NCBI RefSeq assembly: GCF_012952295.1
Contig: NZ_JABBCH010000023.1
Coordinates: 1-46,883, forward strand
Source of the DNA: Crystallibacter degradans
GTDB lineage: Bacteria; Actinomycetota; Actinomycetes; Actinomycetales; Micrococcaceae
Direction of reading: 5' to 3'
Length of the DNA stretch: 46,883 nucleotides
A program made the position numbers and the translations under genes. Positions within the stretch are counted from its first letter, which is position 1. Each line of letters opens with the position of its first letter. Shown piece after piece: positions 1 through 46,883 of the stretch. Below the pieces are notes generated by a model. It was given only the letters and a program-made list of their open reading frames with translations, did no database searches and was not told the DNA's origin.

Positions 1-127
1 AGTGAACAATGCGGGCAAACCAGCGGCCACTACCGGGCAGTTTTCGTGGCCATACGCGGGCAGTCCCAGTGGCCGTCAGCGGGTAATTCCGTGGCCACCT
101 ATGGGCAGTTTTTCATGGCCGCTTACA
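1..127 (+). repeat. IS21-type element end with about 23-bp tandem repeats
   Basis: A unit beginning TGGCC and containing GGGCAGTTTT recurs with starts near 24, 47, 70, 92 and 116, a 22-24 bp period. Multiple short terminal repeats of this style are typical of IS21-family ends in actinobacteria. The outer boundary is probably the ACA at 125-127, because read outward the end then begins TGT as in that family. Bases 90-125 match 30898-30935 on the opposite strand with one mismatch. No transposase gene is in the window, so the element body would lie to the left of base 1. Confidence 0.6.
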
Positions 128-477
128 TGCCTGGTTGGTGGTGGAACGGATTTGTTGTCCACATAGATGCCTTTTGTCGGGATGCCTCCGGTCTGGAGCG
201 CATCCATCGGGCGGTCTGGATCCTGATTGGCCGTGGAAACACGCGCATTGTGTAGGCGCTTTGGCCGTTTCTCACGTGGTGATCTGCGTGTCGCAAGAAA
301 CTATTGTTTTTCAAGACATCGAATGGGCTTGGGAAGAGGACTGATGTTTGCTTCGTTGGCGGTTAACCGCATTTGGATTGGCGGTTCTCATCGCTGAGCG
401 GGCTTTATATCGGGCGGTACGAGCGGAACATTCAAGTCGGTTAGCTAAAAGCGTACGACCGCTCAGGGCGGTCCTGC
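128..477. other. No recognisable gene (350 bp)
   Basis: Short open frames are present on both strands, but none has a convincing ribosome binding site or recognisable protein. The stretch separates the IS end from the 3' end of the DUF305 gene. I see no clear hairpin or repeat in it. Confidence 0.5.
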
Positions 478-1068
478 TCAGTCCGTGGGGCACTGGCGTT
501 CTGCGGGCTCCTGGTAGTCGGGGACCGGTCGGGCTTCTGCCTCTTGGGCTGTTGAGGCCACTCCATTGCGTTGGATGTCTTCGATCAGCCAGTCCATCTC
601 AAAGATCTCCCGCCGCTGCGCTTCGCTGATCTCGACTGCCAGTTCACACACCCGCGCGTCTGCGAGTTCGGCGCGCTCGGACCGGGTGATGGCCAACGAG
701 TGGTGCGGGATCATCGAGCTCATGAACCCCGTGTCCTGCACGGTGGTCTGGCTGCGGTCGAGGAACGCTCCGCCGCCGAGGAGCAGGAGACTGACCACCA
801 CCACGGCCACGTTCGCTTTCGTGTTCCGGTACATCTTCAGCATCCAGGCGAGCATGATCAGGCCCATGGTCCCGCCCATCGTGAGCGCCATGAACATGCG
901 GCTCTCGCTCCAACGCACATGACCCCACTCATAGGAGCCGACGAACATGGCCGCGTACATCACCACCATCGCCGTCAGAATCATCGCCCCGAAGCGCAGG
1001 TACATCTTCCTGGCGTCGTGGGGCTGGTGTCCACTATGACGTTGCTCGTTAACCTTGTCGTTTCCCAT
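478..1068 (-). CDS. DUF305-domain membrane protein
   Basis: A 196-residue protein started at the ATG at 1068, which has AGGAGAAG just upstream; an upstream in-frame ATG at 1164 lacks this. Residues about 24-45, 57-78 and 85-103 form three membrane helices. They are followed by an extracytoplasmic DUF305 segment with the conserved MIPHH motif, then a helical stretch rich in Glu and Arg. DUF305 proteins are helical bundles often found beside copper genes; the biochemical role is not settled and metal binding by the His pair is inference. It is the last gene of copper module copy A, downstream of the broken copper-storage gene. It differs from the secreted two-repeat DUF305 of copy B. Confidence 0.85.
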   Translation of the reverse strand: MGNDKVNEQRHSGHQPHDARKMYLRFGAMILTAMVVMYAAMFVGSYEWGHVRWSESRMFMALTMGGTMGLIMLAWMLKMYRNTKANVAVVVVSLLLLGGGAFLDRSQTTVQDTGFMSSMIPHHSLAITRSERAELADARVCELAVEISEAQRREIFEMDWLIEDIQRNGVASTAQEAEARPVPDYQEPAERQCPTD

Positions 1069-1069
1069 G

Positions 1070-1286
1070 CTTCTTCTCCTTTTCATGGCTTCGCCTACCG
1101 TCTGGCGGTTCCTGCCAGCATGGTTGCCGGAGCTGCGGCGGAGACCACAGCAGCAGCAGCGCATCCGCGCCCGGCGTGGTTATTCTGCTTCTTCTTATGT
1201 CTCGTTCACGCTCGTTTTTGCTTCCGTCCGATACCTGGACATTCCCCTGTACGGGGGTTCCGGTACCCGGCCGGCCTGGGCGCGGG
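1070..1286 (-). other. Leader-peptide relic between copper genes
   Basis: Between the copper-storage pseudogene and the DUF305 gene, the minus strand reads as a hydrophobic leader resembling AAAAVVSAAAPATMLAG followed by a stop. The equivalent place in module copy B (44130-44263) also encodes AAAVVSAAMLGS. I read this as the remains of a secreted protein's signal peptide. A CCCC-N5-GGGG inverted repeat at 1244-1256 could be a weak hairpin or a metal-responsive operator; I cannot tell which. Confidence 0.45.
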
Positions 1287-1693
1287 TTAGCCTAATGAGT
1301 CCAGCAGGTCGGCGCAGGCCTTTTCGCAGCGCCGGCAGGCCTCGGCACAAACGCGGCAGTGCTCGTGCATTGACGCGTGCCGTTCGCATTCATCGGCGCA
1401 GGCCTTGCAGGCGGTCCGGCACGCTTCGAGGACGGCGCGGGTGATATTTGCGTCGTACCCGGGGTGGCGCGAAAGCGTGTTTCCTGCCGTGGTGCAGATG
1501 TCGGAGCAGTCGAGGTTGCTGCGATGCACTTGGTCAATTCCGCGACCATGTCTTCGCTGAGGCAGGCATCCGCGCAAGCCGTGCAGGTCTGTGCGCATTC
1601 GAAGCAGGCCTGGATACACTCGACGAGTATTGCCTTATCGATGTCTCCCAGGTCCTTGGGATAGCTATCGAGCATTGTCTGTACATGCGTCAT
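1287..1693 (-). pseudogene. Four-helix copper-storage protein, frameshifted copy
   Basis: The start (ATG 1693, preceded by GGAGAAGAACA) and the first 57 or so residues match the intact copy at 44367-44774. The frame then breaks. The intact copy is 408 bases and this one is 407; the missing base is a G at about 1523-1524, where GCGGATGCAC has become GCGATGCAC. The remaining Cys-rich C-terminal half, with motifs such as ACADECERH and CRVCAEACRRC, continues in the next frame to a stop at 1287. The family (Csp-like, DUF326) stores many Cu(I) ions with Cys residues lining a four-helix bundle. A sequencing error is possible, but otherwise the gene is inactive. Confidence 0.85.
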
Positions 1694-1942
1694 TGTTCTT
1701 CTCCATTAGTTGCTGCCAGCGGAGGGGTCCGTTCTCCGCTGTTCCTGTGAGGGGCGTACTACTGTCGCTGATCCGATCCATCGTCGTGTTTCGGATCCTT
1801 GCAGAGACAGCCTTTGCTGCCGCCGCCCATGTTCCGTGCACCGAAAGCCTCGTCAGGCCACGTGGACGTTATCAAGCACTGACGTCCCTGTTTGGTTGAG
1901 TCACTCGGTCGGTCGAGTCCTCTTGGCAGCCGCGGAGCGGTT

Positions 1943-2401
1943 TTAGGTGCGGCTGATCGACAGTTGGATGAGGGATGGGGCCCGCGGAGCCGGGCCGGCG
2001 ATTCCCGGCGACTGCGTATGACTGGGCAGGGGCGGATCGGTCAGCACAGGTGCGGGCACGGCCGGAGGCGGGTGCTCTTCGGATCGCTGGACTACTGCCT
2101 CGATGGTCGGCGGAACCTGGTGTGAACAGCAGTTGTGGCGGCGGTCTCGGCCATGAGGCTCTGAGTCCACCGCGTCCACCGATGGCTCGATCCCCTGGCC
2201 GGCTTCACGCTTTTCAAGATGGTCATGCCCGGCCGATGGAGCTTGGTCCACAGAAACCCGCTCACCGGCATTCAAGTGCCCGCTGAAGCACACAGACACC
2301 ACGCCCGCGACGAGGAGCATGAGGGCGAAACCGGCAAGGATGCTTCGCCAGGAGCCCACCCGCTGAAGCATCGCTGCTGGACGTCTCGTAAGCCGGATCA
2401 T
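1943..2401 (-). CDS. Small membrane-anchored protein, DUF6153-like, copy A
   Basis: A 152-residue protein started at the ATG at 2401, with GGAAGG just upstream. After the basic N-terminus (MIRLTRRPAAML) one membrane helix spans about residues 16-38. A Pro-, His- and Glu-rich extracytoplasmic region follows, with an HNCC motif near the middle, and the C-terminus is SLIQLSISRT. It has the same length as its paralogue at 44937-45395, and both match in the first 35 residues and the last ten. The family name is from memory of similar actinobacterial proteins and is tentative; function is unknown. Its position upstream of the copper-storage gene, and the HNCC residues, suggest a metal-linked envelope role. 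Confidence 0.75.
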   Translation of the reverse strand: MIRLTRRPAAMLQRVGSWRSILAGFALMLLVAGVVSVCFSGHLNAGERVSVDQAPSAGHDHLEKREAGQGIEPSVDAVDSEPHGRDRRHNCCSHQVPPTIEAVVQRSEEHPPPAVPAPVLTDPPLPSHTQSPGIAGPAPRAPSLIQLSISRT

Positions 2402-2688
2402 GATCCTTCCGTAGTGGACGAGCATGTGCGGCCCACACTACCCACGCACCGGAGGTCCTGCCAGCCCAAAAGCCGAATGCGCCCGTAAAGACGTGAGGCC
2501 AGAACGGTAGCAGCATTCTTGACTTATGCCGAGTTCCTTGAGATAGGCACCCCCGAACAGATAACGGCGCATCCCGTTACCTGATTTACTTCAGTCTCGT
2601 TATTGTCTGAATGCATTTTCTGTTACGTTCCCGGACCAACTGCAGAACGTACCGTTATGAATGCGAAGCGTCACAGCCCGCGGTAAGG

Positions 2689-3963
2689 TCAGGCAGATTT
2701 ATGTGTATCGGGCTTGCTGTAACGCAAGCGCAGCGCCCTGTAAAGAAGCCCGGCGGCAAACATCGCCAGTCCCGCGAGCACGGATTCCCAGGGCAGGGTG
2801 ACCACCAGAATGACACACGCGAGGGAACCCAGGACCTGAAGGAACTTCGGATAGAGGCGATCAGAGCCGGTTTGCGTGAATGCCGAAAGATTGGCGATCA
2901 GGTAATAGACCAGGACCCCGAATGAGGAGAATCCAATGGCCCCGCGCAGATCAGCGATGAGAATAATGACGCAAACAGCGGCACCGAGGGCCAGTTCCGC
3001 ACGGTGAGGAACCTGGAAGCGCGGATGGACAGCCGCGAACCAGGTCGGCAGATCCGCCTCCCGGGCCATGGCCAGCGATGTCCTGCCCAGACCCGCCACC
3101 AGCGCCAGCAAGGCACCCAATGCGGCCAGCGCCGCCCCGATCCTCACGACCGGGCCGGCCCACCCCCATGAGCCGGCGGCCACGGCTTCAGCCAGCGGAA
3201 CAGGAGTGCCCGCCACCCCGGCCGGTCCTAGGGCGGACAGAACACTGAGCGCGATGACCGCGTAGATGACGACAACCATACCCAAAGCGATCAGAATAGC
3301 CCGGGGAATGGTCCTGCGCGGCGCGGTGACTTCCTCACCCATCGTGGCGATCCGGGCGTAGCCGGCGAAGGCGAAGAACAACAGGCCAGCGGACTGCAGG
3401 ATTCCGTACCAGCCATGTCCCAGCAGGCCCCCGTTCCAGAGCCTGGACGGGTCAGCAGACCCCGAACCCCACACTGCGGCCACGACGATCGCAAGCGCGA
3501 TGAGCACGGCAGTAACGATGAGCTTGGTCAATGCCGCTGTGCGGGTCACGCCACGGTAGTTCACGGCCACGAGCAAAAGCACAGCGGCAACCGCCACGGG
3601 CCGCTCCCAGCCAGGGGGCGCAGCATAGGCGGCAAACGTCATGGCCATGGCCGCGCTGCTGGCGGCCTTGCCCACAATGAACCCCCAGCCCGCCAGAAAA
3701 CCCGGCCACGGCCCCAGGCGTTCCCTCCCGTAAACATAGGTCCCGCCCGAAGTCGGATAGGCTGCGGCAAGCTGGGCCGAAGCCGTCGCGTTGCAGTACG
3801 CGACGATGGCCGCGAGGACCAACCCGATCAGCAACCCGGCTCCTGCCACCTGCGCCGCAGGAGTGAAAGCGGCAAAGATGCCGGCACCGATCATGGAACC
3901 GAGGCCGATCACCACCGCGTCGAAGGTTCCCAACCGGCGGGCGAGAGCAGGAGTCTTATTCAT
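2689..3963 (-). CDS. APC-family amino-acid permease
   Basis: A 424-residue, very hydrophobic protein with about 11-12 membrane helices. The N-terminal signature GTFDAVVIGLGSMIGAGIF is the helix-1 substrate-binding motif of the amino acid-polyamine-organocation superfamily, and YPTSGGTYVYGRERLGPWPGF is a typical helix-3 region. The ATG at 3963 is preferred over an in-frame TTG one codon upstream; GAAAGGCAG lies upstream. The C-terminal helices are fewer than in the longest family members. Substrate cannot be assigned. It is transcribed away from the mercury operon, with no obvious operon partner, so its relation to metal resistance is unclear. Confidence 0.85.
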   Translation of the reverse strand: MNKTPALARRLGTFDAVVIGLGSMIGAGIFAAFTPAAQVAGAGLLIGLVLAAIVAYCNATASAQLAAAYPTSGGTYVYGRERLGPWPGFLAGWGFIVGKAASSAAMAMTFAAYAAPPGWERPVAVAAVLLLVAVNYRGVTRTAALTKLIVTAVLIALAIVVAAVWGSGSADPSRLWNGGLLGHGWYGILQSAGLLFFAFAGYARIATMGEEVTAPRRTIPRAILIALGMVVVIYAVIALSVLSALGPAGVAGTPVPLAEAVAAGSWGWAGPVVRIGAALAALGALLALVAGLGRTSLAMAREADLPTWFAAVHPRFQVPHRAELALGAAVCVIILIADLRGAIGFSSFGVLVYYLIANLSAFTQTGSDRLYPKFLQVLGSLACVILVVTLPWESVLAGLAMFAAGLLYRALRLRYSKPDTHKSA

Positions 3964-3989
3964 CAATGATCTGCCTTTCGCAGTAACGG

Positions 3990-4871
3990 GGACACTCCGA
4001 CCTTAGCGGGAAGCAGATCCGCCACATGAAGAAGCAAGCCAGCGGCGGGTGCAGGAAGCTACCACAAGCAACACTTGGAAAGGAGACCCAGGAGGAAGGC
4101 ATCTGCCCGTGAACGGAGACCCCAACCCCTCCTCCATAGACCGTTCTGAATGGCCGCCCATGGCCACGTTTTTACCAAGAACCCGGACCGGTGAGACCCG
4201 CAGGTGCAGGACCGTCGACAACATCAACGGACGAGGGCCCGGTGCCGCGCCAGACTTGTTTTCAACGAAAGCAATGAAAGCACTGTTGTCTGGGAAGTTC
4301 CACCCCGGCAGATAGCGGGCCGGTCAGGGTCCGGCGAAGAGGGCTCTATTCGCCGGGCCCCGAAGTCTTGAACGCTCCTGACCGAGCATCGGCTTCCCGC
4401 ACCAAGACCGGAACCAGCTTCCCACGCCGCCCTTCCAAAAACCCTGAGTCCCATAGGTGCGCACCATATCGTCCCCGGTTTAGTGTCCGAGAGCGGGAGA
4501 ACGTATGGGAGGGCCAGTCAAAAAGGCGATCCAGTGTACCTAATGAGAGAGCAACAGAGTTTTGGCGGCTAATCGGAAGCTGCGCTAAGGCTGTTACAGC
4601 TCCTGTGGCCTCACGTCGCGCACTGTCCGCGGCTACAGAGAGAGTGCCGATCCATGGGCTGCGACGGCCGTTCTTGACAACGAATGATTCCAAGGACGTC
4701 TTCAATTGAGAATTGCCGCCCGTGCCCTTGGTCGCTACGGTGCGGCAGATCCGGGAAAAATCTCACTCGTGATGTCGTTTTCTGAAGCCGTCTGTACCAC
4801 CAACCCCGGCATGACGGCGGCCGATGGAGGGGCCATCCTGGTTGGCAAATTGGGGCCCGGTCCTTGTTGGA
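3990..4871. other. Gene-poor stretch between permease and merR
   Basis: About 880 bases without a gene I can support. Overlapping frames on both strands around 4346-4709 are open for 110-120 codons, but neither has recognisable motifs or a good ribosome binding site. They look like chance frames in GC-rich DNA or decayed sequence. I saw no transposase motif here. Confidence 0.45.
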
Positions 4872-5261
4872 TCAGATGTAGCTGCAGATCTGTTCCGCAT
4901 CACAGCGCTCCGGATCAGCTGCCTCGGCGGTTGCATATTGTTCGGCCACGGTTGCCCGTAGCGCTCTCAGTTCGGCGATTTGCCGGTCCAGGTCTATAAG
5001 TTGTTTCCCCAAAACGTCCCGCACATGGGTGCACGGCGTCAGACCGTTATCGCGGATCTGCAGAATGCCCTGGATCTGTGCCAGTGTCAGTCCGGCAATC
5101 TGGCTGCGGCGGATGAATTCAAGGCGACTGAGGGTGTCGTGGCCGTAGTCACGATAGCCGTTGGCGCAGCGTTGAGGCCGCGGGAGCAGGCCCCGGTCTT
5201 CATAGAACCTGATCGTCTTGGTTGTCATGCCTGCAGCGGCAGCAGCTTCGCCGATTCGCAT
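4872..5261 (-). CDS. merR: MerR-family mercury-responsive regulator
   Basis: A 129-residue protein started at the ATG at 5261. Residues 1-70 are the winged-helix DNA-binding domain (MRIGEAAAAAG, KTIRFYEDRGLLP), followed by a dimerising helix. Three cysteines, C77 (in LTPCTHV), C120 and C126 (RCDAEQIC), match the spacing expected of the metal-binding site in the MerR/ZntR group. The gene diverges from merA and merB, which points to Hg(II) as the inducer; that is inference from context. Its own promoter carries a MerR-type operator (5299-5319), implying autoregulation. Confidence 0.9.
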   Translation of the reverse strand: MRIGEAAAAAGMTTKTIRFYEDRGLLPRPQRCANGYRDYGHDTLSRLEFIRRSQIAGLTLAQIQGILQIRDNGLTPCTHVRDVLGKQLIDLDRQIAELRALRATVAEQYATAEAADPERCDAEQICSYI

Positions 5262-5290
5262 ATCGGATCCTTTTTTTCCCTCCGAAATCG

Positions 5291-5319
5291 CATATGACTC
5301 TTCCACCCTACTGGAAGGT
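5291..5319 (-). promoter_or_regulatory. MerR-type operator and promoter for merR
   Basis: Read on the minus strand, ACCTTCC is followed after 8 bases by GGAAGAG, then a CATATG -10-like element (5291-5296) 23 bases from the first A. The merA operator has exactly the same offsets, supporting a stretched MerR-dependent promoter. The -35 is poor (GGAACC). Confidence 0.7.
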
Positions 5320-5359
5320 TCCCGCGTCGGGCCGCGCCCCGCCTGCTCCGTTGATCTGC

Positions 5360-5389
5360 TTGACCTTCCCCTTCGTCGGCAAGTCATTG
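5360..5389 (+). promoter_or_regulatory. Extra MerR-type operator (degenerate right arm)
   Basis: TTGACC at 5360-5365 overlaps ACCTTCC (5363-5369), followed after 8 bases by GGCAAGT (5378-5384). The arm spacing equals that of the operator at 5459-5480, but the right arm has two mismatches. It may be a second, weaker promoter for merA or a remnant. Confidence 0.45.
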
Positions 5390-5455
5390 CCTGTGGCGGA
5401 TTGTCCGGTCCGGATTTCGGTTGCAGCGAAAAACAACAAATAGTGGCCCTCGCCC

Positions 5456-5487
5456 TTGACCTTCCAGTGCGGAGGAAGGTGCAGACT
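5456..5487 (+). promoter_or_regulatory. MerR operator and merA promoter
   Basis: TTGACC (5456-5461) is the -35 element and CAGACT (5482-5487) the -10, separated by 20 bases. Inside lies the perfect inverted repeat ACCTTCC-N8-GGAAGGT (5459-5480). A long spacer with a dyad between -35 and -10 is the hallmark of promoters activated by MerR through DNA untwisting. The merA start is 57 bases downstream. Confidence 0.85.
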
Positions 5488-5544
5488 GAGGGCAGCACGC
5501 GCAAGAGAACGCCCCGGGGGTGTTTATTTCTCCATGGAGGACCA

Positions 5545-6978
5545 ATGCCTGAGACACTTGATTTGGCCGTGATCGGTTCCGGAGGCGGTGCCTTCGCCGC
5601 CGCCATCCGTGCCACCAATCTGGGCAAGCGGGTCGTGATGATCGAACGCTCCACGGTGGGCGGGACCTGTGTGAACACCGGGTGTGTTCCCTCCAAAGCC
5701 CTGCTGGCCGCCGCCGAAGCCAGGCATGTCGCTTTGGACGGCGCCGGAAGGTTCCCCGGAATCAGCACTTCGGCCGCACCGGTGGACATGGGTGCACTCG
5801 TTGACGGGAAACGCTCCCTGGTCGAGGGCATGCGCTCGGATAAATACGTGGATCTGGCCGCCGAGTACGGGTGGGACCTGCGTCACGGTATCGCGGCATT
5901 CGCAGGCACCCGGGGGGAACCGCTCCTGGAGATCACCGGGCCTGACGGTGCCCGCGATTCCCTGACCGCCGCACATTATCTGGTCGCGACCGGTTCGGCC
6001 CCGTGGGCACCCCCTGTGCCGGGACTGGATGAGGTTGACTACCTGACCTCGACCACCGCCATGGAACTGGACGAAGTTCCGGAGTCCCTGATCGTGTTCG
6101 GCGGCGGGTACGTGGCCCTGGAACAGGCGCAGCTTTTTGCCCGCCTCGGATCGAAAGTGACCCTGCTGGCCCGCTCCCGGCTGGCGTCGCAGGAGGAACC
6201 GGAAGCATCCCGTGCCCTGATGGGCGTCTTCGCCGACGAGGGCATCCGCGTGGTCCGCCGCGCAGCCGTGACCTCGGTGCGCGCGGATCCCGCCGGGGCA
6301 GAAATCGCTGTGACCGCCACCGTGGCCGGGGGCCAGGAGGAATTCCGCGCCGCGAAGCTGCTGGTGGCCACCGGACGCCGCGCCGTCACTGACGGGTTGA
6401 ACCTGGACGCTGTCGGCGTTAAGATCGGCGACACCGGCCAGATCCTGGTCGAGAACACCCTGGCCAGCTCCAACCCTAGGATCTGGGCAGCGGGTGATGT
6501 GACCGGGCACCGGGAATTCGTTTACGTCGCGTCCGCCCACGGGACCCTGATGGTGGAGAACGCGTTCAACAATGCCAGGCGCCAGGTCGATTACCGGCAC
6601 CTGCCCCGGGTGACGTTCACCAGCCCGGCCCTGGCCGCGGTCGGCATGACCGATAAGGAAGCGAATGAAGCGGGCATCCGGTGTGAATGCCGGGTCCTGC
6701 CCCTGGAGCATGTTCCGCGGGCGCTGGTGAACCGGGACACCCGCGGTTTCATCAAAATCGTCGCCGACAACAGCACCGGCCGCATCGTCGGGATCACCGC
6801 AGTCGGAAAGGAAGCCGGCGACCTGGCCGCGGCCGGGGTGTACATCCTCGAGGCAGGCATGACCGTTGACCAGGTCGCCAACCTCTGGTCCCCGTACCTG
6901 ACCATGGCCGAAGGCATCAAAATCGCCGCGCAGTCCTTCACCACTGACGTTTCCAAACTCTCCTGCTGCGCCTCCTGA
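5545..6978 (+). CDS. merA: Mercuric reductase
   Basis: A 477-residue FAD/NAD(P) disulfide oxidoreductase that reduces Hg(II) to volatile Hg(0) in the cytoplasm. The FAD-binding N-terminus (LAVIGSGGGAFAAAI) is followed by the redox pair in GGTCVNTGCVPSK (C42, C47), the NADPH-binding GGGYVALEQ segment and the FAD motif IWAAGDVTG. The C-terminal vicinal cysteines C474-C475 (SKLSCCAS) deliver Hg(II) and distinguish MerA from lipoamide dehydrogenases. The N-terminal metallochaperone domain of some MerA proteins is absent. The start at 5545 has GGAGG four bases upstream; the frame is open further upstream but without homology. It is first in the merA-merB-flavoprotein operon. Confidence 0.96.
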   Translation: MPETLDLAVIGSGGGAFAAAIRATNLGKRVVMIERSTVGGTCVNTGCVPSKALLAAAEARHVALDGAGRFPGISTSAAPVDMGALVDGKRSLVEGMRSDKYVDLAAEYGWDLRHGIAAFAGTRGEPLLEITGPDGARDSLTAAHYLVATGSAPWAPPVPGLDEVDYLTSTTAMELDEVPESLIVFGGGYVALEQAQLFARLGSKVTLLARSRLASQEEPEASRALMGVFADEGIRVVRRAAVTSVRADPAGAEIAVTATVAGGQEEFRAAKLLVATGRRAVTDGLNLDAVGVKIGDTGQILVENTLASSNPRIWAAGDVTGHREFVYVASAHGTLMVENAFNNARRQVDYRHLPRVTFTSPALAAVGMTDKEANEAGIRCECRVLPLEHVPRALVNRDTRGFIKIVADNSTGRIVGITAVGKEAGDLAAAGVYILEAGMTVDQVANLWSPYLTMAEGIKIAAQSFTTDVSKLSCCAS

Positions 6979-7016
6979 CCGCGCCAGGCCCCAACCCCCA
7001 ACTGGAGGGAATAACA

Positions 7017-7679
7017 ATGACGAACAACGTCAGCCAGGTCACCGACCGCCTCGCCTCCTCCGAAACCGGCATCCAGCCCTGGCTGTGGCTGCCGCTGCTG
7101 AAACTGCTCGCACTGGGCGACCCCGTGGGCCCAGCGGACCTTGCAGCCGCCACGGGCCGTCCCGCCGAGGAAGTCCGGGCCGCCTTTGAGGCCATGACCG
7201 ACGCCGAGTACGACGGATCAGGCCGGATCGTCGGCCTGGGACTGACCCAGCGCCCCACCCGGCACCGCTTTGAAGTGGACGGTGAACAGCTGTACACCTG
7301 GTGCGCGCTGGACACCCTGATCTTCCCCGCCCTTCTGGGCACCTCCGCACGGATCGAATCCGCCTATGACTCCGCCAGCACCCCCGTGCGCATTCATGCC
7401 GGCAGCTCCGGCGTCACCAATATCGAGCCGGCCACAGCGGTGGTCTCCCTGATCAATCCGGAAGACATCAGTTCTGTCCGCTCCTCCTTCTGCAACCAGG
7501 TCCACTTCTTCGCCTCACCCGAAGAAGCCGGACCCTGGCTCAAGGACCACCCGGAGGGCACCGTGATCCCCGTGGAGGAGGCGTACCGGATCGCTTCGGA
7601 CATGGCCGGAAAAATGCTCGCCCGGGGCGAAGCGCAGATCACCGGACCGGAGGATACGGCGCCCAGCTGCAGCAGCTGA
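7017..7679 (+). CDS. merB: Organomercurial lyase
   Basis: A 220-residue protein that cleaves the carbon-mercury bond of organomercurials, passing Hg(II) to MerA. The catalytic residues fall at the family's standard numbering: C96 and D99 in YTWCALDT, and C159 in SSFCNQVHF. The N-terminal helical region is followed by the MerB fold, and the tail ends with a Ser/Cys motif (PSCSS). The ATG lies 38 bases after the merA stop with GGAGGG just before it. Together with merA this gives broad-spectrum mercury resistance. No merT or merP uptake gene is visible nearby. Confidence 0.96.
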   Translation: MTNNVSQVTDRLASSETGIQPWLWLPLLKLLALGDPVGPADLAAATGRPAEEVRAAFEAMTDAEYDGSGRIVGLGLTQRPTRHRFEVDGEQLYTWCALDTLIFPALLGTSARIESAYDSASTPVRIHAGSSGVTNIEPATAVVSLINPEDISSVRSSFCNQVHFFASPEEAGPWLKDHPEGTVIPVEEAYRIASDMAGKMLARGEAQITGPEDTAPSCSS

Positions 7680-7769
7680 CCAGGCGCGGGCCCCGGGCAC
7701 CACCGTGCGCGCCGAAAGACGTTTGACGAGAAGAACCCGAAAGATCAAGCCAATCTGAAGGAGATCAGC

Positions 7770-9137
7770 GTGAACGAACATTTCGATGTAGCCGTACTTG
7801 GCATGGGGCCCGGCGGGGAGGTCGCCGCGGACCGCCTCCTGAAAGTAGGGGAAAAAGTAGTCATCTTCGAACGGGAACTGATCGGCGGGGAATGCGCCTA
7901 CTGGGCCTGCATCCCGTCCAAAACAGTCCTGCGCCCGCCGGAAGCACGCATGGAGGTACAAAAAGCCGCCGGCGTCAGCGCCGCCGAACTGGACTGGGAC
8001 GAAACAGCCAAATACCGGGACTACATGATCCGGAACCTGGACGACAAAGCCCAGGTGGACGGTTACGCGAAGCAGGGCGCCGAGGTGGTCAAGGAAGAGG
8101 CACGGCTCACCGGGCCGGGCCGGATACGCGCCGGAGACCGCGACATCACCGCCGAACGCCTCATCATCGCCACCGGGTCCGAGGCGGTAATACCGCCCCT
8201 GGAAGGCATCGAAGAGATCACAACATGGACCAACCGGGAGACCTACACCGCCTCAACCCTCCCCAAACGGGCAGTGATCATCGGCGGCAGCGCGGTCGGG
8301 GTTGAAACAGCCACGTTCCTGGCACGCTTCGGCGTCAAAGTCACCCTGGTCCACCGCGGACAGCGGCTGATAAACCGGGAAGATCCCCGCGTCGGGGAAC
8401 TGGCCCACACATACCTTACGGAAACCGGCGTCGACGTCCACCTCGGAGCCTCCGCTGCCCGCGCCAGGCGCGAGGGCGCCGACAGCATCATTGAACTTCA
8501 CAAAGCAGACGCCGAAGACGGCGGAGAAGTCGCAGCCGACGTCGTAATCTTCGGCACCGGCCGAAAGCCACGCACCAAAGGCCTGGGCTTTGAACATTCC
8601 GGGATCGGCTTGGGGGACCGCGGCGAAGTGCTGGTCGATGAGCACTGCCGCGCCGCGGAGAACACCTGGGCCATCGGGGACGTCACAGGCATCATGCCGT
8701 TCACCCACGTGGCCAAATACCAGGGCAGGATCGCCGCCGACGCCATTCTCGGCCAGCCCCGCGCCGCCACCTATGACGGCATACCGCGAGTGGTGTTCGC
8801 CGACCCCGAAATCGCCGCCGCCGGGCTGACCGCCCGCCAGGCACAAGAACGCGGACTCCGGGTTGCCGCGGCCGAAGTCGATCTTGCCCACGCCATCGCC
8901 CGGCCCTGGACCTACGAGAAAGATCCGCGCGGACACCTGGGCCTGCTGGCCGACGCCGACCGGAAAATCCTCATCGGCGCCTGGGCAGTCGGGCCCATGG
9001 CCGGTGAATGGATCCACCACGCCTCCCTGGCCATCCGGACCCAAATACCCGTCGACACCCTCCTGGACCAGGTCGCACAATTCCCCACCTACCACGAGGC
9101 CTACCACGCGGCACTGGAAAAACTGGACCTCGGCTAG
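7770..9137 (+). CDS. MerA-like FAD/NAD(P) disulfide oxidoreductase
   Basis: A 455-residue class I pyridine nucleotide-disulfide oxidoreductase beginning at GTG 7770 with AAGGAGA upstream. It has the FAD motif VAVLGMGPGG and a redox pair C42/C47 in ECAYWACIPSKT, in place of the usual CVNxGCxPSK. The NAD(P) motif is VIIGGSAVGVE, the second FAD motif TWAIGDVTG, and an FPTYHEAYH C-terminus contributes the family's His-Glu region. It lacks the C-terminal vicinal Cys of MerA, so direct Hg(II) reduction is unlikely. Standing third in the operon, 90 bases after merB, it may regenerate thiols (mycothiol, lipoamide or similar) during mercury stress. That role is inference. Confidence 0.85.
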   Translation: MNEHFDVAVLGMGPGGEVAADRLLKVGEKVVIFERELIGGECAYWACIPSKTVLRPPEARMEVQKAAGVSAAELDWDETAKYRDYMIRNLDDKAQVDGYAKQGAEVVKEEARLTGPGRIRAGDRDITAERLIIATGSEAVIPPLEGIEEITTWTNRETYTASTLPKRAVIIGGSAVGVETATFLARFGVKVTLVHRGQRLINREDPRVGELAHTYLTETGVDVHLGASAARARREGADSIIELHKADAEDGGEVAADVVIFGTGRKPRTKGLGFEHSGIGLGDRGEVLVDEHCRAAENTWAIGDVTGIMPFTHVAKYQGRIAADAILGQPRAATYDGIPRVVFADPEIAAAGLTARQAQERGLRVAAAEVDLAHAIARPWTYEKDPRGHLGLLADADRKILIGAWAVGPMAGEWIHHASLAIRTQIPVDTLLDQVAQFPTYHEAYHAALEKLDLG

Positions 9138-10040
9138 GCGTGTTCGCACATGCAGTTCGACCTCAGCGAGGTCAAAACGGCGGATGTCCCGCATCGGTTG
9201 CTTTTACCCCAATGCCGGCGAAGACGGCACGGCGGACGTCTGGCTCATCGGTGAAGGCCCAACTACCCAGCAGCCGTCCCAGCAGGGCGGCGGTACGAGG
9301 AAAACTGTCGGGGTGAAACGCGCAGTAACCGGCCTCACGAGGGTACGGTGGAAATTTCTTTTGATGCAACTCCAGTCCGCGCCAACGAGTCGTCGAACCA
9401 GGGACGCTCCATGAACTGATCGCGCACTGCCGCAATTGCCTCCGAAGTTGCAGCGAAGACTATTCCAAAACCAAGCTGAGCAGGCAGGGGAATGCTTTAA
9501 CGAATTTCAGCTCCGCTGTTCCACGGCTAAGGAATCGCCCGTCGGTTATCTCCCCCTCACAGTGGGGCTCGTCAAAGCTGACCGACATTCAACCGGGCAG
9601 CGATGAACGCCGATCCAGTCGACGTCGTCATGCCGGCCGGACGGGTGGGGCGAACTTGATAACCCGCTGTTCGAGGACCCGGGACCACGAGATGCTTTGC
9701 AAGCGGCATTGGGCGGCCCTGAGAACGACCCGGTTCTACTGACCTCTGCGAGATCGCCGACAGGCTCAAGCCTTTCACTGGCCGCCCAGCCGGTCTCGAT
9801 GCGCCGGATGGCTCACACGTAAGGCGAAGGGACCCTGGCGAAACGGTCGGAGGACCACGAAGATCGGACAGAGGTCACACCGTCGCCGAATGCGAATCTG
9901 ACCCGGCACCCACGTCTCCGGTACTGGCACGGCTGGTGGTCATGGCGGCGACAAAAACGGTCGCCAGCCTTTTCTGCTTCCGGGCTCTTTGCGAACTCCC
10001 GCTCAAGCCACCCGCCGTTGCAGATGCACAGCTCCTGAAT
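9138..10040. other. 900-bp gene-poor stretch
   Basis: No frame here carries motifs I recognise. The longest, on the minus strand around 9172-9435, has no good start. The stretch marks the junction between the mercury operon and the copper island and may be decayed sequence. Confidence 0.4.
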
Positions 10041-10057
10041 TACTATGAGACATAGTA
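10041..10057. promoter_or_regulatory. BlaI/CopY-type operator, site 1 (perfect)
   Basis: TACTATG-AGA-CATAGTA is a perfect 7-3-7 inverted repeat and the best of five related sites. It lies 155 bases upstream of the Asp-box propeller gene. BlaI, MecI and CopY repressors bind dyads of the TACA/TGTA or TACTA/TAGTA type. Confidence 0.8.
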
Positions 10058-10211
10058 GAAGGGCGTCGCACTCTTGGCCGCGCCGACCGGCCGCCTCCTA
10101 CGCACAAGCGGGCTACTGGTTGTAACCACATCACCGAACCCCGCCCGGCTGACTTCACAGCAGCGCGTGCAGCTTCCACCCACCGCCGTATCAACGACTA
10201 AGGATCACATC

Positions 10212-11135
10212 GTGAAAGACACGTCCCGTACGCCCGCAGCACCAGCCGAGAAGCAAAAGAAAGCCAGTGCTGGCCGGCGCCAGTGGGTAGCGGCAGCAGT
10301 AGCCGCTGCTGTTATCGCCGTCGGCGGTGGGATTGGTGTCTTTGCGGCCACCGGCGGGAAAGATGCTGCCACAGAAGCATCAAGGGCTGCAACCAGTCCC
10401 TACGTTGGCGGAGATCTGCACATACTGACCTCGCTCGGGGGGCGGCTTTACGTGGGCGGCCACGACGGCGGGGGTGTTTCCACCGATGGCGGTGTCACCT
10501 GGACACAACTGCCATCACTTAAAGGGACCGATCCGATGGGGGCGGCAGCAACAGAGGAACTAACACTCATCGGTGGCCACCCTGGCCTTTACCGGTCCAC
10601 CGACGGTACGTCCTTTACGAAGGTCACAGGTGAAGGGGCACTCAATGATGTGCATGCCCTTGGCGGCGCGGGTGAAATCTTCTACGCCAGCACGACAGAG
10701 GGTGGGCTACAGGTCAGCGACGACGGCGGGAAGAACTGGACAACCCGTAACACTGAGATCGGTCAGTCTTTTATGGGAGTCATTTTGGTGGACCCAGCCG
10801 ACCCCGAGCGACTGATCGCGACGGATATGGCCAACGGCCTGGTTATCAGTAACGATGGTGGCCGCACGTGGGAAGGCCTGGGCGGACCCGGTGGGCCGAT
10901 GGCCGTCACGTGGGACCCTACCAACACCGCGCGGTTGGTGGTTTCAGGGATGGCCGAAAGCGCCATCAGTAGTGATGGCGGCGAGACCTGGGCCCCTTTG
11001 GCGGCACCTGAGGGCACTACCGCCACCACCTTCTCCCCCGACGGGAAGACGCTCTTCGCCGCCGTCCGCAACGGCACTAACGCCAGTGTTTACGCCAGCA
11101 CCGACGAGGGCCGGTCTTGGACGAGTCTGGTTTAG
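10212..11135 (+). CDS. Membrane-anchored Asp-box propeller protein
   Basis: A 307-residue protein from GTG 10212, with AAGGAT upstream. A basic stretch and one membrane helix (about residues 25-45) anchor a predicted beta-propeller. At least five Asp-box/BNR signatures are visible: STDGGVTW, SDDGGKNW, SNDGGRTW, SSDGGETW and STDEGRSW. Similar actinobacterial proteins are annotated as F510_1955-family glycosylhydrolases, but the boxes are structural and do not prove glycosidase activity. The perfect operator upstream places it in the copper regulon. A metal-binding or envelope-repair role is possible and unproven. Confidence 0.8.
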   Translation: MKDTSRTPAAPAEKQKKASAGRRQWVAAAVAAAVIAVGGGIGVFAATGGKDAATEASRAATSPYVGGDLHILTSLGGRLYVGGHDGGGVSTDGGVTWTQLPSLKGTDPMGAAATEELTLIGGHPGLYRSTDGTSFTKVTGEGALNDVHALGGAGEIFYASTTEGGLQVSDDGGKNWTTRNTEIGQSFMGVILVDPADPERLIATDMANGLVISNDGGRTWEGLGGPGGPMAVTWDPTNTARLVVSGMAESAISSDGGETWAPLAAPEGTTATTFSPDGKTLFAAVRNGTNASVYASTDEGRSWTSLV

Positions 11136-11622
11136 GGCGGCGAAGTTTCACCCGGGCAGGGCACTGCCGCAAACTCGCGCCAGTTCCCCCTGCCATCCCT
11201 GGCGCGCGGCCGGTGCCCTCGCCCCCACTGCCGTAAGCCTTGATGAGTCAGTTCGGAGATGCAGCCCCGTTGGTTAGCGCTCCCGGGCTCTTCTGCTCCG
11301 CAAGCCGCTGCTGGTGTGCCACCGGAGGTGATTGGCGGCGGCGCGGGCCTTATCTCGAACGGCAACGGCAGACTCAAAAAAATTCCGCGCTTGTTACCGC
11401 ATGGCGGTCAATTCGCGGGAGCCCAGCTGTTTGCGGGATGGAGCGTCACGCTATGTTCCGTCGGCCCAGAGACCTTATCCCTGTTGAGCTCCATGTGCTT
11501 ACCGTGCAACTGTTACCGGCAGGCAACAGCGCACCACACCAAATGACCAGCAACACTTATCTCCATGCCGATGCCGACCAATATGACGGGTCCGCTCTAA
11601 GGTCCCGCCAAGTCCAAGGAAC
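11136..11622. other. Intergenic stretch without recognised gene
   Basis: About 490 bases between the propeller gene and operator site 2. Open frames on both strands lack a credible start or motif. No hairpin stood out. Confidence 0.4.
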
Positions 11623-11639
11623 TACTATGTTTGTTAGTA
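11623..11639. promoter_or_regulatory. BlaI/CopY-type operator, site 2
   Basis: TACTATG-TTT-GTTAGTA: the left arm is perfect and the right arm matches 5 of 7. It sits 140 bases upstream of the copC-copD fusion. Confidence 0.65.
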
Positions 11640-11778
11640 TTGATACTCGGTTCGAGTTGGCATCTCCGACCCCGGCTACGCCAGACTCTTAGCGCCGTAA
11701 GTACTGGAGCCGAGCTTGGAGTGCCTGGAGCTGAAGCTGGCCTCCAGATGCCTGCGCCGACGACTATGGAGAGAACTT

Positions 11779-13824
11779 TTGACGGATCACCAGCAGGTGG
11801 GGCTCCTGCCGCAACCAGCCGGCACCGTATTAGACGCCGGCAGGGGAGGCAGTATTCCCGGAGATTCCTCTTGGCGTTCGCCCCTGGGCTCCTCGGCCCG
11901 CAGCGGCTGGCGGCTGTTGGTCATTGCAGCGCTGGCTGGTATTGCGTTACTGGGCGGGGCCGGTCCGGCTTCTGCCCATGCCAATCTTCTTTTTACCGCT
12001 CCGGCAGCCGGTGCTGCCGTTGCCGACGCCCCGCAGGCCCTGACCCTTCTGTTCGATGAGCCGGTATCTGCCGGCGGCACGGTGGTTGAGGTGTCGGGCG
12101 GCGATGCAGGTATCGCCACGGGCCCGGCAACACTTAGCCATGAAGGCCGGGCCGTGGAAATGCCGATCGACGGTGCAATGGCACCCGGTGTTTATGTGGT
12201 GGAATGGCAGATCACAGCCCGTGACGGGGACGTGATGGGCGGCAGCTACCGTTTCGCTGTGGGTCCGGCCGCAGCTTCCCTAGATCCCAGGCAGTCAACG
12301 CAGACGCGGGGATTCTGGATCACGGCTGGTTTGCGATGGATCGTTTTTGCCGGCCTGGCTCTGAGTCTCGGCGAGCTGGTTCAGGCCCGCATGTTGCGGC
12401 GCGAACCGGGCGCCAGACCGCGCACCTGGATGCTGCCGGTGCTGCTGTCGGGTCTTGCCGCGTCGGCAGGCCTGACTCTGGTGCTGGCAGGCAACGGCTC
12501 CCTTGCCCAAGGTGTCCTCAGCCCGGATCCGGAAGCTTTGTTTTCTTCACGTCCCGGGATTCTGGCGTTGGTCACCGCCGGCGGATTCGCCTTGGCCGCG
12601 GCAGCCGAACTCGTGTCGCGCCGCTGCTGGCTGTGGCCTGCCCTGTTCATGGTGGTCGCGGGCGAGGCCCTGCGGGCGCATCCGCAGCTGGTGAATCCTG
12701 TTCTCGGCATTCCGCTGTCCCTGGTTCATCTGGCCGCCGCGGCGGCATGGGCGGGAACGCTGGTTTACGCCCTGCGTACCGCAGCAGCGCGGCGGCACGC
12801 GCCGCAGGGTGTCCGTACAGTCTTTGCCGCCTATGCGGGCTTGGCAGTGTGGCTCTTTGCCGCCGTCGCCGTGACCGGAACCGGTTCCGCGTTGCTCCTG
12901 GTGCCGCCGGATGAAATCGTCACCACGGATTACGGGCGCGCTCTGGCCATCAAACTTCTCCTTGTCGCCGCCGTCGCCGCACTGGCCTTCCTGGCCCGGC
13001 GGCGGCTTCGCCGCCGGGCAGCGTCTGTAAAGATCATCCGCCCGGCCCGGGCGGAAGCGGTGTCCCTGCTGGTGCTCCTGGGCGTATCGGCGCTGCTGAC
13101 GGTGCTGCCGATGCCGGGGACCAAGGATGCATCGCTGGCTTTTCCGCCGCCGGCCACGGGACCGGCAGTCATCACGGGGGCACTGGCGGGCAATGTGGGC
13201 ATCACGGCCACGGCCAGCGAAGGCCAGCTCGTGGTGCAACTGACAGCACCGCAAACCCCGGACGGCACCGGCGGCAGCGATCAGCAGTACAGCTTGAGCG
13301 GGGCACTGACGGGCCCGTCCGGCAGGACGCAGGAGCTGGACATGCGTGCCTGCGGCGCCGGCTGCTACGTCAGCGCCGCCACCTGGGAAAACGGGTCCAG
13401 CCGGCTGACACTGACCGTCACGGCCGAGGGCTGGACCGGGGGCCGCGCAGCCCTCACTGTCGCCTGGCCCGCATCGCCTGCCCCGGAACTTCTCACGGAA
13501 GTCGTTTCAACGATGGCTCAAATCCCGGAATTCACGGTGCACGAAGTCGTGACCAGCGACACCACCCAAGGCCTGGGGACACCCACATCCCTGCAAATTG
13601 AAGGCCCTGGGTTCCTTGAGCGGGCTCTTTACGGGTCAGCGACGGCACCGTGGACCAACCGGTTGCCTGACGAGGATGGCCACCGGCGCCTCGCACTGGC
13701 CTACCCCGCCGAAAACGCCTATTTCGAACTGACGCTGGCCGATGACGGCAGGATCCTTTCCGAAACTCTCGCCGCTCCGCACCACCAGGTCACCCGCACC
13801 TACATCTACACCGGACATGAGTAG
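11779..13824 (+). CDS. copCD: CopC-CopD fusion copper resistance protein
   Basis: A 681-residue protein. I prefer TTG 11779, preceded by GGAGAG; an upstream TTG at 11716 has no such site. After a long N-terminal arm and signal helix, cleavage after ASA would expose the CopC domain starting HANLLF, whose N-terminal His is the Cu(II) ligand. It runs through GDVMGGSYRFAVG. About eight membrane helices of the CopD domain follow, then an extracytoplasmic C-terminal domain of roughly 200 residues with two cysteines (RACGAGCY) and a HH pair. CopC binds copper outside the membrane and CopD is linked to its movement across. An operator lies upstream. Confidence 0.88.
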   Translation: MTDHQQVGLLPQPAGTVLDAGRGGSIPGDSSWRSPLGSSARSGWRLLVIAALAGIALLGGAGPASAHANLLFTAPAAGAAVADAPQALTLLFDEPVSAGGTVVEVSGGDAGIATGPATLSHEGRAVEMPIDGAMAPGVYVVEWQITARDGDVMGGSYRFAVGPAAASLDPRQSTQTRGFWITAGLRWIVFAGLALSLGELVQARMLRREPGARPRTWMLPVLLSGLAASAGLTLVLAGNGSLAQGVLSPDPEALFSSRPGILALVTAGGFALAAAAELVSRRCWLWPALFMVVAGEALRAHPQLVNPVLGIPLSLVHLAAAAAWAGTLVYALRTAAARRHAPQGVRTVFAAYAGLAVWLFAAVAVTGTGSALLLVPPDEIVTTDYGRALAIKLLLVAAVAALAFLARRRLRRRAASVKIIRPARAEAVSLLVLLGVSALLTVLPMPGTKDASLAFPPPATGPAVITGALAGNVGITATASEGQLVVQLTAPQTPDGTGGSDQQYSLSGALTGPSGRTQELDMRACGAGCYVSAATWENGSSRLTLTVTAEGWTGGRAALTVAWPASPAPELLTEVVSTMAQIPEFTVHEVVTSDTTQGLGTPTSLQIEGPGFLERALYGSATAPWTNRLPDEDGHRRLALAYPAENAYFELTLADDGRILSETLAAPHHQVTRTYIYTGHE

Positions 13825-14087
13825 TGTTGCCGTCCCGCCGGGCGTAGACGTCCTGACGCAATCCTTCCCCCGCGGAACACCGCCATAAGCATGTGACAGG
13901 TGGTGAATTCGTAGATGTAATCCCACCAGTATCTGTGCGCTGCCTGTAGAAGCCCTCGTGCGGAGGGTCTGCAGGCCGTGCAGGCGTCAATGATTACTGC
14001 GGGCAGGAGCAGATGCCCTGCCAGCTGAACCTGAAGATCAGCGAACAAATTCACGTACGGGTTTTCGTGACCGAGTGTCATGCCAGC

Positions 14088-14104
14088 TACTATGTAAGGT
14101 AGGA
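14088..14104. promoter_or_regulatory. BlaI/CopY-type operator, site 3 (autoregulatory)
   Basis: TACTATG-TAA-GGTAGGA has a perfect left arm and a right arm matching 4 of 7. It lies 35 bases before the repressor's own start. A weaker site here would suit autoregulation. Confidence 0.55.
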
Positions 14105-14139
14105 ATAAAAGCCAAGCGCGGGGGTAGAAGGTGGTTGTC

Positions 14140-14514
14140 GTGCGTCAGCTGGGACAGCTGGAAGCTGCGGTGATGGAGCGCGTGTGGTCTGCAGATGCTG
14201 CCGTCTCGGTCCGCGAGGTGCTCGATGCTCTGCAGCAGGAGCGCACTATCGCGTATACAACGGTCATGACGGTGATGGACAACCTCCACACCAAAGGCCT
14301 GCTGGTGCGCCAGAAAGAGGGCCGGGCTTACCGTTATCGGGCTGCCCGGACACGCGAGCAGCACGCTGCCGAGTACATGCAGAACGTGCTGGCCTCTGGC
14401 AGCGACCGCACCGCAACACTCCTGCATTTCCTTGAACAGATGCCCGCCGATGAAGTTGCCGAACTGCGGCGGGCACTGGATCAGGCCGGGAACGGCGAAG
14501 CCGCAACGTCATGA
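14140..14514 (+). CDS. BlaI/MecI/CopY-family repressor
   Basis: A 124-residue protein from GTG 14140, with AGAAGG eight bases upstream; a GTG three codons earlier is also open. Residues 1-75 are the winged helix of the family: RQLGQLEAAVMERVW, then TVMTVMDNLHTKGLLVRQKEGRAYRY. The C-terminal dimerisation part lacks the Cys-X-Cys pairs by which enterococcal CopY senses copper. It therefore probably cannot bind Cu(I) directly and should depend on proteolysis, as BlaI and MecI do. It overlaps the M56 protease gene by ATGA, and five matching operators occur within 10 kb. Confidence 0.9.
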   Translation: MRQLGQLEAAVMERVWSADAAVSVREVLDALQQERTIAYTTVMTVMDNLHTKGLLVRQKEGRAYRYRAARTREQHAAEYMQNVLASGSDRTATLLHFLEQMPADEVAELRRALDQAGNGEAATS

Positions 14515-15542
14515 CTGTCCCGGTTGTCCTGGTCGTTTTTGCCATAGTTGCTTCAGTTTTGGGGCCGCGGCTGCTTCGGCGCGGCGACTGGCTCTCCAGG
14601 TCGCCGCGGATGGGCATTTTCGCCTGGCAGGCGCTGAGCGGTTCCGTGTTGCTCTCGGCACTGCTGGCCGGGGCGGCGCTGGCCGTGCCCGCACTGCCTG
14701 CAACAGCCAGTCTTGCCGAGTTCCTGCAGTCCTGCCTGATGCTCCTGAAGGCACAGTATTCGACTCCGGGCGGAGCCGCGGCAGGAATCACGGGCGCGGT
14801 CCTGGCCGTGACTGTCCTGGCCCGTTACGGCTTCTGTCTGGCCAGATGCGTGGTCTCGGCCAGGAGCAGCAGGCTGGAGCAGCTTCGATCGCTGGCGCTG
14901 GTCGCCCGCCGGAATGACAGGTACGGCGTGCTCGTTGTGGACCACCCGGTCGCAGCCGCGTACTGCCTGCCCGGCCGTGGACGGCAGATTGTCCTGACCA
15001 CGGCGGTACTGGACGCCCTGGACGAGGAGCAGCTCAGCGCAGTACTGGCCCACGAGAGGGCGCACCTGCGCGGCCGGCACGATCTGGTTATGGCCGGCGC
15101 CGAGGCCCTGGAACAGGCATTTCCCCGCGTTCCCGCGTTTCGTGCCGCCCGCCTTGAACTCGCCCGGCTTATTGAGCTGCAGGCCGATGACACCGCTGTG
15201 CGCCGCTACCCGCGACTTACGGTCGCTTCTGCCCTGGTCCGTCTGGCCGAGGGCGGCGCGGCGCCCGCCTCCGCGCTGGGGGCCGGAGGACATAGCGCAC
15301 TCATGCGCGTACGCCGTTTGGCGGCACCGTCAAATCCCCTGGGCCCCGGGCGCAGGGCGGCCATAGCGCTGGCCGCAGCCGCCCTGCTTGCCGGACCGGT
15401 CGTCCTGGCTGCCGTACCCGCTGCCGGCATAGCGCACGATTATTCATGCCCGCCCGCCGCCGTTGCAAGCCATGAAGACATGGCGGCCCTTGGTTGCCTG
15501 CCGGCGGCGCAGGCATGCCCGGAGGGAGCAGGCCGCAGTTAG
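14511..15542 (+). CDS. M56-family membrane metalloprotease (BlaR1-like)
   Basis: A 343-residue protein overlapping the repressor gene by ATGA. Three N-terminal membrane helices (about 3-19, 42-62, 91-112) are followed by a cytoplasmic zinc-protease domain. HERAH at 181-185 gives the HExxH ligands and E222 in ELQAD is the likely third. A fourth helix (about 288-308) is followed by a short outer tail of about 33 residues with C313, H321, M324, C329 and C336. BlaR1 and MecR1 have the same protease core but carry a penicillin-binding sensor at this end. Here the tail is far too short, and its Cys, His and Met residues suggest metal sensing. Cleavage of the paired repressor is inferred. Confidence 0.85.
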   Translation: MTVPVVLVVFAIVASVLGPRLLRRGDWLSRSPRMGIFAWQALSGSVLLSALLAGAALAVPALPATASLAEFLQSCLMLLKAQYSTPGGAAAGITGAVLAVTVLARYGFCLARCVVSARSSRLEQLRSLALVARRNDRYGVLVVDHPVAAAYCLPGRGRQIVLTTAVLDALDEEQLSAVLAHERAHLRGRHDLVMAGAEALEQAFPRVPAFRAARLELARLIELQADDTAVRRYPRLTVASALVRLAEGGAAPASALGAGGHSALMRVRRLAAPSNPLGPGRRAAIALAAAALLAGPVVLAAVPAAGIAHDYSCPPAAVASHEDMAALGCLPAAQACPEGAGRS

Positions 15543-15775
15543 GATCCCGACGGCTTCCAGGCGCTCTCACGTTCGTTGGTAGCCCTGCGCAACTCTGCGA
15601 TTTCCATCCGAAGCAGCTCTTCCTCCGAGAGGCTGTCTGCCGGCCCTTGAGGTTTGGATGCCGCCCCTGAGAGGGCCGCAAGTGAACAGCCGGCCCGCCG
15701 CATGGGCCGCAGGCACAGGAAATACATCGCGGCCACCGATGCCAGCAAAAGCGCGGCGGCAAACACCGTTTCCAT
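15539..15775 (-). CDS. Tiny membrane protein with coiled-coil tail
   Basis: A 78-residue protein with one membrane helix (about 3-22) followed by a charged, probably coiled-coil, cytoplasmic stretch (EEELLRMEIAELRRATNERE). Its ATG at 15775 overlaps the upstream stop by one base (TAATG), so it is translationally coupled to the gene before it. It ends 4 bases inside the convergent protease gene. The function is unknown. It is third in an operon driven from operator site 4. Confidence 0.7.
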   Translation of the reverse strand: METVFAAALLLASVAAMYFLCLRPMRRAGCSLAALSGAASKPQGPADSLSEEELLRMEIAELRRATNERESAWKPSGS

Positions 15776-16011
15776 TAGCGAACTTCGGCCGCATCATAAC
15801 CGGTGACGCCGGGTTCCTGCCGGGACTGCCGGGAACCGCGAAGGCTTTCAACTTCCGCCCGCAACCTGCGGATCTCGTCCGGGGAAGCCGAAGCCTCCGG
15901 GGCGGCACCCTTTGCACCCTTTGCGCCCCTCATCATGAACCACATCATCAGGCCCATCCCCACGGGGCAGGCAAGCAGTGCCAGGGCATAAAATGCTTCA
16001 GCCATCGTCAT
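15775..16011 (-). CDS. Tiny membrane protein with coiled-coil tail
   Basis: A 78-residue protein starting in an ATGA overlap with the Met-rich protein gene. It has one Met-rich membrane helix (about 5-28, ending GMGLMMWFMMR) and a charged helical tail (DEIRRLRAEVESLRG). The layout mirrors that of the next gene, so the two may form a pair or complex. The many Met residues at the membrane face could contact Cu(I), but this is speculation. No named family is certain. Confidence 0.72.
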   Translation of the reverse strand: MTMAEAFYALALLACPVGMGLMMWFMMRGAKGAKGAAPEASASPDEIRRLRAEVESLRGSRQSRQEPGVTGYDAAEVR

Positions 16012-16322
16012 TTCCCTTCGGTACGGTCGGCAGGGGTCCCGGCCTGGCCGGTTTCGGCCATCATCTGTTCGTGCATCCGGGCCATGCCCGGATTCTCGCC
16101 CATCATCTGTTCGTGCATGCGCGCCATGCCGGGGTTCTCCCCCACCATCAGTTCATGCATCCGTGCCATGCCGGCCCCGTTCATTTCGGATACGTCCGGG
16201 GTCATTTCGGATACGTCCGGGGCTGGAGGCGGAGCGGTATCGGCCGCCGGTACGGAGACGGCGGTTCCCGCGGCGAGTGCCACGGCTGTTGCGGCAAGTC
16301 CTGCGAAAGTTGCAGAAATCAT
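16008..16322 (-). CDS. Exported Met/His-repeat protein, probable copper binder
   Basis: A 104-residue protein from ATG 16322, with GGAAAGG upstream. A signal peptide (about residues 1-25, ending VPAA) precedes two PDVSEM repeats and three tandem 14-residue repeats of the form NPGMARMHEQMMGE. Each repeat offers several Met and one His, the ligand set for copper in the oxidising envelope (compare CusF, PcoE and Met-rich CopA motifs). The start codon lies 17 bases from operator site 4. It is first of a three-gene overlapping operon. Copper buffering outside the membrane is inferred from composition and context. Confidence 0.8.
   Translation of the reverse strand: MISATFAGLAATAVALAAGTAVSVPAADTAPPPAPDVSEMTPDVSEMNGAGMARMHELMVGENPGMARMHEQMMGENPGMARMHEQMMAETGQAGTPADRTEGK
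16059..16184 (-). repeat. Three 42-bp tandem repeats
   Basis: Units of 42 bases start at 16059, 16101 and 16143 and encode the Met/His repeats. A second short direct repeat (ATTTCGGATACGTCCGGGG, twice around 16185-16222) encodes the PDVSEM pair. Confidence 0.85.
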
Positions 16323-16338
16323 GATCACCTTTCCAATC

Positions 16339-16355
16339 TACTATGCTTGATAGTA
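16339..16355. promoter_or_regulatory. BlaI/CopY-type operator, site 4
   Basis: TACTATG-CTT-GATAGTA matches the perfect site in 13 of 14 arm bases. It lies between the Met-rich protein operon and the 3' end of the ATPase gene, 17 bases upstream of the Met-rich protein's start. Confidence 0.75.
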
Positions 16356-16422
16356 GTTGAACGGGTGGCGGGCTGCAATGGTTCCCGCCGGCGGGCCTCC
16401 TGCTGCAGCACCCCCGGGAAGG

Positions 16423-19200
16423 TCAGCGGCCGGCTCCGGAAGCCTTCACCTGGGCCGGTGCCGGTACCGTTCCGGCGTCGCCGGGTTCTTCGGCCGGTTC
16501 TGGGGCGAAGCGGTGCAGCCGGCTGGCGTTGACCACGACGCTGATGCTTGAGACGGCCATGGCGGCGGCAGCGATCATGGGTGAGAGCAGGGCTCCGGTG
16601 GCCGGGTAGAGCAGTCCCGCGGCGATCGGGATGGCGGCGGTGTTGTAGCCGAAGGCGAGGAAGAGGTTCTGCCGGATGTTGCGCATGGTGGCCTTGGACA
16701 GGGCTACCGCCGTGACCAAGGCCTGCAGGTCCCCCGACATCAGGGTGATGTCGGCGGCTTCGATGGCAACGTCGGTGCCGGTGCCGATGGCGATGCCGAC
16801 GTCGGCCTGGGCCAGTGCGGGTGCATCGTTGATGCCGTCGCCGACCATGGCCACAAGTTTGCCCTGGTCCTGCAGGGTGCGGATTTCCGCTGCCTTGTGT
16901 TCGGGCAGGACGTCGGCCAGGACCCGGTCAATGCCTACTTGGCCGGCTACGGCCCGGGCGGTGGCGGCGTTGTCCCCGGTGATCATGACGACCTCGACGC
17001 CGAGCCGGTGGAGGGCGGCCACCGCGGCGCGGGAGCTGGGTTTGAGCGTATCGGCGACCGCCACCAGGCCGGCCGCCTGCCCGTCCACGGCAACGTACAT
17101 GGGGGTTTTGCCCTCCTCCGAAAGCCGGGCGGCCTGCTCGCCGAACTGCCCGGTTTCGATGGCCGCGTCGGAGAGCAGGCGGATGTTTCCGATCAGCACC
17201 TCCCGGCCGTCGACGCTGGCCCTCACTCCCTTGCCGGTGACGGAGTCGAAGGCGCTCACGGGTGAGAGCCGCAGCCCTTTTTCCTGCGCGTTGCGGACGA
17301 TGGCCGCGGCCAGCGGGTGTTCGCTGTCTGCTTCTGCCGAAGCGACGAGACGCAGCAGTTCGTCCGGGTCCTGGCCCGCAGCCGGAACCAGATCGGTCAG
17401 GGAGGGCTCGCCCCTGGTGATCGTGCCCGTCTTATCCAGCACCACGGTGTCGGCCTTGTGCGCGGATTCAAGCGCTTCGGCGCTCTTGACCAGGACGCCC
17501 ATGGAGGCGCCCTTGCCGGTGGCAACCATGATCGACAGGGGGGTGGCCAGGCCCAGCGCACACGGGCAGGCGATGATCAGGACGCTCACCGCGGCGACCA
17601 CGGCCAGGGTCAGGGCCGGACCGACGACGAACCAGACAACGAAGGCGATAACGGCTATGAAGACGACTGCGGGCACAAAGTATCCGGCGACGGTATCGAC
17701 GAGGCGCTGGATGGGTGCCTTCGAACTCTGGGCTTCCTGGACGAGCTTGATGATCTGCGCCAGGGCGGTCTCGGCACCGACACGGGTAGCGCGCATGGTG
17801 AATGCCCCGGTCGTGTTCACCGTGGCCCCGGTGACCGGGTCGCCGGCGCCTTTGCTGACCGGGACGCTTTCGCCGGTGATCATTGATTCATCAATGGTTG
17901 ACCGTCCCTCGATGATTTCCCCGTCGACGGGAATCTTCTCCCCCGGGCGTACGCGGATTTTGTCGCCGGCCTGCACTTCATTAGCGTCGACTTCGACTTC
18001 CTGGCCGTCCCTGAGCACCCTGGCGGTGGCCGGGGTCAGCGCGAGGAGCGCGCGGATGGCCTCGCCCGTGCCGGAACGTGCGCGGGCTTCAACCAGACGG
18101 CCGAGCAGGATGACCGTCACGATGAAGCTGACGACCTCGTAGTAGACCTCGCGGACCTCTTCGGGAAAAGCCCCGGGGAAGAAGGTCACTGCCAGGCTGT
18201 ATCCGAACGCGGCCGCGGTTCCCAGGGCGATAAGGCTGTTCATTTCCGCCGAGCGGTTGGCCAGGGCGCGCCAGCCGATGCGGTGGATCGGCCAGCCGAC
18301 GATGAACATCACCGGCAGGGTCAGCACCAGCTGCGTGTACGGGTTTTCCAGGAAATCCGGGACGTACCGGCTTCCGATGAAGTGCGAGACCATGGCCGCG
18401 TAGAGCACCGGGACCGTCAACACGGTTCCGAGCGCCACGCGCCATTTGAGGTCCCGCACCTCCTGGTGCTGGGCCTCCGCTTCGGCTTCCTCGGTCGGTT
18501 CGCTCCCCGGATCCGGGCGCAGGCGGGCGGGGAAGCCGGTAACGTCGGCGACGGCTTTTTCGAGCTCGCCGGTGCTCGAGCGCTCCGGGTCGTACATCAG
18601 CACGGCACGTTCGGCGCCGAAATTGATCTCCGCTGATTCGACGCCGTCGATACGCTGCAGCCGGGATTCGGCTTTCACGGTGTCGATCAGCATGCTGCGC
18701 AGCGCGCCGGGGAGCATGAACTCGGCGCGTTCACGGGGCTGGTTGGCCTCCAGCCGGGGTCCGACGCCGACGGCGCGGGCGGTTTCGGGTTCTTCTTCCC
18801 GGCCGGTATCGGCCGGTGCGCTTCCGGCAGGTTCGGCGACCAGGCGTCCGTGCAGCATGTTCATCCCGCAGGCCCATGGGTACTCTCCGGGCTCCTCAAT
18901 GACCAGATCAACCGTGGTGGTGCCGAACGCCGCCAGCGATGCGCTTTTGCGCAGGTCGGGAAAGACGACCCGGCTGGTGCAGTCGCTGTTGTCCTGCCGG
19001 TTGAACCGCAGCCTGACGGGAGTGCCTGCCGTAACATGCACCAGATCCGGTGTGTATCCGCCGCGCACCGCAATGTCGACTGTCTGGACGCCGCCGGAAA
19101 CCTCGGCGCGCGTCGCTTTCCGGGGCCGGAAAAAGTACCAGGCGAGGAATCCTATCAAAGCGGTACCGGCGGCAATGACGGCTAAATCGAGCGTATCCAT
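16423..19200 (-). CDS. copA: Cu(I) P1B-1 ATPase with N-terminal cupredoxin domain
   Basis: A 925-residue copper exporter from ATG 19200 (GGAGAAG upstream). Residues 4-22 form an extra membrane helix. Residues 38-123 are a cupredoxin-like domain ending CGMNMLHG (C111, H117). Residues 167-226 look like an HMA fold in which the Cys-X-X-Cys loop is replaced by a segment reading MLIDTVKAE, so it should not bind Cu(I) in the usual way. The ATPase core follows: CPC in [17 protein letters not shown] phosphorylation site, SEHPLA and [10 protein letters not shown]. Helix 7 has FGYNTAAIP and helix 8 MAVSS, the P1B-1 Cu(I) signature. Operator site 5 lies about 80 bases upstream. Confidence 0.95.
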
Positions 19201-19282
19201 TTCTGCTTCTCCATCCGCAGTGCGCCCGCCCTGAATCGGCCTGCCGCTGCTGCTGTTGTCCGCGAAAACACCTTTAAGTAGC

Positions 19283-19299
19283 TACTATGTAGATTAGTA
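19283..19299. promoter_or_regulatory. BlaI/CopY-type operator, site 5 (divergent)
   Basis: TACTATG-TAG-ATTAGTA has a right arm matching 5 of 7 and overlaps a second palindrome, AGTAGCTACT (19278-19287). It lies between the divergent ATPase and lgt genes and could control both. Confidence 0.7.
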
Positions 19300-19417
19300 C
19301 ATATAGCAGGACGTTTGGCTCCGGCTAAGGAATTCGCTGCTTCCACAGACAGGAAGGAACGAAACGAGCGCCAACAGCAAGGCTGCGAAAAATGTATCTA
19401 CCAGAGGAAGCTAGACC

Positions 19418-20404
19418 ATGAAACCAGCCATTGGCCCTGCCTTACCCGCAGGCATCCCGAGTCCTGACTGGACCGGCTTCACCATCGGCCCCTTGACCGT
19501 ACATGCCTACGCACTGTGCATCCTGACCGGAATTGCCGCCGGCCTATGGCTGACCTCCGCCCGCTGGAAACAGCGCGGAGGACCGAAAGACGCCGTATGG
19601 GACATCGCCGTGTGGGCAATCCCGTTCGGCATCATCGGCGGCCGCCTCTACCATGTCGTTTCATCACCGGACGCCTACTTCGGCCCCAACGGCGACCTGT
19701 CCCTGATCCCGCAGATCTGGCGCGGCGGCCTGGGAATCTGGGGCGCCGTCGCTCTGGGACTGCTCGGGGCATGGATCGGCTGCCGCCGCTCCGGAGTACG
19801 GCTCACCGCCTTCATGGACGCGGCCGCACCCGGGCTCCTGCTCGCCCAGGCCATCGGCCGCTGGGGAAACTGGTTCAACCAGGAGCTGTACGGAGGCCCG
19901 ACAACACTGCCCTGGGGGCTTCAGATCGACCCCGGCAACCCAGACTACCCTGCCGGCCTGCCAGCACGTACCCTCTTCCACCCCACGTTCCTTTATGAAT
20001 CGCTGTGGAACCTGCTCGGGGTCGGCATTCTCCTGTTGCTGGACCGGCGTTTCGGCTTCCGCGGCGGCCGTCTCTTCTGGCTTTACGCCGCCTACTACAC
20101 GCTCGGACGCGTCTGGATAGAGGCAATGCGCATCGACGAGGCCGAACTCGTGCTGGGCCTCCGCCTCAACATATGGACCAGCATCCTTGTCTTCATCTTC
20201 TCCATCGCTGTCTTTATCGCCCTCGGGCGGGAGCAGCGGAAAGCCGGGCCGCCACGGAGCGTATATCTTCCCGGCCATGAACCCGCCGAAGACGGGAACG
20301 CGATGGAACCTGAAGAAAGCCGGAACAAAAACAGTACAAACGACGCTGCCGGCCGCCACAAGACGGATCCGGCCCAAAACCCTGAAAGGAGAAACCCGGA
20401 ATGA
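19418..20404 (+). CDS. lgt: Prolipoprotein diacylglyceryl transferase
   Basis: A 328-residue membrane enzyme that attaches diacylglycerol to the lipobox Cys of prelipoproteins. Key signatures are present: IGRWGNWFNQELYG (family Arg and Asn), HPTFLYESLWN and GRVWIEAMRIDE, within about seven helices. A hydrophilic tail of about 50 residues follows. Chromosomes normally hold the housekeeping copy, so this is likely an accessory one. It diverges from the copper ATPase across operator site 5 and overlaps the SHOCT gene. Its purpose is presumably to process element-encoded lipoproteins such as the zinc-binding protein at 42606. An LspA-like gene lies at 39716. Confidence 0.93.
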   Translation: MKPAIGPALPAGIPSPDWTGFTIGPLTVHAYALCILTGIAAGLWLTSARWKQRGGPKDAVWDIAVWAIPFGIIGGRLYHVVSSPDAYFGPNGDLSLIPQIWRGGLGIWGAVALGLLGAWIGCRRSGVRLTAFMDAAAPGLLLAQAIGRWGNWFNQELYGGPTTLPWGLQIDPGNPDYPAGLPARTLFHPTFLYESLWNLLGVGILLLLDRRFGFRGGRLFWLYAAYYTLGRVWIEAMRIDEAELVLGLRLNIWTSILVFIFSIAVFIALGREQRKAGPPRSVYLPGHEPAEDGNAMEPEESRNKNSTNDAAGRHKTDPAQNPERRNPE

Positions 20405-20643
20405 TGGACTTTATGGGATTCGGCATGGCGTGGATGTGGATCTTCGGCCTTCTGTTGCTCGCGGGCCTGGTCCTGCTCATCGTTTTCCTGGTACGTGCCC
20501 TGTCCGGCGGCCCCAACCGAGGCAGCCGCAGGAACGGCGAGGCTACACATGCCCGGGACATTCTGGAGGAGCGGTATGCGCGAGGGGAGCTAAGCGCAGA
20601 AGAGTACCGGGAGCGCCTGCGCATCCTCAATGAGAATTCATAG
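20401..20643 (+). CDS. SHOCT-domain small membrane protein
   Basis: An 80-residue protein starting in an ATGA overlap with lgt. A Met/Trp-rich N-terminus and one membrane helix (about 10-33) precede a C-terminal SHOCT motif (ARDILEERYARGELSAEEYRERLRIL). SHOCT is a short oligomerisation or binding module found at the ends of many membrane proteins. Such proteins are common beside actinobacterial copper genes. Exact function is unknown. Confidence 0.88.
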   Translation: MMDFMGFGMAWMWIFGLLLLAGLVLLIVFLVRALSGGPNRGSRRNGEATHARDILEERYARGELSAEEYRERLRILNENS

Positions 20644-21224
20644 CCGAGCGTACGAAGCATTGCTGGATAAAGTTTCGTGCCCTTGCAATGAGCCCTGCCG
20701 TTACAGCCAGCCGTAGAGCCTCACCCCACCTTGACCAGCTGATCCGCCTGAGGGGAAACCAAGGGTACACGGGATCCACGGGGAGTCCATGTTTCTCGGG
20801 TAGCCGCCCCAGTCAGGGCAACCCTGGTCATCGTCAGGCAGACCTGCGCACTATGCTCACGGCCGGCAGGAACACCGACGGAGCTACTCTCCTGCCCTAT
20901 TCGGTTGGCACAGCATCCCTCTGAGACGGCGCGATGATAATGCTCGAAGGAGCAGCGGCCTCAAGCAACAATGGCCCGAAAGCAGGTTCATTTTTCTCCG
21001 CTTCCAAACTTTTCTACAAGGTCGCCGCTGCAAGCTGTCACAATCACCATCCATACGTAATTGGGGTACGGAAATGATGACAGTAGTTGGGGAACGTACT
21101 GTCGGGTCTGAGACCGAAGGAACCGGGGTTCCAAACGGCCTGACGCGCACGATATTTGGAGGACCAGTAGGGGCCGGCGTAGCACTCGTAACGCTTTGCG
21201 AGCCCGGTTGGTTGGAGCACGGCC
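20644..21224. other. Intergenic stretch upstream of the oxidase
   Basis: About 580 bases with no gene I can support. No copy of the TACTATG operator was seen here, so the oxidase may not share the regulon directly. Confidence 0.4.
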
Positions 21225-22808
21225 ATGAATGAGCTTGAAAACAACGGCCAGCAAAACGACGACGGCGGTGCTCCCTTGGGCGAGGACGCGCCGGTGAGCC
21301 GCTGGAGCTTTGTGAAATACGGGGCGGCCGCGGGGCTCGGCGCGCTGGCGCTGGCCGGTGCGCAGCCGGCCCACGCGCGAACCACGACGCCGACCGAAGA
21401 GGCCGAGGCGCCCGAGCCCACCGATCTAGCGACGGGTGTTGCGACCGGCGTGGCGACCGAAGAGGCTGAGGACCTGGAGCCGACCGACGAGGCGACTGAT
21501 GAGGCTGAGGACCCGGAGCCCACTGACGAGGCGACCGATGAAGCGGAAGCTCCTGACACAGAGCTGCTGGAATCGGACCGGGAAGTGCTCGATGTCTACA
21601 TCAATGAGGGCTACCTCAAGATGGTGGATGACTCGCTGGTCTACTTCCGCGGGTTCGGCGACCGCCCCACCGAGAAGAACGACGCCAATCCGAGCCTCAC
21701 CATCAAGCCCAAGGTCTTCCTGAAGGACGACACCTGGGTGGACAGCCGGATCTACCCGGTAGGGGCACCGGAACCGCCACGCGGTACGCCGACGCCGCTG
21801 GCGCCGGATCCCCACAACCCTGGCCAATACTACGTCCGCAGGGGCCACTGGGGCAGCTTCATGCCCGAGCGGGTAATCGTTGCGGAAACCGGCAGCAAGA
21901 TCAAACTGCGGGTCCACAACCGGCTGGCCAAGGACCACGAGCTGGCCATCCACAAGGCCGGCGACGACGGCGCAGATGTCAGCACGGGCAAAATCGCTCC
22001 CGGCAAGGTCGGCACGCTGGAACTGAAAGCACCGGAACCCGGGGTCTACATCTACAGCGATCCGGGCAACCAGCCGGTGGAACGCACCCTGGGCCTGTAC
22101 GGTGCGCTGGTGGTCATGGACCCGTCGGACGCCTGGTGCATCTCACCGGACGGCGCCGAGTTCGAACGCCAGTGGGTCTGGCTCTGCCACGCCGTGGATC
22201 CGGTATGGGCAAATATCGAGGCCAAGGGCGGCACCGTGGACCCGGCCAAGCAGAAGGCCGTGCCACGCTACTTCACGCTCAACGGCCGAAGCGGCTACGA
22301 GTCCATGGGCATGACCCGCAACGAGGCGTTGAACCGTGCCTCCGATGAGGAGACCACCATCTCGGGGTACCCGCGGCAGTTCGACGCCCGGGAGTTCGCC
22401 GAGGGCTCGGCCATCGGCTCACTGCGCGGCGGTCAGCTGGTCCGTATCGTCAACTGCGGAATTGTGTTCCACCAGATGCACTTCCACGGCAACCACCTGT
22501 GGACCGTGCGCTGCAACAACGAAGACTGGGGCCGCACCGAAGGCTTCGTAGACGAAAACGGCTACGTCTGCATCCAGCAGTGGGAAGATGTCATCAAGGT
22601 CAGGGGGATGGAAACTAAAGACTCCATCGTCCCGATCAAGCGGCCGCCGGACGCGGTCGACCAGGTCTGGCTCTCCCGGAACGAAGACTGGGCCTACCCC
22701 ATGCACTGCCACTCCGAATCCTCCCAGACCGCTGCCGGCGGTATGTACCCGGGCGGCCTGACCGCCCACTGGATCATCAAAGCACCCGTCGAAGGTGCAT
22801 CATCATGA
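21225..22808 (+). CDS. Multicopper oxidase (laccase-like)
   Basis: A 527-residue exported oxidase, probably converting Cu(I) to Cu(II) outside the cell. The start at 21225 has TTGGAG upstream. The signal region SRWSFVKYG resembles a Tat motif (SRRxFxK) with the second Arg replaced by Trp. Residues about 56-112 are an acidic linker of near-repeats (EPTDEATDEAEDPEP). Copper-site sequences include HELAIH, FHQMHFHGNHLW and MHCHSESSQTAAGGM. The usual type 1 His five residues after the HCH cysteine is Ser here. I believe related oxidases share this, but I cannot confirm it. In the next frame after the stop, HHHDGTAAPAP continues, hinting at a lost C-terminal extension. Confidence 0.92.
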   Translation: MNELENNGQQNDDGGAPLGEDAPVSRWSFVKYGAAAGLGALALAGAQPAHARTTTPTEEAEAPEPTDLATGVATGVATEEAEDLEPTDEATDEAEDPEPTDEATDEAEAPDTELLESDREVLDVYINEGYLKMVDDSLVYFRGFGDRPTEKNDANPSLTIKPKVFLKDDTWVDSRIYPVGAPEPPRGTPTPLAPDPHNPGQYYVRRGHWGSFMPERVIVAETGSKIKLRVHNRLAKDHELAIHKAGDDGADVSTGKIAPGKVGTLELKAPEPGVYIYSDPGNQPVERTLGLYGALVVMDPSDAWCISPDGAEFERQWVWLCHAVDPVWANIEAKGGTVDPAKQKAVPRYFTLNGRSGYESMGMTRNEALNRASDEETTISGYPRQFDAREFAEGSAIGSLRGGQLVRIVNCGIVFHQMHFHGNHLWTVRCNNEDWGRTEGFVDENGYVCIQQWEDVIKVRGMETKDSIVPIKRPPDAVDQVWLSRNEDWAYPMHCHSESSQTAAGGMYPGGLTAHWIIKAPVEGASS

Positions 22809-23623
22809 TGGAACCGCTGCTCCCGCGCCGAAGGCTGTGCTTCCAGGAGCCGAAGCGAGTCGCGTGCCACGGGGTAGTTCAGACCGACAGGTCCGCCTCC
22901 GATGCTGGGCGATCCCCGGCCGGATGAAGCCGGAGAAGGAAAACAGCTGCACCAACCGATCCTGGCGGGAGCAAGGTTGCTCTTCGACAATCGTGGATGT
23001 CAGTTGGATGAAATGGGAGCAGGCCCGTCTACTGCCTCCAGCGCCCTTTGCCATCCGTCCGTGAACAGTGGCTAACCAGCAGGATCCGGTCGCGGCGGCG
23101 GGCCGCGGGAACCCTGGGGAGGCAACCTATCCGTTCGGCAGAAGCGGTCCAATAACATCCAGAACAATGTGAGAGGGAGATACCCCGTACACCTGCCGGA
23201 GCCTATGGCAAAGAGACAGGCAACCTTGGAAGGCGCCTTCGCGTTGTTCCCTTCTGCCAGCTGACATTGCATCAGCACCGTGTGTGCTTCCGCTCAACGG
23301 CTCAACGGCAGCGCATGCTGCCTCCACTGGCCGCATCGAAGTCCCCCTTAGCTTAGTCCTGCACGGAAGCAAGGCCGGTCGCGCGTAGGTCATCGAGCCT
23401 CTGCCGCGGGCAGATGCCTACAAAGCTGACGCCGGCCAGACCCTCACCTCGGAAGCGCCAGCCGCGTGGACGGCTCGCCTAATTTCACCTCAACGCATGT
23501 GACGGACAGAAAGCGCCCGGGGTGACGGGTACATTCCAAGGATGAGTAAGTCTGAAAAGATTTCCCCTGGCCCTATTCTGGTGTCTAATCGGTGTAGGTG
23601 ATGCTGAACAGCTGGTGGGAAAA
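22809..23623. other. 800-bp gene-poor stretch
   Basis: Frames open on both strands have no family motif. The first 100 bases continue a plausible out-of-frame tail of the oxidase. This is the boundary between the copper island and the mosaic region. Confidence 0.4.
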
Positions 23624-24631
23624 ATGCCTGGTTTAAATTTCGGAAAGCGAGGCTGGCCCTCAGCCCGCTTGGACGGAGCAGAGCAAGAAAAGCAAGAGCG
23701 TATCCGTCAGTCTTCCAGTGGCCGTATCCCGCAGTGGGCAATCTATGAATCAGCCGGGAAGAACAATGGCCCTGTTACCACTGGGGACAGGGCAGCTACA
23801 AACCGTCGTACCACGGGAAAGAGCCCGTCCAGGTTTCGCCGCTATCTGCGGGGCGGTCTCCGGACTGGTTTAGGCATTGCTTTGGTCGTAAGCCTCTACT
23901 CCAGCCCTGCGTTGTTTGAGCGATGGGTGATGCCAGCGGTCCTGCCTTATTTGCCCGGTTCCAATGTCCCGCCAAGAGGGTTTGAGGCTGCGGCTGCGCC
24001 GCTGGGCGTACCTCCTGCCGTATCACCTTCGCTGGAGTACCGGTTGCTGCCTTCACCGGATTCGTCTCAGCCTTTCGTAGCCTACGACCCTTGCCGCCCG
24101 GTCCATTACGTCGTCCGGCCAGACAATACGCCCGCAGGTGCTGATCAGCTGGTTCAGGAAGCGGTAGCGGAAGTTTCTGCTGCAACCGGGCTGCAGTTTA
24201 TATATGACGGAATAACGACGGAAGATCCCAGTGAACAGCGGGAGAAGTATCAGCCTGACCTATACGGCAAAAGGTGGGCGCCTGTGTTGATCGCCTGGTC
24301 GACTCCGGAGGAGAGTCCCGGTCTCGCCGGTAACATCGCAGGCCTGGGCAGCAGTGCCTATGCCCATACCCCGGGGCATCCTTACGTTTATGTTGCGGGA
24401 CAGGTAAACCTAGATGCGCCGGCTCTGGCGCCCCTCATGGAGCAGCGGGAAGGACCGGATCATGTTAAAGCAATCCTCATGCACGAATTCGGGCATGTCC
24501 TCGGCCTGGACCATATTGATGATCCGGGCCAGCTAATGCATGGGGAAGGAAATGGCGTTACTGAGCTCGCTGACGGCGACCGTGCGGGTCTGGCTCTACT
24601 AGGGACCGGGGAGTGCGTACCGCAACTGTAA
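23624..24631 (+). CDS. Membrane-anchored matrixin-like zinc protease
   Basis: A 335-residue protein. ATG 23624 is preceded by GGTGGG; a GTG three codons earlier is an alternative. A basic N-terminal region of about 75 residues is followed by one membrane helix, then an extracellular domain. The zinc site HEFGHVLGLDH (HExxHxxGxxH) near residue 290 and a downstream QLMHGE Met-turn-like segment place it with M10/matrixin-type metalloproteases. The tail ends in GECVPQL. Its substrate is unknown, and it stands alone with no partner gene within 800 bases. Confidence 0.8.
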   Translation: MPGLNFGKRGWPSARLDGAEQEKQERIRQSSSGRIPQWAIYESAGKNNGPVTTGDRAATNRRTTGKSPSRFRRYLRGGLRTGLGIALVVSLYSSPALFERWVMPAVLPYLPGSNVPPRGFEAAAAPLGVPPAVSPSLEYRLLPSPDSSQPFVAYDPCRPVHYVVRPDNTPAGADQLVQEAVAEVSAATGLQFIYDGITTEDPSEQREKYQPDLYGKRWAPVLIAWSTPEESPGLAGNIAGLGSSAYAHTPGHPYVYVAGQVNLDAPALAPLMEQREGPDHVKAILMHEFGHVLGLDHIDDPGQLMHGEGNGVTELADGDRAGLALLGTGECVPQL

Positions 24632-24963
24632 AAGATTCTCACTTCCTATCGATGACCCTATGTCTGGGCCGGAGATGCCTGCATTCCACAAAGGGTATGA
24701 AACGAAAAACCGCATTCAGGGTAATAATGTCCTTGAGCTACTAACAACAGTCGAACAGATAGCGATAGCCCGTAGTTCTTCCCCAGGTACATAAGTCTCT
24801 AGGGAATCAACGCGACCTGCCGCACAGAAGGTTCCCTCCGCAACGGTGACGCCCTCGCCCACCACTGGCCTCGGAATACCTGGGCTAGCTGATAACCGAA
24901 GTCATAGCTAGCTGGGTCTGAACTCCTGGCATTTCCATCAAGCATCCACAAACTTTTGAGCGG
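24632..24963. other. Gap with no recognised gene
   Basis: About 330 bases between the protease and the transposase relic. Nothing supportable was seen. Confidence 0.4.
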
Positions 24964-25424
24964 TCACCAGACTTTCAACGCACGAGCTACGTCCGCTCCC
25001 CCGGCGTCCAAAGGCTGTGGCAAACGTGGAGCCATGAAAGCAGAAATATGAACGCGCCGATGGACGGACTGTTGGACTCTGAGGACCATCTCAACAGCGC
25101 CCCGGTAGGGCACATCGCGCTGCGCAATGCTGGCGATCTCTCGCATCTGGTCGATCATGCCCAACAGCGCCTGCTCGTTGACCTGCCTACGGCCCTGCTC
25201 GCTCAGCCACGCAAGTGTCTGGCGGTGTTCCCACAAGTTGACGGCCGGATGGGAAAGGTCCGGCAGGACCATCGACATAATTCCGCCCGTCCGGATCCAG
25301 CCTGAATGCGGCTGATGTCCCGCGGGTCCCGGCGGATAACGAACTTTGTCAGCTGGCCACGCCTGCCGCGGTCCTGCAGGTCGTCGCGCCAACGGGGCAT
25401 CACCGGTCGGTTCTCCATGGCCAC
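24964..25424 (-). pseudogene. Mu/TniA-type transposase C-terminal relic
   Basis: The minus strand encodes LTKFVIRRDPRDISRIQ in one frame, LDPDGRNYV in a second, then LPDLSHPAVNLWEHRQTLA and EQGRRQVNEQALLGMIDQMR in a third. In order these match the C-terminal region of DDE transposases with a Mu-type C-terminal domain (TniA/TnsB/IstA-like), where a 'VRYDPRDLSRI' strand precedes a 'PxLWEHR' helix. At least two frameshifts, and the absence of the catalytic core, show that it is dead. Such transposases are found in Tn5053-like mercury transposons, so it may be left from a transposition event. The family match is from memory of motifs. Confidence 0.65.
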
Positions 25425-25427
25425 CGC

Positions 25428-26748
25428 TCACTGCCGCCCGCTGTTGGATCCGTCCGGTTTTTCGCGGCCGCTGCCCAAGAGTGGATCGACCTTAGGCGAA
25501 TCCGCAAGTCCAGTGGCTGATGCACCGCGCGTGGTGCCGGTGGTTTGGCCCTGCACGGTTTGCCGGATATTCCGGGCGGCCGCGGCGACCATTCTCTCCA
25601 ACGGCCCTTGACCGAACTTCCGGTGCCAGACCCAGGCGAATACGGCGGCGGCAATCAGCTGGAAGACGAACCACAGGGCGGGTTCATCGTAGTGGAGTTC
25701 CGGGGCCAGCGCGATCAGGTGGGCGGAGTAGAGAGTGAGGGTCATGGCACCCATGACGGCCAGGGGCTTCAGCCACTGCCCGGCCTTGGGTGCTATGAGC
25801 AGGAAGACCCCGGTCACCAGCAGCCCCACGCCCAAGCTGGCGGCGATAGCCAGGGGGGTATTGGTGTGCGGGGTAGCGATGGCCAGCCACCAGGCAGAGG
25901 TATCAGAGTGTCCTTCCGGACCGAATATGAGTGCCCACTCAAGATCGCTGCTCGTCATGCCCGGGGTGGCCAAGCGCCTCGTATCCGCCGGCGACCTTGA
26001 GCAGCAGGAATGACGCCAGGTTGGCCAGGACGGCCAAGGCCGCACCGGTCCCAGCGATGAGTCCCTGGACCCGGATACTGCGCAAGTCCAGCCGGCCCAG
26101 GCCCAGCCCGACCAGGAGATAGCTCATATAGGCCAGGGCCGGATAGGAGCCGGTGAGCAGCAGTTCCGAGGCCGTGCCGAGCGGCTCGGTGACCAGGTTC
26201 ACCACGGTGTGGTTCCAGACCGAGGACTCCGGCAACACCGGACCCAGCAGTTGACGCAAGATCGGGGCGATGATGCTGAAGGCCGCCGCAGTGAGGAAGA
26301 GCATCAGAGGACGCAAATGCAGGAACGGAATGGCCATCAGGAAGAACACCGCGTAGTACAGCAGGATGCCGTAGGCCGCGGGGTCCTCGGGCATGATCGC
26401 CGAGATTACCAGCCCTATGGACCCGATCACCACGGCCCGCGCCGCCAGGCCGATCCTGTCCGCAGCCATCCGCTTGCCCCGGTGTGGGGCGGAGCCGCCG
26501 GATGACAGGGCCAGCCCCACCCCGGCCAGGAGAGCGAACAGCGCAGCCGAGTCTCCAGAGAACAGGTTCCACGCTAGGGTCGGCTCGTGCGTTACCTCGT
26601 CCTCGGACGGAAAAAGGTGGATGGCCATCAGCCCGATCAGCGCCAGGCCGCGGGCCGCGTCGATGCCGATCAGCCGCTTACCGGCCCGGACCGATAGTGT
26701 CGCGGGTGGATCCACGGTGGACTTCTGCGAGACCTCATCTGCACTCAT
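25428..26748 (-). pseudogene. DUF418-family membrane protein, frameshifted
   Basis: The N-terminal part (ATG 26748, with AAGGATCC upstream) contains RLIGIDAARGLALIGLMAIHL, the family start, and several helices, running to a stop at 25939. The C-terminal part continues in another frame from MTSSDLEWALIF to the typical DUF418 end, AVMGAMTLTLYSAHL and GPLERMV. Removing one base from the CCCCGGG run at about 25960-25966 joins the two perfectly as HPG-MTSSD. The intact paralogue is at 36011-37252. The family is predicted to be polytopic, possibly acyltransferase-related; function is unknown. Either a real single-base insertion or a homopolymer read error. Confidence 0.8.
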
Positions 26749-27155
26749 CGCGGATCCTTGTCCTCGTTCGTCATGGGAGGCTCCTCGGGTCTGGCTTGTC
26801 GTGTGCTTGTTCGATTACCAGCGAGCACCGTTGCCTAAGTCCTACCTATGCCATTGCTGTGCAGAACCTGTGACCAGCCCGCCTGGGTTGCCACGGGCCG
26901 CGCCGTCTTCAGCGCCGGGCCGCCCCAGGTCCGTGCCGAACGACAGGTCCACGCCCTATCGTTCGGCACAGATCCAACGCCGGTACCCTTTGCAGGGTGG
27001 AGCTGATCCTTCGACCAGTCCTCGAGTGAGTCCCTGGCTCAATGGTCGTAGTCGCCGGTGCATCCGGCCAGATCGAAGTGTTTAACCGTCTGATGCGGAA
27101 CCGGGCAAGGCAGCTGGGTGAAATTAACCAAATGAGCTTCTCCTCCATGGCGGGG
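26749..27155. other. Gap with no recognised gene
   Basis: About 400 bases. Open frames overlap the DUF418 gene's opposite strand and show no motif. Nothing supportable. Confidence 0.35.
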
Positions 27156-27542
27156 CTACCCACTAGCGCAGTATTTGCCGCTGACGGCAACGCGGTGGCG
27201 CCACGGACGGCGTTTGTCTGACCCTGTTGGCAGGGGGCAGTCGTGGATGGTGCCGGTCAGCTCTGGACATCGCAACTGCATAGGGGCTGGTGTTGGTGTG
27301 AGCCATGTGCGCAGCTGTGCGAACGCATGATGGAGCATGAGCTGGCAGCCCCCGATAACCGCGGCCAGGACGGGAAACTTCACGGCAGGGCCGGCAGTGG
27401 CCGTGACAGCCGACATGCTCATCGCTGAGAGCCCGTGGACAATCCCGGCTGGCGGCAGCGTGCCGCCGCCAATGACATGTGCCGCCGCTGAGAGCGATAA
27501 GATGACGACAGAGACTACAGCCGCTGCGGAGCAGACGTACAT
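27156..27542 (-). CDS. Hypothetical small membrane protein
   Basis: A 128-residue frame with two hydrophobic segments, about residues 4-26 (VVSVVILSLSAAAHVIGGG) and 46-68 (PVLAAVIGGCQLMLHH), and a basic C-terminus. The composition resembles actinobacterial envelope proteins more than a chance frame. However, the ribosome binding site is weak and I recognise no family. The downstream limit is the stop at 27156. Confidence 0.45.
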   Translation of the reverse strand: MYVCSAAAVVSVVILSLSAAAHVIGGGTLPPAGIVHGLSAMSMSAVTATAGPAVKFPVLAAVIGGCQLMLHHAFAQLRTWLTPTPAPMQLRCPELTGTIHDCPLPTGSDKRRPWRHRVAVSGKYCASG

Positions 27543-27878
27543 GCTGATCCCGCATGACCGCCCCCCTTTTTCTATCGGCTGTAGGACCAGCGTCCTCTTC
27601 TAGGCTGGCTGTCATTTTCTTTGGCGACCTCATCCTGGAGGATACACCTTGGGAAAATCTTGCTCCTTTGTGTCCGCGTCCAGCTGCAGCTGCAGCTGCA
27701 GCTGGCCCGCCTCGTTCCTAGGGTGTTCATTAATTCCCCATATCGGTCGAACGTTAGGTCCGGAACGAGGTAGAGACCGAGCGTGCCATCCAGCAGAATG
27801 GTTGTCTACGCGGAGTGGCAACGATGCGTTCTCTCGCCTGAGGCAGCTACGGGGCCTCCTGCATGTAAAGGAGTTCTT
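27543..27878. other. Leader region of the two-component operon
   Basis: About 340 bases. The distinctive element is a four-fold tandem repeat of the palindromic hexamer CAGCTG at 27681-27704. No gene is supported. Confidence 0.45.
27681..27704. repeat. (CAGCTG)x4 tandem repeat
   Basis: Four perfect, adjacent copies of CAGCTG lie 175 bases upstream of the response regulator start. Because the hexamer is its own reverse complement, the block is both a direct and an inverted repeat. Confidence 0.8.
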
Positions 27879-28601
27879 ATGTCTGTAGTTCGAGCAGGCC
27901 GTGTGCTGGTGGTCGAAGATGAGGTCACTTTGGCCCGCGTGGTGGAAAAGTACCTGCGCAAGTTCGGGCTGGAGGTGTCGGTGTGCCACGACGGGGCGAA
28001 CGCGGTGGAGGCGGTGAGGGCTTTCACACCGGATGTGCTGGTACTGGATTTGGGCCTGCCGGGGATGGACGGTATCGAGGTCTGTCGGCGGGTGCGCACG
28101 TTCTCGGACTGCCACGTATTGATGCTCACGGCCCGCGACGATGAGGTGGATAAGGTCGTGGGACTGTCGGTGGGGGCCGATGACTATATGACAAAACCGT
28201 TCAGCCAACGTGAACTGCTGGCGCGGGTGCAGGCGAGGTTGCGCCGGATCCACCAACTCGACTCGGCACCCCGAGTTGAGCCGACGTCGGGCGATCGGAC
28301 CGTGACAATCGGGGATCTTGTGGTGGACCGTGCCGCACGCCAGGTCCACGTGGACGGAGAACCGGTGCCGTTCACTCGGATCGAGTTCGACCTGCTAACC
28401 GCCCTGGCGGAGCATCCCCTGCAGGTGCTCAGCCGCCGGCAGCTGGTAGACATGATCTGGAACGCCCACTGGAACGGGGACGAGCACCTCGTGGACGTCC
28501 ACATCGGGCGGATCCGCAAAAAGCTCAGCGATCCTGCCGCCGCGCCCCGGTTCATTCATACAGCCCGCGGGGTCGGATACCGGATGGGAGATGGACGATG
28601 A
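27879..28601 (+). CDS. OmpR/PhoB-family response regulator
   Basis: A 240-residue regulator from ATG 27879, with AAGGAG seven bases upstream. The receiver domain (residues 7-120) has the acidic pocket VVEDE, phospho-acceptor D57 in LVLDLGLPG, T84 and K106 (TKPF). Residues about 145-238 are the winged-helix output domain, with the FTRIEFDLLTALAEHP and HIGRIRKKL signatures. The kinase gene follows with an ATGA overlap, so the two are a matched pair. The signal and regulon are unknown. The neighbours are decayed genes, so target genes cannot be named from context. Confidence 0.92.
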   Translation: MSVVRAGRVLVVEDEVTLARVVEKYLRKFGLEVSVCHDGANAVEAVRAFTPDVLVLDLGLPGMDGIEVCRRVRTFSDCHVLMLTARDDEVDKVVGLSVGADDYMTKPFSQRELLARVQARLRRIHQLDSAPRVEPTSGDRTVTIGDLVVDRAARQVHVDGEPVPFTRIEFDLLTALAEHPLQVLSRRQLVDMIWNAHWNGDEHLVDVHIGRIRKKLSDPAAAPRFIHTARGVGYRMGDGR

Positions 28602-29734
28602 CGAGCACCTCCACGCCTTCTGTGACGTCCTGGCAACCGTTGACGCTGAGGTTGATGTTGGCGCAGGCCTTGGTGCTGCTGGTGGGGTTGGTCCTCACGC
28701 TCGTGACGGTGATGTGGTTCGGCCCGTCGATGTTCGTCCACGAGCTGGCGGTGTCCGGCCATGCCGAGGAGGCGGCGCATGTGGGTGAGGAAATCCTGCA
28801 GGGTGCCTTCCGCACGGTCAGCTTCAGTGCCGTGATTGTCGGGGGGCTACCTGCCCTTGTTATCGCTGTATTGCTCAGCTTCTACCTGTACCGGACGATA
28901 GGCCGATCACTGACGGCGTTCAGCTCCGCCGCCGAGCAGGTGGCATCGGGCGACTACCAGGTCCAGCTCACGTCGCCGGGGTTGGGTCCGGAGTTCGACA
29001 CCCTGGCGTCCTCGTTCAGTGACATGGCCGCCCGGCTTTCGGCGGTGGACACCACGCGGCGCCAGATGCTGGCCGATCTGGCTCATGAGATGCGCACCCC
29101 GCTGGCCAGTATCAACGCCCATGTGGAGGCGATCGAAGACGGGGTGCTGGAGATGGATGAGGAGATTACCCGCATCCTGTACTCCCAAACTGGCCGGCTC
29201 GAACGATTGGCCGGGGACATCCGGCTGCTGGCCCAGGCCGAAGAAGGTCTCGTCCATCTCCAATTGGTTGCGCAGTACCCGGCGGAGGTGGTCGCCGAGG
29301 CGGTAGCCTCGGTGCAGCAGGAAGCCGCGTCCAAGGACATCACGCTCATCACCACCATGTCCGGACTGGACACAGGGCCAGTGCTTTTGGACCGGGAACG
29401 GATCGGCCAGGTGCTGGGCAACCTGCTGGTCAATGCGCTGCGCCATACCCCTGCCACAGGGAGTATCACGGTGCACACCGACCACGCCCCGGACGCGGTG
29501 ACGATCGCCGTGACCGACACCGGAGACGGGATCGCAGCGGAGCACCTGTCCCATATCTTCGACCGGTTCTACCGTGCCCGTGCCGGGAGGGAAGCCGGCC
29601 CCGGATCGGGCCTGGGATTGTCGATCAGCAGGGCACTGGTCGAGGCCCATGGTGGGAGACTCCAGGCCAGCAGCGCGGGTGTGGACCGTGGAGCGAGCTT
29701 CGAGCTGCTCTTGCCCCGCTCCGTGCGTTCCTGA
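28598..29734 (+). CDS. HAMP-domain sensor histidine kinase
   Basis: A 378-residue membrane kinase. Two helices (about 18-40 and 76-98) enclose a very short outer loop of about 35 residues, rich in His and Glu (FVHELAVSGHAEEAAHVGEE). HAMP runs about 99-150. The H-box is LAHEMRTPLA with phospho-acceptor H163. The ATP-binding domain shows NLLVNALRH (N box), DTGDGI (G1), FDRFYRA (F) and GSGLGLSI (G2). The small sensor loop suggests detection of a membrane or metal signal rather than a large ligand; that is speculative. Confidence 0.93.
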   Translation: MTSTSTPSVTSWQPLTLRLMLAQALVLLVGLVLTLVTVMWFGPSMFVHELAVSGHAEEAAHVGEEILQGAFRTVSFSAVIVGGLPALVIAVLLSFYLYRTIGRSLTAFSSAAEQVASGDYQVQLTSPGLGPEFDTLASSFSDMAARLSAVDTTRRQMLADLAHEMRTPLASINAHVEAIEDGVLEMDEEITRILYSQTGRLERLAGDIRLLAQAEEGLVHLQLVAQYPAEVVAEAVASVQQEAASKDITLITTMSGLDTGPVLLDRERIGQVLGNLLVNALRHTPATGSITVHTDHAPDAVTIAVTDTGDGIAAEHLSHIFDRFYRARAGREAGPGSGLGLSISRALVEAHGGRLQASSAGVDRGASFELLLPRSVRS

Positions 29735-29779
29735 GTCCGCGCGAGCTCCGCCACGGTCCGGTGCCGCCGCCCAGGCCGA

Positions 29780-30597
29780 GGTCACTGGGCTCCTCGACCG
29801 GAGACAACGGCCAGCACATCGATGGACGGGTAGTGCTCGGCCATCGCCACGCGCGTGAGCGAGTCCATCATCAGCATGTGGCGGCCTCGTCCCGGAAGTG
29901 TTCAGCCATCCGGGTGGCCGTAAGCGCCGCTTGGAGGCGCATCATGGCCGGCTCTTCGCGGGTGGCACGGACCACCCGGAGCGGGCTAGCCCGGCTGGGC
30001 CGGGGTTGTTCTCCAGGAGGTTGCGTACGTGGCGGCCACACTCTCCCACCAGGGCGATGACCGAGACCCCGGCGTGCCGCATGCCATCATCGACAACAAC
30101 TAAGACTTGCCCATCCGCCGATCAGGCCGATCTGTTGGCCCCCTGCCCAAACCGGTGAAGGTGTCTACGGCCCGCATATCGGTGCCCGTGATCGGCCCGT
30201 CCCGTCGATCGGATGACCGAGGACGTGGACCATGCGGCCAATCACCCGTCTCCTACGGTTCCAGTCCACCGTGGCGCGAGAGCACCACTCTGGTCCCGAC
30301 CAATGGGGTCCAGCCCCCGACCAGCGGTACGACGGCGGCCTCGGCGCCGTTCACCGCCACCACCTCCGCCTCGACTCCCGCTTCATAGCAGCCAGGCCGT
30401 CGGGGGCCCTTGATGGCCTCCCAGCCGGAGATAGCCACCACGTCCCCGACGGCGACGTCGAGCCCACCGATGGTGGCGTACAGCCCCTGGGAGGAGACGA
30501 CGGTGCCGTAGGCGACCGGGCCGGCCGGATCGGCGGCGGCGTGATCCTTCTGGATGCGCCGCCACCGCAGCAGGGAGGCGATACTGAACTTGGCCAT
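29780..30597 (-). pseudogene. Flagellar export ATPase (fliI) relic
   Basis: Pieces of FliI appear in order on the minus strand but in different frames. First is an N-terminal beta-barrel (30253-30597, with ATIGGLDVAVGDVV and VEAEVVAVNGAEAAVVPL). Then come VIGRMVHVLGHPIDGTGR, MRAVDTFTGLGRG, VSVIALVGECGRHVRNLLEN, ATREEPAMMRLQAALTATRMAEHFRDEA, and finally LMMDSLTRVAMA joined directly to EHYPSIDVLAVVS. The join skips about 100 residues of the normal enzyme, and the P-loop is disrupted. The first residues (KFSIASLLRWRRIQKDHAAA) look instead like the start of FliJ, so the 5' end may be a recombined chimera. No other recognisable flagellar gene is present. Confidence 0.7.
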
Positions 30598-30897
30598 CAG
30601 GCGGCCCTCCCGTCACGATGGGCGGCGTCCGGGGCCGCAGACAGGGCGGTGAAGTCGTCCATGTCCCGGCGCAGGAATCCCCCGATCGACGTGTTGCGGA
30701 GCTGGACCTGCGCCCCAGGCTGGGATTTCCCGTTCACCTTGATCACTTTCACACATCCTCCTTGTAGGTGCGACCGCCACCTGTCCGTTAGAGGAGGCCG
30801 GCAGGTCCTGAACAGGACCCGCATCATCAGAATGGCAAAGCGCCTATGCGCTGGCGTTGCGTGATTCTCACAATTCTCTCAAGGAAGACCGGGATCT

Positions 30898-30935
30898 AAG
30901 CGGCCATGAAAAACTGCCCGTAGGTGGCCACGGAG
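30898..30935 (-). repeat. Inverted copy of the IS21-type end
   Basis: On the minus strand these bases match 90-125 with a single difference. Homology stops at about 30898 on the inner side, as it does near 127 at the other copy. The IS body would therefore extend to the right, but only one repeat unit is recognisable. Confidence 0.65.
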
Positions 30936-30966
30936 TCTTGTGGCAACGTCGACGCGGGTTTTGCCA

Positions 30967-31007
30967 ACTAAAGTGAGAAGGACGACCACAAGGTGCCTCA
31001 CTTTAGT
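30967..31007. repeat. 11-bp inverted repeat, CTAAAGTGAG family
   Basis: ACTAAAGTGAG (30967-30977) and CTCACTTTAGT (30997-31007) are perfect reverse complements separated by 19 bases. A third copy of the ten-base core, CTCACTTTAG, is at 31167-31176 and a partial copy at 31213-31219. It could be a hairpin, a transposon end or a repressor site. Confidence 0.6.
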
Positions 31008-31488
31008 AGCAATTCCGTAGGAACGGCACCTTGGTGGATTTTTAGCAACAGCCCCGGCATCTCGGCGTCTCGAACTCCTTGAGGAGCTCATCACATCCGA
31101 CGACCGGCTCAGGGGTGGCTCCGGCATTCGGAGTGATTAAGCACCACGGCAATGAAAGCCAGTTTACTCACTTTAGGCAGCTTTATCTGATCCTAATAAA
31201 CGTGGCTAAATCCTAAAGTCACTCTTGTCGCACCACCCCGCTGCACAGTGCTGGTGCGTTTAAGCAGCCTCGCATGTCGAGGCTTCAGGAGCCTCAGCTG
31301 ATAGCGCCCCGTCGCAGCCTTCAGTCATCGCTGCGAGGACGGTCCGAAGGACATGATCATCGCGAAGCACTGTCATCCTGCGTGTGACGCAAACGCCGAT
31401 AACAGCAAATAGGGGTCTTGTACTTCCAGGAGTACCTGGCATCCTACTGGGGTGGCGTGCGGCTGGGCTTCTGAAGTCTCCTGCACGA

Positions 31489-35715
<4,227 letters not shown>

Positions 35716-36010
35716 ATTGCTTCTCCCCATCGCATGAGAACCCACAGATAGGGCCTAGTGGAGCGCACAGCCTGTTATCCGGTCGTCACGGTGCCGTTAC
35801 TGAGGGACAAAAACGTGAGATTCCGGTATGCAACTATGTGAAGTTAGAGGACCTTAGGCGCACCATCTCCAGCATTATTGTGTTCGAGGCCAAGAGGCAG
35901 GCACTCAGGATTTTCCAAGTTTTGGACTTTAGGTTGATCCGGAAGGTCGGATACCGACATTGCCGGGCCGGATGCCTCTGTTCCGGCACTGCTGTCCCTG
36001 AGGAGCGCCT
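35716..36010. other. Divergent intergenic region
   Basis: About 295 bases between the divergent synthetase and DUF418 genes, presumably carrying both promoters. No clear dyad or known operator was found. Confidence 0.4.
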
Positions 36011-37252
36011 GTGCCCAAGGCAGATGACACCCATGAAGGGGTCCAGCTGCCGCATTCCTCTGAGCAGGCGGCAGGAATCCGCACGCCCCGGGTGAGGGGT
36101 GTTGACGCAGCCCGCGGCGTCGCGTTGCTGGGGATGCTCGCCGTCAACGTGCTGCCAGCCGAAACAGCCGGTCACCAGCCGACAACGACGACGCTAATAT
36201 TGGCCGGGCACGCCTCGGCTCTGTTCGCGGTCCTCGCCGGCGTTTCACTGGCATTCATTTCCGGCGGGCGCCGCCGGTTCCTCGGCCGCCCGCTGTTGGC
36301 GGCAAAGGCCGGGCTTGCGGTGAGGGGCGTACTCATTCTGGGGCTTGGCCTGTTGATCAGTTACGCTGAACCGGGTCCGGCAATCATTCTGGCCTATTAC
36401 GGTGTGATGTTCCTGCTGGCGGTGCCGCTGCTGGGCCTGCCACCGTGGGCATTGGTCCTCCTTGCGGTCGGCTCCGCCACACTGGCACCCGCTCTCCTGC
36501 TGGGCCTGCAAGGGGATCTCCCTACAGTGCAAACGGACAACCCCACGTTCACTGACGTTGTTGAAGAACCGATCGGATCGGCCGGCCTCCTGACCTTCAC
36601 AGGCTACTACCCGGCAGTACCGTGGATGGCTTATATCTGTGCCGGCATGGTGATCGGGCGGCTCAATCTCTCTTCGCGCCGATCCGCGGCCCGGCTTCTG
36701 GTAGGCGGTGTCCTGCTCGCACTCTTGGCATGGGGTGTCTCGGCGTTCCTGCTCGGGCCCGCCGGCGGCTTTGGCCAGCTCGTTGCTTCGTCGCCGGGCC
36801 TTGCTGCGAATGACGTGAGCGAAGTCTTTGTCTATGGCCCGGACTCGGGCTTGCCCAGCGGGTCCTGGTGGTGGCTGGCGGTAATGGCGCCGTACTCGGC
36901 GATGCCTTTGGAATTGTTGCATACGATCGGTACGTCTGCGGCAGTACTTGGGCTCGTATTGCTGCTGGGCAAAGCGTTCGATCCAATTATCGGCGTCCTG
37001 GCCCCGGCGGGGAGCATGACCCTGACCCTGTATTCCGCCCATCTGCTCTTCGTCTCCACCGGGTTCCTCGGCGACAGGCCCTTTGTCTCGCTGGCTGTCC
37101 AGGCCGGCGCAGCGGTCATCTTCGCCGTGGTCTGGCACAGCACGAAGGGGAAAGGGCCACTGGAAAGACCGCTGAGTGCGTTGTCCGAAAAGGTCCGCAA
37201 CCGGATCAGACATCGGCACCGGGAAACCCTGGATCCGGCCGCCGCGGAGTAG
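36011..37252 (+). CDS. DUF418-family polytopic membrane protein
   Basis: A 413-residue protein from GTG 36011, with AGGAG upstream. It has the family opening RGVDAARGVALLGMLAVNVLP, about ten membrane helices, and the conserved C-terminal part GSMTLTLYSAHLLF and GPLERPLSAL. It is the intact relative of the frameshifted gene at 25428-26748. DUF418 proteins are distantly related to membrane acyltransferases and some are linked to export; none of this is proven here. Divergence from the Pls-type synthetase raises the possibility that it modifies or exports the polymer. That is inference from position alone. Confidence 0.85.
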   Translation: MPKADDTHEGVQLPHSSEQAAGIRTPRVRGVDAARGVALLGMLAVNVLPAETAGHQPTTTTLILAGHASALFAVLAGVSLAFISGGRRRFLGRPLLAAKAGLAVRGVLILGLGLLISYAEPGPAIILAYYGVMFLLAVPLLGLPPWALVLLAVGSATLAPALLLGLQGDLPTVQTDNPTFTDVVEEPIGSAGLLTFTGYYPAVPWMAYICAGMVIGRLNLSSRRSAARLLVGGVLLALLAWGVSAFLLGPAGGFGQLVASSPGLAANDVSEVFVYGPDSGLPSGSWWWLAVMAPYSAMPLELLHTIGTSAAVLGLVLLLGKAFDPIIGVLAPAGSMTLTLYSAHLLFVSTGFLGDRPFVSLAVQAGAAVIFAVVWHSTKGKGPLERPLSALSEKVRNRIRHRHRETLDPAAAE

Positions 37253-37501
37253 ACACTTCCGGACACGCCAAGGCTTCGGGGATATTTTCAGTCGTTGTCA
37301 CTTATCGTTCGCCCGTACACTGCTTACGCCTGGTAAATCTGCTGCACCGAAAGTTGCTGGCCGAGCGGTGGCTCACGGAGAACGTTTTTCGTAGCCGCAA
37401 GAAAGTCCCGATTCAGCTTTCAGGCTGATCTTCCAGGGGCTCCTGCAGTATCAGATACGGCCAAAAACCTTCTGCGGACTGGGTGCAGTATCGGGTCCGG
37501 G

Positions 37502-38377
37502 TCAGCCTTGGGCACCTTGGCCGTGGTCGTTCGCGTAGGCCGCGAAAACGTCTTCGGGGTTCTCGTCCTTGGGTACGAAATCCTCTGCGAGTTTTTTCGC
37601 CAACTGCTCCAATGCGACGGAGATCCGCCGGCCGCTTAGCTGTAGGTCCTTGCTTGGGGAAGCCGCCGCCGCATCCCGCAACGCAAATGCGTACGGCAAC
37701 TGCCGGGCCAGGGAAAGGTCCGGGTCCTCCTCTTGAAAGTAGTAGCTCTCCGTGTACTGGGTGAAGTCGATGCGGACCTTCTCAAGCTGGGCCGTAAGGG
37801 TGTCCAGGATACGGGTGGCTACAGCATGATCAACTTCGTCGAGTGTCTCGGCGTAATTGACGTCGGCCAGGCCTTTGAGCTCCAGGGCCAGTGCCCGGCG
37901 CCGGGACAGCGGAGGATAGACCTGGGTGAACCAGGTCAGTGCCGCGGTCAGCAGGGCGAAACCGGCCAGCCCCTGCAGCGGGGAGGCTAGGCGAACCCAA
38001 GGGTCGGTGGCGACAACATCCCCAAAGCCCAATGTCGCCAGGGTCACGAGGGAAACATAGAGTGCCTCCGCGATGTCAGGATAGTCTGCCGGATTCACGC
38101 CCGGGGAGTACATGAAACCGCCCGGGACATGCGGGTAGTAAATCAACGCCCAGCCGATTGCCTGCAGGGCCACCCACAGCAGGATCACGGCGACCATCGC
38201 CGCAGGTCCCACGGCAGAACCCCACCGGTGACCGGTCGCCTTAGACGCCTTCCAGACACCCGAGAGCACCAGATGGCTCAGGTACCCTTTGCCGCTTGGG
38301 TGCAACAAGCTGTGAAACATGTCGCCCAATCCCAGTACGGCGAGTAAAATTCCTGCAACTGTCAGAAGTACATCCAC
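37502..38377 (-). CDS. Two-helix K+-channel-like protein
   Basis: A 291-residue protein. GTG 38377 is chosen because GGAGG precedes it; the frame is open to 38476. Four hydrophobic segments occur at about 3-20, 63-85, 108-130 and 142-165. A pore loop before the last helix has TLATLGFGDVVATD, a K+-channel-type selectivity filter (TLGFGD in place of TVGYGD). The C-terminal half is a long cytoplasmic helical domain without an RCK/TrkA nucleotide-binding motif. Ion selectivity is inferred from the filter. No operon partner is apparent. Confidence 0.82.
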   Translation of the reverse strand: MDVLLTVAGILLAVLGLGDMFHSLLHPSGKGYLSHLVLSGVWKASKATGHRWGSAVGPAAMVAVILLWVALQAIGWALIYYPHVPGGFMYSPGVNPADYPDIAEALYVSLVTLATLGFGDVVATDPWVRLASPLQGLAGFALLTAALTWFTQVYPPLSRRRALALELKGLADVNYAETLDEVDHAVATRILDTLTAQLEKVRIDFTQYTESYYFQEEDPDLSLARQLPYAFALRDAAAASPSKDLQLSGRRISVALEQLAKKLAEDFVPKDENPEDVFAAYANDHGQGAQG

Positions 38378-38651
38378 GTCGGCCTCCGTCTTTGGTGTTG
38401 TTTTTCCCTGACGCCCGGTAATCCGGTCATGTGACTTGTAAGAGGCGGGCCGTCTGCCACTCCAGCCCCATAACAATTCACGATCCTGCAGGGGAAGCCT
38501 TCATATGTAGGTGTTGGTAACGGGATCCTCGTGTTGCCGCCGCTTCTGCACCCTCGCCCGGCGGCCTCCGTTAAGAGAAACAGCACCAGCTCCACGACGA
38601 AGATCACAAGTCTCAGTAATCTAGCAGTACCGAGGACAAGAGGAACTTACG

Positions 38652-39548
38652 ATGCAGAAGAAGTTGTTGGGACAAACCGGCCTGTTCGTTTCTGAACTTG
38701 GGTTTGGTGCGGGCGGGTATTGGGGTTTCGACTCCTTTTCCGAAAAGAAGGCGGCCACGCTGATCGACGTAGCCCTGGAGCACGGAATCAACCTTTTCGA
38801 TACTGGCCCCAACTACAGCGCCGGGAACGCCGAAACCAGGTTGGGCAGAATCCTTAAGGAAAGGTCCGCAGAACCCTTCGTGGCTACCAAGGTGGGCACC
38901 AGATTCGTCAACGGCAGGCATATCAAGGATTTCACCCCGGACGGCATCGAAGCAAGCATTGTCTCCAGCCTGAGAAACCTTCAGCTGGAGCAACTACCGC
39001 TTGTTCATTTCCACGGATTCCCCCGACCGGCAGGACCGGCTATCGACAAACTCCTGGAGCTCAAGGACCGGGACCTGATCGGCCATATTGGCGTCTCCGC
39101 AAACGGCTCCGGGGGCCGGAAAACTGTAGAGATGGACGTCTTCGATTCGCTGATGATCGAATATAACGTCATCAACAGGGCCGGCCCGGCAAAAATCATC
39201 GACACCGCCGGCAGCCGGGGTATGGGGGTTCTGGTGAAATCCCCGCTGGCGCAAACCCTGTTTTCGAACGATATTTTCAAAATCAGGCGCCGAAGCGACA
39301 TCTGGTATCTGCTCAGGGCAATGAAGAATCACAGAAGCAAGTTCACGCGCGGCCGTAGCTACCGGTTCCTCAACCATATTGACGGCATGACCGGCAGCGA
39401 AGCGGCCCTCAACTTTGTGCTCGCCAACCCTCATGTCACCAGCGCCATCACTGGAACCGTCAACCCCTACCATCTTGTCAGCAACATCGAGGCCGCGGGT
39501 AAAGGCTTGCCGCCGGCACTGCTGAAGAGAATCGAGTCGATCAGGTAG
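38652..39548 (+). CDS. Aldo/keto reductase
   Basis: A 298-residue NAD(P)H-dependent oxidoreductase of the aldo/keto reductase superfamily, from ATG 38652 with AGAGGAAC upstream. The catalytic tetrad is visible: D50 and Y55 in LFDTGPNYSAG, K80 in VATKVG, and His (119 or 121) in LVHFHGFP. The cofactor end has ANPHVTSAITGT. Substrate is unknown. It stands alone between a channel gene and the LspA-like gene on the opposite strand. Confidence 0.92.
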   Translation: MQKKLLGQTGLFVSELGFGAGGYWGFDSFSEKKAATLIDVALEHGINLFDTGPNYSAGNAETRLGRILKERSAEPFVATKVGTRFVNGRHIKDFTPDGIEASIVSSLRNLQLEQLPLVHFHGFPRPAGPAIDKLLELKDRDLIGHIGVSANGSGGRKTVEMDVFDSLMIEYNVINRAGPAKIIDTAGSRGMGVLVKSPLAQTLFSNDIFKIRRRSDIWYLLRAMKNHRSKFTRGRSYRFLNHIDGMTGSEAALNFVLANPHVTSAITGTVNPYHLVSNIEAAGKGLPPALLKRIESIR

Positions 39549-39715
39549 GCCCGGCCGAAGGCGCAACCGGCGCTTATAGCGCGAAGACCGGGTTCCCAGA
39601 GCCCTACCCGCGCATCGGCAACCTAACCGGGAATCCATGACGCCGGCCTGTCTGGGGGATCGGCGTGGACATGTTCCGTCGTAGTCAGCGTGCTGACCAA
39701 GGGCGCGGTTTCCAG

Positions 39716-40204
39716 CTAGCGGCGGGCCTGCCGTCTGCTGAGGGCAGCCAAGCCGAGCAGGCATACCCCGGCAATCAGCCACACTTCAGCGAGGTTGAAG
39801 TCGGGAAGCCATCCTGTATAGAAGTATTCGATGTGACCGCGTCCCTCCACCCGGCCCACCAGCTCTGCCGTCGCCCCGCCGAGAATCAACGCGCTGGCTA
39901 GCAGATCCGGGGTATGCCCTGCCATTGCAGCATGCAGTGTGAAAGCACCCAGGATGATGACAGCCAAACCCATTCCTATGAGGAGTATCCGGTCAGGGAA
40001 TTCAACAGCGTCAGAGTCGGATTGCGTATCGTAGGTCGGTCGCAGCTGCAGGATTCCGAAATCGAAAACTTGGGCAGCAGGCATGCGGGCCATTGTCCAG
40101 GATTTTAGGCTCAGATCCACGACCGCCAGAAGAGCTGCCGTGGCATAAACCTGCACCAGGCGGCGAAAAACCGGAACGCGTTCCGAAGCCTCTGGCCCAG
40201 TCAT
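39716..40204 (-). CDS. LspA-like signal peptidase II homologue, catalytic Asp replaced
   Basis: A 162-residue, four-helix membrane protein from ATG 40204, with AGGA upstream. The order of motifs follows signal peptidase II: VVDLSLKSW (cf. D..SK.W), FGILQLRPTYD, GGATAELVGRVEGRGHIEYF (cf. GGALGNLIDRxxxGxVVDF) and DFNLAEVWLIAG (cf. FNVADxxI). Both catalytic aspartates are Glu here, E126 and E140, and the conserved Asn and Asp of GNLIDR are Glu and Gly. It may have altered specificity or be a non-cleaving binder of lipoproteins. With lgt in the same window, it suggests an accessory lipoprotein pathway. An unrelated four-helix protein cannot be excluded. Confidence 0.72.
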   Translation of the reverse strand: MTGPEASERVPVFRRLVQVYATAALLAVVDLSLKSWTMARMPAAQVFDFGILQLRPTYDTQSDSDAVEFPDRILLIGMGLAVIILGAFTLHAAMAGHTPDLLASALILGGATAELVGRVEGRGHIEYFYTGWLPDFNLAEVWLIAGVCLLGLAALSRRQARR

Positions 40205-40424
40205 TGGAGTCCTGCCTTTTGTGTCTTATACAAGATACCGGTGTTCAGCGAGGAGAGCCGCTGGCCGTCCGGCTTGCTGTCTGCGTACTTAGTCTACGAC
40301 CAGGCACTCCGGCAGCCCGCGGACCAGGGAGGCCGTGCGCTTTCCACGGGTTGGAGTGTACAAGGGCGGAAGGCGAAGGCCCGGTTTCTTCTTCTACCCG
40401 GCTTGGTGCCGGGCTTCGTCCGAC

Positions 40425-41012
40425 TTATGCGTTTCCTGTTGCGCTGTCAGGGAACTTCAGGCCGGACATGATGACGGCGACGAGCCGGTGGACGGCTTCC
40501 TGGGATGACAGGGTGTTTGCCGCTGCGAGGGCGTGCAGGCAGTAGACCGCAAGCTCCTCCGGCGCAACATCATTCCGCAGGTCACCGGCGGCCGCCGTCT
40601 CGCCGATAAGATCCCGGATGAAATCCTGGAGATGCTGTTGGGCTCGGGAAACATGCCCGCCATGGTGCAACAAGGCAGCGAGTTCGGTGCCGTGATGCTG
40701 ATAAGAGATTCGCGCGTAGGCTTCCAGGACGGCTTTGAGCCGCTCGGCAGGGTTGCCGGCCCCGTGCCGGATCCCGGCCAGCTGTTCAAGATGGCCGGTG
40801 ACTTGGCGTTCGTGCCAGGCAGCCATGATCGCATCCACATCCGGGAAATATTTGTAAAGCGTGGCTCTTCCGATGCCGACCGCCTCGGCGACCTGGGTCA
40901 TCGTCACCGAGGCAAGCCCGTGCCTGTGCACGAGGTCTGCAGTCGCCTCCAGTGTTGCAGCCCGTACGGCATCGCGGTGGGCCGCTATCGTCTCGTTCCA
41001 CAGTTTGGGCAC
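40425..41012 (-). CDS. TetR-family transcriptional regulator
   Basis: A 195-residue regulator from GTG 41012. The N-terminal helix-turn-helix (VTMTQVAEAVGIGRATLYKYFPDVDAIMAAW, about residues 35-65) is typical. The C-terminal ligand domain has several His residues (ISYQHHGTELAALLHHGGH) and one Cys. It diverges from two small membrane-protein genes, 113 bases away, which are its likely targets. The ligand is unknown; the His cluster could bind metal but this is a guess. Confidence 0.9.
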   Translation of the reverse strand: MPKLWNETIAAHRDAVRAATLEATADLVHRHGLASVTMTQVAEAVGIGRATLYKYFPDVDAIMAAWHERQVTGHLEQLAGIRHGAGNPAERLKAVLEAYARISYQHHGTELAALLHHGGHVSRAQQHLQDFIRDLIGETAAAGDLRNDVAPEELAVYCLHALAAANTLSSQEAVHRLVAVIMSGLKFPDSATGNA

Positions 41013-41124
41013 GCTTTTAGTTTAGGGTGCGCGGTAAGACCGGCAGCGATCAAGACACTTTGTATCGTAAAATAATGTTGTCGACCGCCGTTGATGCCAG
41101 CCCTTTAAGAGGAGAACCCCGCTC

Positions 41125-41334
41125 ATGGACGAACCGCACAACAATCCCCGGCAGGACCCGCAGACCGGTTCAGGCCGCGATTCCGCTCCGCGGACGCCGC
41201 GCTGGGTATACGTCTTCGGAATCATCGCCGCCGTCCTCGTCCTGGCGTTTGCGATCTTCCACCTTGCCGGCGGTGGCCTCGGCAGGCATGCTCCGGCCTC
41301 CAGCGGCTGGGAGTACGGCGTGCAGCAGTCATGA
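41125..41334 (+). CDS. Small single-helix membrane protein
   Basis: A 69-residue protein from ATG 41125, preceded by AGAGGAGA. A hydrophilic N-terminus (to about residue 26), one membrane helix (about 28-49) and a short outer tail make up the whole chain. The next gene starts in an ATGA overlap, so the two are cotranscribed and coupled. I recognise no family. It is probably controlled by the divergent TetR regulator. Confidence 0.78.
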   Translation: MDEPHNNPRQDPQTGSGRDSAPRTPRWVYVFGIIAAVLVLAFAIFHLAGGGLGRHAPASSGWEYGVQQS

Positions 41335-41858
41335 AAATGCCTCCGCGGCTTCGGAAACTGGCCCTCACCGCCCACGTCACGGCGCCCGTTGGCTGGCTTG
41401 GTGCCGTGGCCGGTTTCCTGGTCCTGGCCATCGCGGGCCTGGGCAGCAGGGATCTGCAGACCGTGCGCGCTGCCTACATTTCCATGGAACTCATCGGCTG
41501 GTTCGCCATCGTCCCGCTGAGCCTTGCGTCGTTGCTGACCGGAGTTATCCAGGCACTGGGCACTGTTTGGGGGCTGTTCCGGCACTACTGGGTGCTTGCG
41601 AAACTACTGATAACCGTCGTCGCCAGTTTCCTCCTGGTCGTACACATGCAGCCGGTCAGCCTAATGGCCGATCGGGCTGCCGGGACGTCCTTGTCCTTCG
41701 CCGACCCGGACGGACTGAAGGTCCAGCTGCTCGCTGACGCCGGCGCCGCCTTGGCTGTTCTGCTCGTGGCCGTAGTGCTCTCGATTTACAAGCCCCAGGG
41801 CAGGACCCGGTACGGGTGGCGCAAACAGCAGGAACAGCGCGCGGCGCTGCTGCCGTAA
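41331..41858 (+). CDS. DUF2269-like integral membrane protein
   Basis: A 175-residue protein with four membrane helices (about 8-35, 48-72, 83-105, 131-152). The opening ALTAHVTAPVGWLGAVAGFLVL, with its His in helix 1, and the HMQPVSLMADRAA stretch match actinobacterial membrane proteins of the DUF2269 type. It is coupled to the preceding small protein by ATGA. Function is unknown; conserved His residues near the membrane have suggested haem or metal binding in such proteins. That is not shown here. Confidence 0.82.
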   Translation: MKMPPRLRKLALTAHVTAPVGWLGAVAGFLVLAIAGLGSRDLQTVRAAYISMELIGWFAIVPLSLASLLTGVIQALGTVWGLFRHYWVLAKLLITVVASFLLVVHMQPVSLMADRAAGTSLSFADPDGLKVQLLADAGAALAVLLVAVVLSIYKPQGRTRYGWRKQQEQRAALLP

Positions 41859-42021
41859 GGCTGCGCCGGCACAGGCGGGTACGCGACCTTCAAGCCTTCC
41901 ACCGCTGCCCCACCGTGGCGCCCGCATTCGTCCCTGCACCGGCATAATGAGTCTGGCTGGAAGCAGCCGTTTCCATCATTTCATTCGGTTCCGGCCGGTT
42001 TAGAGAACGAGGACACTAAAC

Positions 42022-42327
42022 ATGAACGCTCTGATTTGGGCCGTCACAAACCCGTTTCCGGACCAAGGAACGGATTTACGCCCTGGTCTGGAACCGGACC
42101 AGGTGACCCCCGGTGCCCTCGGTTTCTTCGCCACGTTCTTTCTGGTCGTCGCCGTTGTGTTACTGATGCGCTCCATGGCTTCCCACATTCGGAAAGTCCG
42201 TTATCGTTCAATGGTCCTCGAACGTCGGGAGCCAGGCTCCCCGCTGCCGGGATCCCAACGGTCGACACCGCGGATGGGCGGTCGATCAGGACAGGCGGCA
42301 GGCCGTTCTCCGAGGACACCGCTTTGA
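42022..42327 (+). CDS. Small membrane protein with basic tail
   Basis: A 101-residue protein from ATG 42022. One membrane helix (about 31-50, GALGFFATFFLVVAVVLLM) follows an acidic, Pro-rich N-terminus, then RSMASHIRKVRYR and a basic tail. The DQVTPGALGFxxTFFL region is a pattern I associate with widespread actinobacterial proteins of unknown function. GAGGAC lies about ten bases before the start. Confidence 0.72.
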   Translation: MNALIWAVTNPFPDQGTDLRPGLEPDQVTPGALGFFATFFLVVAVVLLMRSMASHIRKVRYRSMVLERREPGSPLPGSQRSTPRMGGRSGQAAGRSPRTPL

Positions 42328-42537
42328 CAGGCGTGAAGACGGACTGAGTTGCTGCGGCAAGCCCGGCAGGTAGCTTGCCCTGACAGCCCTTGCTTGCCAT
42401 CGGGAGCTGAAAGAGTGACAGCAGTCAAGAATCGACCCTCCCACGCCCCGGCCCCGTTGAAGATTGCCGGAGACCGCCGCCCGCTTCGTTGTTCACGGAT
42501 TTGTCCGGCAACGGCGAGAGGGCTTGCCGCTCCTCCT

Positions 42538-42554
42538 GGAATGATTCTCATTTA
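42538..42554. promoter_or_regulatory. Zur/Fur-type box
   Basis: AATGA-TTC-TCATT (42540-42552) is a perfect dyad of the Zur/Fur box type. It lies 54 bases before the zinc-binding lipoprotein gene and implies repression under zinc sufficiency. Confidence 0.75.
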
Positions 42555-42605
42555 CAATGTAGAGGTTGAACATGATTCCATTCCCTTGACTTTGAGGATT
42601 TTCCA

Positions 42606-43523
42606 ATGCGCCGTACCCCTGCCCTTTTGCGCATCTCCGCCGCTGCCGGTGTCCTGCTACTTTCTGCCTGCAGCCAACCCACGGGTGGATCTGCCGGGCC
42701 GGAGACATCCGATACCTCCGCGGCGATCAGCGTTGTGACGAGTACAAACGTCTATAGCGACATCGTCCGGACGATCGGCGGGGACCAAGTCGAGGTAACG
42801 CCCATCATCACTAAAATCAGCCAGGATCCGCATTCTTATGAGCCCACGGTGCGGGATAGGCTGGCGGTCTCGGAAGCCGACCTCGTTGTCAGCAACGGAG
42901 GAGGTTACGATCCCTTCCTCGACACCCTTACTGACAGTCTTGGTCTTGGTCCGGCCAAAATTATCGATGCGGTGGAGGTCTCCGGCGAACACAGCAGCGG
43001 CTCCAACGAGCATGTCTGGTATGACATGCCATCCGTTGCGGCGGTTGCCGATCTGGTTGCTTCGCGGCTCGGTGGCCTTGATGCCGAAAACGCCGAACTT
43101 TTCACCGAGAACGCTGAACGCTTCAAGGCCGACATCGGGCAGATCTCCGACAAACTGGCGGACGTTAAGTCCACGCATGAGGGAGAAGGCGTAGCCCTCA
43201 CCGAGCCGCTGCCGGCATACATGCTTGAAGCTGCCGGGTTGGTGAACCGGACCCCCGAAGATTTTCTGGAAGCGGTCGAGGAAGGCAATGATGCACCGGC
43301 AGGGGCCTTGAAGGAAACCGTTGACCTCATGTCATCCGACAGCGTACGTTTCCTGGCCTTCAACAACCAGACTTCCGGTCCACAGACCGAGTCGGTCCGG
43401 GAGGCTGCCGATGTAGCCAAACTGCCGGTTGTCGAGTTCAGCGAGACGCTGCCCGAAGGTACAACATTCGTTCAATGGATGAATGAGAATGCCGACAACA
43501 TCGCTGGCGCCCTTCGGTCATAG
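42606..43523 (+). CDS. znuA: Zinc-binding ABC lipoprotein (ZnuA-like), orphan
   Basis: A 305-residue cluster A-I substrate-binding protein from ATG 42606. The signal peptide ends in the lipobox LLSAC, giving lipidated C22. Metal-ligand motifs are QDPHSYEP, HVWYDMP and TEPLPAYML, plus a C-terminal FVQWM region, as in ZnuA/TroA-type Zn or Mn binders. The Zur-type box upstream supports zinc. No permease or ATPase gene follows; the next gene is convergent. It must therefore use a transporter encoded elsewhere, or act as an extracytoplasmic zinc buffer. Confidence 0.9.
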   Translation: MRRTPALLRISAAAGVLLLSACSQPTGGSAGPETSDTSAAISVVTSTNVYSDIVRTIGGDQVEVTPIITKISQDPHSYEPTVRDRLAVSEADLVVSNGGGYDPFLDTLTDSLGLGPAKIIDAVEVSGEHSSGSNEHVWYDMPSVAAVADLVASRLGGLDAENAELFTENAERFKADIGQISDKLADVKSTHEGEGVALTEPLPAYMLEAAGLVNRTPEDFLEAVEEGNDAPAGALKETVDLMSSDSVRFLAFNNQTSGPQTESVREAADVAKLPVVEFSETLPEGTTFVQWMNENADNIAGALRS

Positions 43524-43544
43524 CAGCGGGGACAATGATCGACG

Positions 43545-43579
43545 GTCATGCCGCCGGACCGTGAGCCCGGCGGCATGAC
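43545..43579. terminator. Bidirectional hairpin terminator
   Basis: A perfect 13-bp stem (43545-43557 with 43567-43579) with a 9-base loop lies between the convergent znuA-like and DUF305 genes. It has no long T run, as is usual in GC-rich actinobacteria. Confidence 0.75.
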
Positions 43580-43601
43580 GCAGCAAGCTTAAAGGCGCGG
43601 T

Positions 43602-44263
43602 TCAGTCCTCCCCCTCCTGTGCAGAGAGCCAGGTGCGGAAGTCCACAACTTCCGCTTCCTGATTCAGGATTCCAGTAGCCGCAGCCACCCGCAGCTCGGC
43701 ATGGGGCGCCCTGGACTGCGGCTCCAGGAACTCGATGATCCCGCCCTGGTGATGAGGGATCATACGCACGACGAAGGCTTTATCAAAGCCCTCGCCTTCT
43801 TCGACCCGGCGCAGTTCTTCGATCATTTGTTCTGTTTCACGGTCCATCTTTGCCATTTCCCGACGGGCTTCACGGGGAGCTTCCTCCTTCGCCTCCTCGG
43901 GGGTCAGGCCGTGCCATTCATCCAGCCACCGGGTGAACTGGTCGATCTGGTGCTGCTGGTTGGCGATGATGTTCTCGGCATGGGTACGGATGTCCGGGCT
44001 CTCGCCCCGCTCAAGGTCGAGCTCAGCCATTTGAATGGCGGCACGGTGATGCGGAATGATCGCCGTCATGAAGGTTACTTCGAGGTCTTTGCCTTCCAGA
44101 TTGGCCAGGGTTTCGCCGAACTCGGCTCCGGCTGCTCCCCCGATTCAGCCGTCCGGCCTGTGTCAGCACTGTCGCCGGCACTTCCGTTGCGGCAGTTGCT
44201 ACCGGGGTGCTGCCCAGCATGGCGGCGGAAACTACAGCCGCGGCGGGCGTGATTACTTTGCAT
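43602..44263 (-). pseudogene. Secreted DUF305 protein with broken leader
   Basis: The 155-residue C-terminal frame (43602-44069) is a complete two-repeat DUF305 domain: IIPHHRAAIQMAELDLERG, then RMIPHHQGGIIEFLEPQ. Just upstream its frame continues as EFGETLANLEGKDLEVTF, but with no start codon and a stop near 44112. The signal peptide (AAAVVSAAMLGSTPVATAAT) lies in a second frame, and the linker ADTGRTAESG in a third. The ATG at 44069 has no ribosome binding site. I read this as a secreted DUF305 gene inactivated by small indels in its leader. Translation from 44069 as a cytosolic protein is the alternative. It is the DUF305 gene of copper module copy B. Confidence 0.7.
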
Positions 44264-44366
44264 CGTCTTACGTTTTTCGTTCACGTTCGTGTTTTGGTTC
44301 CCGCCACCGGGCAAGAGGACGTCCCCCTGGGACCTCCCCTCACCCTGGCGGGACTTGGGCCGCTGG

Positions 44367-44774
44367 TTAGCCCAGTGAGCCCAGCAGCTCTGCGCAGGCC
44401 TGTTCACAGCGGCGGCAGGCCTCGGCGCAGACGCGGCAGTGGTCGTGCATGGAGGCGTGCCGTTCGCATTCGTCGGCGCAGGCCTTGCAGACGGTCCGGC
44501 AGGCTTCCAGGACGGCGCGGGTGACGTTGGCGTCGTACCCGGTATGGCGGGAGAGCGTGTTGCCGGTGGTGACGCAGATGTCGGCGCAATCGAGGTTGGT
44601 GCGGATGCACTTGGTCAGCTCCGCGACCATGTCTTCGCTGAGGCACGCATCCGCGCAGGCTGTGCAGGTCTGTGCGCATTCGAAGCAGGCCCGGATGCAG
44701 TCGGCAAGTTTGGCCTTGTCGATGTCTCCCAGGTCCTTGGGGTACGTGTCGAGCATTGTCTGTACATGTGTCAT
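44367..44774 (-). CDS. Four-helix-bundle copper-storage protein (Csp-like)
   Basis: A 135-residue protein from ATG 44774, preceded by GGAGAAG. It has 18 cysteines, mostly in CxxxC or CxxC steps along four helices: C26, C30, C33, C37, C40, C44, C56, C63, C67, C92, C96, C99, C103, C113, C116, C120, C123 and C127. This is the pattern of the DUF326/Csp family, whose Cys-lined bundle stores many Cu(I) ions. No signal peptide is present, which suggests a cytosolic form. It is the intact copy of the pseudogene at 1287-1693. The gene order, small membrane protein then Csp then DUF305, repeats that of copy A. Confidence 0.93.
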   Translation of the reverse strand: MTHVQTMLDTYPKDLGDIDKAKLADCIRACFECAQTCTACADACLSEDMVAELTKCIRTNLDCADICVTTGNTLSRHTGYDANVTRAVLEACRTVCKACADECERHASMHDHCRVCAEACRRCEQACAELLGSLG

Positions 44775-44936
44775 TGTTCTTCTCCGATTCGTTCTAGGTG
44801 TCACCGGTGTGGCGGCTGTGCCTCCACCGGTTTCGGTACGGTGCGTTTTGCCTGTTTTGTTGCCGGATCCTGTCTGCCCCCGTTGAAAACGCCGAAACGG
44901 TCGCCAGCGACGGCATCCAGCGGCACGGGGCCCGGT

Positions 44937-45395
44937 TTATGTCCGGCTGATCGACATCTCGATAAGGGATGGGGACGGCGGAAGCGGCCCCGGAACCATG
45001 GCTATCGGTGACGGTGCTGCTGCGGGCGGATCCGTCAGCGCAGGCTCAGGCAGGGCCAAAACGGCCTGCCCTTCCGGGCGCTGGGCGGCTGCATAGGTGG
45101 CCGGCGTCGCGTACTCTCCACAGCAGTTGTGGCGGTGGCCTTCGCCATGAGGTGCCGGGCCTGCCGTGTCCAGCGCGGGTCCGTTGCCCGGAGCCGTTCC
45201 AGGCTTTACGTGGTCGGCATGCCCGGTTGCCGCTGCTGGCTCCGCAGAAAACCGGCCACCTGCTTCCGGCTGCCCGGTGACGCACACGGACACCACACTC
45301 ACAACGAGGAGCGTGAGGGCCAAACCGGCAAGGATGTTTCGCCAGGACTCCACCAGGTGAAGCATCGCTGCAGGACGTCTCGTAAGCCGGATCAT
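44937..45395 (-). CDS. Small membrane-anchored protein, DUF6153-like, copy B
   Basis: A 152-residue protein from ATG 45395, with GGAAGG just upstream. It has the same basic start as copy A (MIRLTRRPAAML), one helix (about 16-38) and a Pro-rich outer region. His residues (GHADHVK, GEGHRHNCC) and the C-terminus SLIEMSISRT are conserved. Copies A and B are most alike at the two ends. The HRHNCC segment is the only obvious metal-binding candidate. Function is unknown; the family label is tentative. Confidence 0.76.
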   Translation of the reverse strand: MIRLTRRPAAMLHLVESWRNILAGLALTLLVVSVVSVCVTGQPEAGGRFSAEPAAATGHADHVKPGTAPGNGPALDTAGPAPHGEGHRHNCCGEYATPATYAAAQRPEGQAVLALPEPALTDPPAAAPSPIAMVPGPLPPSPSLIEMSISRT

Positions 45396-45514
45396 GATCC
45401 TTCCGTAGGGACGAACATGTGTGGCCCACACTACCCATGCATCTCAAGTCCGGCTACCCCAAAAGTCGAACCGGCCGCCCACTAACGGAGGTCCGTTCGT
45501 AGGCCTGCAACACC

Positions 45515-45543
45515 TTGACTGATACCCCACCGGGGTATACAGT
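45515..45543 (+). promoter_or_regulatory. CsoR-type operator and promoter
   Basis: ATACCCC-ACC-GGGGTAT (45522-45538) is a perfect 7-3-7 dyad of the kind bound by the copper-sensing repressor CsoR. It lies between TTGACT (-35, 45515-45520) and a TACAGT-like -10 (45538-45543), 136 bases before the CopZ start. No csoR gene is in the window. Confidence 0.8.
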
Positions 45544-45678
45544 GGGATGTACCGGAAACAAGCGTCGGACTTTCCTTTCCCCTACGCCCTGACGGTCCAC
45601 ACAAGGCTAAAGCGGAGCCTCCCGCTCGGTGGAGGTGCCCGCAGGACCTGAACTCGGAACCCCGTTGAGGAGATTATT

Positions 45679-46014
45679 ATGTGTGGTACATCCAACCGTG
45701 AGTTGCCCGTGGCCCGGATGTCGGCTCGCTGCTCCTGCTGCTCATCGGAGCGGGACACCGGGACCGAAAACGAGGCAAAGGCCGAAAGCGATAAGATTTC
45801 GGCGCAGTTCCAAGTCACCGGCATGACGTGCGGCCACTGCGCCTCGAGCGTCTCGGGAGAACTGGGCAAACTCGAGGGCGTGAGCAACGTCGCCGTAGCA
45901 CTCGTACCCGGGGGCAGTTCCACCGTCACCGTCTACGGCGGCGGAAAGCCGGACCGGGAGGCTCTGCGTGCTGCTGTTGCGGAAGCAGGATACCAACTCG
46001 CCGAAAGCAAGTAG
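45679..46014 (+). CDS. copZ: CopZ-like copper chaperone (HMA domain)
   Basis: A 111-residue protein from ATG 45679, preceded by AGGAG. The HMA domain (about residues 42-109) has the Cu(I)-binding loop GMTCGHC (C51, C54) and the GYQLAE end. The N-terminal 40-residue extension is unusual for CopZ and contains C2, C18, C20 and C21 (RCSCCSS), a second possible metal site. The family passes Cu(I) to P1B ATPases. It probably serves the ATPase beginning at 46829 and the one at 16423, whose own HMA-like domain lacks Cys. The CsoR-type operator implies copper induction. Confidence 0.92.
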   Translation: MCGTSNRELPVARMSARCSCCSSERDTGTENEAKAESDKISAQFQVTGMTCGHCASSVSGELGKLEGVSNVAVALVPGGSSTVTVYGGGKPDREALRAAVAEAGYQLAESK

Positions 46015-46021
46015 CAGCTCC

Positions 46022-46056
46022 GTCCACGTAGCCCGCAATTCGCCGGCTACGTGGAC
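46022..46056 (+). terminator. Hairpin terminator after copZ
   Basis: A perfect 12-bp stem (46022-46033 with 46045-46056) with an 11-base loop starts 7 bases after the copZ stop. There is no T tract. Confidence 0.78.
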
Positions 46057-46152
46057 ATCTGCTACGCGTTGGAACGACAAGGGAATCACGAAGGCTCCCC
46101 TGTTCGCTGCGAGCCTTGGCCGCATTGCTGCCGAAGGCTAATGGCAACCCGG

Positions 46153-46170
46153 GAGCATACATGTATGCTC
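46153..46170. promoter_or_regulatory. 18-bp perfect palindrome, probable operator
   Basis: GAGCATACATGTATGCTC is its own reverse complement. It lies 51 bases before the preferred start of the next gene. The ATACATGTAT core resembles sites of ArsR/SmtB-type metal repressors; this comparison is from memory. No such regulator gene is in the window. Confidence 0.6.
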
Positions 46171-46221
46171 AGAGCTGGAGCCCGGCGTGATTTTCGGATC
46201 GATGATCAGGGGGTAAGGACT

Positions 46222-46686
46222 GTGCCTGGAGAGCGGCGCGGCAAGCGCTCCCCTTTGTCTGCATGGCTCACGGCCCTAGCCGTGCTCGCCCTTATTGCCA
46301 CAGGCATAATCGGCTTGCAGATGAACTCGCATCAACGGTCCGAGACCTTCGGATGGAGCGATCACCTCGCATCGTTCACCCTGATGAATTCGGAATCTGA
46401 CGAGGGTGGTCACAACCTCTCCGAAGACGTGGGCTCCGCCGCGAACGACATGACATCAGTTACGCCCGGGGACTTGGCGCCCTCTGGCCATTGCCCACAC
46501 GGCGACGGCCAGGAAGCCAAGTGCTCTACTGGCATAGCCCCTGCGGTGTTGACGGAGTCCTTGTCAGATAGACCCGATTTCAGCCCCACCTTCATGGTGG
46601 CGGGTCCGCCGGCTGCTACGGCTGACACATCCAAGACGCACGCGTACCCCGTCTCCCTCCTTCAGCTTTCCACCAGCCGCGTTTAG
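46222..46686 (+). CDS. Small membrane-anchored protein, third family member
   Basis: A 154-residue protein. I choose GTG 46222 (GGGGGTAAGGA upstream) because ATG 46165 falls inside the palindrome. It has a basic start (ERRGKRS), one helix (about 13-34), a polar outer region with HCPHGDGQEAKC, and the C-terminus SLLQLSTSRV. That ending parallels SLIQLSISRT and SLIEMSISRT of the proteins at 1943 and 44937. The middle has diverged, but it keeps a His/Cys cluster in the equivalent place. Function is unknown; the repeated link to copper genes is the main clue. It precedes a probable P-type ATPase on the same strand. Confidence 0.72.
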   Translation: MPGERRGKRSPLSAWLTALAVLALIATGIIGLQMNSHQRSETFGWSDHLASFTLMNSESDEGGHNLSEDVGSAANDMTSVTPGDLAPSGHCPHGDGQEAKCSTGIAPAVLTESLSDRPDFSPTFMVAGPPAATADTSKTHAYPVSLLQLSTSRV

Positions 46687-46828
46687 GACAACTTTGACCT
46701 CATCTGTTGGTGCTGGGCACCAGCGGATCGGGCCCTTTCCGCCACCGCATGTTCCTGGCGGGCAATCACGCTGAGCTGGAACTTCCGCATCGCTTGAGCA
46801 ACGTCAATTCCGAGAGGAACAAATCCCC

Positions 46829-46883
46829 GTGAATCGAAAAACCCAAACCGCGGTCATGGAGGTATCCGGTGTCCACCGGGCCT
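46829..46883 (+). CDS. Start of a probable heavy-metal P-type ATPase (truncated by window end)
   Basis: Eighteen codons from GTG 46829, with GAGAGGAAC upstream, read MNRKTQTAVMEVSGVHRA before the window ends. The TAVMEVSGV opening resembles the first strand of an HMA-like N-terminal domain in actinobacterial copper ATPases. Position after copZ and the membrane-anchored protein fits. The identification rests on 18 residues and is tentative. Confidence 0.4.
   Translation, partial: MNRKTQTAVMEVSGVHRA

Follow-up and report, generated by a model that had tools for sequence, protein, structure and literature searches.

Candidate copper-resistance regulon under a BlaI-type repressor and an M56 protease with a conserved cysteine pair in Crystallibacter degradans

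We identified a new association among actinobacterial M56 membrane proteases: a cysteine behind the last membrane helix goes with neighbouring copper genes and with a second cysteine in a loop. One such protease is encoded in the soil bacterium Crystallibacter degradans next to a BlaI/MecI-type repressor, within a set of copper genes preceded by operator-like palindromes. We propose that copper binds this pair of cysteines where BlaR1 has its beta-lactam sensor, and we consider it rather probable that the whole forms a regulon in which the repressor sits on the palindromes, copper activates the protease via the cysteine pair and the repressor is cut. The analysis covered 46,883 nucleotides (NZ_JABBCH010000023.1; the whole of contig C41 in our set), referred to here as the window.

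The window was searched for the palindrome TACTATGN3CATAGTA and for the core TACTA-N7-TAGTA. All five sites of the original prediction are present, with zero to three mismatches to the full pattern; 0.14 were expected by chance and none of 100 shuffles reached this count, ruling out a chance origin for the set of five. Up to two mismatches occur at four places genome-wide, all four on the contig of the window. With up to three mismatches the pattern has 14 places in the genome versus 28 for a reversed control pattern, so counts at this level represent background.

The sites also stand before the genes to which they had been assigned. The only perfect match in the genome, TACTATGAGACATAGTA (10041-10057), lies 154 bp upstream of the likely GTG start (10212) of a forward-strand gene (10212-11135; longest frame from 10074) for a BNR/sortilin-type beta-propeller with an N-terminal hydrophobic segment (Pfam BNR and Sortilin-Vps10), which scores 113.2 bits against the F510_1955 family (NF045728), below the cut-off of 175. 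The site at 11623-11639 (two mismatches) is 76 bp upstream of the copCD frame (11716-13824, forward), a CopC-CopD fusion of uncertain start (Pfam CopC 61.4 bits, CopD 54.4 bits), and has identical letters before copCD in loci L043 and L044. The site at 19283-19299 (two mismatches) occupies the copA/lgt divergent promoter, at a distance of 83 bp to copA and 118 bp to lgt, and is likewise identical in L043 and L044. The reverse-strand copA (16423-19200) encodes a CopA-type P1B ATPase recognized by Pfam and TIGR01511 (628 bits), with a cupredoxin-like N-terminus and a weak HMA match in Pfam. On the forward strand, lgt (19418-20404) encodes a prolipoprotein diacylglyceryl transferase (Pfam LGT 224.9 bits) and overlaps the gene of a small SHOCT-domain protein (20401-20643; 28.5 bits), relatives of which lie behind sites in L045 and L047. 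A forward-strand multicopper oxidase gene (21225-22808; Cu-oxidase_3 22.7 bits), kept behind lgt in L043 and L044, possibly belongs to the same unit.

The fourth of these sites (16339-16355; one mismatch) is 11 bp upstream of the first start of a reverse-strand Met-rich frame (16008-16328), a position shared with four other clusters. The product, probably exported, has 14 methionines in 106 residues and three copies of MARMHE(L/Q)M, and its homologues lie directly behind a site in L043, L045, L046 and L047. The same operon continues with two open reading frames, sp78a (15775-16011, reverse), for a small, probably membrane protein, and sp78b (15539-15775, reverse), for the last small protein. 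Pfam searches returned no match for either; sp78a has homologues in L043-L047 and L049 and weaker ones in further loci, and sp78b in L043-L045, L047 and L049.

The remaining site (14088-14104) is weak, with three mismatches to the full pattern and one to the core. It lies 35 bp upstream of the likely GTG start (14140) of the repressor gene and, given the background at three mismatches, is supported by this position together with the imperfect sites that relatives (L043-L046, L048 and L049) have in the corresponding place. Putative autoregulation is suggested by its location. The window and these six loci obey a rule that the weaker site is always the one before blaI, whereas L047 has a perfect site there, shared with a divergent gene. 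The rule fails more widely: perfect cores precede blaI in L105, L110, L117, L125, L147 and L148, for example.

The forward-strand repressor gene (14131-14514) encodes a BlaI/MecI-type protein (Penicillinase_R, PF03965, 96.3 bits against a cut-off of 22.6) whose best PDB match is 2g9w (E 1.3e-21). Like CopY/CopR of Gram-positive cop operons, it is a related repressor that would stand over copper export genes, and it does match the CopY/TcrY model TIGR02698, which could suggest that it senses copper directly. However, that match of 44.8 bits is far below the cut-off of 121.95. CopY is described as having C-terminal CXC motifs and the operator RNYKACANNTGTMRNY (PMC7253601), both of which are absent here: the repressor contains no cysteine at all, as anticipated for its CopY-type motif, and neither the cop operator TACANNTGTA nor the extended CopY operator was found in the window. 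Among the 62 repressors of loci whose protease has a tail cysteine, 57 are cysteine-free and none contains CxCx4CxC. We therefore reject direct copper sensing by the repressor, a reading that would be very improbable.

The repressor gene shares four bases (14511-14514) with the forward-strand gene (14511-15542) of a BlaR1/M56-type membrane metalloprotease of 343 residues, the HERAH protease that the repressor had been said to overlap. The gluzincin signature is present, with HEXXH (HERAH) at residue 181 and EXXXD at residue 222; H181, E182, H185, E222 and D226 are unchanged in the 52 rows of our alignment A3. The Pfam M56 match (PF05569) is 21.7 bits, below the cut-off of 31, and the M48 match is 51.9 bits. 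A profile search of the PDB with the close protease group found no BlaR1 by sequence. Foldseek with the AlphaFold2 model (pLDDT 89.9) listed Ste24p first (E 0.008) and BlaR1 (8exq) second (probability 1.00, E 0.01), with no match reaching E 0.001.

BlaI/BlaR1 and MecI/MecR1 of S. aureus have in common with this pair the family of the repressor, the HEXXH and EXXXD motifs, the fold as predicted and the helix order, and these shared families are what might be cited for a beta-lactam-responsive pair placed in a metal island by coincidence. In place of the beta-lactam sensor domain of BlaR1 and MecR1, however, there is a 31-residue tail behind TM4 in addition to a loop cysteine; Pfam finds no penicillin-binding domain at the C-terminus, in agreement with the original prediction. 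The candidate targets are copper genes, and the sites precede copper genes in several genera. As the sensor domain is absent, we reject a beta-lactam pair and give it practically no credence.

BlaR1 has an Nout-Cout topology and senses by interplay between the loop EL1 and its C-terminal sensor, as described in PMC9834060. In the protease studied here, the counterpart of EL1 is loop 2 (14685-14765), which we propose to be extracytoplasmic and which carries Cys75 (codon 14733-14735) in a helix of the model spanning residues 68-83. Cys75 is kept in 9 of 9 members of the close group. The tail (15447-15539) begins with Cys313, directly behind the TM4 helix, which ends at residue 312 in the model, and this cysteine is unchanged in 52 of 52 rows of A3.

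In a survey of 91 actinobacterial M56 proteases, 60 with a cysteine after the last membrane helix and 31 without, copper genes lie within 9 kb of 48 of the 60, versus 1 of the 31; after collapsing at 60% identity the numbers are 31 of 40 and 0 of 12. A second cysteine is found in the predicted extracytoplasmic loop of 53 of the 60, versus 3 of the 31; the exceptions are thus 7 tail-cysteine proteases lacking it and 3 of the others having it. The tail trait changes only three times in total on the tree, so Fisher values overstate independence; an independent-pairs test offers at most three pairs for the tail trait and four for the loop cysteine. Twelve of the 60 lack a copper marker in this 9 kb range. 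For such loci Pfam identifies DUF326, CsoR-type and HMA proteins in L150 and SCO1 in L108, and there are no copper-type neighbours among those read, a part of the total, in L112, L114, L147, L148 and others.

The survey drew on 60 stretches taken from the M56 matches listed, starting with the best ones and continuing with a spread chosen by hand; 57 lie on an M56, and L155 (a wrong stretch), L156 and L157 contain no M56 match. L005 (same contig as L044), L012 and M56 matches of 80 bits or less (two pieces, L125 and L150) were omitted, and L006 and L137 are one record counted twice in the 31. Six loci (L141, L147, L148, L149, L150 and L151) had been chosen on account of a site noticed nearby; if they are left out, copper genes accompany 46 of 53 versus 1 of 31, and sites 32 of 53 versus 1 of 31.

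In a census of cysteine, histidine and methionine, the clearest group-specific positions are cysteines, namely C75, C313 and partly C109. This would also suit a different role for the pair in the same regulon and protease, as a redox (disulfide) switch or a sensor of envelope damage caused by copper. Thiols can be oxidised by copper, and genes for CcdA, thioredoxin-like proteins and SCO1 occur in several of the surveyed loci. Yet the recurrent neighbours are copper-handling genes and, in our judgement, the mixed Cys/His make-up of the tails (CHH, CCH, HCH and CP) fits metal ligation better than one fixed disulfide. We regard a redox or damage sensor as unlikely, although deserving of some weight, and favour copper binding.

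A BlaI match occurs in every locus with a tail cysteine, in an unusual order in L142. BlaI is cut by BlaR1 between Asn101 and Phe102 (PMC9834060), and a loose pattern detects a Phe resembling this cut site in 51 of the 62 repressors, with a different setting in L063 and L113. These observations and the overlap of the two genes count against a scheme in which the repressor acts on the sites and is released by a two-component or CsoR-type sensor encoded elsewhere, the protease serving for turnover. That scheme draws on the CsoR-type protein in the relative L150 and on the signal path being a proposal; we consider it quite unlikely and retain release by the protease.

Five clusters also retain the sites; they come from four genomes, all of other genera, and their M56 proteins are 55-59% identical. 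In rearranged clusters of other genera, equivalent sites lie 18-20 bp upstream of the Met-rich gene and ahead of propeller-lgt gene pairs. In loci with a tail cysteine, 70 of 91 perfect cores fall outside genes as called by a simple script, versus 21% of random positions. A blind search of 394 genomes for exact TACTATN5ATAGTA gave 42 places in 31 genomes, versus 6 genomes for the backwards pattern, which rules out a chance origin; 28 of the 42 have an M56 match no more than 10 kb away. The palindrome TACTATTTCGTATAGTA, which accounts for 8 of the 42, is probably another motif: six of its sites come from small genomes that lack an M56 match, and two (G447 and G469) are among the 28. Copper-linked BlaI-M56 pairs were also found on plasmids of Streptomyces, Rhodococcus and Mycolicibacterium. 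Five of 20 matching plasmid records were inspected, and all five carry the pair near CopC, DUF305, DUF3105, Lgt or F510_1955 genes and annotate it with the family names BlaI/MecI/CopY and M56 and nothing more. Unlike the window, the Streptomyces loci L063 and L064, and also L066, yielded no perfect core. The original interpretation, in which the dispersed sites form a single regulon of a BlaI-type repressor, is supported, with a conserved linkage to copper genes.

Its description as a distinct arrangement holds only in part, since a case is known in which copper triggers the proteolysis of a BlaI-type regulator. In Synechocystis sp. PCC 6803, adjoining genes encode the BlaI-type regulator PetR and the BlaR1-type membrane protease PetP, which degrades PetR in response to copper; PetR represses petE and activates petJ, with a regulon of four proteins, as reported in PMC7896320 and PMC13421787. 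Regulator and membrane protease genes are neighbours here too, but the sites are followed by copper-resistance genes rather than by a plastocyanin/cytochrome c6 switch (petE/petJ control is absent), the lineage is another one, and a candidate cysteine-pair sensor is present. Given this precedent, the novelty lies in a resistance regulon that many actinobacteria possess and that comes with a candidate site for sensing. A search of titles and abstract openings in the open-licence literature found no description of an actinobacterial copper BlaI/M56 pair.

In the proposed mechanism, the repressor would bind the TACTA-N7-TAGTA palindromes and hold off its own operon as well as copCD, copA/lgt, the propeller gene and the Met-rich operon. 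When copper is in excess on the outside of the membrane, the protease would bind it via Cys75, in the extracytoplasmic loop, and via Cys313, where TM4 ends on the outer side, possibly assisted by further Cys, His and Met residues of the tail. Bound copper may then shift the membrane helices and activate the cytoplasmic zinc site, which would cleave the C-terminal region of the repressor close to its conserved (H/N/R)-Phe, freeing the operators and turning the copper genes on. More broadly, a large class of actinobacterial BlaR1-like proteases may be extracytoplasmic copper sensors, in which a cysteine of the TM2-TM3 loop and one at the outer end of TM4 jointly bind copper, in place of the docking of EL1 on a beta-lactam sensor, and trigger the cutting of a metal-blind BlaI-type repressor; we advance this joint claim tentatively, giving it slightly less than an even chance.

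Repressor-protease pairs of the BlaI-M56 type are common in actinobacteria, with an M56 match at E 1e-25 in 218 of 394 genomes of the class, both kinds, with and without the cysteine tail, taken together. For the cysteine-tail kind there is now a predicted signal, copper, along with a predicted operator, target genes and two residues. Copper sensing by PetP was named as future work in PMC7896320, and for proteases like PetP the cysteine pair is a concrete candidate for how the metal could be detected. If the model is correct, it would add a further route to the induction of copper resistance, alongside two-component systems and repressors that bind the metal themselves, and would hint at where PetP-like proteases have their sensor site.

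We identified in the window the genes originally predicted for a copper cluster, namely those for a propeller protein, CopC-CopD, a BlaI-type repressor, an M56-type protease, a Met-rich operon, CopA, Lgt and a SHOCT protein. CopA has a cupredoxin-like N-terminus, a multicopper oxidase gene comes after the Lgt and SHOCT genes, and the repressor and protease genes overlap by 4 bases. The palindromes proposed to precede these genes (10041, 11623, 14088, 16339 and 19283) are confirmed: allowing up to 3 mismatches, TACTATGN3CATAGTA matches five times in the window, against 0.14 expected. With up to 2 mismatches it occurs at four places genome-wide, all on this contig, which the window spans entirely. 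Allowing 3 mismatches yields 14 places genome-wide versus 28 for a reversed control pattern, so the weak site at 14088 is not defensible from counts alone.

The sites are conserved in relatives. In two relatives of the same genus (M56 protease 94% identical), the sites preceding copCD, the repressor and copA/lgt have identical letters, that of the Met-rich gene has altered letters with core and place kept, and that of the propeller differs in letters and lies farther upstream, ahead of an additional small gene. Five clusters found in four genomes outside the genus but within the family (M56 55-59% identical) are more informative: though rearranged, they carry 1 to 5 perfect TACTA-N7-TAGTA cores apiece. 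A site lies 11-20 bp ahead of the Met-rich gene in the window, one same-genus locus (L043) and three of these clusters (L045, L046 and L047). In L045 and L047 a site precedes the propeller gene, with lgt behind it; in L045 a site adjoins a CopA fragment, and further sites precede SHOCT, thioredoxin-like or rhodanese genes.

A blind scan for TACTATN5ATAGTA in 394 genomes of the class yielded 42 places spread over 31 genomes; for 28 of these an M56 match lies no more than 10 kb away (one M56 position came from a separate search, another from locus L151). Of the remaining 14, 10 fall in one family's small genomes, which have no M56 match among the matches listed. One identical palindrome, TACTATTTCGTATAGTA, accounts for six of these 10 and two of the 28; of its eight genomes (G266, G365, G410, G426, G461, G475, G447 and G469), six are small and have no M56 match among those listed. 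It is probably another, unrelated recurring motif.

Our alignment comprised 91 M56 proteases, drawn from relatives, a class-wide genome sample, named genome contigs and five plasmid records. In 60 of them the tail beyond the fourth transmembrane helix (TM4) contains a Cys; in 31 it does not, and these 31 include one record counted twice. Copper markers (CopC/D, DUF305, P-ATPase, F510/propeller, HMA, multicopper oxidase, and Met-rich proteins or the small proteins of that operon) occur within 9 kb of 48/60 Cys-tail proteases versus 1/31 of the others; the link is 31/40 versus 0/12 after collapse at 60% identity, 31/60 versus 0/31 with the markers restricted to CopC/D, P-ATPase or multicopper oxidase, and still 46/53 versus 1/31 once six loci picked for a nearby site are removed. 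The tail-Cys trait changes three times on the tree, and therefore the 91 proteases represent few independent cases. Twelve Cys-tail proteases have no copper marker in reach. Because the marker search relied on resemblance to proteins encoded in the window and in a few relatives, other copper genes were missed, such as those for DUF326, CsoR-type and HMA proteins at L150 and SCO1 at L108. One or more perfect cores occur within 9 kb of 39/60 Cys-tail proteases versus 1/31 of the others, and 70/91 perfect cores in Cys-tail loci fall outside genes, versus 21% of random positions (gene calls are from a simple script and leave out each gene's initial 75 bases). Two loci of one family (f22), L149 and L150, each hold two BlaI/M56 pairs, one pair of L150 scoring too low for counting, and contain 4 and 10 perfect cores respectively; they adjoin cytochrome oxidase, cytochrome c assembly, thioredoxin-like, DUF326 or CsoR-type genes.

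Counting Cys, His and Met residues in every alignment column singled out C75 (0.88 in Cys-tail proteases versus 0.10) and C313 (0.97 versus 0.00, a contrast partly due to the definition of the groups); C109, M77 and two His columns gave weaker contrasts. At E 0.001, Penicillinase_R and M56 each match twice in the organism's own genome, representing one pair in the window and one on contig C70, and both M56 matches, the window protease included, score under the Pfam cut-off. The second pair (G000:C70:113583-114935, locus L056) is of the tailless kind found across the family; it lacks both the tail and the loop Cys, and no perfect core occurs in the 14 kb searched.

The window protease carries the BlaR1 signature (HEXXH at 181, EXXXD at 222). 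A sequence profile of its close group did not find BlaR1 in the PDB. An AlphaFold2 model built on 52 aligned sequences (mean pLDDT 89.9, tail of low confidence) shows, besides the protease domain, helices at residues 2-24, 32-58 and 279-312, a long helix at 86-131 and one within a loop at 68-83. In a Foldseek search the top hit was Ste24p, followed by BlaR1 (8exq; probability 1.00, E 0.01), with no structure match at E 0.001. Arg-rich segments between TM1 and TM2 (4/13 residues) and ahead of TM4 (3/18) fit the Nout-Cout topology described for BlaR1 (PMC9834060), and we therefore infer that Cys75 and Cys313 lie outside the membrane. The L2 loop of MecR1/BlaR1 is described as an extracellular loop that binds the sensor domain (PMC6925264).

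The window repressor contains no Cys. Among the 62 repressors of Cys-tail loci, 57 lack Cys, none has a CopY motif, and 51 match a loose Phe pattern for the cut site. The C-terminal LLHFLEQM of the window repressor aligns with LNFVEKE of MecI, which is the cleavage region given that BlaI is reported to be cut at Asn101-Phe102 (PMC9834060). Protease-borne sensing would be expected to look like this: a repressor that is blind to metal but retains its cut site, and a partner protease whose Cys pair faces outward.

Just upstream of the copper genes (4872-9137) are genes for the alkylmercury lyase MerB (7017-7679), a MerR-type regulator and, at 7770-9137, a MerA-like disulphide oxidoreductase, along with a second, 30% similar frame (5551-6939), which gives the contig the look of a metal-resistance island. 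The contig also encodes a protein of 1418 residues (31489-35745) that has AMP-binding and carrier domains. An lgt gene recurs within copper clusters (in the window at 19418-20643, a span that includes the SHOCT gene; L045, L047, L049 and L063 elsewhere), often with DUF3105 or SHOCT genes, and may provide dedicated lipidation of copper lipoproteins.

The arrangement was originally proposed to be distinct, but its putative principle, copper-triggered proteolytic derepression, is already known from Synechocystis, where PetP is described as degrading PetR when copper is present (PMC7896320, PMC10141476, PMC13421787); searches of open-licence papers found neither a resistance regulon controlled by a BlaI/M56 pair nor the operator nor a candidate sensor made of a Cys pair. 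One of these sources mentions BlaR homologues in other bacteria whose role is not established, and describes PetRP itself as not serving copper homeostasis (PMC10141476). The predicted copper signalling is partly supported, with repressor binding to DNA, copper as the ligand and cleavage all putative. Copper-triggered proteolytic derepression is the best-supported reading: copper would cause the protease to cut the BlaI-type repressor, leading to derepression of the regulon.
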